From Pectobacterium brasiliense (GTDB lineage: Bacteria; Pseudomonadota; Gammaproteobacteria; Enterobacterales; Enterobacteriaceae), in contig NZ_JACDSF010000021.1 of NCBI RefSeq assembly GCF_013449685.1, positions 1 through 42,681 of the forward strand: a stretch of 42,681 nt of DNA. The letters run 5' to 3'. Below are positions 1 through 42,681 of the stretch, in pieces. Below the pieces are notes generated by a model. It did no database searches and was not told the origin of the DNA. It worked only from the letters and a program-made list of their open reading frames with translations. The translations under genes and the position numbers were made by a program. Each line of letters opens with the position of its first letter. The first letter of the stretch is position 1.

Positions 1-56
1 AAAATCGTCGTATCGCGACACGCTCGGAAAAAACAGCCAGAAACTACCTGAGATAG
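1..56 (+). CDS. Possible 3' end of an upstream gene (partial)
   Basis: The first 56 bases read open in frame 3 and end in TAG, giving a basic 17-residue tail. The base composition here is less AT-rich than the sequence that follows, which fits the end of an upstream gene, perhaps another lipopolysaccharide gene. It is too short to identify and the frame choice is an inference. Confidence 0.3.
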   Translation, partial: NRRIATRSEKTARNYLR

Positions 57-206
57 GATAGGATCTAAAAAAATATAAAAAATTCAAACCCATATGACTA
101 ACGAAATAAAAATACAACACTAAATCACGTTTGCATTTATGCAAATAAAATTCACACTACAGACTATATTTATGATAACGTCATATTATACAATAGAGAA
201 TAGTAT

Positions 207-1190
207 ATGAAAATATATTTCGTAGAATGGAATGCAAGTTATGAAAATTTAATGATTGATTCTTTAAAAGATAAATTTGAAATTATCGGATTACACAAAT
301 TAACACGACACTATAATAAAATTAACAAATATCTTTTAAAGAATAACATAAGCAATTATTGGCTTTCAAAAATTCATGCAGGGATAAAATTAAAAAAAAT
401 AAAAAATGAAGATTTATTTATTTGCAATGGTTTCAGTGTGTTAGGTATCATTGACATGGTTAAAACTATAGAGTGTAATAAGATATTAATCTTAAGAGAT
501 ACAATAGAAAAATTAAACCATGAAATGAAAATCAATAAAAAATGGTTAAGAGAAAATGAAGATTATATAGCACGGGTTAAGCCACACTTTAGTCATATTT
601 ATAGTTTTGATATAAATGATTGTAAGAAGTATGACCTTATATATTTACCTCAATTTTTACCATATCAATACAATGAAATGATAAAAATATCATTAAAAAA
701 CAAAATTAGTAGTAGTAGTAAAAGCTGTTATTTTATTGGCATGTATAACTCACATAGACAAAAGGTAATAGAGAATGTTTATACGTTAATGCAAAAAAAT
801 TATTTTGATACAAATTTTCATCTTATTGACAAAGAAAAAAAGGCAAAAAACTACCCTGAGTTTTGTAAAAACATTCCCCTAACTTATTGTGAAAATATAG
901 AGACATTGCAGAAATCAGATATAATATTAGAAATTAATAATATATCTCAAGAAGGTATAACCCTACGATCAATTGAGTGTTTGATTTTTAATAAAAAGCT
1001 TATTACAACCAATAAGGCCATAAAAAAATCTGATTTTTATCATCCAAATAGAATTTTTATATTAGATGAAGATGATCCTTTACGTATCCCGAGCTTTTTG
1101 CTAAACGAATCACCTCCAGTTGAAAATGAATTATTAAAAAAATATAGTTCAGATACTATGTTAGAAACCATCTTAAAAAATTATAAATAA
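207..1190 (+). CDS. Putative lipopolysaccharide/capsule biosynthesis protein (glycosyltransferase-like)
   Basis: A 327-residue protein encoded by very AT-rich DNA, unlike the housekeeping genes after 3487. A purine-rich GAGAAT lies just before the ATG. There is no signal peptide or membrane span. The C-terminal third (about residues 230-290, including EINNISQEGITLRSIECLIF and then KKLITTNKAIKKSDFYHPN) resembles the region found in small sugar-transfer or capsule/LPS biosynthesis proteins, where a Glu/Arg-containing helix follows the nucleotide-sugar fold. That resemblance, and the position a few genes upstream of waaA, suggest a role in building the LPS outer core. The acceptor, donor and exact family are unknown. 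Low GC content is typical of horizontally exchanged LPS genes. Confidence 0.6.
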   Translation: MKIYFVEWNASYENLMIDSLKDKFEIIGLHKLTRHYNKINKYLLKNNISNYWLSKIHAGIKLKKIKNEDLFICNGFSVLGIIDMVKTIECNKILILRDTIEKLNHEMKINKKWLRENEDYIARVKPHFSHIYSFDINDCKKYDLIYLPQFLPYQYNEMIKISLKNKISSSSKSCYFIGMYNSHRQKVIENVYTLMQKNYFDTNFHLIDKEKKAKNYPEFCKNIPLTYCENIETLQKSDIILEINNISQEGITLRSIECLIFNKKLITTNKAIKKSDFYHPNRIFILDEDDPLRIPSFLLNESPPVENELLKKYSSDTMLETILKNYK

Positions 1191-1241
1191 TAATCTCAAA
1201 ACACAATTACAATATATTTTCTGAATTAAATTAATAATTAT

Positions 1242-2224
1242 TATACTCGTAATCACTGAAGATGCTTGATTTTACCCAGCATAGAGACCATGTTCTCCGT
1301 TGTAAAAATATTTATTACCGACGAACAGAAAGCTGAACTTGAACACCTTCATGACACAACTCTTAATGGCCATGTTCGTGAGCGCATCAAAGCTGTCCTT
1401 CTTGCCTCCGAAGGCTGTACCTCGGCCATGATTGCGCATGCACGAAACGACGGTAAACCAGCACATCAACGATTAAGTCAATACACATAAACTCAAGCCT
1501 GAAAATGGCGGGCCTGCAAATCGCCTTGATTTCTAAAAAAATACATTTTAATCAGCCTGTTATATGAACATTTATTCCATCATACCCACGAAATAGTGAC
1601 GTATGCCGAACAGCATTGCGCTATCCAGTTCAGTATTCTCGGTATGAACAAGTGGCTGCATCGCCAAGGTTTTACCTACAAAAAACTGGCAGGCATACTG
1701 CATAAATTCGACGAGGAAAGGCAGAAGCAGTTCATTGAATCTTATGAAGATTTAAAGAAAACGGCGGGAAGCCGAACTTGGCTGAATATTTTGGGTGCGC
1801 TGAATCTGAACGATATTGGCAGCACGATCATTCATGATTACAAAACGATTAATGACTACAACATTGCCCGCTTTTTCATTGAGATACACAAACATTATCC
1901 CGATTACCGACAAAGAATTCATGTCATTCTGGACGGAGCGGGTTATCACTGAACGCAGTTGATTAAAGACAGGGCGTGCATAGTGAATATAGAACTTCAC
2001 TATTTACCACCATACAGCCCGAACCTGAACGCAATAAACGGTTGTGGAAAGTGATGAACGAGTATACATGGAATAATCGCTATTTTGAAAAAACGCGCGA
2101 ATTTCGGGATGCGATATTCAATTTTTTCTCAAACACGCTACCAGAAATAGCGGACTCACTGGCGTCCAGAATTAACGATCGTTTTCAGGAGGTCAAACCT
2201 GCGTCTTGAGGTTTATTGGGTATA
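1242..2224 (+). mobile_element. Decayed IS630-family insertion sequence
   Basis: The element is about 983 bp. Both ends carry TA, the target duplicated by IS630/mariner elements. The left 30 bases (from 1242) match the reverse complement of the right 30 bases (ending 2224) at about 20 positions, so the terminal inverted repeats are still visible but diverged. Inside is a broken transposase gene. It lies between two AT-rich LPS genes and both flanks look intact, so it probably landed between them. It should be immobile. Confidence 0.8.
1290..2209 (+). pseudogene. IS630-family transposase, multiply disrupted
   Basis: Fragments of one transposase can be followed in order. The N-terminal helix-turn-helix part starts near 1290 and contains RIKAVLLASEGCTSAMI. 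A frame change near 1440 leads into a stretch with HETTVNQHIND and a stop. A middle piece from about 1635 contains GMNKWLHRQGFTYKK, and the segment before the stop at 1950 contains HVILDGAGYH. The catalytic-region motif ELHYLPPYSPNLN follows at about 1990-2030. A last frameshift near 2040 leads to the C-terminal tail that ends at 2209. Between KKTAG and SRTWLN about 33 codons that normally hold the first catalytic Asp are missing. The enzyme cannot be active. Confidence 0.85.
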
Positions 2225-2262
2225 TAATCTAATAGATTCCTTTAATTTTATTGGTATAAAAA

Positions 2263-3189
2263 ATGATGATTTTTATTTATGCTCCAAGCTATGATATGAA
2301 TAATGGTGGTACAGTAGTACTTCATAGATTATGTCATATATTGAATGAGATAGGTGGATGTGAGTCATATCTCATCAAGACATCATCACACAAGCATAAA
2401 AGATCTTTTTTTAGATATTTCATGAAAAAACATTTTCGCTTTAAAAATAAAAATAATTACAAAACAAACATTAACTGGAATACTCCTATTTGGGATAAAT
2501 ATAATTATCCCAAGGACAGTGTCATAATATATCCTGAAATAATCAACGGCAATCCATTAGGAATAAAAAATGTGGTGCGCTGGTTTCTACACCAGCCTGG
2601 ATTCCACACAAACGAGGTTAGTTATTCATCTGGTGAGTTATATTTTAAGTTTAACTCGGCTATTAATGATTTTTATTATCCCTGTTCAAAAACCTCATCA
2701 AATGAAATGAAAGTAATCTATTACCCTATTGATATTTACAACAAAAAAAACGATCACAGCAAAACTCACAACAGAGACATCCCATCATGTCATATGATAA
2801 GAAAAGGAACGCACAAAAAGCACATACACAGTGAACAATCCATATCTTTAGATGGGCTAGAGCATGAAGAGATTGCCGATATATTCATAAGATCGAGAAA
2901 ATTCTTTTGTTATGACGATTATACGGCTTATTCTATATTCGCGGTATTGTCTGGCTGCGAATCAATTGTTATACCAGATGAAGAAACAAGCATTGATGAT
3001 TGGTATCCCAACATTGAAGATCGATACGGCATTGCCTATGGCTTGAGTGACGAACAAAGAGAATGGGCATTCAAGACCAAACATAAGGTTTTAGAACACA
3101 TTATTAACGAGCACAAAAAATCTCAACGAAACGTTGAGATTTGCCTGGAAGAAATTATTCAATATTTCAACCTAAAACGGAAAAAATAA
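2263..3189 (+). CDS. WavQ-like putative LPS core glycosyltransferase
   Basis: A 308-residue soluble protein in AT-rich DNA. The N-terminus (IFIYAPSYDMNNGGTVVLHR) looks like the start of a GT-B type glycosyltransferase, where a glycine-rich loop follows the first strand. The C-terminal part (YDDYTAYSIFAVLSGCESIV, then PDEE) resembles the donor-binding region of WavQ-type proteins from Vibrio and enterobacterial LPS core clusters. It lies upstream of waaA, as expected for a core gene. The middle of the protein (about residues 160-190) is poorly conserved and rich in His and Lys. The WavQ-type call is from memory of the family and should be treated as tentative. The transferred sugar is unknown. 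Confidence 0.6.
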   Translation: MMIFIYAPSYDMNNGGTVVLHRLCHILNEIGGCESYLIKTSSHKHKRSFFRYFMKKHFRFKNKNNYKTNINWNTPIWDKYNYPKDSVIIYPEIINGNPLGIKNVVRWFLHQPGFHTNEVSYSSGELYFKFNSAINDFYYPCSKTSSNEMKVIYYPIDIYNKKNDHSKTHNRDIPSCHMIRKGTHKKHIHSEQSISLDGLEHEEIADIFIRSRKFFCYDDYTAYSIFAVLSGCESIVIPDEETSIDDWYPNIEDRYGIAYGLSDEQREWAFKTKHKVLEHIINEHKKSQRNVEICLEEIIQYFNLKRKK

Positions 3190-3486
3190 AAAAAGAAAAC
3201 TCTATTCCATATCCCCCATTTTTTTTGGATAGACATCACATTTTTATCGATACCTTCGTAAGTGAAACTATGGCATAAGTGAAACTATGGCAATAGCAAA
3301 AAAACCTGGAAGTAAGCTCACAAAGTGATAACAATTCTGTTTTTGTTGCGAACAGCAAATTCATTCCATATCTGAGATAATGGGAAAAAGTCACGAGCGT
3401 AAAAAATTGACGTAAACCATTATCATAGCCTTATCCTCACGAACCCGATAAAATCATCCCAGCGATAACCAATAACAGTAGACCTT
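3190..3486. other. Intergenic region upstream of waaA
   Basis: No gene is visible in these 297 bases. The first half is AT-rich and contains a 17-base tandem duplication (3259-3292). A TTGACG hexamer at 3407-3412 could serve as a -35 element for waaA, but no good -10 follows at normal spacing. The change from AT-rich to balanced composition occurs here and marks the edge of the variable LPS region. Confidence 0.5.
3259..3292. repeat. 17-base tandem direct repeat
   Basis: The 17-base unit TAAGTGAAACTATGGCA occurs twice back to back (3259-3275 and 3276-3292) with no mismatch. It lies in a non-coding stretch between an LPS gene and waaA. It is probably a replication-slippage duplication. No function is implied. 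Confidence 0.85.
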
Positions 3487-4764
3487 ATGTTACAAACTCT
3501 CTACACCATCATCCTGTACCTCATCCAGCCGTTGATTTGGCTTCGCCTGTGGCTTCGTGGCCGTAAGGCTCCTGCCTATCGTCGGCGCTGGGGTGAACGT
3601 TACGGCTTTTGTGCAGAGAAGGTTAAACCAGACGGTATCATGCTGCATTCGGTGTCGGTGGGGGAAACGCTGGCCGCCATTCCTTTAGTGAGAGCGCTGC
3701 GCCATCGTTACCCCAATCTGCCGATCACAGTCACCACCATGACGCCAACCGGTTCGGAGCGCGTGCGTTCAGCGTTTGGCGACACGGTCTATCACGTTTA
3801 TCTGCCTTATGATTTACCCTGTGCCCTGAAGCGTTTTTTTGACCAGGTTCGTCCAAAAATCGTCATTATTATGGAAACCGAGCTGTGGCCAAATCTGATC
3901 GCGGAACTGCATAAACGCGACATTCCGTTGGTTATTGCCAATGCCCGACTGTCCGAACGCTCTGCGGCGGGTTACAAAAAGATCGGCAAACTGATGCGCC
4001 ATATCTTGCAGCGCATTACCCTCGTCGCTGCACAGAATCAGGAAGATGGTAATCGATTTATCGATCTTGGTCTGAGGCGCTCCAGCCTGAAAGTGACTGG
4101 CAGCCTTAAATTTGATATTTCCGTGACGCCAGAACTGGCAGCACGAGCCATTACATTGCGTCGACAATGGGCGCCACACCGTCCGGTATGGATAGCCACC
4201 AGTACGCACGAAGGTGAAGAAGCGATCGTTCTGGCCGCTCACCGACAGTTGCTTGCCACCTACCCTGATTTATTATTGATTCTTGTACCTCGCCACCCAG
4301 AACGTTTCTCCACCACGCAGGCGTTAGCAGAAAATTTGGGATTCACCTACACGCTGCGCAGCAGTGGTGAACAGCCTCCTGCAAACACGCAGGTGGTTAT
4401 CGGGGATACCATGGGCGAGCTGATGCTGTTGTACGGCATTGCCGATTTAGCGTTTGTCGGTGGAAGCTTAGTTGAACGAGGCGGGCATAATCCGCTAGAA
4501 GCGGCAGCGCATGCTATCCCAGTATTGATGGGGCCACACACGTTCAATTTTAAAGACATCTGCAACAAACTCGATCAAGCTGACGGTTTGATTACCGTGA
4601 CCGATGCAGAGTCACTTGGAAGAGAAGTGGGAAAACTGCTCGCTGACGAAGACTATCGCCTCTACTATGGTCGACACGCCGTGGAAGTGTTACACCAAAA
4701 TCAGGGTGCACTACAGATGCTGCTTACGCTACTGGAACCTTATTTACCCCAGCGGACACAGTAA
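3487..4764 (+). CDS. waaA: 3-deoxy-D-manno-octulosonic acid (Kdo) transferase WaaA
   Basis: WaaA transfers Kdo from CMP-Kdo to the lipid IV-A precursor at the inner face of the cytoplasmic membrane, the first committed step of LPS inner-core assembly. The 425-residue length equals the E. coli enzyme. Residues 1-22 form the hydrophobic N-terminal membrane anchor, followed by a basic stretch. The motif HSVSVGE at 54-60 places the proposed catalytic base at Glu60. The C-terminal half contains the GT-B donor-site region (FVGGSLVERGGHNPLEAAAH). In enterobacteria the enzyme is bifunctional and adds two Kdo units. coaD follows after 39 bases, so the two are probably co-transcribed, as in E. coli. 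Confidence 0.97.
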   Translation: MLQTLYTIILYLIQPLIWLRLWLRGRKAPAYRRRWGERYGFCAEKVKPDGIMLHSVSVGETLAAIPLVRALRHRYPNLPITVTTMTPTGSERVRSAFGDTVYHVYLPYDLPCALKRFFDQVRPKIVIIMETELWPNLIAELHKRDIPLVIANARLSERSAAGYKKIGKLMRHILQRITLVAAQNQEDGNRFIDLGLRRSSLKVTGSLKFDISVTPELAARAITLRRQWAPHRPVWIATSTHEGEEAIVLAAHRQLLATYPDLLLILVPRHPERFSTTQALAENLGFTYTLRSSGEQPPANTQVVIGDTMGELMLLYGIADLAFVGGSLVERGGHNPLEAAAHAIPVLMGPHTFNFKDICNKLDQADGLITVTDAESLGREVGKLLADEDYRLYYGRHAVEVLHQNQGALQMLLTLLEPYLPQRTQ

Positions 4765-4791
4765 AGCAGCCGCTACCGAGACAGTAAATGA

Positions 4792-5292
<501 letters not shown>

Positions 5293-5297
5293 AGGAA

Positions 5298-6287
5298 TTA
5301 TTTTTTCTTTGAATATAGATAAACCGTAAAATAAAAACGCAGGGCATACCAAAAATCATTAAATGACGTCATTCCCTTGAATAAATTTCCGCCAATGCCC
5401 GTCACGATAAATTTTTCAGCTATCTGCTGCCGAACATCAGGCAATGATATCTTTTTACGCAAAAGCCCAAATAAATGGCGACTCTCTCGATTGGCATGAC
5501 GAATTAACGCTTTATTTAAAGCAACGTTATCTTTGTTCTGAGCTGCGAGAGAAATCAGCCCCTGCATGATATCAATATAGCTGTTTGCTCTGCGGGCTAT
5601 TTTCTCAATTGATGATGACTTTGTGATTGAATGCGTATTACCAACGCGATAACCATAACTCATCTTTTCACAGAAACCGACTCGCTTGGTTACCAGCGCT
5701 AAATTCGCCGTCCATAGAATGTCTTCATGCATCATATCTGGAATAAAACTTAAATTGTTCAATGAGATAATATTGCGACGTATGAGCTGCAACCAGGCAA
5801 AGTGGCACCATTCATTATGTTTTACACCCCGAATAATCCATTCATCGCCGCTGATTACCTCACCCCATGGCTGCTGCGTCTGAATAGGTTTTTTTACTTC
5901 TTGCTCCGGATTTTCATTAAACTTGAAGCCATTACCTATCAAAAGATCGAGGCGTTGTTCCTTAGCTTTTTCGAGCCACGCTGATAGCGTATCTTTTTCC
6001 AACCAGTCATCACCATCAACAAATGCAATCCACTCTCCATTCGCGTGCCGAATCCCTGTATTTCTCGCTTCCGACAATCCTTTATTTTCCTGGCTTACAA
6101 CAATCAAATTCGTAGCCGATTTGCCTATCTCATTCAATTGCACAAGGCTGCCATCGGTGGAACCATCATTGACTGCAATAATTTCAAAAGAGACATTATC
6201 CTGAGCAAGCAACGATGAAAAAAGAGGCTGAATAAACTCTTCGCAGTTATATATCGGAACAATGACGCTGATATCCACACGACTCAT
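5298..6287 (-). CDS. Family 2 glycosyltransferase (LPS core, putative)
   Basis: A 329-residue GT-A protein. The N-terminus (SVIVPIYNCEEFI) and NDGSTDGS (about residues 40-48) form the nucleotide-sugar binding part. AFVDGDDW (about 88-95) contains the DxD-type metal and sugar-nucleotide motif. MHEDILW (about 185-191) is the usual ED motif holding the catalytic base. The last 25 residues are aromatic and basic, so membrane association is plausible. Its place between coaD and mutM, near waaA, matches glycosyltransferases that some enterobacteria keep beside waaA for LPS core extension; E. coli lacks a gene here. Donor and acceptor cannot be deduced. It converges on coaD with 5 bases between the stop codons. 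Confidence 0.88.
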   Translation of the reverse strand: MSRVDISVIVPIYNCEEFIQPLFSSLLAQDNVSFEIIAVNDGSTDGSLVQLNEIGKSATNLIVVSQENKGLSEARNTGIRHANGEWIAFVDGDDWLEKDTLSAWLEKAKEQRLDLLIGNGFKFNENPEQEVKKPIQTQQPWGEVISGDEWIIRGVKHNEWCHFAWLQLIRRNIISLNNLSFIPDMMHEDILWTANLALVTKRVGFCEKMSYGYRVGNTHSITKSSSIEKIARRANSYIDIMQGLISLAAQNKDNVALNKALIRHANRESRHLFGLLRKKISLPDVRQQIAEKFIVTGIGGNLFKGMTSFNDFWYALRFYFTVYLYSKKK

Positions 6288-6343
6288 AATGCCCTCTGAA
6301 AATTTTTATATTTAGGCTATAACACTGAAAAAGAAAAATAGGA

Positions 6344-7153
6344 TTACTTCTGACAGCGGCGACAGAAAAATGTGCTGCGCTGTCCATGCTTCGCGGTTTC
6401 GATCAATGTTCCGCATGTCCGACAAGGTTCACCGTTGCGGCCATAGACTCGCAGCTCCTGCGCGAAATACCCGGGTTTACCGTCTGATTGCAAAAAGTCA
6501 CGCAGTGTTGTGCCCCCCTGCTCAATCGAAAGCTGTAGCACCTGTTTAATCACGCCCACCAATACGGTTGCGTCATTTTCATTTAGCGATCCAGCAGCTC
6601 TGTCAGGATGGATACCCGCAGCAAACAGCGATTCGCTCGCGTAAATATTGCCTACGCCAACGACGACTTTGTTATCCATAATCCATTGTTTGATTGCCGT
6701 CTTTTTACCACGTGATGCCTGATAAAGATAATCGGCAGAGAATTCCGCCTCTAACGGCTCAGGGCCCAAGTGCGCCAATACAGAACAAGTTTCAGGATTA
6801 TCCGTCCACAGCCAGGCACCAAAACGCCGGGGATCGGTGTAACGCAGCACCTTACCGCTGTCCATCACCAAATCAACATGGTCGTGCTTCTCCGGCTCGC
6901 TATATTCCGGTAACACCCGCAGGCTGCCAGACATGCCAAGATGCACAATAAGCCAGCCACGCGTGAGTTCAATTAGCAGATATTTTGCCCGCCGACGCAC
7001 ACTGAGCACCGGCTCATCGCTCAGCGAAAGAATCTCAGCCGATACCGGCCAGCGCAAACGCGTGTTCCTCACTTCCGCATAAAGGATGGTGTGATCGACG
7101 AGATACGGTGAAATCCCCCGACGACTGGTTTCAACCTCAGGTAATTCAGGCAT
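6344..7153 (-). CDS. mutM: Formamidopyrimidine-DNA glycosylase (Fpg)
   Basis: MutM removes 8-oxoguanine and ring-opened purines from DNA and nicks the abasic site by beta,delta-elimination. The mature N-terminus PELPEVE provides the catalytic Pro (residue 2) and Glu3. An internal NIYASE motif belongs to the helix-two-turn-helix region. The C-terminus carries the zinc finger, with Cys pairs in CRTCGT and CRRCQK and the basic loop between them. The 269-residue length is normal. In E. coli mutM directly follows rpmG, but here the DUF6880 gene lies upstream (stop at 7181, 27 bases from this start), so the two are probably in one transcript. Confidence 0.97.
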
Positions 7154-7180
7154 ATCTTATCTCCTTAGAAAGGACACACA

Positions 7181-8554
7181 TTATTGCAAACGCTGCCAGA
7201 ATGAATATTTCCGGCCATGTTGCTGCTTAAGCTGTGCCTGATAATCCGTCCACGCCAATAACGGCGCGTAATCCGCAACTTGTGAGTCTAGAGCATCCAA
7301 TTCGCGATAATAATTTGCAGCATGATCGTAGGCCTTACTCCGGCCAGCAGATAAAATATCGTTGAGTAGCAGACGATAACAAATCACTTCAGCTAAAGGG
7401 CATTCCGCATCATGAAATTGATTTGCCCAACCCAACAATACACCGAAGAAGACATTGAGTGACTCCCAATGAGCAAGCAGTTGTGCTGATGCTTGCCCAT
7501 AATCATTCAGTGCCAACAGTGTATCAATTCTGGACGGAACATCTCCCATCGCCAACGCATGGGTAGCCGCCTGATTCTGTAACGTTTCTCGTTCCGTCTC
7601 ATCTTGCAAGACGGCAAGCAGTGCTTGTAGCCGAGTATAATCAGGACGTTGCTGATAAGCTTCACGCCGTAACGTCAAGAGTGCGTCTTGATCGCCAAGT
7701 TGAACATAGGCTTTATCCAGCAATGCCCTGCGCTTTTCTTCGGCATGCCCCTCAAAAGGCTTTGATAACCATTTCAGTGCCGACTGTGCGTCATTGATCG
7801 ACAGACAGAACTCCACAATGTGGAGCTTTTGCAATTCATTCGGCTTTGGGGAACCCAAGAGGATAGATCGCTCAAATAGGGCAACATCTTGCAGAGCTTG
7901 CGCCACCCCAGAAATACCGAGAGTGGCATGCGCAGCACGAAAGTTATATTCCTTGTGCGGTGCAGAGGCCAAGGCAGCAGCATATTCACGTTCAAAGTCC
8001 TGCGCCAGTTGCCGCAACTCTGGCTCGGTAAGTAACGTGCCACTTTGTGCAATCAAATCATCCCATGCGGCATAATCGTTCTCATCATGCCGTTTTTTTA
8101 CCTCATCAGGCCAATTCCACGTCTTTCCACCTTGTGCTCGCCACTGGCTTGCGGCCTTAACCCATACCGAAAGCGCCGCCACATACGCCTCGCCAATAGC
8201 CCCATCGGAATCATCCACGCGCTCATAAACACGAACATGGGTGGACATCAGTGCGTCAATCAGTGCAAATGCTTTTTCCGGTGCGTCGTCGATCAGATAA
8301 CCGATATCACCCACCAGTGCCTCAAGCTCCATAGCAAAGCCATGACTCTGATAATAATCAATAAATCGTTTACCACGAGCAATAGATGCAATACGTTCTT
8401 TCAGCGATTTTCCCTGCTTCACCGTATCCTGCCGATACAACAGCGTTTCAATACGCTGGTCTACCTTTGGATCTAAACCATAAATCGCTTCGATCAAAAG
8501 TAAGAGCTGCGTCTGTGGTGTCGCTAACAAAAGCTGGTGTAATGTCGAATCCAT
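7181..8554 (-). CDS. DUF6880 family protein
   Basis: A 457-residue, mostly alpha-helical protein with no signal peptide or membrane segment. The N-terminal half carries the pattern I associate with DUF6880: an arginine-rich ERIASIARGKRFIDYYQS segment (about residues 54-71) and then VRVYERVDDSDGAIGEAYVA (about 107-126). The second half consists of helical repeats resembling tetratricopeptide-type arrays (about 185-420), suggesting a protein-protein or RNA scaffold. The function of the family is not known to me. The gene separates mutM from rpmG, which are adjacent in E. coli, so it was inserted into or retained in a conserved operon. Codon use looks like that of the surrounding genes. Confidence 0.8.
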   Translation of the reverse strand: MDSTLHQLLLATPQTQLLLLIEAIYGLDPKVDQRIETLLYRQDTVKQGKSLKERIASIARGKRFIDYYQSHGFAMELEALVGDIGYLIDDAPEKAFALIDALMSTHVRVYERVDDSDGAIGEAYVAALSVWVKAASQWRAQGGKTWNWPDEVKKRHDENDYAAWDDLIAQSGTLLTEPELRQLAQDFEREYAAALASAPHKEYNFRAAHATLGISGVAQALQDVALFERSILLGSPKPNELQKLHIVEFCLSINDAQSALKWLSKPFEGHAEEKRRALLDKAYVQLGDQDALLTLRREAYQQRPDYTRLQALLAVLQDETERETLQNQAATHALAMGDVPSRIDTLLALNDYGQASAQLLAHWESLNVFFGVLLGWANQFHDAECPLAEVICYRLLLNDILSAGRSKAYDHAANYYRELDALDSQVADYAPLLAWTDYQAQLKQQHGRKYSFWQRLQ

Positions 8555-8650
8555 ATTTTCATTACCGGATGGTTGTAGAAGCCAGAGCCCAGAAAATTGG
8601 CATAATGCAAAAAGGGATACAAGGGGAAGAATTAGAAAATAAGCTCGAAA

Positions 8651-8676
8651 AAAAACCCGACCAAGGCCGGGTTTTC
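8651..8676 (-). terminator. Rho-independent terminator after rpmBG
   Basis: On the minus strand a GC-rich hairpin (AACCCGGCC, short loop, GGTCGGGTT) is followed by a run of T, just downstream of the rpmG stop at 8692. It should end the rpmB-rpmG transcript and separates it from the DUF6880-mutM pair. Confidence 0.85.
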
Positions 8677-8691
8677 ATCAAGAAGCAGAAA

Positions 8692-8862
<171 letters not shown>

Positions 8863-8870
8863 TCAGTTCC

Positions 8871-9128
<258 letters not shown>

Positions 9129-9172
9129 TCAGCTCGAGCTTCGTATAGGGTTTGGCCGCCTCGTCAGGCTTT

Positions 9173-9239
9173 AGAGCCCATCTCAGCAACTTCACTGAAA
9201 AGACTCTGTCATCAGGATAAACCTGCTGAGATAGGCTCT
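9173..9239 (-). repeat. 16-base imperfect inverted repeat in the rpmB upstream region
   Basis: AGAGCCCATCTCAGCA (9173-9188) and TGCTGAGATAGGCTCT (9224-9239) are complementary at 15 of 16 positions across a 35-base spacer. In the rpmB transcript this would make a long stem about 70-130 bases before the start codon. It has no U-tract, so it is not a simple terminator. It could be a regulatory leader structure or the remains of a dispersed repeat. Confidence 0.75.
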
Positions 9240-9344
9240 TAACGCCACACCCAAGATTCTCAAAGGTGGCGTAGTATACGCTCTGAAGCGTAAGTGCTCA
9301 AGTCCCGAACAGCTAAAGATCCCATTGGATCGCGGAAATATCTG

Positions 9345-10010
9345 TTAAATCCAGCCGCGTTCAGCAAAAGAAACGTATTCGCCATGCCCAATGACCAAAT
9401 GATCGAGCACACGGATCTCCATTAACAGACAGGCTTTAACAATCTGTTCGGTTATCGCACGGTCAGCCTGACTCGGCTCCGCTTTTCCGGATGGATGATT
9501 ATGCGCCAGTATTAACGCGGCAGCATTGGCTTTTAGCGCTTCACGCACGATCTCACGCGGGTGGACTTCCACGCTGTTAATCGTACCAACAAACATCTCC
9601 TGATGGCGAATAACGTGGTGCTGATTGTCTAAAAACAGGACTAAAAAGACCTCGCGTTCACGTCGAGACAATAGCAGTTGCAGATATTGTCGCGTTGCTT
9701 CTGGGTTTAGCATGGCATCTTCTTTCGCCAAGCGAGAGAAAAACAGCCGCCGCGACAGCTCTGCGATCGCCTTGATTTGCGTATATTTTGATATTCCTAC
9801 CCCTCTGGCATGATGAAACGCGGACTGGTCAGCCGTCATCAACTGATATAACGACCCAAACTGCACCAACAAGCCCTCTGCCAACTGCATCACATGCACG
9901 CCTGGCAACCCAGTGCGTAAAAAAATCGCCAGCAATTCGGCATCTGTCAGCGATTCCGCCCCTAAGCGCACCAGCTTTTCACGCGGTGCCAATCCCTTTT
10001 CCCAGCCCAT
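9345..10010 (-). CDS. radC: RadC family JAB domain protein (YicR)
   Basis: A 221-residue protein with an N-terminal helix-hairpin-helix region ([14 protein letters not shown], then [17 protein letters not shown]) and a C-terminal JAB/MPN metalloprotein domain. The metal motif HNHPSG-x-A-x-PS-x-AD lies near residues 170-183 and an upstream Glu in EVHPREI completes the site. RadC was once linked to DNA repair; its biochemical role is unsettled. GTG at 10011-10013 could extend it by one codon. The ATG at 10008-10010 is preferred because GGAG lies 6 bases before it. It is divergent from coaBC, as in E. coli. Confidence 0.93.
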
Positions 10011-10156
10011 CACCTTCTCCCTATACCGCTCGACGGCATCATGTCACGCCCGTAAAAACCGGACGACACCAGCGATAAAAGGCTGCGAAGCGCTTCGCAA
10101 TCTTCTTAGGGAAGCCACGGTAACCATCTTAAGATTCCTATCTGACTGCAAGGTTA

Positions 10157-10165
10157 TGGTAAAAT
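10157..10165 (+). promoter_or_regulatory. Extended -10 promoter of coaBC
   Basis: TGGTAAAAT at 10157-10165 fits the extended -10 pattern TGnTAnAAT-like element. Transcription would begin near 10172, which rules out the ATG at 10164 as the coaBC start and supports the ATG cluster at 10194-10202. Confidence 0.6.
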
Positions 10166-10193
10166 GGCGCATCTTCTGACTTTCAATCGGACC

Positions 10194-11441
10194 ATGATGA
10201 TGACGGAATTTTCCAGCCTGAATGCACTCTCCGGCAAACGAATCGTGCTGGGTATCAGCGGCGGCATCGCCGCGTATAAGTGCCCGGAACTGGTGCGACG
10301 CCTGCGTGATGGCGGAGCCGATGTACGCGTTGTCATGACCTCTGCAGCTAAAGCGTTCATCACGCCACTGACGCTGCAAGCCGTCTCCGGCTACCCAGTA
10401 TCAGACGACCTGCTTGACCCCGCGGCGGAAGCCTCAATGGGTCACATCGAGTTGGGAAAATGGGCTGATTTAGTCATTCTCGCCCCAGCGACTGCCGATC
10501 TGATCGCACGCGTCGCTGCTGGCATGGCGAATGACCTGCTCACCACGATCTGTTTGGCGACATCCGCTCCCATCGCCGTTGTCCCTGCGATGAATCAGCA
10601 GATGTATCGCGCAGAGCCCACGCAGGACAACCTGCGCACGCTGGCCGCGCGTGGTTTACCGATCTGGGGGCCGGATAGCGGCAGTCAGGCGTGTGGCGAC
10701 GTTGGACCAGGCCGCATGATCGACCCAATGGAGATTGTCGGGCTGGCGCAGCGTCATTTTTCTGCCATCAACGATCTGCAACATCTGAACATTCTGGTCA
10801 CCGCTGGGCCGACGAGAGAAGCGCTGGATCCCGTTCGCTTTGTCACCAACCACAGCTCTGGGAAAATGGGCTTTGCTATCGCACAGGCCGCGGCTGCCCG
10901 TGGTGCGAATGTCACACTGGTAAGCGGCCCAGTGTCGCTCGTCACACCGCAGGGCGTCACACGTATCGATGTCGTTAGCGCGCTAGAGATGGAAAACGCG
11001 GTGATGGCACACGCGGCCCAGCAGCACATTGTTATCGGCTGCGCGGCGGTTGCCGACTACCGCGCCAAACATATCGCCGATGAGAAGATTAAAAAACAGA
11101 ATCAGCAGGGCGATGAAATGACTCTCACCCTGGTCAAAAATCCGGATATTATCGCCGGTGTCGCCGCCATGACGAAAAATCGTCCTTATGTTGTCGGGTT
11201 TGCTGCCGAAACCCAGAATGTGGAAGAATACGCCCGACAAAAACTGGCGCGTAAAAAGTTGGATCTGATTTGCGCGAACAACGTCTCTCTTTCCGGGCAT
11301 GGTTTTAACAGTGAAACCAATGCGTTACACCTCTTTTGGCAAGGTGGTGACACGCTGTTGCCGCAGTGCGACAAGCGTCTGCTTGGCCAAAAATTAATCG
11401 ATGAGATTATCAGCCGTTATGATGAAAAAAATCGACGTTAA
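10194..11441 (+). CDS. coaBC: Bifunctional phosphopantothenoylcysteine synthetase/decarboxylase
   Basis: This fused enzyme joins cysteine to 4'-phosphopantothenate (CoaB, CTP-dependent) and decarboxylates the product (CoaC, FMN-dependent) in coenzyme A synthesis. The N-terminal flavoprotein half has [10 protein letters not shown], the His-containing [10 protein letters not shown] segment, PAMNQQMY and the substrate-flap Cys in [11 protein letters not shown]. The CoaB half starts at [16 protein letters not shown] and has NHSSGKMG and the lysine-rich EKIKKQ loop. An in-frame ATG at 10164 overlaps the predicted -10 element, so one of three tandem ATGs from 10194 is the real start. The 3' end overlaps dut by 23 bases, consistent with co-transcription. 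Confidence 0.96.
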
Positions 11442-11877
11442 GATTGTTGACCCGCGCGTTGGGCAGCAATTTCCGTTACCGACCTATGCCACACCGGGTT
11501 CTGCTGGACTCGATCTGCGTGCCTGTCTGGATCAGGCGATTGAACTCAAAGCAGGGGAAACCACGCTTATTCCAACCGGGCTGGCGATTCACATTGCCGA
11601 TACGGGGCTGGCGGCAGTTATCCTGCCCCGCTCCGGACTGGGCCACAAGCACGGCGTGGTGCTGGGGAATCTGGTGGGGCTGATTGATTCGGACTACCAG
11701 GGACAACTGATGGTTTCCGTCTGGAACCGTGGTCAACAAACGTTCACGGTTGAACCAGGCGAGCGCATCGCACAGATGGTTTTTGTGCCCGTCGTTCAGG
11801 CCGAATTTAATCTGGTCGAAGATTTCGTCGGCAGCGAACGTGGAGAAGGCGGCTTCGGCCACTCTGGCCGTAGCTAA
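11419..11877 (+). CDS. dut: Deoxyuridine 5'-triphosphate nucleotidohydrolase (dUTPase)
   Basis: Dut hydrolyses dUTP to dUMP, which keeps uracil out of DNA and supplies thymidylate synthesis. All five trimeric-dUTPase motifs are present: [38 protein letters not shown] and the C-terminal P-loop-like [11 protein letters not shown]. The start at 11419 gives [15 protein letters not shown], 152 residues, as in E. coli; the longer frame from 11401 is not supported. It begins inside the end of coaBC. Confidence 0.97.
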
Positions 11878-12001
11878 CGCGATCCAGCCACCCCATAGTG
11901 TAAAAATTCCTATAAGCCACAGCGCCGACTCAAACGGGAATGGCAACTGTGGTGCTAACGGGTGCTTGTCAGTCAAATATTTAGCAAGGGTCTTTTCAGA
12001 C

Positions 12002-12598
12002 ATGGCAGAAAAAGAAAATACGAAAAGGAATCGCCGCGAGGAAATTTTGCAGGCGCTGGCGCAGATGCTGGAATCCAGCGACGGTAGCCAACGTATCACC
12101 ACGGCAAAACTGGCTGCGAACGTCGGCGTGTCCGAAGCGGCGCTCTACCGGCATTTCCCCAGTAAAACGCGGATGTTTGATAGCCTGATTGAATTTATTG
12201 AGGATAGCCTGACCACCCGCATTAACCTGATTCTGCAAGACGAAAAAGAAACGTTTAATCGTCTTCGTCTGATTTTGCTGCTTATTTTAGGGTTTGCGGA
12301 ACGAAATCCGGGTCTGACTCGCATCATGACCGGCCATGCGCTGATGTTTGAACAGGATCGCTTGCAAGGGCGGATTAACCAGCTATTTGAGCGTATTGAA
12401 TCGCAACTGCGTCAGGTGTTGCGCGAGCACAAGCTACGCGATGGCAAAGGTTTCCAGCATGATGAAACGCTGCTAGCCAGCCAACTATTAGCATTTTGCG
12501 AAGGGATGTTGTCGCGCTTCATTCGCTCTGAATTCCGCTATCGTCCGACGCAGGAATTCGACACCCGTTGGCCGCTGCTGGCTGCACAGCTGAACTAA
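12002..12598 (+). CDS. slmA: Nucleoid occlusion factor SlmA
   Basis: SlmA is a TetR-fold DNA-binding protein that binds specific chromosomal sites and blocks FtsZ assembly over the nucleoid. The N-terminal helix-turn-helix ([20 protein letters not shown], about residues 33-52) and the helical C-terminal FtsZ-interacting domain are intact. The product has 198 residues, the E. coli length. The same frame is open far upstream into dut, but the family N-terminus [16 protein letters not shown] fixes the start at 12002. It follows dut after 124 bases. Confidence 0.97.
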
Positions 12599-12699
12599 AC
12601 GCCGCTCTTCGAGATTAAAACCCGCCAGATATTCCTGCCGGGTCCGACCGTTGACAAACCTATTTGCCAAACGGAAACGGGGTAACGGAATAGAAGAGT

Positions 12700-12800
12700 A
12701 AAGCGTTTGCGCCAGGGATGGCGCAATCCGAGCTTACAGGGACGTACTTGTAGCGTCTTTACGATCTATCCGTTACTCCCGCTCTACAGGCTTTGTCAGC
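12700..12800. repeat. Possible dispersed intergenic repeat between slmA and pyrE
   Basis: The gap between slmA and pyrE holds GCGCCAGGGATGGCGC, a short palindrome with GAT/ATC-like centre, followed by CCGAGCTTACAGGGACGTAC. I associate this string with an intergenic repeat that is common in soft-rot enterobacteria and often misread as a small gene. The boundaries are approximate, and this identification is from memory. Confidence 0.4.
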
Positions 12801-12824
12801 AACCTCGGGTTCCTGACTCACACG

Positions 12825-13466
12825 TTAAATCCCGTACTGCTCACGATAGGCTTTCACCGCATCCAGATGCGCTGCCATTTCTGGTTTTTCCGCTAGATAA
12901 GCAATCAAATCCGTTAGCGTAATAATCGAAATCACCTTGCACTGATAGTCGCGTTCCACTTCCTGAATCGCGGACAGGTCGGCGCGGCCGCGTTCCTGAC
13001 GATCCAGCGCAATCATCACCCCCGCCAGCGTCGCCCCGTGTGCACCGATGATCTCCATCGATTCGCGAATCGCCGTCCCGGCCGTAATCACGTCATCCAC
13101 CAGCATCACGCGGCCCTGTAATGGGCTGCCGACCAGACTGCCGCCCTCGCCATGGTCTTTGGCTTCTTTGCGGTTGAAACAGTACGGCAGGTCACGATCG
13201 TGATGTTCTGCCAGCGCGACAGCAGCGGTAGTCGCAATCGGAATGCCTTTGTAAGCTGGCCCGAACAGCAGATCGAACGCCACGCCAGAATCAACCAAGG
13301 CCTCCGCATAAAAACGCCCCAGTAAGGCCAGGTCACGCCCGGTATTAAACAGCCCGGCGTTAAAGAAATAGGGACTGATACGCCCAGATTTCAGGGTAAA
13401 CTCGCCAAACTTCAATACCTGCTTGCTGAGTGCAAACTCAATAAACTGGCGCTGGTAGGCTTTCAT
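12825..13466 (-). CDS. pyrE: Orotate phosphoribosyltransferase
   Basis: PyrE converts orotate and PRPP to orotidine 5'-phosphate in pyrimidine synthesis. The PRPP-binding motif [16 protein letters not shown] lies in the second half, and the N-terminal helices ([20 protein letters not shown]) match the family. The 213-residue length equals the E. coli enzyme. It follows rph after a 104-base gap that contains a terminator hairpin, the arrangement used for UTP-sensing attenuation in E. coli. Confidence 0.97.
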
Positions 13467-13530
13467 TACGGCATCTCCTCGTCTTACGGGTTAATCACGT
13501 TATCGATCAGAATTAAAAATTGATCAGACA

Positions 13531-13556
13531 TAAAAAAAGCGACCATCTGGTCGCTT
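13531..13556 (-). terminator. pyrE attenuator
   Basis: On the minus strand AAGCGACCA and TGGTCGCTT form a 9-bp stem with a tiny loop followed by seven T. It sits between the rph stop (13571) and the pyrE start (13466). In E. coli, coupling of rph translation to RNA polymerase at high UTP controls read-through at the equivalent hairpin; the same role is inferred here. Confidence 0.85.
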
Positions 13557-13570
13557 ATCGCTTTAACAAA

Positions 13571-14287
13571 TCAATCGATTAAGGCCGCTTTCTGCGCCTG
13601 AACGATGGTATCAATTCCCCCTCGGGCTAGCGCCAGCAGGGTGAGCAATTCTTCGTGGCTGAACGGCTCGCCTTCGGCCGTCCCTTGCACTTCAATCATG
13701 CGACCGTCTTCGGTCATGACCACATTCATGTCGGTTTCCGCAGCGGAATCTTCCACGTATTCCAGATCGCACAGCGCTTCGCCGTTCACGATGCCGACGG
13801 ACACCGCGGCGATCATGCCTTTCATCGGGTTCTTTTTCAGCTTACCCTTGGCAACCATCTGGTTCAGCGCATCGGCCAACGCCACGCAGGCACCGGTGAT
13901 GGACGCCGTACGCGTGCCGCCGTCCGCCTGCAAGACATCACAGTCGAGCGTAATGGTGTATTCGCCGAGCACTTTCAGGTCGATTGCCGCACGCAGGGAA
14001 CGCGCAATCAGGCGCTGAATCTCCAGTGTCCGACCACCCTGCTTACCTTTGGCGGCTTCACGCGAGTTACGGCTGTGCGTCGCACGCGGCAACATGCCGT
14101 ATTCGGCGGTGACCCATCCTTGTCCCTGGCCTTTCAGAAAGCGCGGAACACCCTCTTCTACCGTGGCATTGCATAACACTTTGGTATCGCCAAATTCGAC
14201 TAAAACGGAACCTTCAGCGTGTTTCGTGTAATGACGGGTGAATGTAAGGGGGCGTACTTGCTGTGCACTTCGGCCTGTTGGGCGCAT
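13571..14287 (-). CDS. rph: Ribonuclease PH
   Basis: RNase PH is a phosphate-dependent 3'-5' exoribonuclease that trims tRNA precursors. The sequence contains the RNase PH signature [20 protein letters not shown] and the conserved N-terminus [16 protein letters not shown]. It is full length at 238 residues; the E. coli K-12 frameshift is not present. It is the promoter-proximal gene of rph-pyrE, and its translation near the stop codon is expected to influence the attenuator. Confidence 0.97.
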
Positions 14288-14383
14288 GGCTCATCTCCGG
14301 TGGGTCAATGAAAACTGCCGCGCATTATACACGAAATCACTCACGTTGCGGGAAAGCGGCATCAGAAAGCCATACCTTGAACT

Positions 14384-14410
14384 TAGGGTATAACCTGAGG
14401 TTATACCCTA
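14384..14410. promoter_or_regulatory. 27-bp perfect palindrome upstream of the peptide cluster
   Basis: Arms 14384-14396 and 14398-14410 (TAGGGTATAACCT and its complement) pair perfectly around a single G. The core TAACCTGAGGTTA is T-N11-A with dyad symmetry, the general shape of a LysR-family binding box. It lies 79 bases before the epimerase ATG, and a LysR gene closes the cluster. No T-run follows, so a terminator is unlikely. Binding by that regulator is an inference. Confidence 0.6.
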
Positions 14411-14488
14411 CTGATGAACAAGTATTCGTCAGTGATGATGCATCATGAAATAGTCCATTCATCCCCTGAGCGTTGATGAGAGAAAATC

Positions 14489-15457
14489 ATGATGCGGCAT
14501 ATGCAAATTGAAACGGTCAATCTGCCACTAGCCCGTCCTATGGCGGCTGAAAACGGGACGCGTCGTGCAGTTACCGTTATCCGCGTCGCGTTGGAAGAAA
14601 AAGGATTTATTGGACAAGGCGAATGTACGCCAGTCGCCCATTATGGCGAGTCCGCCGACAGCGTATGTCGCCAGCTCTCTGCGGTCCGTGAAGCAATAGA
14701 ACACGGCCTGACCATCGAACAGCTCCAGAAAGATTTATCACCGGGTGCGGCCAGAAATGCGCTGGACTGCGCGCTGTGGCGGCTCAACACCGCCTTGGAA
14801 AAACAGACGCTGTGGCAGCGCGTTGGCATTCATCCCCCCACATCTGTGGTCTGTGCGCAAACGTTGGCGCTCGACAGCGTGGAGAGAATGGCCGCCGCCG
14901 CCTCCAATGCCGTTTCCCACGGCACTCTGCTGCTGAAAATCAAACTGGATCGCGAGCTGATTCTGGAGAAGGTCGCCGCCATTCGTGCCGCCGCGCCCAA
15001 CGCCAGATTGATTATCGATGCGAGAGCGAGCTGGAGCGGGTTGGATTTACATAGCCTGTCTACCGCTCTGCTGCCTTATCAGGTCGCCATGATTGAGCAA
15101 CCGCTTCCCGTCGGTAAGGACGAGGATTTACAGCGGTTTTCTCACCCGATTCCGATCTGCGCGGACGAAAGCTGCCGCCACAGCGGAGACATCGTCGGGC
15201 TGCGCCGTCGTTACGACATGATCAACATCAAGCTGGACAAATGTGGCGGGCTAACCGAAGCGCTGGCGATGGTGCGCGAAGCCCACTTTCACGGCCTGCG
15301 CATTATGGTCGGCTGCACGCTGGGCTCGTCAATGGCGATGGAAGCCGCCCTGCCCGTCGCCGTCGATGCCGAGCACGTCGATCTCGACGGCCCTATCTGG
15401 CTGGCCGCCGACAGTTCGCCTTATCTGACCTACAACCTTGGCCGAATTTGGCTATGA
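14489..15457 (+). CDS. Dipeptide epimerase, L-Ala-D/L-Glu type (YcjG/YkfB-like)
   Basis: This is an enolase-superfamily enzyme of 322 residues. The acid-base and metal residues can be placed: the KIK pair at Lys150 and Lys152, metal ligands Asp177 (LIIDA), Glu203 (MIEQP) and Asp226 (CADES), and the opposite-face base Lys248 (INIKLDK). This pattern matches the E. coli L-Ala-D/L-Glu epimerase, which inverts the second residue of murein-derived dipeptides so that they can be hydrolysed by ordinary peptidases. The start ATG follows GAGAGA. It is the first gene of the peptide cluster, between rph and the ABC transporter. Other dipeptide specificities are known in the family, so the substrate is not certain. 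Confidence 0.88.
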   Translation: MMRHMQIETVNLPLARPMAAENGTRRAVTVIRVALEEKGFIGQGECTPVAHYGESADSVCRQLSAVREAIEHGLTIEQLQKDLSPGAARNALDCALWRLNTALEKQTLWQRVGIHPPTSVVCAQTLALDSVERMAAAASNAVSHGTLLLKIKLDRELILEKVAAIRAAAPNARLIIDARASWSGLDLHSLSTALLPYQVAMIEQPLPVGKDEDLQRFSHPIPICADESCRHSGDIVGLRRRYDMINIKLDKCGGLTEALAMVREAHFHGLRIMVGCTLGSSMAMEAALPVAVDAEHVDLDGPIWLAADSSPYLTYNLGRIWL

Positions 15458-15500
15458 CGCCATTAACCTCAGTAACCCTAAATCATCAACCGGAGTGACC

Positions 15501-17372
15501 ATGACGGATATCATGCACGCGGGTGCCGCCACAGCACCCGGTAACGCCCCCAGGCCTGTACTGGAAATCGACGATCTGAGCGTCAGCTTTAGCGGCCGTT
15601 CCGGCACGCATCAGGCGCTAAAAGGCATTTCCTTTACCGTGAATAAAGGGGAAGTGGTCGCCGTGGTCGGCGAAAGTGGTTCAGGCAAGTCCGTAACCTC
15701 ACTCGCCGTGATGGGGCTGCTGGCGGACTCTGCCAACATCGAACGTGGTGCGCTCCGTTTCACCGCACGCGACGGCAAGCAGCATGACCTGCTGAGCATG
15801 AAAGCGGAAGCGCGTCGTAAGCTGCGCGGCCGCGATCTCGCCATGATTTTTCAGGAGCCGATGACTTCGCTTAATCCGGTACTGAAAGTCGGCGATCAGC
15901 TCACCGAAGCGCTGCTTGACCACAAAATTTGCGATGCCGCGAGTGCGGACAAAAAAGCCCGTGAGCTACTGCACAAAGTGCGCATCGCAGACGTCGATCG
16001 CGTGATGAAAAGCTACCCGCACTCGCTGTCCGGCGGAATGCGCCAGCGTGTGATGATTGCACAGGCGCTGGCCTGCGATCCGCAGTTGTTGATTGCCGAT
16101 GAACCGACCACCGCGCTGGACGTCACCGTGCAGGCTCGCATTCTGCAAATCCTGCGTGACCTGCAACAGCAGAGCGACATGTCTGTACTGTTTATCACTC
16201 ATGATATGGGTGTAGTCGCGGAAATCGCCGACCGCGTGGTGGTGATGTACCGTGGCGAGATTGTAGAGCAAGGCACCGTCGAACAGATTTTTGCCGCACC
16301 GCAACATCCTTATACCCAGTCGCTGCTAGCCGCTGTACCGAAGCTGGGCGACATGCGCGATAGCCTCTGGCCAAAACGCTTTCCTTTACTGGGGCAAGCT
16401 GCCGATCCGGAAAACAGTGAACAGGTTACCGCCCGTTATGACGCCGAGCCGCTGTTGGATATTCGCGGGCTGAGCGTGTATTACCCGATGCGCAGCGGGA
16501 TTTTATCCACCATCACTCACCACGTTCATGCGGTAGAGCAGATTGATTTCAACGTCTGGCCGGGCGAAACGCTGGCTATCGTCGGGGAAAGCGGCTGTGG
16601 CAAATCCACCACCGGACGCGCCCTGCTGCGTCTGGTACAGAGCCAAGCCGAAAGCATTCATTTTCAGGGCAACGAGATTTCCCAGATGAAAGAGCGGGAT
16701 TTCCAGCCGCTGCGCCGGGAAATGCAGATGGTGTTTCAAGACCCGTACGCCTCGCTCAACCCGCGCCTGACGGTCGGCTTTACCATCGCCGAACCGCTGC
16801 TGCTGCACGGGCTGGTGAAATCGCTGGAAGAAGCGACACCGCAGGTGCAGGCGCTGTTAAAAAGTGTCGGCCTGCTGCCAGAGCATGCACGTCGTTATCC
16901 GCACGAGTTTTCCGGCGGACAGCGTCAGCGTATCGCGATTGCCCGCGCGATGGCGCTACAGCCACAGGTCATCATTGCTGACGAAGCCGTTTCGGCGCTC
17001 GATGTGTCGATTCAGGCGCAGGTCGTCAACCTGATGATGGATCTCCAGAAGAAAACCGGCGTGTCGTGGATTTTCATCTCGCACGATATGGCCGTTGTCG
17101 AGCGCATCGCGAACCGCGTCGCGGTGATGTACCTCGGCCAGATTGTGGAGATCGGCCCGCGCCAGTCGGTGTTTAACGATCCACAGCATCCGTATACCCG
17201 CCGCCTGTTGGCTTCGGTACCGATTGCCGATCCAACCCGCCGCGGCGCACGCCAGTTTGACGACAGCGAAATCCCCTCACCCTTGCGTAAAGCAGGCGAG
17301 GCCGTCGCCAAAACGCGCTACCGAGAGGTCGCGCCGCAGCACTGGGTCGCCGACAACGAATCGGCCGCCTGA
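15501..17372 (+). CDS. Fused double ATP-binding subunit of peptide ABC importer (GsiA-like)
   Basis: A 623-residue protein containing two complete ABC ATPase domains, like E. coli GsiA (glutathione importer). Domain 1 has Walker A GESGSGKS, signature LSGGMRQRV and Walker [13 protein letters not shown]. Domain 2 has [18 protein letters not shown] and [12 protein letters not shown]. Each is followed by the oligopeptide-type C-terminal region containing HPYT. The same frame is open back to 15438, but the ATG at 15501 has GGAG 5 bases upstream and is preferred. It energises the permease encoded by the two permease genes downstream. GsiA-like does not mean glutathione-specific here. Confidence 0.9.
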
Positions 17373-17460
17373 AACACGATGCCATGACAATAAAACAGTC
17401 ATAAAAAACAAAGTATTAACAAAACACAACACACGTTCATAGCTGACCAGGAGAGAAACC

Positions 17461-19002
17461 ATGAAGCCATTTGTTCGCCGCTCTGCCGTTGCCCTCGGGC
17501 TCTCACTGTGTCTGGCGGCTGTCGCCCAGGCGCAAGACCTTCGCATTTCCATCTATGCCGATATCACCGGACTCGACCCGCACGATACCTCGGACACGCT
17601 GAGCTACTCCATTCAGAGCGGCATCTTCGAGCGTCTGTTCCAGTTCGATAATAAAATGAAGCTGGTGCCGCGTCTGGCGACGGGCTACACCAGTAACGAC
17701 ACCGCCACCGAGTTCGTCATTACGCTGCGCGAAGGCATCACCTTCCAGGACGGCGCGCCGTTTAACGCCGACGCCGTTAAAGCTAACCTCGACCGTCTGG
17801 CCGATCAGAGCAAAGGCTTAAAGCGCAACAGCCTGTTTAACATGGTGCAAAGCGTCACCGTGCTGTCGCCGACGCAGGTCAAAATCGAGCTGAACAAATC
17901 CTTCGGTGCCTTTGTGAATACGCTGGCGCACCCGTCTGCCGTCATGCACAGCCCGGAAGCGCTGAAGAAATACCCAGACGAAGCACAGCTGCGCGTGCAT
18001 CCCGTCGGTACTGGCCCGTTCAAATTCACCGAATGGCAGCAGGGTAAAGACGTGAAGCTGGTGAAATTCGACAACTACTGGCAGAAAGGCTGGCCAAAAG
18101 TCGACAGCGTGACCTTCTACCCAACGCCGGAAGATTCCACCCGTGTGGCGTCACTGAAATCCGGTCAGGTCGATGCCGTGTATCCGCTGCCTTCCGATCT
18201 GATCGGCACCGTACAAAACGACAGCAAGCTGGCGATTCAGCGCGACCCGAGTATTTATCAATTCTGGCTGGCGATGAACAACCTGCGTCCACCGCTGAAC
18301 GATATCCGCGTGCGTCAGGCGCTGAACTACGCCATCAACCGCGACATCTGGCTGAAAGTTGGCTTTGCAGGCATGGGCGTTCCTGCCTCTTCTGCGATGG
18401 CACCAGACGTGCAGTTCTTCGCACGCCAAACCTCGCCGAACTACACCTATAACCCAGAAAAAGCCAAGGCGCTGCTGAAAGAAGCGGGCTACGCCAACGG
18501 CCTGAGCCTGAAGCTGTGGACGACGAACCGTACCGACTACATCCGTAGCGCGCAGTTCTTCAAACAGCAGTTAGAGCAGGTCGGCATCAAGGTCACCGTT
18601 ACCCCGATGGATTCCGGGATGCGTAACGCCAAGCTGTTTGGTGTTAAAGATCCGAAAGACGCCGAATTTGACCTGTTCTACAACGGCTGGTCTCCGTCTA
18701 CCGGTGATGCTGACTGGGCACTGCGTCCGCTGTTCGCGACAGAGTCCTGGGTGCCGGTTGCGTATAACGTTTCCTACTACAGCAATCCGGTAACGGATAA
18801 AGCGATTACCGCTGGGCTGGCGACGGCCGATAACGACAAACGTGCTGCGGCTTATGCGGATGCACAGCGTCAGATTTGGCAAGATGCACCAGTGGTCTTC
18901 CTGGGCTCGCCGGACAACGTTGTCGGCAAAACCAAGAACCTCGACGGCGTCTACATGCTGGCTGATGGCTCACTGATCTTCGATCAGGCTGAATTTAAGT
19001 AA
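17461..19002 (+). CDS. Periplasmic peptide-binding protein (GsiB-like, SBP family 5)
   Basis: A 513-residue precursor with a clear signal peptide (basic MKPFVRR, hydrophobic core, predicted cleavage after AQA near residue 24). The mature protein is a family 5 solute-binding protein with the conserved ITLREGITFQDGAPFNADAV segment (about residues 86-105). The full-length match is to E. coli GsiB, including the VGTGPFKF and ALNYAINRD segments. It should capture peptides in the periplasm and deliver them to the permease. A good ribosome-binding site (AGGAGAG) precedes the start, and the 88-base gap after the ATPase gene may allow extra expression of this subunit. Confidence 0.9.
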   Translation: MKPFVRRSAVALGLSLCLAAVAQAQDLRISIYADITGLDPHDTSDTLSYSIQSGIFERLFQFDNKMKLVPRLATGYTSNDTATEFVITLREGITFQDGAPFNADAVKANLDRLADQSKGLKRNSLFNMVQSVTVLSPTQVKIELNKSFGAFVNTLAHPSAVMHSPEALKKYPDEAQLRVHPVGTGPFKFTEWQQGKDVKLVKFDNYWQKGWPKVDSVTFYPTPEDSTRVASLKSGQVDAVYPLPSDLIGTVQNDSKLAIQRDPSIYQFWLAMNNLRPPLNDIRVRQALNYAINRDIWLKVGFAGMGVPASSAMAPDVQFFARQTSPNYTYNPEKAKALLKEAGYANGLSLKLWTTNRTDYIRSAQFFKQQLEQVGIKVTVTPMDSGMRNAKLFGVKDPKDAEFDLFYNGWSPSTGDADWALRPLFATESWVPVAYNVSYYSNPVTDKAITAGLATADNDKRAAAYADAQRQIWQDAPVVFLGSPDNVVGKTKNLDGVYMLADGSLIFDQAEFK

Positions 19003-19020
19003 TCGGTCAGGGAGAACGCC

Positions 19021-19941
19021 ATGTTTGCTTATATCGTCCGACGTTTGCTGGAAATGATCCCGGTTCTGCTGGTGGTCTCCCTGTTAGTGTTCGGTTTTAT
19101 AAAACTGCTGCCGGGTGACCCGGCACGTATTTACGCCGGTGCTGACGCGACCATTGAGGCGGTGGAAGCCGCTCGTCAGCAGTTAGGATTGAACGACCCG
19201 CTGCCGCAGCAGTATGTCCACTGGCTCGGCGGCCTGTTCAGCGGCGATCTGGGTGTGACATACCGCACCCAGCAGCCGGTTATCGACGTCATCAGCAAGA
19301 GTTTTATGCCCACCATGTGGCTGGCGCTGGCGGGCTTTGTCTGGTCGGTGCTGCTCGGCCTGCTGATCGGCGTGGTGTCCGCGCTCAAGCGTGGCAAATG
19401 GCAGGACTGGACGCTGATGAGCTTCGCGGTCGGCGGAATTTCCATGCCGCCGTTCTGGCTCGGCCTGTTGCTGATTCAGTTTGTCGCCATGCCGTTCGGC
19501 GTCTTTTCCGTCAGCGGCTTTAATCAACCCAGCGACATCATTCTGCCCGCACTGACGCTCGGGGCATCGGTAGCGGCCGTCATGGCACGCTTTACCCGCT
19601 CCGCGTTTCTGGAAGTCGCGCAGGAAGACTACGTCCGCACCGCTCGCTCCAAGGGGCTGCGCAATCGGCTGGTCACCTGGAAGCACGTGATGCGTAACGC
19701 GCTGATCCCAGTCATCACCATGCTGGGGCTGCAATTCGGCTTCCTGCTCGGTGGCTCCATTGTGGTCGAAAGCGTGTTTAGCTGGCCGGGTCTGGGCTGG
19801 CTGCTGATTGAATCAATCAAGACGCAGGATCAGCCGGTTATTCAGGCGCTGGTGATGCTGTTCGTGTTTGAATTTATTGTCATTAACCTGTTGGTCGACC
19901 TGCTGTACGCGGTGGTCAATCCGGCGATTCGCCTACGTTAG
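19021..19941 (+). CDS. Peptide ABC transporter permease (GsiC-like)
   Basis: A 306-residue inner-membrane protein with about six hydrophobic helices. The N-terminus (YIVRRLLEMIPVLLVVSLLV) and the GDPAR segment match the DppB/GsiC permease type. The cytoplasmic EAA loop, DYVRTARSKGLRNRLVTWKH, contacts the ATPase. Its length is the same as E. coli GsiC. It starts 18 bases after the binding-protein gene and precedes the second permease by 8 bases. Confidence 0.93.
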   Translation: MFAYIVRRLLEMIPVLLVVSLLVFGFIKLLPGDPARIYAGADATIEAVEAARQQLGLNDPLPQQYVHWLGGLFSGDLGVTYRTQQPVIDVISKSFMPTMWLALAGFVWSVLLGLLIGVVSALKRGKWQDWTLMSFAVGGISMPPFWLGLLLIQFVAMPFGVFSVSGFNQPSDIILPALTLGASVAAVMARFTRSAFLEVAQEDYVRTARSKGLRNRLVTWKHVMRNALIPVITMLGLQFGFLLGGSIVVESVFSWPGLGWLLIESIKTQDQPVIQALVMLFVFEFIVINLLVDLLYAVVNPAIRLR

Positions 19942-19949
19942 GAGACACG

Positions 19950-20849
19950 ATGAACCTTCCTCCCGAACCCGTCATGGCCGTTGCCACGCTTGATGAAGAG
20001 ACGATACGTTCGCCGTGGCGCGACTTCGTTCAGGTCTTTATCCGTAACCCGATGGCGCTGGTCTCCAGCGGCTTCGTCCTGCTATTGGTACTGGTCGCCA
20101 TTTTCGCGCCCTGGCTGGCACCGTGGAACCCAATGGAGCCCGACTGGATGGCGCTGGCTTCACCGCCTTCAGCGGCGCACTGGATGGGCACCGACGATCT
20201 CGGGCGCGATGTGATGAGCCGTATCATCTACGGCGCACGCATCTCGCTATATATCGGCATTTTCTCCGTTACTCTCGGCATGTTGGTCGGCATCGTGCTC
20301 GGCCTGCTGGCAGGCTACTACGGCCGCTGGGTCGATACGCTGATCATGCGCGGTTCCGACGTGCTGTTCGCCTTTCCTGGCATGCTGCTGGCAATTGCGG
20401 TCGTCGCGATCCTCGGCCCCGGCCTGAATAACGTGATTATCGCCGTCGCGGTCTTCAGCGTACCGGTCTTCGCCCGCATCGTGCGTGCCTCTACGCTGTC
20501 GCTGAAACAGGCGGCCTATGTGGAAGCGGTACGCTGTGCCGGTGCGCCGGATCGCATCGTGCTGATGCGCCACATCCTGCCCGGCACGCTGCCTAACGTG
20601 ATCGTCTATTTCACCATGCGTATCGGTACCAGCATCCTGACCGCGGCAGGCCTGAGCTTCATCGGCCTTGGCCCAGAGCCGGACGTACCGGAATGGGGCA
20701 ATATTCTGGCAATGAGCCGTAGCCTGATGATGGCAGGTGCCTGGCACGTTAGCGTGTTCCCAGGTCTGGCGATCTTCTTCACCGTGCTGGCGTTTAACCT
20801 GCTTGGGGATGCGCTGCGTGATACGCTCGATCCCAAACTAAAAAGCTGA
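19950..20849 (+). CDS. Peptide ABC transporter permease (GsiD-like)
   Basis: A 299-residue inner-membrane protein of the DppC/GsiD type. The N-terminal cytoplasmic segment leads into the first helix (ALVSSGFVLLLVLVAIFAPW), followed by the conserved HWMGTDDLGRDVMSRIIYGA region. The EAA loop is EAVRCAGAPDRIVLMRHILP. With the other permease subunit it forms the heterodimeric channel of the importer. The next gene begins 8 bases after its stop. Confidence 0.93.
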   Translation: MNLPPEPVMAVATLDEETIRSPWRDFVQVFIRNPMALVSSGFVLLLVLVAIFAPWLAPWNPMEPDWMALASPPSAAHWMGTDDLGRDVMSRIIYGARISLYIGIFSVTLGMLVGIVLGLLAGYYGRWVDTLIMRGSDVLFAFPGMLLAIAVVAILGPGLNNVIIAVAVFSVPVFARIVRASTLSLKQAAYVEAVRCAGAPDRIVLMRHILPGTLPNVIVYFTMRIGTSILTAAGLSFIGLGPEPDVPEWGNILAMSRSLMMAGAWHVSVFPGLAIFFTVLAFNLLGDALRDTLDPKLKS

Positions 20850-20857
20850 GGAAGGCG

Positions 20858-21958
20858 ATGCGCGGCGATCACCCGATGAACGATTATCACCAACAGCAGC
20901 AGGCGCTGTTGCTACAACGCTGGAAAACGATGCGGCAGTTGGGTACGCCGCGCTCGGCTAGCGGACCGCATAACAGCATTAGCGATGTGGCAGGCGTGCG
21001 CGTCGGCCACTGCACATTGGCGGCAGGCGAAGTGCAAACCGGCGTCACGGCGATTGTGCCGCCCAGCGAGAACCTGTTCACCCAGCCTCTGCCCTGCGGC
21101 GCGGCGGTGCTGAACGGCTTCGCTAAACCCGTCGGACTGGTACAGATCAAGGAGTTGGGGCTGCTGCAAACGCCCATCCTGCTCAGCAATACGCTGGCAA
21201 CTGGCACGTTGTTTACTACGCTGGTACGCGACGCCATTGCCCGCAATCCTGAACTGGGTCGCACGTTGCCGACGGTGAACCCGCTGGCGCTGGAGTGCAA
21301 CGACGGCTGGCTGAACGACATTCAGGCGCTGGCGGTGACGGAACACATGGCGCGACAGGCGCTGGACAGTGCCGCAGACAGTTTCGCACGCGGCAGCGTC
21401 GGCGCTGGACGCGGGATGAGCTGCTTTAGCCTGAAAGGCGGCATCGGCACCGCATCGCGCCTGATTCCTGAATTGAATGCCACGCTCGGCGTGTTGGTGC
21501 TGGCAAACTTCGGCACGCTTTCCTCACTGACGCTGGACGGCGTGCAGATGGGCGACGCTATCGCGCCTATCCTGCCCGAGCTCGCACCGCAGCAGGACGC
21601 CGGATCGATCATCATTATCATGGCGACGGATGCCCCGCTTGATGCCCGCCAGCTCAAGCGTATCGCCAAGCGTGCCGGTGCAGGATTAGGCCGGCTCGGC
21701 AGCTATTGGGGACACGGTTCCGGCGATATCGCCGTCGCATTCTCCACCTGCCCGCAGCCGCAACCGCCGGAGGATGCGCAGCTTGAATCGCTGTTAAGCG
21801 CCGCCGCCGACGCCACCGAACACGCTGTACTCGACGCCATGCTTCAGGCAGACGCCGTGACTGGTTTTCGCGGCCATCATCGTCCGACGCTGCCACAGGC
21901 GTTGGACAGGCTGGCTGCGACTCTTTATCCATACGCAAATTCTCCCGTAGGAAACTGA
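20858..21958 (+). CDS. P1 family (DmpA-type) self-processing aminopeptidase
   Basis: A 366-residue member of the S58/DmpA N-terminal nucleophile family. DmpA from Ochrobactrum is an aminopeptidase acting on L- and D-amino-acid amides and peptides; relatives cleave beta-peptides. Precursors self-cleave before a Ser that becomes the nucleophile. Here the AGSIIIIMATDAPL motif places the scissile Gly249-Ser250 bond, and upstream conserved segments include SISDVAGVRVGHCT (about residues 40-53) and GIGTASRL. There is no signal peptide, so it acts in the cytoplasm on imported peptides. AGGAAGG lies before the ATG at 20858. The stop shares an A with the next start (ATGA), implying translational coupling. 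Confidence 0.88.
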   Translation: MRGDHPMNDYHQQQQALLLQRWKTMRQLGTPRSASGPHNSISDVAGVRVGHCTLAAGEVQTGVTAIVPPSENLFTQPLPCGAAVLNGFAKPVGLVQIKELGLLQTPILLSNTLATGTLFTTLVRDAIARNPELGRTLPTVNPLALECNDGWLNDIQALAVTEHMARQALDSAADSFARGSVGAGRGMSCFSLKGGIGTASRLIPELNATLGVLVLANFGTLSSLTLDGVQMGDAIAPILPELAPQQDAGSIIIIMATDAPLDARQLKRIAKRAGAGLGRLGSYWGHGSGDIAVAFSTCPQPQPPEDAQLESLLSAAADATEHAVLDAMLQADAVTGFRGHHRPTLPQALDRLAATLYPYANSPVGN

Positions 21959-22782
21959 TGATGAAAGTGTTTATCTCTGCTGATATCGAAGGGATCGCAG
22001 GCGTGATGCGCCCGGAACAGTGCAGCCCTGGCACCGCGGAATATCAACTGGCACGCGGCCTGATGGAGCAGGAAGTGAACGCCGCGATTGACGGTGCGTT
22101 CGCGGGTGGCGCAACAGAGGTGGTGGTCGCCGACAGCCATGCGGCAATGGTCAATCTGCGCGCGGAGAACATCGACGCCCGCGCCCGACTGGTACAGGGC
22201 AAACCGCGCGGCTATTCGATGGTAGAAGGGCTGGAGCAACAGCAGTTCGACGGCCTGATGTTCATCGGCTACCACAGCGCGGCGGGCGAGTTTGGCGTGC
22301 TGTCGCATACCATCAACGGTCGTGCGTTCTACCGCGTGCGCATCAACGGTGAAATCATGGGCGAGAGCGACATCTACGCTGCCGCCGGCGTAGAACAGAA
22401 GACACCACTCTGGTTGGTCAGCGGTGACGACACGCTCCAGCGCTGGATCGCCCGCTACTACCCCGCCACCGACTACACCTGCGTCAAGCGCGCGATTTCG
22501 CAGCACGCAGCCGAATCCCTCAGCACTGAACAGGCGCGTCAGGTGATTCGTGACGCGGCAAAAGCGGCGGTGGAAAAAGCGCACCGGACGCTGAATTCGC
22601 GGATTCAGGCACCCTACCGCCTTGAACTGATGGTGGCAAAACCGATACTGGCCGATCTATTCTGTCTGCTGCCGAATGTGGAACGTTTGGATGCCATAAC
22701 CGTAGGTTATACGGCGCAAAGCATGCGGGAAATCACCAGCCTGCTAGGTGCCTTCTCCTATCTGGCGACAACGCAAAACTGA
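21958..22782 (+). CDS. M55 family D-aminopeptidase (DppA-like)
   Basis: A 274-residue zinc peptidase of the DppA family, whose Bacillus subtilis founder removes N-terminal D-amino acids such as D-Ala from short peptides. The SADIEG motif near the N-terminus supplies Asp and Glu zinc ligands (the SxDxEG signature). DSHAAM, GYHSAAG and MGESDIY supply the further His and Glu positions expected in the family. There is no signal peptide. A second ATG follows immediately at 21961. The overlap with the DmpA-type gene suggests a matched pair of peptidases acting on what the importer brings in. Confidence 0.9.
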   Translation: MMKVFISADIEGIAGVMRPEQCSPGTAEYQLARGLMEQEVNAAIDGAFAGGATEVVVADSHAAMVNLRAENIDARARLVQGKPRGYSMVEGLEQQQFDGLMFIGYHSAAGEFGVLSHTINGRAFYRVRINGEIMGESDIYAAAGVEQKTPLWLVSGDDTLQRWIARYYPATDYTCVKRAISQHAAESLSTEQARQVIRDAAKAAVEKAHRTLNSRIQAPYRLELMVAKPILADLFCLLPNVERLDAITVGYTAQSMREITSLLGAFSYLATTQN

Positions 22783-22794
22783 TTCCAGTTTATC

Positions 22795-22813
22795 CGCCCC
22801 TTATTCCGGGGCG
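22795..22813 (+). other. Small GC hairpin in the gap before iaaA
   Basis: CGCCCC and GGGGCG pair across a 7-base loop between the M55 peptidase stop and the iaaA start. There is no T-run, so it is more likely an RNA-stability or partial-attenuation element than a terminator. Confidence 0.4.
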
Positions 22814-22841
22814 TAAACCGATTGAAAAGAGAATTTATCGC

Positions 22842-23789
22842 ATGACAAAGCCCGTGATTGTGATCCACGGTGGCGCAGGTGCGCTGACCCGCTCAGCTAT
22901 GAGTGCTGAAAAAGAGCAACGCTACCTGGCCGCATTGTCCGAGATTGTCGCCAGCGGACAGCGCATTCTGGCTGAAAACGGCAGCGCGCTGGATGCCGTA
23001 ACGGAAGCCGTTCGCCTGTTGGAAGAGTGTCCGTTATTCAATGCCGGACATGGTTCGGTTTTCACCCACGCGGAAACCCACGAACTGGATGCCAGCATTA
23101 TGGACGGACGCTCGCTGGATGCCGGTGCGGTGAGCTGCGTCAGCCATATCCGTAACCCGATTCTGGCCGCGCGTACCGTACTCGAAGCCAGTCAACATGT
23201 GATGTTTACTGCCGACGGCGCAGAGGCATTTGCACAGCAGCACGGTCTGGAGATGGTTGATCCGGCGTTTTTCTCCACCGACGAACGCCGCCAGCAGTTG
23301 CATAACGCGCAGGCAGGTTCAGGCCGCGTCATCCTCGATCATGATGGCCAGAACGACCCTATCGATCCTGACCGTAAATTCGGCACCGTCGGCGCGGTCG
23401 CACTGGACAGCGCGGGCAACCTCGCGGCAGCAACCTCGACGGGCGGCATGACCAACAAACAGGCCGGACGCGTAGGTGACAGCCCCATCATCGGCGCAGG
23501 CTGCTACGCCAATAACCAGACGGTCGCCGTTTCCTGCACCGGTACGGGTGAAGTCTTTATGCGTGCCGTCGCCGCTTATGATGTTTCGGCGCTGATGGAA
23601 TACGCCGGACTCACGCTACAGCAGGCCAGCGATCGCGTCGTGATGGAGAAACTGGTGCGGATGGACGGCAGCGGTGGGCTAATTGCCGTCGACAAAGCGG
23701 GCAACATTGCCCTGCCGTTTAATAGCGAAGGCATGTACCGCGGCTATGGCTATGTGGGAGAAGCCCCCGTCGCCGATATTTATCGCTAA
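22842..23789 (+). CDS. iaaA: Isoaspartyl peptidase/L-asparaginase (IaaA-like)
   Basis: A 315-residue N-terminal-nucleophile hydrolase. It self-cleaves in RKFGTVGAV, exposing Thr182 as the nucleophile, and carries the downstream STGGMTNKQAGRVGDSPIIG and CTGTGEVF motifs of the plant-type asparaginase family. E. coli IaaA hydrolyses beta-aspartyl dipeptides and is encoded with the gsiABCD glutathione importer, so the pairing with a Gsi-like importer is conserved. Here it would clear isoaspartyl or related side-chain-linked peptides. It starts 59 bases after the M55 gene, with a small GC-rich hairpin (22795-22813) between them. Confidence 0.92.
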   Translation: MTKPVIVIHGGAGALTRSAMSAEKEQRYLAALSEIVASGQRILAENGSALDAVTEAVRLLEECPLFNAGHGSVFTHAETHELDASIMDGRSLDAGAVSCVSHIRNPILAARTVLEASQHVMFTADGAEAFAQQHGLEMVDPAFFSTDERRQQLHNAQAGSGRVILDHDGQNDPIDPDRKFGTVGAVALDSAGNLAAATSTGGMTNKQAGRVGDSPIIGAGCYANNQTVAVSCTGTGEVFMRAVAAYDVSALMEYAGLTLQQASDRVVMEKLVRMDGSGGLIAVDKAGNIALPFNSEGMYRGYGYVGEAPVADIYR

Positions 23790-23839
23790 ATCTGTCGCCC
23801 TACCTATTCAGGCCGAATTGCACCATTTTCGACCATGAC

Positions 23840-23874
23840 GCCCAATTATGGAACATTGCGCACCATAATTGGGC
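23840..23874. promoter_or_regulatory. Inverted repeat upstream of the LysR gene
   Basis: GCCCAATTATGG (23840-23851) and CCATAATTGGGC (23863-23874) are perfect complements across an 11-base spacer. The site lies 127 bases before the regulator start, in the 212-base gap after iaaA. LysR proteins commonly bind interrupted dyads near their own genes. No T-run follows, so a terminator role is less likely. Confidence 0.55.
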
Positions 23875-24001
23875 AAGGCTATTATTAAGAAACGCCGCTG
23901 GGCGGGCAGGAACGAAATTAGAAACTGGCGTAATAATTGCAGGCATTTTGATTATTACTCATACGATGCTCACCAGAAAGCGTCAGCCGGAGCCTGCACT
24001 C

Positions 24002-24910
24002 ATGCGACTACGCCATATTGAAATTTTCCAGGCCATTGTTCAGGCAGGTACCATCAGCGGCGCTGCCCGCTTACTCAACGTCTCACAGCCGAACGTCAGC
24101 CGGGTATTGAATCACGCAGAGCAGCAGCTCGGTTTTTCCCTGTTTGAACGTCGCACACAGGGAATGATCGCCACCGAAGAAGGGCTGCGCCTGATACCGA
24201 AAGTGCAGGAACTTTTCAGCCATCTGCAAAGCATCAGTTCACTCACCGAACAAATCAAAACCAGCAAGGCCCACTCCGTAAGGCTGGGTGCAGCACATGC
24301 GTTCGGACAAATGATCGTGGCGCCAACGCTGGTGGAATTTCATAAGCAGGCCGCCTCGGTTAACGTCGAACTGGTTACCGAACACTTCAGCACGCTGTGC
24401 CAGAACATCCTGCAAAACCAGCTCGATTTCGCGCTGATCTTTGGCCAGCAGGTGCCGTCCGAGCTGCTGGCAGAACCGCTGTTCCAGTCCACAATGGTTG
24501 CCCTATTGCCGAAAGACAGCCCGATAAACGGCCCTGTCTCGCTGGAATGGCTGTGCAACAACAATCTGCTGATGATGCAGCATAAGGATCCGCTCGGTCA
24601 GGTGCTACACCGTGCGCTGCGCGACAAAGCGCTACAGCCAGCGGCGTCGCTCTACATCAAAACCTACTCGGTGATTGCCGACATGGTGCTGGCGGGCGGC
24701 GGAACGGGCATCGTCGATCTCTTTACCGCCTGTCGCTATGCTGACCGGCTCAAGATCGTCCCTATCGATCAGCCGCTGCCTTTTGAAGTCACGCTGATCA
24801 GCCGCCGTGACAACCCACAGTCACAGGCGACACTGCAGTTAAAACAGATGATGAAAAATCGCTGTCGCGACATTGCCAGACAGAACGAAGCCTTACTTTA
24901 CGCCGCCTGA
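24002..24910 (+). CDS. LysR family transcriptional regulator
   Basis: A 302-residue regulator with an N-terminal winged helix-turn-helix (FQAIVQAGTISGAARLLNVS, then QPNVSRVLNHAEQQLGFSLF) and a C-terminal periplasmic-binding-protein-like effector domain. ATG at 24002 is preferred over ATG at 23948 because GGAG lies 9 bases upstream and the protein then starts right at the usual MRLRHIEIF. It is in the same orientation as the peptide cluster but separated by 212 bases with its own dyad. It is the obvious candidate regulator of the cluster, which is an inference from position. Confidence 0.88.
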   Translation: MRLRHIEIFQAIVQAGTISGAARLLNVSQPNVSRVLNHAEQQLGFSLFERRTQGMIATEEGLRLIPKVQELFSHLQSISSLTEQIKTSKAHSVRLGAAHAFGQMIVAPTLVEFHKQAASVNVELVTEHFSTLCQNILQNQLDFALIFGQQVPSELLAEPLFQSTMVALLPKDSPINGPVSLEWLCNNNLLMMQHKDPLGQVLHRALRDKALQPAASLYIKTYSVIADMVLAGGGTGIVDLFTACRYADRLKIVPIDQPLPFEVTLISRRDNPQSQATLQLKQMMKNRCRDIARQNEALLYAA

Positions 24911-24943
24911 TTCTCGACAGGTGGCACCATGTAGGCGGTTTTT
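24903..24943 (+). terminator. Terminator after the LysR gene
   Basis: CCGCCT (24903-24908, overlapping the stop codon) pairs with AGGCGG (24933-24938), with a further GGTGGCACC pairing inside, and is followed by five T. It closes the inserted peptide cluster just before yicC. Confidence 0.6.
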
Positions 24944-24969
24944 CCTATCCCCTGCACGGGACTCAACGC

Positions 24970-24975
24970 TATAAT
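24970..24975 (+). promoter_or_regulatory. -10 element of the yicC promoter
   Basis: A perfect TATAAT lies 33 bases before the yicC start. The -35 region is weak. The promoter probably belongs to the ancestral rph-yicC intergenic region. Confidence 0.5.
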
Positions 24976-25008
24976 CCGTCTCATCATTTGCTCTACAGGT
25001 ATGCACCA

Positions 25009-25872
25009 ATGATTCGCAGCATGACCGCTTACGCCCGCCGAGAGATCAAGGGCAACTGGGGAAGCGCAGCCTGGGAACTGCGTTCCGTTAACCAGCGCTA
25101 TCTGGAAACCTATCTTCGTTTACCGGAACAATTCCGCAGCCTCGAACCTGTCGCCCGTGAGCGCATCCGCGCCCGCTTAACCCGTGGAAAAATCGAATGC
25201 AACCTGCGTTTTGAGCTCGATCCGAGCGCGCAAAGTGCGCTGATCCTGAACGAAAAATTGGCGAAACAGCTGGTTAATGCCGCCAACTGGGTCAAGATGC
25301 AGAGCGACGAAGGGGAAATCAATCCGGTTGATATCCTGCGCTGGCCCGGCGTGATGTCGGCGGAAGAGCAGGATCTGGACGCCATCAGCGCCGAACTGCT
25401 GACCGCGCTAGAAGGCGCGTTGGATGATTTCATCGCCGCCCGCGAAAGCGAAGGTGATGCGCTGAAAGGGATGATCGAACAGCGTCTGGCTGGCGTCAGC
25501 GCCGAAGTCGTCAAAGTCCGCGCTCAAATGCCGAACATCCTGCTCTGGCAGCGTGAACGCCTGCAAAGCAAGCTGGAAGATGCGCAGGTACAGCTGGAAA
25601 ATAACCGTCTGGAACAGGAACTGGTGCTGATGGCGCAGCGCGTCGATGTCGCGGAAGAACTCGACCGCCTCGACGCTCACGTCAAAGAAACCTACAAGAT
25701 CCTGAAAAAAGAAGAAGCCGTCGGCCGCCGCCTCGACTTCATGATGCAGGAATTCAACCGCGAATCGAACACGCTGGCATCGAAATCCATCAACGCCGAC
25801 GTCACCGCGTCAGCCATTGAACTGAAAGTGCTGATCGAGCAAATGCGGGAACAAATCCAAAACATCGAATAA
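25009..25872 (+). CDS. yicC: YicC/YloC family endoribonuclease
   Basis: A 287-residue protein matching E. coli YicC along its length, with the N-terminus MIRSMTAYARREIKGNWGSA and the C-terminus IELKVLIEQMREQIQNIE. YicC-type proteins are now regarded as metal-dependent endoribonucleases that act on structured RNA. The ATG at 25009 gives the E. coli length; the longer frame from 24988 lies too close to the promoter. In E. coli it is adjacent to and divergent from rph. Here 10.6 kb separates the two, and accessory DNA begins just downstream. Confidence 0.96.
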   Translation: MIRSMTAYARREIKGNWGSAAWELRSVNQRYLETYLRLPEQFRSLEPVARERIRARLTRGKIECNLRFELDPSAQSALILNEKLAKQLVNAANWVKMQSDEGEINPVDILRWPGVMSAEEQDLDAISAELLTALEGALDDFIAARESEGDALKGMIEQRLAGVSAEVVKVRAQMPNILLWQRERLQSKLEDAQVQLENNRLEQELVLMAQRVDVAEELDRLDAHVKETYKILKKEEAVGRRLDFMMQEFNRESNTLASKSINADVTASAIELKVLIEQMREQIQNIE

Positions 25873-25916
25873 CGTTTCACGCCATCTCGCGTTGTCTCAT
25901 TAAGTCTCGTCAGGAT

Positions 25917-25946
25917 AAAAAGGCCATTGTAAATACTGGCCTTTTC
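25917..25946 (+). terminator. Terminator after yicC
   Basis: AAAAGGCCA and TGGCCTTTT form a 9-bp stem with a 10-base loop ending in a T-rich tail, 45 bases after the yicC stop. Confidence 0.8.
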
Positions 25947-26052
25947 TGTTTTATATAGTCTCATATCGTATCACTAGAGCGCGTACTTGAAGTGTGCTTA
26001 AAGGTGTACTTATTTAGTCTTAAGTACATTCGTTTAAGTACACTCCCCTGAT

Positions 26053-26456
26053 GGTCACGTATTCAATATGTAGATCAGGTCATTGCAGATAATGTTCACG
26101 CTCGATGAATGTGCCGATTATCGAGTTTTTTAAGGTGCGTACAACGGCATTAATACTGATATGCAGCGCCCGTGCGGTATCGCGAATACCGGCATTGTTC
26201 ATGGCAAGGTCAACAATTTTCTCTTTCATACCCTGCTGACAGGCACGATATTCATACTCAAGCTGAAAACTTCGACAACAGGTCTGACAGCGGAAGCGCT
26301 GATGACCGATGCTTCCCAGTCCATGTTTTTTAACCGGATCTGTTTGCTCACAAAATGGGCATTTTACCTCAACCGTTGCCATCAGGCTCTTCTTCTAAAT
26401 ATTTCGGAAAACAGATGAACGTTCTACCTGACGATCACCGAGTTGAATACGTGACC
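26053..26456 (-). mobile_element. IS1-family deletion derivative
   Basis: A roughly 404-bp element with perfect 14-base terminal inverted repeats: GGTCACGTATTCAA at 26053-26066 and its complement at 26443-26456. It contains an insA-like gene but almost no insB, so it is an internally deleted copy dependent on a related transposase elsewhere. No 8-9 base target duplication is visible at its ends. Its right end replaces the natural 3' end of the hipA gene. Confidence 0.75.
26080..26382 (-). pseudogene. IS1-family InsA joined to a remnant of InsB
   Basis: The 100-residue frame is an InsA protein. It has the zinc-ribbon Cys pairs CPFCEQ and CQTCCRS and a helix-turn-helix region (ARALHISINAVVRTLKN). 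The A6C slip site used by IS1 for the -1 frameshift that makes the InsAB' transposase is present near 26130 (minus strand TTAAAAAACTC). Only about ten residues (ending EREHYLQ, like the InsB C-terminus) follow, so the catalytic DDE part is gone. By analogy with IS1, InsA alone acts as a repressor and terminal-repeat binder. Confidence 0.75.
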
Positions 26457-27790
26457 GCATTTTCCTGTTTGCGCTGATCCAATGTCTTAGCAATCGCAGA
26501 CACTGTTGTTTTACTGATCCCTTGTTGCTTGGCAAGATAAGTAAATTGACTGATGGCTTCTGCGACTTCTTCAATGACTTGCCTTGCATCATTCCAATTC
26601 GCAAAGCCAGCACTGGTAGCAAATTTTTGCATCACCTTAAGCGGTGGCGCTTTGCCATAACCTCCGAACGCAGTGGCGTGTTCGTTGAATGGATGTGGGC
26701 TGTAGGTAACATCGTAAAAAGGTGCAGGATTCCATTGACCGTCATCCGCTTGCAAAAACGCCCAATTTTTACTGTGGTCGTCTTGATTAGACGACAGCAA
26801 GTTAAAAATGGCGCGGCGAAATTGCAGTTGTCCAGCCGCTGGAGATTTACACAACTGACGGCTGGCTTTAACCAAGTCAATATAATCCAAACTTGGCGTT
26901 CGAAAGTCTGCATCCAGCAGCCCGCAAGCGCTGTGCATATGCAATCGACCTGAACTGAGTTGACTGCCTGAGTCGGCCTGTTCAGTGACATAATCAAAAC
27001 GCTTAAGCGCTAACCAGGCAGATGCAGCGCTTGAAGATGGTGCTTCAATAAGTTGCCAGACTGGTGGTTGACACTTAGCTTGCTCAGCCATTTGCAAATA
27101 AACCGCCTCACACAAACCTTCTTCATGGCCGAGCGGGAGATTTTTTGAGGTAAATTTAATCAGCCAAGCCTCATCTTTAGGCTGAGCAAAGGTTCGACAA
27201 TGCCGAGCTTCTCCAGCAGGCATATAAATCTGCGCTTTAGGCCTTGCCCCACCCGAACTACCTCCGGCGACTAATGCGGCCAACACCTGTTGCGTATGCC
27301 CATCTAACTCATCGTGATTATCATCCATATAATCTGACATCGAAGAATCGAACAGCGTTTGCGCTTCTAAGCCTAAAGTAGCTAAATCAATGTCCGCGTT
27401 CGTCGTGGCTGAAAACTCAGACACCGGAGAAAAAGACAATGCTCCCATGCCTTTATCACCGACAAAGGCCAGTCTATCCATCGCCGTTAATTGATTAGGC
27501 AGGATGCCCTTTTGCCGGAAAATACGATCTTGCAACAGCATGCCCCAGCCATCGGGCAAACAATCTCCAAATACGCCATGTACACCTTGGTGCGGCGCTT
27601 TAGGAGCGGCTTGAACTTGCGCATTCGCTTGTAAGGTAAACGGTGATAAATTGCCAAACTGCTGCAAATAGTCGTCAGCATACTGAAAAAAAACGCCTTG
27701 CCGATTCTGTGCCAAGACTCCAACAGATATTTGTTCACCTGAGCTTAGCGTACGAGTAACGGATAGTTTTTGAATGGGTTTAAAACTCAT
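26435..27790 (-). CDS. hipA: HipA-type serine/threonine kinase toxin, C-terminus altered by an insertion
   Basis: HipA toxins are kinases; E. coli HipA phosphorylates glutamyl-tRNA synthetase and causes persistence. In this 451-residue protein the Gly-rich ATP loop GGSSGGARPK lies at residues 176-185, the catalytic NQDDHSKN at 335-342 (Asp337 in the DxHxxN pattern) and the metal-binding DVT at 360-362. The last six residues (VTYSTR) are encoded by the terminal repeat of the IS1-family element, so the original C-terminus has been replaced, but the kinase core is complete. The start overlaps the end of the hipB gene by 11 bases. Its target cannot be predicted. Confidence 0.87.
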   Translation of the reverse strand: MSFKPIQKLSVTRTLSSGEQISVGVLAQNRQGVFFQYADDYLQQFGNLSPFTLQANAQVQAAPKAPHQGVHGVFGDCLPDGWGMLLQDRIFRQKGILPNQLTAMDRLAFVGDKGMGALSFSPVSEFSATTNADIDLATLGLEAQTLFDSSMSDYMDDNHDELDGHTQQVLAALVAGGSSGGARPKAQIYMPAGEARHCRTFAQPKDEAWLIKFTSKNLPLGHEEGLCEAVYLQMAEQAKCQPPVWQLIEAPSSSAASAWLALKRFDYVTEQADSGSQLSSGRLHMHSACGLLDADFRTPSLDYIDLVKASRQLCKSPAAGQLQFRRAIFNLLSSNQDDHSKNWAFLQADDGQWNPAPFYDVTYSPHPFNEHATAFGGYGKAPPLKVMQKFATSAGFANWNDARQVIEEVAEAISQFTYLAKQQGISKTTVSAIAKTLDQRKQENAVTYSTR

Positions 27791-28070
27791 CTTTTAGCAC
27801 CTCATCAATACTAGAAGGCATAGTGGCGCGCTCTTTGTGAGGTTGCGTGAGCTGATAAAGTCTATCCAACGAGTCTAGGGTCTGCCAGAGCAACAGCAAT
27901 TGGCGAAATGAAATTTGCCCAGTTAGCTCAAATTTCTTAATGGTGGCCGCAGGTACACAGCTTCGCTCAGCAAGCGACGCTCGTGACAGCTTTGCTCGTT
28001 GACGTAACTCTCGTAAATAAGCCGCATAGGCTTGGCTTACATCGGTATCATCAAGTAAGGTAAAATTCAT
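27780..28070 (-). CDS. hipB: HipB-type helix-turn-helix antitoxin
   Basis: A 96-residue Xre-family DNA-binding protein upstream of hipA. The helix-turn-helix is ASLAERSCVPAATIKKFELT (about residues 32-51). It should neutralise HipA and repress the operon. The start at 28070 (MNFTLLDDTD) is chosen because the upstream palindrome and -10 element lie at 28083-28107; a frame opening at 28103 overlaps them. A second, frameshifted copy of this gene lies at 34384-34676. Confidence 0.85.
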   Translation of the reverse strand: MNFTLLDDTDVSQAYAAYLRELRQRAKLSRASLAERSCVPAATIKKFELTGQISFRQLLLLWQTLDSLDRLYQLTQPHKERATMPSSIDEVLKDEF

Positions 28071-28082
28071 CCGCAAAGACCA

Positions 28083-28107
28083 AATGGATACAGTTATATC
28101 CATTATA
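28083..28107 (-). promoter_or_regulatory. hipBA promoter -10 and operator
   Basis: AATGGATA (28083-28090) and TATCCATT (28097-28104) form an 8-bp dyad with a 6-base centre. On the minus strand a perfect TATAAT (28107-28102) overlaps the dyad, 32-37 bases before the hipB start. This layout fits autorepression by HipB. The E. coli HipB operator is TATCC-N8-GGATA, so this one has the half-sites in the opposite order. Confidence 0.6.
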
Positions 28108-28560
28108 GCCAGATAAAACCAAAAGTAGATACTATAATGTCCAATTGTGGGTAAGGTGCTGAAAAATCACTCGATAAATCCTTTCTAAACTGCTATGTTT
28201 TAACCCTAACAGCAGCGTAAAGCGGCACTGTTTTTCTATTGCTAACCACTAAGATTTAGTAAAAGCCAGAGGCAAGTGGTGGGCAAACAGGCATTTTTGA
28301 ACGGTTTCTTTTCGATAAACCATTGAGTTTATTAAGGTCTACACCGCTACTCTACGAGCAGATCCAATTGAGTAACTTTCATCAGCGGTCACGCATGGAC
28401 ACCAAACCATTATAAATCAATAAATTATTAAAAATTGATGCTCATAACATCCATGGCAAACCCACTAAGTTTGGGTAGTTATGGGTAATAGATTGGGGAG
28501 TATTTTCTCGCTATAGTTTATTTAGCGAGAAAATACTCCCCAATTTTTTGAGGTTGAGAA
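28108..28560. other. Non-coding stretch between hipB and the integrase remnant
   Basis: About 450 AT-rich bases with no convincing gene on either strand. The only strong structure is the 22-bp palindrome at 28492-28544. The rest looks like decayed island sequence between modules. Confidence 0.5.
28492..28549 (+). terminator. Perfect 22-bp hairpin followed by six T
   Basis: Positions 28492-28513 and 28523-28544 are exact complements with a 9-base loop, followed by TTTTTT. On the plus strand this is an unusually long intrinsic terminator. It ends only 11 bases before the small integrase-tail frame, so it may instead be a DNA element tied to the island. Confidence 0.7.
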
Positions 28561-28785
28561 ATGGGTAAGATGAATATTCCTGACAATATAGCCCAACGAT
28601 GCCTTAACCAAATTCCAGGTAACCGAACTGATGGTATCTATAACAAAGATGCTTATTTTGAGGAGCGCAAAGCGGCTCACAACATGCTTGGTGAGTGGCT
28701 GGCTCCAATTGTTAATGGCGATGAGGCAAATAAGATTGTCAATCTTGACATGGTTTTAAATTACAATTTTCACGGCAATAATTGA
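28561..28785 (+). pseudogene. C-terminal fragment of a tyrosine recombinase (integrase)
   Basis: A 74-residue frame with the end-of-integrase pattern: QRCLNQIPGNRTDGIYNKDA (normally the ERCLNH-IYxRxDY segment after the catalytic His/Arg box) followed by ERKAAHNMLGEWLAPIVNG, the final helix. The catalytic domain and its Arg, His and Tyr residues are missing upstream; only non-coding DNA lies there. It marks a lost integrative element next to yicC. Confidence 0.65.
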
Positions 28786-28896
28786 CGTGAAATGACAAAA
28801 TTACAAACCAAAAACCCAAATAAGTTTGAAAAGTCTGAAAATCACGTCAATAATAAACGTGTATTTTATTTTTTATAAACCAGAATGGGATCAGTC

Positions 28897-29670
28897 ATGC
28901 TGAACACTGAAGCCAGACAGCAACTACAGAAACTGCTGCCGTTGGATATGATCGCCACCAAATCATGGCTGGAGACGCAAGGACTCAACCTGCATTTTCT
29001 AGACAATGCAGTACGGAGCCAAACGCTGATCCCTGTCGCAGCCGGTGTTTACACTAGGCAAGAAGCGAGGCTATCCTGGAAAGGAATCGTTGCCTCGTTG
29101 CAACGCATGGCCGATGTCCCTGTCCATGTTGGAGGTCTGACAGCGTTAGAGCTAGAAGGACTTGGCCATTACCTGTCCAAAGGAAACAAACCCAAGGTTC
29201 ACCTCTATTCTGCTGAGATGCTGCCTAGATGGCTGGCTAGAATCGATGCGCCAGCACAATTTAAGTGGTATGGCACTCGTCGCCTATGGCCAGAGACGCT
29301 AATGCAAGACAACCAGTACCTGAGGCAAGATAGCTGGCACGCATCATTGCCTTCATTACATTATTCCTGTCCAGAGAAAGCCATTTTGGAGCTTTTAGCT
29401 ATAGTGCCCAATACCATCAGCTTTGAACATGCTGACCAACTTATGCAAGGATTACACAACCTATCGCCTCGTAAGCTGAATACCTTGCTGAAAGCATGTA
29501 GCAGTATCAAAGCAAAGCGCCTCTTTCTCTGGCTGGCAGGAAGACATCAACACGCCTGGCTTAAGCACCTCACACCAGAACAGTATGCCCTGGGCACTGG
29601 TAAACGACTGATCGCTAAAGGCGGCAAACTAGAGCCAGCCTGGCAAATAACAGTGCCTAAGGATATGTGA
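28897..29670 (+). CDS. abiEi: AbiEi-type antitoxin/transcriptional repressor
   Basis: AbiE is a type IV toxin-antitoxin and abortive-infection system. AbiEi binds its promoter and counteracts the toxin without touching it. This 257-residue protein has an N-terminal winged-helix part (about residues 1-70, including TKSWLETQGL and PVAAGVYTR) and the conserved VGGLTALELEGLGHYL and PEKAILELL segments. The ATG at 28897 follows GGA and is preferred; one at 28885 would add four residues and lacks a ribosome-binding site. The toxin gene starts 4 bases after the stop. Confidence 0.85.
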   Translation: MLNTEARQQLQKLLPLDMIATKSWLETQGLNLHFLDNAVRSQTLIPVAAGVYTRQEARLSWKGIVASLQRMADVPVHVGGLTALELEGLGHYLSKGNKPKVHLYSAEMLPRWLARIDAPAQFKWYGTRRLWPETLMQDNQYLRQDSWHASLPSLHYSCPEKAILELLAIVPNTISFEHADQLMQGLHNLSPRKLNTLLKACSSIKAKRLFLWLAGRHQHAWLKHLTPEQYALGTGKRLIAKGGKLEPAWQITVPKDM

Positions 29671-29674
29671 AAAC

Positions 29675-30589
29675 ATGAATAGACAAAGCCACTACTACCG
29701 ACAAGTGCAGCTACTACTCAGGATTATTCCTTTTGTTGCGCAGCACAACTGTTTCGCTCTCAAAGGTGGAACAGCTATCAATTTGTTTGTTCGTGACTTT
29801 CCTCGACTTTCGGTTGATATCGACTTAGTTTTTCTGCCCATGATGGAACGGAATGAAGCTCTGCAGACCATCAAGAGCAACCTAGAAACCCTGGCCTCCA
29901 CGATCACTACTAATATCGACAATACTCGTGTTGTTCGCGCCTTCCAGGATAAATCAGATGCTCTGCGTTTATTGGTGGAGCGAGATAACGTTCAAATCAA
30001 AATTGAACTCTCCCCCGTACTACGCGGCACGGTTTACGACCCCAAAGTCATGCAGGTAAGTGAAGCAGTTGAAGATGAGTTTGGCTTTGCCGAAATGGCT
30101 GTGGTGAGTTTTGCCGATTTGTACGCGGGAAAAATCTGTGCAGCACTGGATCGTCAACACCCGAGAGATCTTTTCGACGTCAAGCAACTACTTGATAACG
30201 AGGGACTCACCGATGAACTTCGTAAAGCCTTATTGGTTTATATTATTAGTCACCCACGCCCTATTGCCGAACTACTTAGACCAAACTTCAAGGACATTTC
30301 AGGTGTTTATGAAGGGGAGTTTCGGAATATGGCCGATCAAGACATTCCCCAAGCGGAACTCGAAGCAACTCGCGAACATCTGGTGAGGCTAATAAACTCG
30401 TCTTTGACGCCTCAAGAGCGATCATTTTTACTGTCTTTCAAAAATCGCGCCCCCGACTGGTCTCTTCTGGAGCTTTCCGGTATCGACCAATTACCGGCTG
30501 TTCGTTGGAAACTGCAAAACCTAGCCAAAATGAACCCAGAAAAACATTCCGAAGCTTACCATCGGCTTCAACAAATATTGACGATATAA
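29675..30589 (+). CDS. abiEii: AbiEii-type nucleotidyltransferase toxin
   Basis: A 304-residue member of the nucleotidyltransferase toxin family. The signature KGGTAINLF (residues 30-38) followed by SVDIDLVF (46-53) provides the Gly-rich loop and metal-binding Asp48 and Asp50. The ADLYAGKICAALDRQHPRDL segment (around residues 145-170) is the second conserved block. Relatives add nucleotides to tRNA 3' ends and stop growth during phage infection. AAGGA lies before the ATG. The operon ends at the hairpin at 30591-30616. Confidence 0.88.
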   Translation: MNRQSHYYRQVQLLLRIIPFVAQHNCFALKGGTAINLFVRDFPRLSVDIDLVFLPMMERNEALQTIKSNLETLASTITTNIDNTRVVRAFQDKSDALRLLVERDNVQIKIELSPVLRGTVYDPKVMQVSEAVEDEFGFAEMAVVSFADLYAGKICAALDRQHPRDLFDVKQLLDNEGLTDELRKALLVYIISHPRPIAELLRPNFKDISGVYEGEFRNMADQDIPQAELEATREHLVRLINSSLTPQERSFLLSFKNRAPDWSLLELSGIDQLPAVRWKLQNLAKMNPEKHSEAYHRLQQILTI

Positions 30590-30590
30590 A

Positions 30591-30616
30591 AGCCCCGCCC
30601 TAAACGGGACAGGGCT
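30591..30616. terminator. Hairpin between abiEii and the AlpA-type gene
   Basis: AGCCC and GGGCT, with an inner CCC/GGG pair, form a stem just after the abiEii stop (30589). The alpA-type gene reads towards it, so it could act on both transcripts. The T-run is short. Confidence 0.5.
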
Positions 30617-30626
30617 CTAACTTTAC

Positions 30627-30824
30627 TCAAGCGACTTTTCTCTGCTCAACCCACCACAGCAGATCTGAAAGCCGCCAAGCCACACAATGGGCGCTCAGCC
30701 TGACTCGTTTGGGGACTAAGCCTTGCCGTTCCATCATCCACCACTGAGTACGACTGACGCCAGTGATCATCTTACAATCAGGCTCTCTGCCCAGTCGCTC
30801 GTACTGACCTAATTGACTGAGCAC
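30627..30824 (-). CDS. AlpA-type helix-turn-helix regulator
   Basis: A 65-residue protein with the excisionase-like winged helix-turn-helix of AlpA regulators: ITGVSRTQWWMMERQGLVPK (about residues 20-39) followed by the short strand and WRLSDLLWWVEQR. AlpA-type proteins control integrase or other genes of P4-like elements and genomic islands. Its presence beside an integrase fragment supports a former integrative element. It is probably complete. Confidence 0.8.
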   Translation of the reverse strand: MLSQLGQYERLGREPDCKMITGVSRTQWWMMERQGLVPKRVRLSAHCVAWRLSDLLWWVEQRKVA

Positions 30825-31048
30825 TTGGAGAAGATGGAGCAGGAGATACGTTTACGTTTAGTTAATTGTGAGGCTCAAAGTAGCTGAATATGCCTTTTTT
30901 GTGGCTGGTCATTCTCATGGCTGGTGTGGCTCCTTATTGCGGGACAGGTCTATCATACAATAATCAGAATGTGGGATATTGAAGCAAACATTCAGCAGAT
31001 CCAGCGACTAAAGCGAAACCTACCGGCGCAAGATATATGGAGTGAGCG

Positions 31049-31837
31049 ATGAACGAGCACCACCAGCCTTTTGAGGATTTACAGCAATATAGCAGCGAAG
31101 GTCAGGAATATTGGTCAGCAAGAGAGTTGGCGCCATTGCTTGACTATCGGGACTGGAGAAATTTTCAAAACGTTCTATCGCGTGCAGCTCAAGCATGTGA
31201 AGCTAGTAACCAAGAGGTTTCAGACCATTTCGTTGAGACCACCAAAATGGTTGTGCTGGGATCAGGTGCTCAACGAGAACTGGAAGACGTTCATTTGTCC
31301 CGGTATGCATGCTACCTAGTTGTACAGAATGGAGATCCTAGTAAACCCGTCATAGCAGCAGGGCAAACATACTTTGCAATACAGACAAGGCGGCAGGAGC
31401 TAGCTGACGATGAGACATTCAAGCGACTCCGCGAAGATGAAAAACGACTTTTTCTCAGGAACGAGCTGAAAGAACACAATAAACAATTGGTCGAGGCAGC
31501 ACAGCAAGCTGGTGTTGAAACCACTCTGGATTTTGCAATATTTCAAAATCATGGGTATCAAGGGCTGTACGGCGGATTAGACCAAAAGGCCATACATCAA
31601 CGGAAAGGCCTCAAAAAAAGCCAAAAGATACTCGACCACATGGGGTCCACTGAATTAGCAGCCAACCTATTCCGAGCAACCCAGGCTGAAGAGAAGCTCC
31701 GCAGGGATAATGTTAAATCGAAGCAAAAAGCCAATGAAACTCACTTTGAAGTAGGAAGGAAAGTAAGACAATCGAGGAACTGGGCGGGACTATGCCAGAG
31801 AATCTACCTGCGCCAGAAAAAAGCATCAAACAGCTAG
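31049..31837 (+). CDS. dinD: DinD-like protein with a frameshifted C-terminus
   Basis: The 262-residue product closely follows E. coli DinD, a DNA-damage-inducible protein reported to inhibit RecA filaments, from MNEHHQPFEDL to VGRKVRQ. After about residue 241 the frame is wrong. The family ending (about 26 residues, ELGGTMPE...IKQLES...) is encoded in another frame and would stop at 31867-31869. About four bases appear to be missing near 31772, so the last 20 residues are replaced. The conserved core is intact, so activity is possible. No clear LexA box (CTG-N10-CAG) was seen upstream. In E. coli dinD directly follows yicC. Confidence 0.85.
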   Translation: MNEHHQPFEDLQQYSSEGQEYWSARELAPLLDYRDWRNFQNVLSRAAQACEASNQEVSDHFVETTKMVVLGSGAQRELEDVHLSRYACYLVVQNGDPSKPVIAAGQTYFAIQTRRQELADDETFKRLREDEKRLFLRNELKEHNKQLVEAAQQAGVETTLDFAIFQNHGYQGLYGGLDQKAIHQRKGLKKSQKILDHMGSTELAANLFRATQAEEKLRRDNVKSKQKANETHFEVGRKVRQSRNWAGLCQRIYLRQKKASNS

Positions 31838-32094
31838 AGTCTGCTGCAAAAAAACTGGATAAAAAATAGAGCACGTGATTTTACCGTGTACACAGGTGGT
31901 GTAATAACACTTTCATAGAAGCCTTTCACCACTCGTCTTAGCAACCCCCTCTTTACGCAATCGGCTAGGAACTTTCTAAAGGCTGAGTCACATGGCACAC
32001 TCTGCATAAAAGCCAGCTCTGTTGCACTGTGAATGCCACCGCCAGCGTTCACCGCTTTGGAAAATACGTTTAGTAGCTCATCAGATTTAGTCAT
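31834..32094 (-). pseudogene. N-terminal fragment of an AbiEi-like antitoxin
   Basis: An 86-residue frame resembling the N-terminal domain of AbiEi-type antitoxins: a helical MTKSDELLNVFSKAV start, a winged-helix middle (FRKFLADCVKRGLLRRVVKG) and the typical FYESVITPP end of the domain. The match then stops, and the last 15 residues run into the frame opposite the dinD end. The rest of the gene is missing, so it is probably a remnant cut at the dinD junction. Confidence 0.5.
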
Positions 32095-32238
32095 AGGTCT
32101 ACACTACGTCACAAAATAAGTAACTTAATGTAGACCTGGTGTTCAACTTAAACAAGAAACAGATCTACACATTATTACCTTATAGGTAACGATGAAAATA
32201 ATTGGTCAAGACAGTAGCTGACAGAGGGCGAGGCGTCC

Positions 32239-33246
32239 CTAAAGCAGATCGCTCAGCCGGTTTAGCAGTGCTTTACGATTATTATTGGCCACGGTAAATC
32301 GCTTAAAACGATGCTCAAATGCCGCGACATCGCCTTTAAACTGATAGGCTTCGAACAACTGATGCAGATAACGTGAAGCTGCATCGTAGCCACTAGCGCA
32401 GATTCGATTAGCTTGCTCTTGCGCTTGCAGCCAGCAGTGCTCACGCTGGCTATAAATATCGGCCAACACTTTTTCTTTTTCCGCTCTTTCGATTGCCAAT
32501 TTCTTTGCTAATTCTTCGGCTTGCTCTTGCTGTAATTGACTTCGTACTTCTTGAATATAAGGGGTAATCACATCGGGAGTTAACCAATACTGATAAGTTT
32601 CATCTTTATTAACAGACTCTTTTCGCGTCATCGCTAAGGCTTGGTGACTTGGTTGAGCGCTCAGGACCATGGCAAGCGCTTTAATAGAAGCTAAGGGAAT
32701 ATCATAAAGTGCAGTAAAAGCCAGTAGCCCCTCACTGAGAGACGTAAAATCGAACTGAATTAACGGTATTCCCTCAAGTTCATCATTAAAGCCAAACGTT
32801 TTGAGCCATATGAAGTAGAACAAACGCCAATCACCTTGCATTAACTCACTGCGTAAGGCGGCTAAATGTTGGAAAAAATCGTCTGCACTTTCATCATCAA
32901 AATACTCGTAATATTCCTCGATAGAGAAAACAAGCAATTGCCACTCATCGGTTTGATGAATAGAAAGTTCAAGTGTTGCAAACTCAAGCATAGCACTCGG
33001 TATCGTCCCAGCAGGTAGCTTAATGTAGGCATCGATTGAGCCCCAGTCGGCGTAATAAAAACCGATATCGAAGTATTTTAACATCAGCTCAGAAGGTTCC
33101 GCCTTTAAGTCACTGTAGGTGTAATACACCTGAAAAGACGTTGCGGAAATGTCGGCACGGCTTGAAATAGCTCTGAGTTTTTGTCGCACCTTCGCGTCTA
33201 AATACCCATCCAGACGCTCAAATCGATAGTATTGATATTCGCTCAC
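32239..33246 (-). CDS. Protein of unknown function paired with a SEC-C protein
   Basis: A 335-residue soluble protein. Residues 1-100 hold a recognisable but unnamed family pattern: an YQYYRFERLD start, LRAISSRADISATSF, and a YADWGS segment. A predicted coiled coil spans about residues 230-270 (QEQAEELAKKLAIERAEKEK), and the C-terminal 60 residues are helical and basic. The start is GTG and overlaps the stop of the SEC-C gene (GTGA), so the two are translationally coupled. I do not recognise a function. The setting between toxin-antitoxin genes and a restriction cassette suggests a defence role, which is only an inference. Confidence 0.75.
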   Translation of the reverse strand: MSEYQYYRFERLDGYLDAKVRQKLRAISSRADISATSFQVYYTYSDLKAEPSELMLKYFDIGFYYADWGSIDAYIKLPAGTIPSAMLEFATLELSIHQTDEWQLLVFSIEEYYEYFDDESADDFFQHLAALRSELMQGDWRLFYFIWLKTFGFNDELEGIPLIQFDFTSLSEGLLAFTALYDIPLASIKALAMVLSAQPSHQALAMTRKESVNKDETYQYWLTPDVITPYIQEVRSQLQQEQAEELAKKLAIERAEKEKVLADIYSQREHCWLQAQEQANRICASGYDAASRYLHQLFEAYQFKGDVAAFEHRFKRFTVANNNRKALLNRLSDLL

Positions 33247-34262
33247 GATGACTTTTTTTCTGAATCAATGGTGAATTGAAAAGTTTGTTTTAATAAAGGC
33301 TGAACCTGAACCATTCTGGCAACAGGCTCTGCGCTTATATAACGTTTTGGATCAACCGTCACAAACCCCCAAAACTGTAAGAAGCGTTCAATAAACCTTG
33401 ATTCGATTAGCATGTTTAAACTTCTTTTCGGTGAGAAGTAACCGTCCGTAGGGAATGCCAGCAGCAAATCAGGGAAAGCCGTCATCACCTCTTTAACCAG
33501 CTGATCCACACTGTGATGACGTTGTATGCGCCACAGCATAAACAACCAAAAGGTACGCAAATCGACATCAAACTCAAAACGGTCCAAATAGCCCCAGTGA
33601 TATTTGTTGATGGCAGTTTCTAACATAGGTTTAAAAAATGCCTGTACGCCTAGAGTTTGATACTGCTTTTGCGCTGATTTTTTTACATGGTAGCGGCCGC
33701 TGCGTTGATAAATAATGCCACTGATCTCGGCCAGTACTCGGGTGTAGTGCAAAGCATTAAACTTATCTTCGTTACTGCCCGCAAACTCACTGATGCTCTT
33801 GTCATATTCAAATTGAGCAACGGCAAACTCAGGCAATAACCCACTGGCCTGTTTAACCAACTTAGTCGGTAAGTTGCCTTTGCTCGTGGCTTTGAATGAG
33901 CCATCTTGCGCCATGGCTTCATCAAGAATCAGGGCTAAATAGCGCATCACAGGGCTGGCAGAAAGGCAGTCTGGCGTGTTGATTGTGACCCACTGTAACT
34001 CATCAAAAGGCGCATAAAGCCAATTGGCCATTTGCCTTGGCGTCACCCCACAAAAATCGGGATGAGGTTGATTATTACGATCCAGCACTTTGTGTTGTAA
34101 AGCAGCATTGAGTTCATCAAGGCTCAAATTTGGGTTCATTGCCAGCATGGCTTGAACATCATCAAGGAGTTGGGAATGCTGCTGAGATACGCTGTTCATA
34201 CAACAATTTTTAAATTTTTTACCACTGCCACAGTGGCAAGGATCGTTACGACCGAGCTTCAT
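33243..34262 (-). CDS. SEC-C zinc-binding domain protein
   Basis: The N-terminal 21 residues (RNDPCHCGSGKKFKNCC) form a SEC-C motif, the CxCx8CC zinc-binding module found at the SecA C-terminus and in many accessory proteins. The remaining 310 residues are alpha/beta with aromatic patches and have no motif that I recognise. The length is 339 residues and there is no signal peptide. It is the first gene of a two-gene operon with the unnamed protein above. Immediately upstream lies the decayed hipBA copy. Confidence 0.8.
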   Translation of the reverse strand: MKLGRNDPCHCGSGKKFKNCCMNSVSQQHSQLLDDVQAMLAMNPNLSLDELNAALQHKVLDRNNQPHPDFCGVTPRQMANWLYAPFDELQWVTINTPDCLSASPVMRYLALILDEAMAQDGSFKATSKGNLPTKLVKQASGLLPEFAVAQFEYDKSISEFAGSNEDKFNALHYTRVLAEISGIIYQRSGRYHVKKSAQKQYQTLGVQAFFKPMLETAINKYHWGYLDRFEFDVDLRTFWLFMLWRIQRHHSVDQLVKEVMTAFPDLLLAFPTDGYFSPKRSLNMLIESRFIERFLQFWGFVTVDPKRYISAEPVARMVQVQPLLKQTFQFTIDSEKKSS

Positions 34263-34274
34263 TATGGGTTTCTC

Positions 34275-34394
34275 TTATTGTGGTAGAAAATATTGAAAAA
34301 AAACGCCTTGCCAATTCTGAGCCAACACCCCCACTGCGACCTGTTCACCCGACGTGCGAGCTACACTGCATTTCTGAATGGGTTTAAAACTCAT
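34275..34394 (-). pseudogene. hipA remnant (N-terminal 39 codons)
   Basis: This frame starts MSFKPIQKCSVARTSGEQVA and continues in step with the intact hipA up to GVFFQY, then stops. It lacks over 400 residues, including the kinase core. It directly follows the hipB copy, so it is the second member of a decayed hipBA operon cut off near the SEC-C gene. Confidence 0.8.
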
Positions 34395-34676
34395 CTTTTA
34401 GCACCTCATCAATGCTAGTCGGTATAGCAGCACGCGCCTTGTTAGGTTGTGTGAGCTGATATAGCCTGTCTAGCGAGTCAAGTGTCTTCTGCCAAAGCAA
34501 CAGTAATTGGCGGAAGGAAATTTGCCCAGTCAGCTCAAACTTCTTAATCGTGGCCGCAGGCACGCAGCTTCGCTCTGCCAGTGCAGCCCGTGACAGCTTG
34601 CTTGTTGGCGTAACTCACGTAAGTAAGCAGCATAGGCTCGGCTCACATCAGTATCATCAAGTAATGTAAAATTCAT
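34384..34676 (-). pseudogene. Second hipB copy, frameshifted
   Basis: The DNA is clearly related to the intact hipB at 27780-28070 over its entire length, with many substitutions and a 3-base length change. A single base is missing at the ACAGCTTGC stretch (the intact copy has one more T), so the helix-turn-helix is lost after about residue 26. The start MNFTLLDDTDVSRAYA is preserved. The two copies lie in the same orientation, about 6.6 kb apart. Confidence 0.85.
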
Positions 34677-34686
34677 CTGCGGCCAC

Positions 34687-34710
34687 AACGCCCTGTGCTC
34701 AGGGCGTTTT
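34687..34710 (+). terminator. Hairpin between the McrC-like gene and the hipB copy
   Basis: AACGCCCTG and CAGGGCGTT form a 9-bp stem with a 4-base loop and a short T tail on the plus strand. It follows the stop of the minus-strand nuclease gene (34718), though the T-run on that strand is poor. Confidence 0.5.
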
Positions 34711-34717
34711 CGTTGCA

Positions 34718-37207
34718 TTATTGCCCTTCACCCTTTCCTACATACGAGACCGCCAAGGCTTCCTTATAGACTTCTTTCACCGAATTAAATTGTCGCGCCG
34801 CCTCCAGGGCATTCAATGTTGTTAGCTTCATCGAATTGCGAATGGGCCGGTGAGGCACGTTTTCAATCGGTGTTTTTAACATCAGGGGTTTACCTAATTC
34901 AAACAAAATACAGTCATAAGTATCGACACTTAACTTTCCCGTTTGCTCAACGTCTAGTTCATTCCTTTTCACGATTTTCTGGCTTTTAACTGGCCATATT
35001 TTCTTAATCGATTTCCAGTGGGGATCAAGGTCACTCGTTGAGGCGATAGCAAGGTAGCGTATTTCTGCGACTACGTGGTTTTTTGACTTTTTCATCGCCG
35101 CATTGAATGTCTCCACTCTGGTGTGGTACCACGCGGATGTGCCGTTTTCAAAATTATCAAAATACGTGCTGGTTCGCCCCACCTTACCACCCAAAGCGGC
35201 CGTCATCACTAAATCGGGGTAAAGCGTTTGCCCCATTCCGTAATAAGGGATCCGTGCGGCTTCTTGCAGATATAAACGTTCTTGTAATTGTTGCGTGCTG
35301 TAATAATTTCCCGCAACACCAAGCTGGTGCTTTAGAAAATCCACAATCCAGCGGCACCCAGCCTGACCATCGTTGTTGGGCAGAAGTGCAAACGCGCCAA
35401 TCCCCACCTCAGAAATGGCATCAAGGTAAGGGTTGTCTTCCACGTTTTGGTTAAAAAAGCCGGGATAGAGGGCAAAGGCTCCAAACACGGGGCGACTTTT
35501 CTGGCCTGCTACGGATGATGTGTCTTGCGTAATACGGATCAACGCATCACGGTAACGGTGCATTTGGTTAATGGCATCGTCCGGCACCAAATCGATTTTA
35601 TCAATATCGTATTTATCTGCATCGCTACCATCCACTTGGCTCGCTTTGGTTTGAATACGGTACTTGGCATCGAATAGCCAAATACAGCGCTTATCGCTCG
35701 GCGTAGGGAATTCAACCTTCAAGACAATATCAGGACGATGAGAGACGAAGTAAGAACGAATATCTTCGCTGTTTGGGCTAAAATGAGGTTCGTGAGCCAA
35801 TCTCGCCACTAAACCATCCTCGCGTTCAAAAACAAACGCGCCCGCAAATCCATTTTTTAACTGATATTCAAAGTCATTTTTTAATACCAAGGCTTGGCGA
35901 TTCGGGGTGATATCCTTAAATCCAAGATCGTCGACTAAAATGTTGCGCAATGCCAGAAAACACCACACTTCATAAATATCAGCAACAGATTTCATCGAAA
36001 TACTGGTTTGATTAGCAAAAACATCCAAGTAGCATTTAAGCTCCTGCCAAATACGATATACCGCGCTGTAGCCCGTTTTTTGTTGCAGTACGAGCGATGA
36101 TTTAGCCAAACCATTAAATTCGCTAACGTCACGTAAAAAACTGTGGTTCAGCATTTTGATCAATGGTTTTTGCCAACTGCCAATTTCAGTGAGAAACGAA
36201 TCTGAAAGGCGTTGATTTTCAGGTGCTTGATTATTTTTCCGCAGTTTGCGTTCAAACTCGGCTAATCGATTTTTGCATTGAGTGACCACCATCTTGATAA
36301 AACGATTCTCTGGCGTATCGACACTCAAGTGCTTTTTTTCAACGCGATAGCGTTTATCAGACCGACCATTTTTCAGATCGTTAATGACGTTTTCGGCTAA
36401 GCGATAAGGTAAGCGGCCTTTTAAACGATCCGCACGCACAAATGAAACATTGGGCTGTAGGCGGCGATGAGGCGCCTGACTGATTATTTTTAAACTTTGT
36501 TCTAAACGTTGCCTCAGTGCCGTGAAATTAGCCAACCAGAGTAACGGAAAATCACCACGTTGTTTGCTTTGCTCTGCGTCTTGCTCCGTTTTCTCCGCCA
36601 GGCTAAAACGCCACAGCGGATAATTTTTGTCGAGTACACGATACATCTCCGGCAAATCACGGTGTAAATCCATTTTGGTCGGCAACACTTCAAAAGCGAG
36701 AGTAAACCGATAGTCCTGACCTGCACGGCGATAGCTGAGCGGCAGGCGCATCCAGCCGACATCATTACCAGTATTGACGGTGCCCGTTAAGCGCGCGGGA
36801 ATATCGCGTTTCTTTGCCGCAAAGCGAAAACCTTCATTCACCAGCCTTACGCGGTGGGTTAAAGCGGCTTGCTCCACCTCATTAAAAAACACCCACTCAA
36901 ACTGATATTGCGCATTTTCAAAAAACAAAGGTTCCCGCAGAGTGATCGACTCACTCTGCACACGAGGGGAATTACCCAACGTTTCAGAGATCAGCGTTTC
37001 ATCCAGAACTGCCACTTCCTGCAAATCCATCGCAGGGGAAAAACGCACCGCCGAGCCCACACTATTCTCAACCGAGGGATGAAGAGCATCAGCGTGCTGA
37101 ACGCGTTTAGCCAGTGTGTTACGGTAAACCTGTTGCCGTTTAGCGATATCATTACACCAAATCGACAGTTCAAAATGCTCAGTTTGTACTCGCAGTAATT
37201 CGGGCAT
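34718..37207 (-). CDS. McrC-like nuclease, DUF2357/DUF524 type
   Basis: An 829-residue protein of the type that partners McrB-like AAA+ proteins. Residues about 1-250 form the DUF2357-like region, which includes the acidic-aromatic FEVLPTKMDLHRDLPEMYR segment, and a helical linker follows. The nuclease core in the second half has Asp493 (SHRPDIVL) and FDAKYR with Asp513 and Lys515, a PD-(D/E)xK active site. The C-terminal part may form a separate domain. It ends an operon that begins with a methyltransferase, and is 18 bases from the AAA+ gene. It is probably the DNA-cutting subunit of a GTP-dependent restriction system. The protein appears intact. Confidence 0.87.
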   Translation of the reverse strand: MPELLRVQTEHFELSIWCNDIAKRQQVYRNTLAKRVQHADALHPSVENSVGSAVRFSPAMDLQEVAVLDETLISETLGNSPRVQSESITLREPLFFENAQYQFEWVFFNEVEQAALTHRVRLVNEGFRFAAKKRDIPARLTGTVNTGNDVGWMRLPLSYRRAGQDYRFTLAFEVLPTKMDLHRDLPEMYRVLDKNYPLWRFSLAEKTEQDAEQSKQRGDFPLLWLANFTALRQRLEQSLKIISQAPHRRLQPNVSFVRADRLKGRLPYRLAENVINDLKNGRSDKRYRVEKKHLSVDTPENRFIKMVVTQCKNRLAEFERKLRKNNQAPENQRLSDSFLTEIGSWQKPLIKMLNHSFLRDVSEFNGLAKSSLVLQQKTGYSAVYRIWQELKCYLDVFANQTSISMKSVADIYEVWCFLALRNILVDDLGFKDITPNRQALVLKNDFEYQLKNGFAGAFVFEREDGLVARLAHEPHFSPNSEDIRSYFVSHRPDIVLKVEFPTPSDKRCIWLFDAKYRIQTKASQVDGSDADKYDIDKIDLVPDDAINQMHRYRDALIRITQDTSSVAGQKSRPVFGAFALYPGFFNQNVEDNPYLDAISEVGIGAFALLPNNDGQAGCRWIVDFLKHQLGVAGNYYSTQQLQERLYLQEAARIPYYGMGQTLYPDLVMTAALGGKVGRTSTYFDNFENGTSAWYHTRVETFNAAMKKSKNHVVAEIRYLAIASTSDLDPHWKSIKKIWPVKSQKIVKRNELDVEQTGKLSVDTYDCILFELGKPLMLKTPIENVPHRPIRNSMKLTTLNALEAARQFNSVKEVYKEALAVSYVGKGEGQ

Positions 37208-37225
37208 TTCGTACCGCCTTATGGG

Positions 37226-39007
37226 TTATGGCCAGAAACTGGTAAAGCCGGATTGAGCAAGCTTATTTTGCATCCAATCAATTTTAGCGCGACTGCGGCA
37301 AGCAATCATTATTGTCTCACCATCTTGTTGCTTTTCACGGTAAAAATCCTGTCTTGCGTTTGGTTGATTCCAAATAGCGGACAGATTTTCCTTTAAAATA
37401 CCGGATAATTTTATGAGCAGCGATTCATCAATATCATGCTGAGCTAATTTATCGCTATCACCTTCAATACGCGGTAATAACTTGCACATTAAAAAATCAT
37501 CCCAAACCGCTTGTAACTGCATTTCGTCTTCAGGTTGATGACTGATCACACTCAGCAGCAATTCATTTAAGGCACGATAGGCCAATTTAAAGGGCGTGTT
37601 GTCCAAAACGGTATTCAGCGCATGTAGAAATTGAATACTCGCTTTGCCATCTGCATCAATTACAGGCAAGCGTTCTTTATTCTTCACAGCACTTGAATAA
37701 ATCGGGTAGGTCAGTTTTTTAGAGGCGACTGTTGGTGAAAAATATTCATTAAAATCGTTAGGGAAGAAATCACCAAAATCGAAACTCAGTGCGCGGTCAA
37801 TCACCTTACGGGAAAAGCCGTGCGTGGTCTCATCCATATTCACCGTACCGGCCACCAGTAAGTTAAAGGGAATGCCGATTCCATTCTCAGAAAATTCAAG
37901 CCATAACGCAGAAGTCGGGTCTAACTTCAATTTTTTGCACAATTCATTCCGTTTATCATCAGAAAGTGACTGAATCACGGAGGCTTTTAATAACGGGTCG
38001 CACTGGTAGGTAAACGCATCATCTGCCCATTCCCATTCGCGGGTTTCCAGTATGGATAAATAGTCAGCGAAATACTGCTCGACAGGGGCAAGATTCATTT
38101 CATCCAAGCATAACCAATACGGCGGTATTGCCTGCAAATCATTACGGTTCCCTGACGTTTTGTTCCCTGCGATTGGCACACCGGTCTCTGCAATGGTTTT
38201 CCACGCTTTAACAATAAATTGCAACACATCGGTGATGACGTACTCGGCATTGTTATTCAAGCGAGTGGTATAACCTAATAAATCGCTGGGTTCATGCCAA
38301 TCCGGACGGACGGAAACTAAACAATAGGTTTCTTGACGGCTTCCCGTCGCTTCTGCTTGTTCACGAACAAAACGTGATTTTCCTGTGCCGGAAATACCGG
38401 CTAGGAGGAGGAAGGGTTTGCTTAATGTAAATTCAGTTAAACTGGAAGGACTTAAAACCTTTTTTTTAATATATGGCTTAATCGACACTGGGGCCTGACT
38501 AGGCTTTACAATAAAAGCACTAACTCCATAAGAATTCAATATATCTATGACCGAATTTAATTCATCACTATTTTTTTCTACACCACCACAAGTTAAAAAA
38601 GAAAACCGAGCATGGGAATTAACTTTCTTTCCAAATCTTTTTAAAACAGTCTGCCACTCATTAATACTCGAGCTTGTAGATTCAAAATAACTACCATCAT
38701 ATAAAATTGAAAAAATACCATTTTCTAAATCTTTCTTCGCACCTAAGACTTGAATATCTTCAGATTCAATAAAAACACTAAGAACATCTTCTTCAGAAAT
38801 ATACCTATGTTTTTTACTATAATTATTAAGAACAGTATCTTTTATATAATTTCTAGATAATTTTTTCCCTGCGATACGAATTAATTCCTCATCATTCTCT
38901 AACTCATCCTGAAATTTCCCAGAACTAGCCGAATCAAGCCCCATGTAACCTACTTCATCTGCTTTAGAGAAAATATAAGAAAAAACTTCATCCCTATTGT
39001 TTTTCAT
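37226..39007 (-). CDS. McrB-like AAA+ GTPase
   Basis: A 593-residue motor protein. The N-terminal 190 residues are AT-rich and poorly conserved and probably recognise DNA. The AAA+ domain has Walker A GISGTGKS (residues 204-211), Walker B WLCLDEMN (298-305) and a VNMDET sensor segment (389-394), the position of the McrB NTxD motif. McrB-type motors hydrolyse GTP and move DNA to the partner nuclease. The gene lies between the methyltransferase and nuclease genes with 6- and 18-base gaps, a single transcription unit. GTP rather than ATP use is assumed from the family. Confidence 0.88.
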   Translation of the reverse strand: MKNNRDEVFSYIFSKADEVGYMGLDSASSGKFQDELENDEELIRIAGKKLSRNYIKDTVLNNYSKKHRYISEEDVLSVFIESEDIQVLGAKKDLENGIFSILYDGSYFESTSSSINEWQTVLKRFGKKVNSHARFSFLTCGGVEKNSDELNSVIDILNSYGVSAFIVKPSQAPVSIKPYIKKKVLSPSSLTEFTLSKPFLLLAGISGTGKSRFVREQAEATGSRQETYCLVSVRPDWHEPSDLLGYTTRLNNNAEYVITDVLQFIVKAWKTIAETGVPIAGNKTSGNRNDLQAIPPYWLCLDEMNLAPVEQYFADYLSILETREWEWADDAFTYQCDPLLKASVIQSLSDDKRNELCKKLKLDPTSALWLEFSENGIGIPFNLLVAGTVNMDETTHGFSRKVIDRALSFDFGDFFPNDFNEYFSPTVASKKLTYPIYSSAVKNKERLPVIDADGKASIQFLHALNTVLDNTPFKLAYRALNELLLSVISHQPEDEMQLQAVWDDFLMCKLLPRIEGDSDKLAQHDIDESLLIKLSGILKENLSAIWNQPNARQDFYREKQQDGETIMIACRSRAKIDWMQNKLAQSGFTSFWP

Positions 39008-39013
39008 ACTTTA

Positions 39014-40354
39014 TTAACCTTGTTCTCTTAGGAAATCTCTAATTGAGGATGCTACAACATATGAGAGCATAGGAGGTACAGCATTACCTATCTGCATCAC
39101 ATTTGAAGTTGCAGAATGAGGAAAAACAAATGAATCAGGGAACGTTTGTAAGCGAGCACATTCTCTAATAGTTAGCCTCCTCTCCAATTCATAGTGAAAC
39201 TGAACGCGCGATTTAGCATTTGCTCTTATTGTGTATGAAGGCTCATTTGCTTTGCAGTGTTCATCGCCTTGCCCATTTCCCTTCTTAGCTTTTGAGGCTT
39301 TAAAATACTGGCTTTGATTTGGAAAAGCTTCATCTGTAATTTTCTCAAGATCACCTATTGCCCACTTTGTTCCTCGGTGATTCCCGATAAATTTAGGCGC
39401 AGGTTTAACAGGTTCGCCGATTAAATCATTTCGCGTACATATAAAAAATAGTCTTCTTCTACTTTGAGGTACGCCATAGTCTGGAGCAAAAAGATCCCAA
39501 ACTTGGACTTTATAGCCTTGCGCCTCAAAATCGTTGACGATAGTTTCTAGTACAGACCCATTTTGCATACGAGCCAAGTTAGGTACATTCTCTGCACAAA
39601 CTACTTTCGGTTTATGAAATTGCATGTATCGTACTAAAACTTTATATAACTGCCCCCTATCAGAATCCAGCCCTTTTTTAGGGCCACATGAGCTAAAATC
39701 TTGACAAGGGAAACCACCAATTAAAACATCTGCACTAGGAAATGTTTCAGCAAGATCTTCGGAAAGCTCAAGTTGCTGTATTGGAATATCGAGATTTCTT
39801 TTTATTGTCTCTACACACTTCTCATCTTTTTCATATGCAGCTAATGTTGAAAACGGCTGACTATCAAAAAATTCATCTTTATAATGAAAGCCTCCTTTGA
39901 ATCCCATATCTAGTCCACCCACACCTGTAAACATTGATACAAGACTAAAATTAGTATTTAGCAAAACGTTCTCTCTTCTTTCTGAATTTAAGTCACAAAG
40001 AATATGAAATTCATTGTACTTTATTTTTGGTCTGACGCTTTTACCAAAATTTTCTAATTCAACAAGCCCATGTTTCTCTAGAGTTTTAATAGTCCGTGAC
40101 AAATTACTTATAGCACGACCTGTCAATTCAGATAGTTCTGTAATTGTTTCAGGTTTTTTATCCGCAATAATCTTTAATAACTTTTGATTATCATCAGACA
40201 AAACCGATGCAATTGACTTCAAGGAGTCAAACCAAACATCTACTTGAGTTGTAACGCTTTTACTTTGACCTTTAATACCAATAGTACAACTGCTGGCACT
40301 CACCTCAGGAATTGTCACGAAAAAGCCTCTATACTGGATAAATAAACACGTCAC
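39014..40354 (-). CDS. Cytosine-5 DNA methyltransferase with N-terminal helix-turn-helix
   Basis: A complete C5-methyltransferase: motif I FTGVGGLD (residues 142-149), motif IV GGFPCQDFS with catalytic Cys217, motif VI ENVP, motif VIII QSRRRLFF, motif IX RECARLQTFPDSF and motif X QIGNAVPP. Residues about 55-110 form a winged helix-turn-helix (TITELSELTGRAISNLSRTI) like that of methyltransferases which repress their own promoter. The GTG at 40354 opens the frame but has no ribosome-binding site and abuts a dyad at 40358-40374, so the real start may be downstream. The recognition sequence is unknown. It begins the restriction-modification operon. Confidence 0.9.
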   Translation of the reverse strand: MTCLFIQYRGFFVTIPEVSASSCTIGIKGQSKSVTTQVDVWFDSLKSIASVLSDDNQKLLKIIADKKPETITELSELTGRAISNLSRTIKTLEKHGLVELENFGKSVRPKIKYNEFHILCDLNSERRENVLLNTNFSLVSMFTGVGGLDMGFKGGFHYKDEFFDSQPFSTLAAYEKDEKCVETIKRNLDIPIQQLELSEDLAETFPSADVLIGGFPCQDFSSCGPKKGLDSDRGQLYKVLVRYMQFHKPKVVCAENVPNLARMQNGSVLETIVNDFEAQGYKVQVWDLFAPDYGVPQSRRRLFFICTRNDLIGEPVKPAPKFIGNHRGTKWAIGDLEKITDEAFPNQSQYFKASKAKKGNGQGDEHCKANEPSYTIRANAKSRVQFHYELERRLTIRECARLQTFPDSFVFPHSATSNVMQIGNAVPPMLSYVVASSIRDFLREQG

Positions 40355-40357
40355 ATG

Positions 40358-40374
40358 TTATCAGCAAATGATAA
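40358..40374. promoter_or_regulatory. Dyad upstream of the methyltransferase gene
   Basis: TTATCA and TGATAA pair across 5 bases. The position at the likely promoter, together with the helix-turn-helix at the methyltransferase N-terminus, suggests an operator for autoregulation. The evidence is positional only. Confidence 0.4.
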
Positions 40375-40672
40375 GACGTCAACCGCATGACTGAAAATAA
40401 TTGTTAAAATAAATACAAATTATTGTTTTTAATGGAATATAGATGAAGCTTAGTGTTGTCGAGTTGTCTGCTTTATACTGCGGCTTTATGCCACCAAGAG
40501 CTAAGTAGCCAGCACCAACCTAGCCTAAATTGTCCCTATCAGAGCCCAATAAGGACAACTTTCCTACAAACTGTCCTTATTGACTGGCGTTTTTGTCCTT
40601 ATTCCGCCTAAATATAGAGACACTTACCGCTATTCTGTCCTTATAAATACACGCCAATAAAATCGGCCAGCC
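40375..40672. other. Non-coding stretch with repeated TGTCCTTATT sites
   Basis: No gene is visible between the methyltransferase and the hipA fragment. AT-rich sequence near 40380-40460 probably holds promoters. The second half carries the repeats described at 40531-40645. Confidence 0.5.
40531..40645. repeat. Five TGTCCTTAT-type sites
   Basis: TGTCCTTATT-like sites lie at 40531 (variant TGTCCCTATC), 40572, 40594 and 40636 on the plus strand, and inverted at 40547-40557. The inverted copy and the one at 40572 form an 11-bp dyad. Spacings between direct copies are 41, 22 and 42 bases, close to multiples of two helical turns, so all sites face the same side of the DNA. They look like a cooperative protein-binding array. 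Confidence 0.7.
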
Positions 40673-40864
40673 CTACACATTAAACGCCTCTTGTTTGGCA
40701 AGTTGCTCATTGCGGCTAATGCCCAATCGGTTTGCGGCCGCTTGCCAGCCTTTTACGGCGCCAAGTACCTCGTCATAGATACGGGTTGCGTCCTCGCGGC
40801 TTAAGCGGAAAAAATCGATCACCTCAAAGGCAGATGATAACTTCCAGCCTCTATTGATGAGCAA
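40673..40864 (-). pseudogene. C-terminal fragment of a HipA-like protein
   Basis: A 63-residue frame with the pattern of a HipA C-terminus: a helical REDATRIYDEVLGAVKGWQ segment, then AAANRLGISRNE. The kinase core and antitoxin gene are missing upstream. It is a third, distinct hipA relic in this window. Confidence 0.55.
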
Positions 40865-40879
40865 AAAACAATCAAATAG

Positions 40880-40922
40880 GGACTATATTCCCATAATATT
40901 GCCAAAAATGGGAATACAGTCC
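40880..40922. promoter_or_regulatory. 15-bp near-perfect inverted repeat upstream of the hipA fragment
   Basis: Positions 40880-40894 (GGACTATATTCCCAT) pair with 40908-40922 with one mismatch across 13 bases. The half-site TATTCCC/GGGAATA recalls the HipB operator TATCC/GGATA. It may be the operator of the lost hipB that belonged to the fragment next to it. Confidence 0.5.
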
Positions 40923-40982
40923 TCTTTTCTCGGTCGATGAAATCGACACAAAAAATCTATCCACGCTTTAATCGGTCACAGA

Positions 40983-41054
40983 TTGACCAACTCTTAAATG
41001 ACCAGTAGACTCATTCATGTAGACCAACTTTTTTTAAGAATTTGACCAACTCTT
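40983..41054 (+). repeat. Direct repeats upstream of the Phd/PIN operon
   Basis: TTGACCAACTCTT occurs exactly at 40983-40995 and 41042-41054, and the core GACCAACT a third time at 41022-41029. The last copy ends just before the GGAGG ribosome-binding site. Repeats of this kind fit operator sites for an autoregulating toxin-antitoxin complex. Confidence 0.65.
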
Positions 41055-41064
41055 CGGAGGACCT

Positions 41065-41304
41065 GTGCAAAAAATCAATCTCTACGAGGCAAAGACCAAT
41101 TTCTCTAAAATTATCAACCATGTATCTGAAACGGGAGAATCCTATGTCATCGCCCGCAACGGTAAACCCGTAGCGAAGATCGTTCCTCTTACCCTTACCG
41201 AAAAAACGCCACGCATTGGTTTCATGAAGGGCCAAGTTTCAGCACCAGAGAATTTTAATGATTTGAATAAAGAAGAAATTATCGACATGTTTAATGGGAA
41301 ATAA
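41065..41304 (+). CDS. Phd/YefM-family antitoxin
   Basis: A 79-residue antitoxin. The N-terminal DNA-binding part (INLYEAKTNFSKIINHVSET, then YVIARNGKPVAKIVPL) is the typical Phd/YefM fold, and the C-terminal half would bind and inhibit the toxin. The start is GTG, with GGAGG 5 bases upstream. The stop overlaps the toxin start by one base (TAATG), so the pair is translated together. The repeats at 40983-41054 are probably its operator. Confidence 0.87.
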   Translation: MQKINLYEAKTNFSKIINHVSETGESYVIARNGKPVAKIVPLTLTEKTPRIGFMKGQVSAPENFNDLNKEEIIDMFNGK

Positions 41305-41744
41305 TGATGACAATCAACAAGGACGATGCCCCAAAGCAGCGCTCTACTAGCTACTTGTTAGATACGCACGCGTTGATTTGGTTAGCAGGTGAGCCGGAAA
41401 ACCTTAGCAGCGACACAATCGCCATTCTTTCCGATGACAATAACCGTTTTTACTTCTCTTCCGTCAGCATACAAGAGATAGCAATCAAAACGGCACTAAA
41501 CAAGCCCAGCTTTAGTATTGATGCTAAGGCTATAACGAAAGGTTTATTATCAGCGGGTTATCTTGAGCTTCCTATGCAGGCAACTCACGCCTATAACCTC
41601 ACAAGATTACCCGAAATGCACCAAGACCCGTTTGACCGAATATTAGTCTCTCAAGCGAAAATAGAAGGTCTGGCACTGATAACAAACGATGGCAATATTA
41701 TTAAGTATTGCTCAGGCTATATCAGCGTGATCAAATGTTGTTAG
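41304..41744 (+). CDS. PIN-domain toxin (VapC-like)
   Basis: A 146-residue PIN-domain ribonuclease toxin. Acidic metal-binding residues can be placed at Asp20 (LLDTHALIW), Glu58 (SVSIQEIAIK) and the DPFDRILVSQA motif (around residues 112-122), with a TND near the end. PIN toxins cut tRNA or rRNA. The partner gene directly upstream encodes its antitoxin. It appears intact. Confidence 0.88.
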   Translation: MMTINKDDAPKQRSTSYLLDTHALIWLAGEPENLSSDTIAILSDDNNRFYFSSVSIQEIAIKTALNKPSFSIDAKAITKGLLSAGYLELPMQATHAYNLTRLPEMHQDPFDRILVSQAKIEGLALITNDGNIIKYCSGYISVIKCC

Positions 41745-41767
41745 CATTCCAAGGAAAAACAACCGAC

Positions 41768-41866
41768 ATGCGTTACCTCGTCCTCCCCTTCATCCTTCTT
41801 GTCCTGACCGGCTGTCAGGCGGTTACCACCTTCGATAAATACGCCACGATGCGACGTGGCGAATAA
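41768..41866 (+). CDS. Small lipoprotein frame (32 residues)
   Basis: The frame begins MRYLVLPFILLVLTGCQAVT, a complete lipoprotein signal with lipobox LTGC, and ends 16 residues after the Cys. It overlaps the 3' end of the minus-strand lipoprotein gene by 52 bases. It may be a small entericidin-like lipoprotein or the start of a truncated gene. It is too short for a firm call. Confidence 0.45.
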   Translation: MRYLVLPFILLVLTGCQAVTTFDKYATMRRGE

Positions 41867-42288
41867 GCATCAACAAATTTACCAGTAACATAATAGTAAT
41901 TCCCGACCACAGGTTTAAACGTGACGGTACTAAATCCACCATTGGCAGCAATCATTCTGACTGCAATATTGTGCTGCGCGCTGACCCAAAATTCACGAAT
42001 CATCGTTGGCGTTTCTGGAATAGCGGGAAAGCCGAGTTCTTTATTATTGAGTTTAGTTTGGAACCCAAACGCATTATTGGTATAGCCATTTTCTGGTGCA
42101 TCAATATTAATACATCTGTCGGTCGTCGGATAAACGCGAACATAGTCAAGGTTGCGGTTATCGAACGTCATACCCACGCGCTCAGCACCCTGATAATCAT
42201 CCAGTTTATGACTATAGGTTGCGACCGAGCATCCGCTAAGTAATACCGCGCCCATTCCAATCAGAAGCATTTTCCCGAACATAACCAT
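41815..42288 (-). CDS. Lipoprotein of unknown function
   Basis: A 157-residue precursor with a lipoprotein signal: MVMFGKMLLIGMGAVLLSGC, with lipobox LSGC ending at Cys20. The mature part is about 138 residues and has no domain that I recognise. AAGG lies 6 bases before the start. Position +2 is Ser, which favours sorting to the outer membrane. No neighbour suggests a role. Confidence 0.7.
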   Translation of the reverse strand: MVMFGKMLLIGMGAVLLSGCSVATYSHKLDDYQGAERVGMTFDNRNLDYVRVYPTTDRCINIDAPENGYTNNAFGFQTKLNNKELGFPAIPETPTMIREFWVSAQHNIAVRMIAANGGFSTVTFKPVVGNYYYVTGKFVDAYSPRRIVAYLSKVVTA

Positions 42289-42681
42289 CTCTTACCTTTA
42301 TAAAATCAGAACATCCTGATTATTTTACGTCGTTTTTTATTCGAAAATTTATCCTGTATTACCTCACCTTAAAGCATTACCTCACCTTAAACACTAATGA
42401 TAAACGAGGCAAAGGCGCATGATCCCACGCGATGAAGTCTGAGCCCCTGACGCTTGCTGAAAGACGAATTTGGCCTGTGGTTCTTCGCCAAAGCGCCCGC
42501 AGGCGTCGTGTGGATTACGCCCGAGAGGCAAGAGAGTTGGACGTAAAAGGAATCAGCGGGCCAATCACAAAACCGTTGATACCGTAGATTTCCATACCGC
42601 CCATAAGATGGCGGAATAATACGGTGCCAGGGTGTCAAAAACGCCAGCGTGAGATAAACGGTAAGTGTCAAGGTAGTTGTC
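42289..42681. other. Non-coding end of window with possible permease remnant
   Basis: No intact gene is seen in these 393 bases. On the minus strand, between about 42530 and 42610, one frame contains MEIYGINGFVIGPLIPF, reminiscent of the last helices of AI-2E family transporters (GGLxxFGxxGFVxGPL), followed by a stop. Other frames in the region are interrupted. The resemblance is weak and may be chance or a decayed gene. Confidence 0.3.

Follow-up and report, generated by a model that had tools for sequence, protein, structure and literature searches.

The predicted peptide-uptake operon between rph and yicC of Pectobacterium brasiliense, an apparent trimmed descendant of the dgcN-dgcA operon

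In the soft-rot bacterium Pectobacterium brasiliense, the genes between rph and yicC encode a putative racemase, a four-gene importer, peptidases of the P1, M55 and IaaA types and a LysR-type regulator, and the first of these genes, to judge from its tree and neighbours, is an orthologue of dgcA that stands without its partner dgcN. We lend slightly more belief than doubt to a reading in which the operon serves the LysR-controlled uptake and cytoplasmic cutting of D-residue peptides and was trimmed from an ancestor with the order dgcN-dgcA-importer-P1-M55. Import and hydrolysis of D-peptides by the cluster are likely, and the epimerase step proposed in the preliminary description is doubtful.

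Gene content and comparison with related loci

The window, which is the whole stretch of 42,681 nucleotides analysed, carries nine open reading frames at 14489-24910, all confirmed open and all on the plus strand, just as the preliminary description had it; NCBIfam matches confirmed the identities of rph, pyrE and yicC. The statements that rph and yicC adjoin in E. coli and that iaaA lies there with gsi also held in the one chromosome looked at, in which iaaA-gsiABCD forms a gene run of its own. The gene of the MR/MLE-family racemase/epimerase of the enolase superfamily (14489..15457) is followed, on the same strand, by genes for a two-domain ATPase that is GsiA-like and not GsiA itself (15501..17372), a GsiB-like substrate-binding protein of the SBP_bac_5 type (17461..19002), a GsiC-like permease (19021..19941), a GsiD-like permease (19950..20849), an S58/P1 (DmpA-type) peptidase (20858..21958, with an alternative ATG at 20876), an M55 D-aminopeptidase (21958..22782), an IaaA-type isoaspartyl peptidase/asparaginase (22842..23789) and a LysR-type regulator (24002..24910). 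The gaps from the racemase gene to the P1 gene measure 43, 88, 18, 8 and 8 bp, the P1 and M55 genes overlap by 1 base, and gaps of 59 bp and, before the LysR gene, 212 bp follow. The LysR gene was taken to start at 24002, where translation gives a protein that agrees with the orthologues, and not at the TTG at 23948. The promoter scan gave no sigma-70-type site, and shuffled sequences give 3.9.

Among 77 named loci found by means of the M55 protein, 62 also have the P1 gene and a GsiB-like gene, which is far above chance; in the 15 left out of this number a P1, GsiB-like or M55 match is missing, several of them being on cut contigs. In 44 of the 62 comparable loci, which are of the Enterobacterales type, dgcN stands ahead of dgcA, and in the relatives the importer, P1, M55 and LysR genes follow this pair. 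In part of the orthologous loci, the stretch from M55 or iaaA to LysR also encodes an M19 dipeptidase, a hydrolase of the PF00144 family and a second importer of the SBP_bac_5 type; the M19 marker was present in at least 28 of the 77 loci, a lower bound because the flanks of the loci were cut. The claim of import and breakdown of D- and isopeptides gains from this for its D-residue part, by association with dgcN-dgcA, M19 and PF00144 in the orthologous loci. The gene iaaA is an addition, present at rph-linked loci only (26/77). In the comparison with Dickeya at rph, which had been suggested as a check, the Dickeya locus lies on the same side of rph and has the same core and iaaA, but one such locus (L057) differs in also having dgcN, the PF00144 hydrolase, the second importer and the M19 dipeptidase.

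The operon on plasmids and in Erwiniaceae (Klebsiella pKPN_CZ, Pantoea ananatis) shares the gene order from dgcA to M55 and the LysR gene, whereas the window lacks dgcN, has iaaA and lies between rph and yicC. These are annotated records, and no functional study of them was found in the literature matches listed. Since the NCBI annotation names dgcN and dgcA in the homologous plasmid loci, the core is already partly described, and the earlier view that the combination had gone undescribed stands only in that no title or abstract start on it was found among the matches listed, with subscription papers mostly outside the scope of the search. The orthologous loci and the tree also give no support to an unrelated, new assembly modelled on B. 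subtilis dpp-ykf, and they point to a trimmed descendant of the Enterobacterales dgcN-dgcA operon.

The first gene and the loss of dgcN

NCBIfam names DgcN as D-Glu N-acetyltransferase and DgcA as N-acetyl-D-Glu racemase, and the main paper on their biochemistry is reportedly in ISME J. In the ancestor, DgcN would turn released D-Glu into its N-acetyl form, DgcA would racemise this, and deacetylation would follow; the DgcN/DgcA D-glutamate pathway is treated in PMC10845958, PMC11747546 and PMC12363236, in the parts of them available to us. The window racemase scores 386.6 bits against the DgcA model NF042940, just below its cut-off of 400; for two orthologues linked to dgcN, the scores are 437.5 and 436.5 bits. 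It reaches 349.7 bits against the L-Ala-D/L-Glu epimerase model NF011708 (cut-off 343), but this cut-off does not discriminate, because dgcN-linked DgcA proteins exceed it too (365.3 and 376.5 bits). Tree, synteny and the operator-like site described below agree on common descent with dgcN-linked dgcA, and the protein is 71% identical to the DgcA of Dickeya; on such evidence the "epimerase" of the window is an orthologue of dgcN-linked DgcA. Like loci of the dgcN-dgcA pathway, the locus has its DgcA orthologue where the ancestor had it, preceded by the same leader and operator-like site; unlike them, it has no DgcN, its DgcA falls under the cut-off and conserved positions are altered.

DgcN was found in none of 25 genus genomes, and 11 of 12 other genomes searched in the same way gave a match. 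The leader that has dgcN downstream in relatives (14411..14494, plus strand) runs straight into the ATG-ATG of the racemase gene, whose protein begins with MMRHMQ in Pectobacterium and with MRQMQ in Dickeya and Lonsdalea. We infer that the first ATG (14489) was once the start codon of dgcN and outlasted its loss; the deletion would have reached from one start codon to the other, and dgcA would thereby have come to lie immediately after the former operator and leader. A clear fossil of the dgcN start, 23-25 bp long, is present in two of five Brenneria genomes, with weaker ones in two and none found in one; four Brenneria genomes retain a second dgcN.

Pectobacterium has a second dgcA, likewise without its dgcN, the neighbourhood of which was read in three of the 25 genus genomes; 24 of the 25 have it at full length, and in G020 it is in fragments. 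This 45%-identical paralogue (L031) was considered as YcjG, an assignment that was rejected in favour of DgcA2 because it lies beside genes for a D-amino-acid transaminase and for an aminotransferase, Brenneria has dgcN2-dgcA2-transaminase at the same site (L177), and the copy in the window's own genome scores 502.9 bits as DgcA. The aminotransferase is, we assume, AlaC-like. DUF1611 is mentioned twice in Dickeya papers, both times incidentally, and nothing on a D-Glu pathway in Pectobacterium was found in PMC6131576, in the parts of these papers available to us.

For the residue analysis, 121 racemase-type sequences were compared. Of these, 78 served as references, which are not independent, since they include repeats of one locus; six of the rows are DgcA2. 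The references share 68 invariant positions, and 6-8 of these are changed in the racemase of every one of the 25 genus genomes (7 of 68 in the window protein). In leave-one-out comparisons, dgcN-linked rows differ at 0-2 of the columns invariant in all others; the corresponding numbers are 5 for 1jpd and 9 for 4gfi, both being only 41-46% identical. R24, N181, E182, H232, F20 and I22 (indices of the 1jpd sequence record, the entry's own numbers being probably three lower) are conserved in all 78 references and in YcjG, for which 1jpd was the one sequence compared, and are replaced here. The changed positions in the window protein are M18, A20, N22, R179, A180, R230 and T277, and the retained ones are K150, K152, D177, E203, D226, K248, D298 and D300. 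K152, K248, D177, E203, D226, D298 and D300 are kept in 25/25 genus genomes; four replacements are fixed in 25/25, and N22 and R179 are identical in 25/25. These two stand where the arginine of the N-terminal loop, presumably a Glu-pocket residue, and the asparagine of the DxN motif are absent. The structure model was built from 16 sequences, with pLDDT below 50 for residues 302-322. The DgcA descendant would have kept its fold, the metal ligands (three, by our own assumed assignment) and two catalytic lysines, while residues of the pocket changed. No passage on active-site residues was found in the available part of PMC3605383. Having neither its partner gene nor an unaltered active site, the first enzyme probably no longer does the job for which it is named.

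A plain pseudogene was rejected, because the gene has no stop in any of the 25 full-length genus copies and its dN/dS is low (0.06-0.07), a sign of purifying selection; the P1 gene has a higher value (0.072). A slower decay, in which the racemase is a relic surviving only as the leading cistron of an operon whose function lies with the importer and peptidases, appears unlikely, though it keeps some weight. It draws on conserved positions that were replaced differently in separate lineages: in place of R24, Pectobacterium has N, Symbiopectobacterium Q and three Brenneria either C or S, and N181 is replaced by R, Q or T. Moreover, one Symbiopectobacterium copy (L058) carries a stop, the racemase of Symbio151 is faster in the unique-change test (58/22, p 7e-5; 53/23, p 8e-4), and in Brenneria its dN/dS of 0.120 is the highest of any gene except gsiC, whose value is distorted by a broken copy; in Brenneria 4F2, gsiA and gsiB have no usable copy and gsiC and gsiD are broken, which distorts the dN/dS and rate values. 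Brenneria racemases have 1-6 of the 68 positions changed although the locus lacks dgcN. In the window genome the acceleration is not significant (unique changes 37/26 and 34/22, p 0.21 and 0.14), and gsiB was faster in the same test (39/12, p 0.0002, one outgroup); for the racemase of P. polonicum, one of the two outgroups gave p 0.025. Against decay stand the open copies, the low dN/dS, and the metal and lysine positions and the four replacements that are uniform across the genus. Rather, selection would maintain the racemase, whose most likely role is that of an epimerase acting on another substrate. A tentative extension of this, which we regard as possible and not as probable, is that the Pectobacterium ancestor lost both dgcN copies, dgcA becoming the first gene each time, and that the DgcA of the operon, with its metal site and catalytic lysines retained and the residues of its substrate pocket exchanged, was re-specialised as a peptide epimerase of new specificity feeding P1, M55 and IaaA.

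In B. subtilis, the dpp-ykf genes place a peptide importer, DppA and YkfC/YkfD beside an epimerase. The epimerase part of this system and the two-lysine mechanism are covered by PMC5808125, in the part of it available to us. The window resembles dpp-ykf in bringing together a peptide importer, an M55 enzyme and an enolase-superfamily epimerase, but its epimerase comes from the DgcA branch and it has no counterpart of YkfC/YkfD. It is improbable that the operon scavenges murein peptides in this manner by means of a functioning L-Ala-D/L-Glu epimerase: the NF011708 score, the DxD motif and both lysines, and the linkage of a D-aminopeptidase to an importer speak for it, but dgcN-linked DgcA proteins exceed that cut-off as well, the six positions listed above are replaced, and no YkfC-type gamma-D-Glu-DAP peptidase is among the nine genes of the window. 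The identification of the first enzyme as an L-Ala-D/L-Glu epimerase is not supported, in view of its DgcA descent, the absence of DgcN and the replacement of residues that DgcA and YcjG have in common.

Importer, peptidases and regulator

The importer subunits have GsiABCD as their best NCBIfam matches, though all four fall below the Gsi cut-offs (GsiA 831.9 bits against 1077, GsiB 489 against 594, GsiC 395.5 against 463, GsiD 404.4 against 484), and a true GsiB is encoded elsewhere in the genome (1038 bits, cut-off 594). The four-gene importer described earlier is present; by its sub-threshold scores and with the true GsiB elsewhere, it would be Gsi-like and not the glutathione importer. The E. 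coli iaaA-gsiABCD genes are similar in that IaaA stands beside a Gsi-like importer, whereas in the window iaaA comes after the importer and peptidases.

The P1 peptidase matches PF03576 above the cut-off (349.1 bits) and no NCBIfam model; in alignments to 2drh and 1b65 it keeps the Gly-Ser of GSII, which we take to be the self-cleavage site. The M55 protein, the sole M55 match in the genome, exceeds the cut-off of PF04951 (316.6 bits; 1hi9, E 1.7e-29) and lies below that of the B. subtilis-type DppA equivalog (160.8 against 430). Its segments SADIEG, DSH, GYH, SHT and GES, presumably the metal and catalytic segments of M55, align with B. subtilis DppA. The IaaA-type protein, again the sole match in the genome, scores 486.1 bits against NF007589 (equivalog cut-off 567), and its T182, the predicted new N-terminus, aligns with the first beta-chain residue of 1jn9 and 2zal. 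In the reading that we favour, the importer would bring short peptides in, P1 and M55 would free amino acids from D-residue peptides, and IaaA may take off isoaspartyl or similar residues.

P1 enzymes can also act on L-peptides. The least probable reading, and a quite improbable one, is that the importer is a general one for ordinary L-peptides or compounds like glutathione, accompanied by peptidases with housekeeping roles, and that the tie to D-amino acids is no more than historical. The GsiABCD-like scores, the iaaA-gsi neighbourhood in E. coli and the loss of dgcN speak for it; against it stand an M55 enzyme of a D-aminopeptidase family, the constraint on importer, P1 and M55 (dN/dS 0.009-0.072) and the true GsiB elsewhere.

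Upstream of the leader lies a perfect 27-bp palindrome, TAGGGTATAACCTGAGGTTATACCCTA (14384..14410), with arms of 13 nt that match at 100% and a T-N11-A core, a candidate LysR operator. It has one match in the window and none in 100 shuffles, and when up to 3 mismatches are allowed it remains the single site in the 4.67 Mb genome, with 0 for the reversed control. Upstream of dgcN or the racemase gene, 66 of the 77 loci have a related site that departs from it at 0-6 of 22 scored positions; no other locus contains either gene. Where the number of mismatches is 5-6, the assignment depends on position, because near-equal matches occur elsewhere. The LysR gene is present in 65 of the 77 loci (60-99% tblastn identity), and the palindrome is probably the operator of this regulator.

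Significance for the Pectobacteriaceae

Automatic labels such as "L-Ala-D/L-Glu epimerase" can mislead for proteins of this kind. D-glutamate catabolism, treated in marine bacteria in the available parts of PMC10845958, PMC11747546 and PMC12363236, would here be tied to the uptake of peptides, in Enterobacterales associated with plants and animals and in an operon that is also carried on Klebsiella plasmids. In the Pectobacteriaceae, the pathway appears as a series in which it is cut back stepwise, being intact in Dickeya, a fossil in Brenneria and gone in Pectobacterium, and the first gene of the operon may offer a testable case of an enzyme that outlives its partner and changes its pocket.

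Gene order at the rph-yicC locus and its relatives

The preliminary description of nine plus-strand genes between rph and yicC (14489-24910), two genes that adjoin in the one E. coli chromosome looked at, was borne out. The short gaps it reported hold as far as iaaA but not for the LysR gene, which lies 212 bp beyond iaaA (start taken as 24002). No terminator-like match was found between genes on the plus strand, all six being intragenic. The iaaA-LysR gap also contains an inverted repeat (23840-23874) whose 12-nt arms match perfectly around an 11-nt loop; no T-run follows it. The genome is of Pectobacterium type: the closest named relatives of the M55 protein in a scan of the named genome collection are from Pectobacterium (97-98%), and the racemase shares 98% identity with its P. 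carotovorum counterpart. Beyond yicC, at 26080-40354, are an IS1-type InsA piece, HipA/HTH and AbiEi/AbiEii pairs, a DinD-family protein, and a set resembling a defence island (DUF2357-PDDEXK/AAA/cytosine methylase).

That one M55 scan yielded 77 loci, 62 of which carry the M55, P1 peptidase and GsiB-like genes together. The usual order in the sample is dgcN-dgcA-ATPase-binding protein-permease-permease-P1-M55-LysR, annotated with dgcN and dgcA named in Klebsiella pneumoniae pKPN_CZ, E. coli AH04 and a Pantoea ananatis plasmid. pKPN_CZ, typed as conjugative IncF, bears the full operon with IS elements nearby; the AH04 copy is chromosomal, with several identical protein accessions. The gene iaaA occurs at 26 of the 77 loci, every one rph-linked. 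The Dickeya undicola locus (L057) also adjoins rph and is larger: past iaaA, the other strand carries a PF00144 hydrolase and another SBP_bac_5 importer, then come an M19 dipeptidase and LysR. The M19 gene is present at at least 28 of the 77 loci (a lower bound, as flanks were cut) and at none of the 10 Pectobacterium loci, in which iaaA is succeeded immediately by LysR and yicC. Because relatives' loci add dgcN, and that of Dickeya the hydrolase, second importer and M19 gene, the window cluster is, on this comparison, a trimmed form of a wider operon, keeping iaaA like other rph-linked loci; the different assembly first proposed is not supported.

P1 and M55 are also paired without an orthologous importer, dgcN or racemase in Serratia (L087, L089, L092-L094) and Vibrio xiamenensis (L100), as judged within the stretch around each pair, which for L087 ends close by. 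These loci suggest that the two peptidases may be the core pair.

Loss of dgcN at two loci

Among the 62 loci, dgcN is present in 44 and absent from 18 (10 Pectobacterium, four Brenneria, one Samsonia and three of Symbiopectobacterium type, one of them filed as Serratia marcescens). The L047 locus, from a fifth Brenneria, stands outside the 62 for want of a GsiB-like match and also lacks dgcN. The reverse loss, with dgcN retained and the racemase gene unmatched, is seen at L052 (Acerihabitans) and L101.

In Brenneria izbisi and B. salicis, 23-25 bp after the leader match the Dickeya dgcN start (95.7-96%, E <=5e-6). The match weakens to 90% over 21 bp (E 0.02) in B. roseae and to 90% over 20 bp (E 0.08) in Brenneria hezel4-2-4, where the first 20 codons match in translation at 55% (E 0.004); none follows the leader in Brenneria 4F2, and the remainder of dgcN was not found at the Brenneria loci. 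In Pectobacterium and Samsonia the leader continues straight into ATG ATG CGG CAT, the first ATG probably being dgcN's own start codon. An extra first codon would explain why the proteins begin MMRHMQ there, whereas those of Dickeya and Lonsdalea begin MRQMQ.

Genome searches found DgcN in none of 25 genus genomes and not in Samsonia. Two copies occur in each of two Dickeya, Prodigiosinella and Lonsdalea; in four Brenneria and three genomes of Symbiopectobacterium type only the second is present (51-54% identical; broken in one). Of 295 genomes sampled more widely in the family, 45 gave matches, a few of them fragments. In Brenneria (L177) the second copy sits in dgcN2-dgcA2-transaminase, a trio also present in Ruegeria. 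At L181 (G000:C35:184500-194500, 3132-5015) the genome of the window has dgcA2, whose product scores 502.9 bits as DgcA, and the D-amino-acid transaminase without dgcN2, as do two further genus genomes read; dgcA2 is full length in 24 of 25 and fragmented in G020. Since the transaminase-linked dgcA2 also lacks dgcN2, this is apparently a second, parallel loss, both dgcN copies being gone and a dgcA kept each time.

Operator-like palindrome

A perfect palindrome at 14384-14410 is the sole site in the 4.67 Mb genome at <=3 mismatches; its T-N11-A form fits a LysR site. At 66 of 77 loci, namely every locus with dgcN or the racemase gene, a related site lies upstream of the leading gene; it differs from that of the window at 0-6 of the 22 positions scored, sites with 5-6 mismatches being accepted on position alone. 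It lies 74-110 bp from dgcN (218 in four Lonsdalea), and 76-82 bp (Pectobacterium, Samsonia, Symbiopectobacterium) or 206-243 bp (Brenneria) from the racemase gene.

Known systems and predicted function

The cluster resembles B. subtilis dpp-ykf, the system with which it had been compared, in idea only, and by curated scores its importer is not GsiABCD. The combination had been thought undescribed; NCBI already names part of the ancestral gene set, while the trimming, the dgcN fossil and the altered racemase are described nowhere among the literature matches listed, which mostly exclude subscription papers.

Short peptides would be brought in by the Gsi-like importer and cleaved by the P1, M55 and IaaA-type enzymes, with LysR controlling the importer and peptidase operon. 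We infer a preference for D-residues from M55 and P1 family membership and from the operon's gene company in relatives. The racemase descends from the DgcA lineage, yet falls outside DgcA in membership tests. Dipeptide epimerases of other specificities exist, and several have solved structures. A Thermotoga dipeptide epimerase, as cited in PMC5808125, acts on L-Ala-D/L-Phe, Tyr and His. That the first enzyme is a relic is less likely; most likely it is a predicted epimerase with changed specificity.
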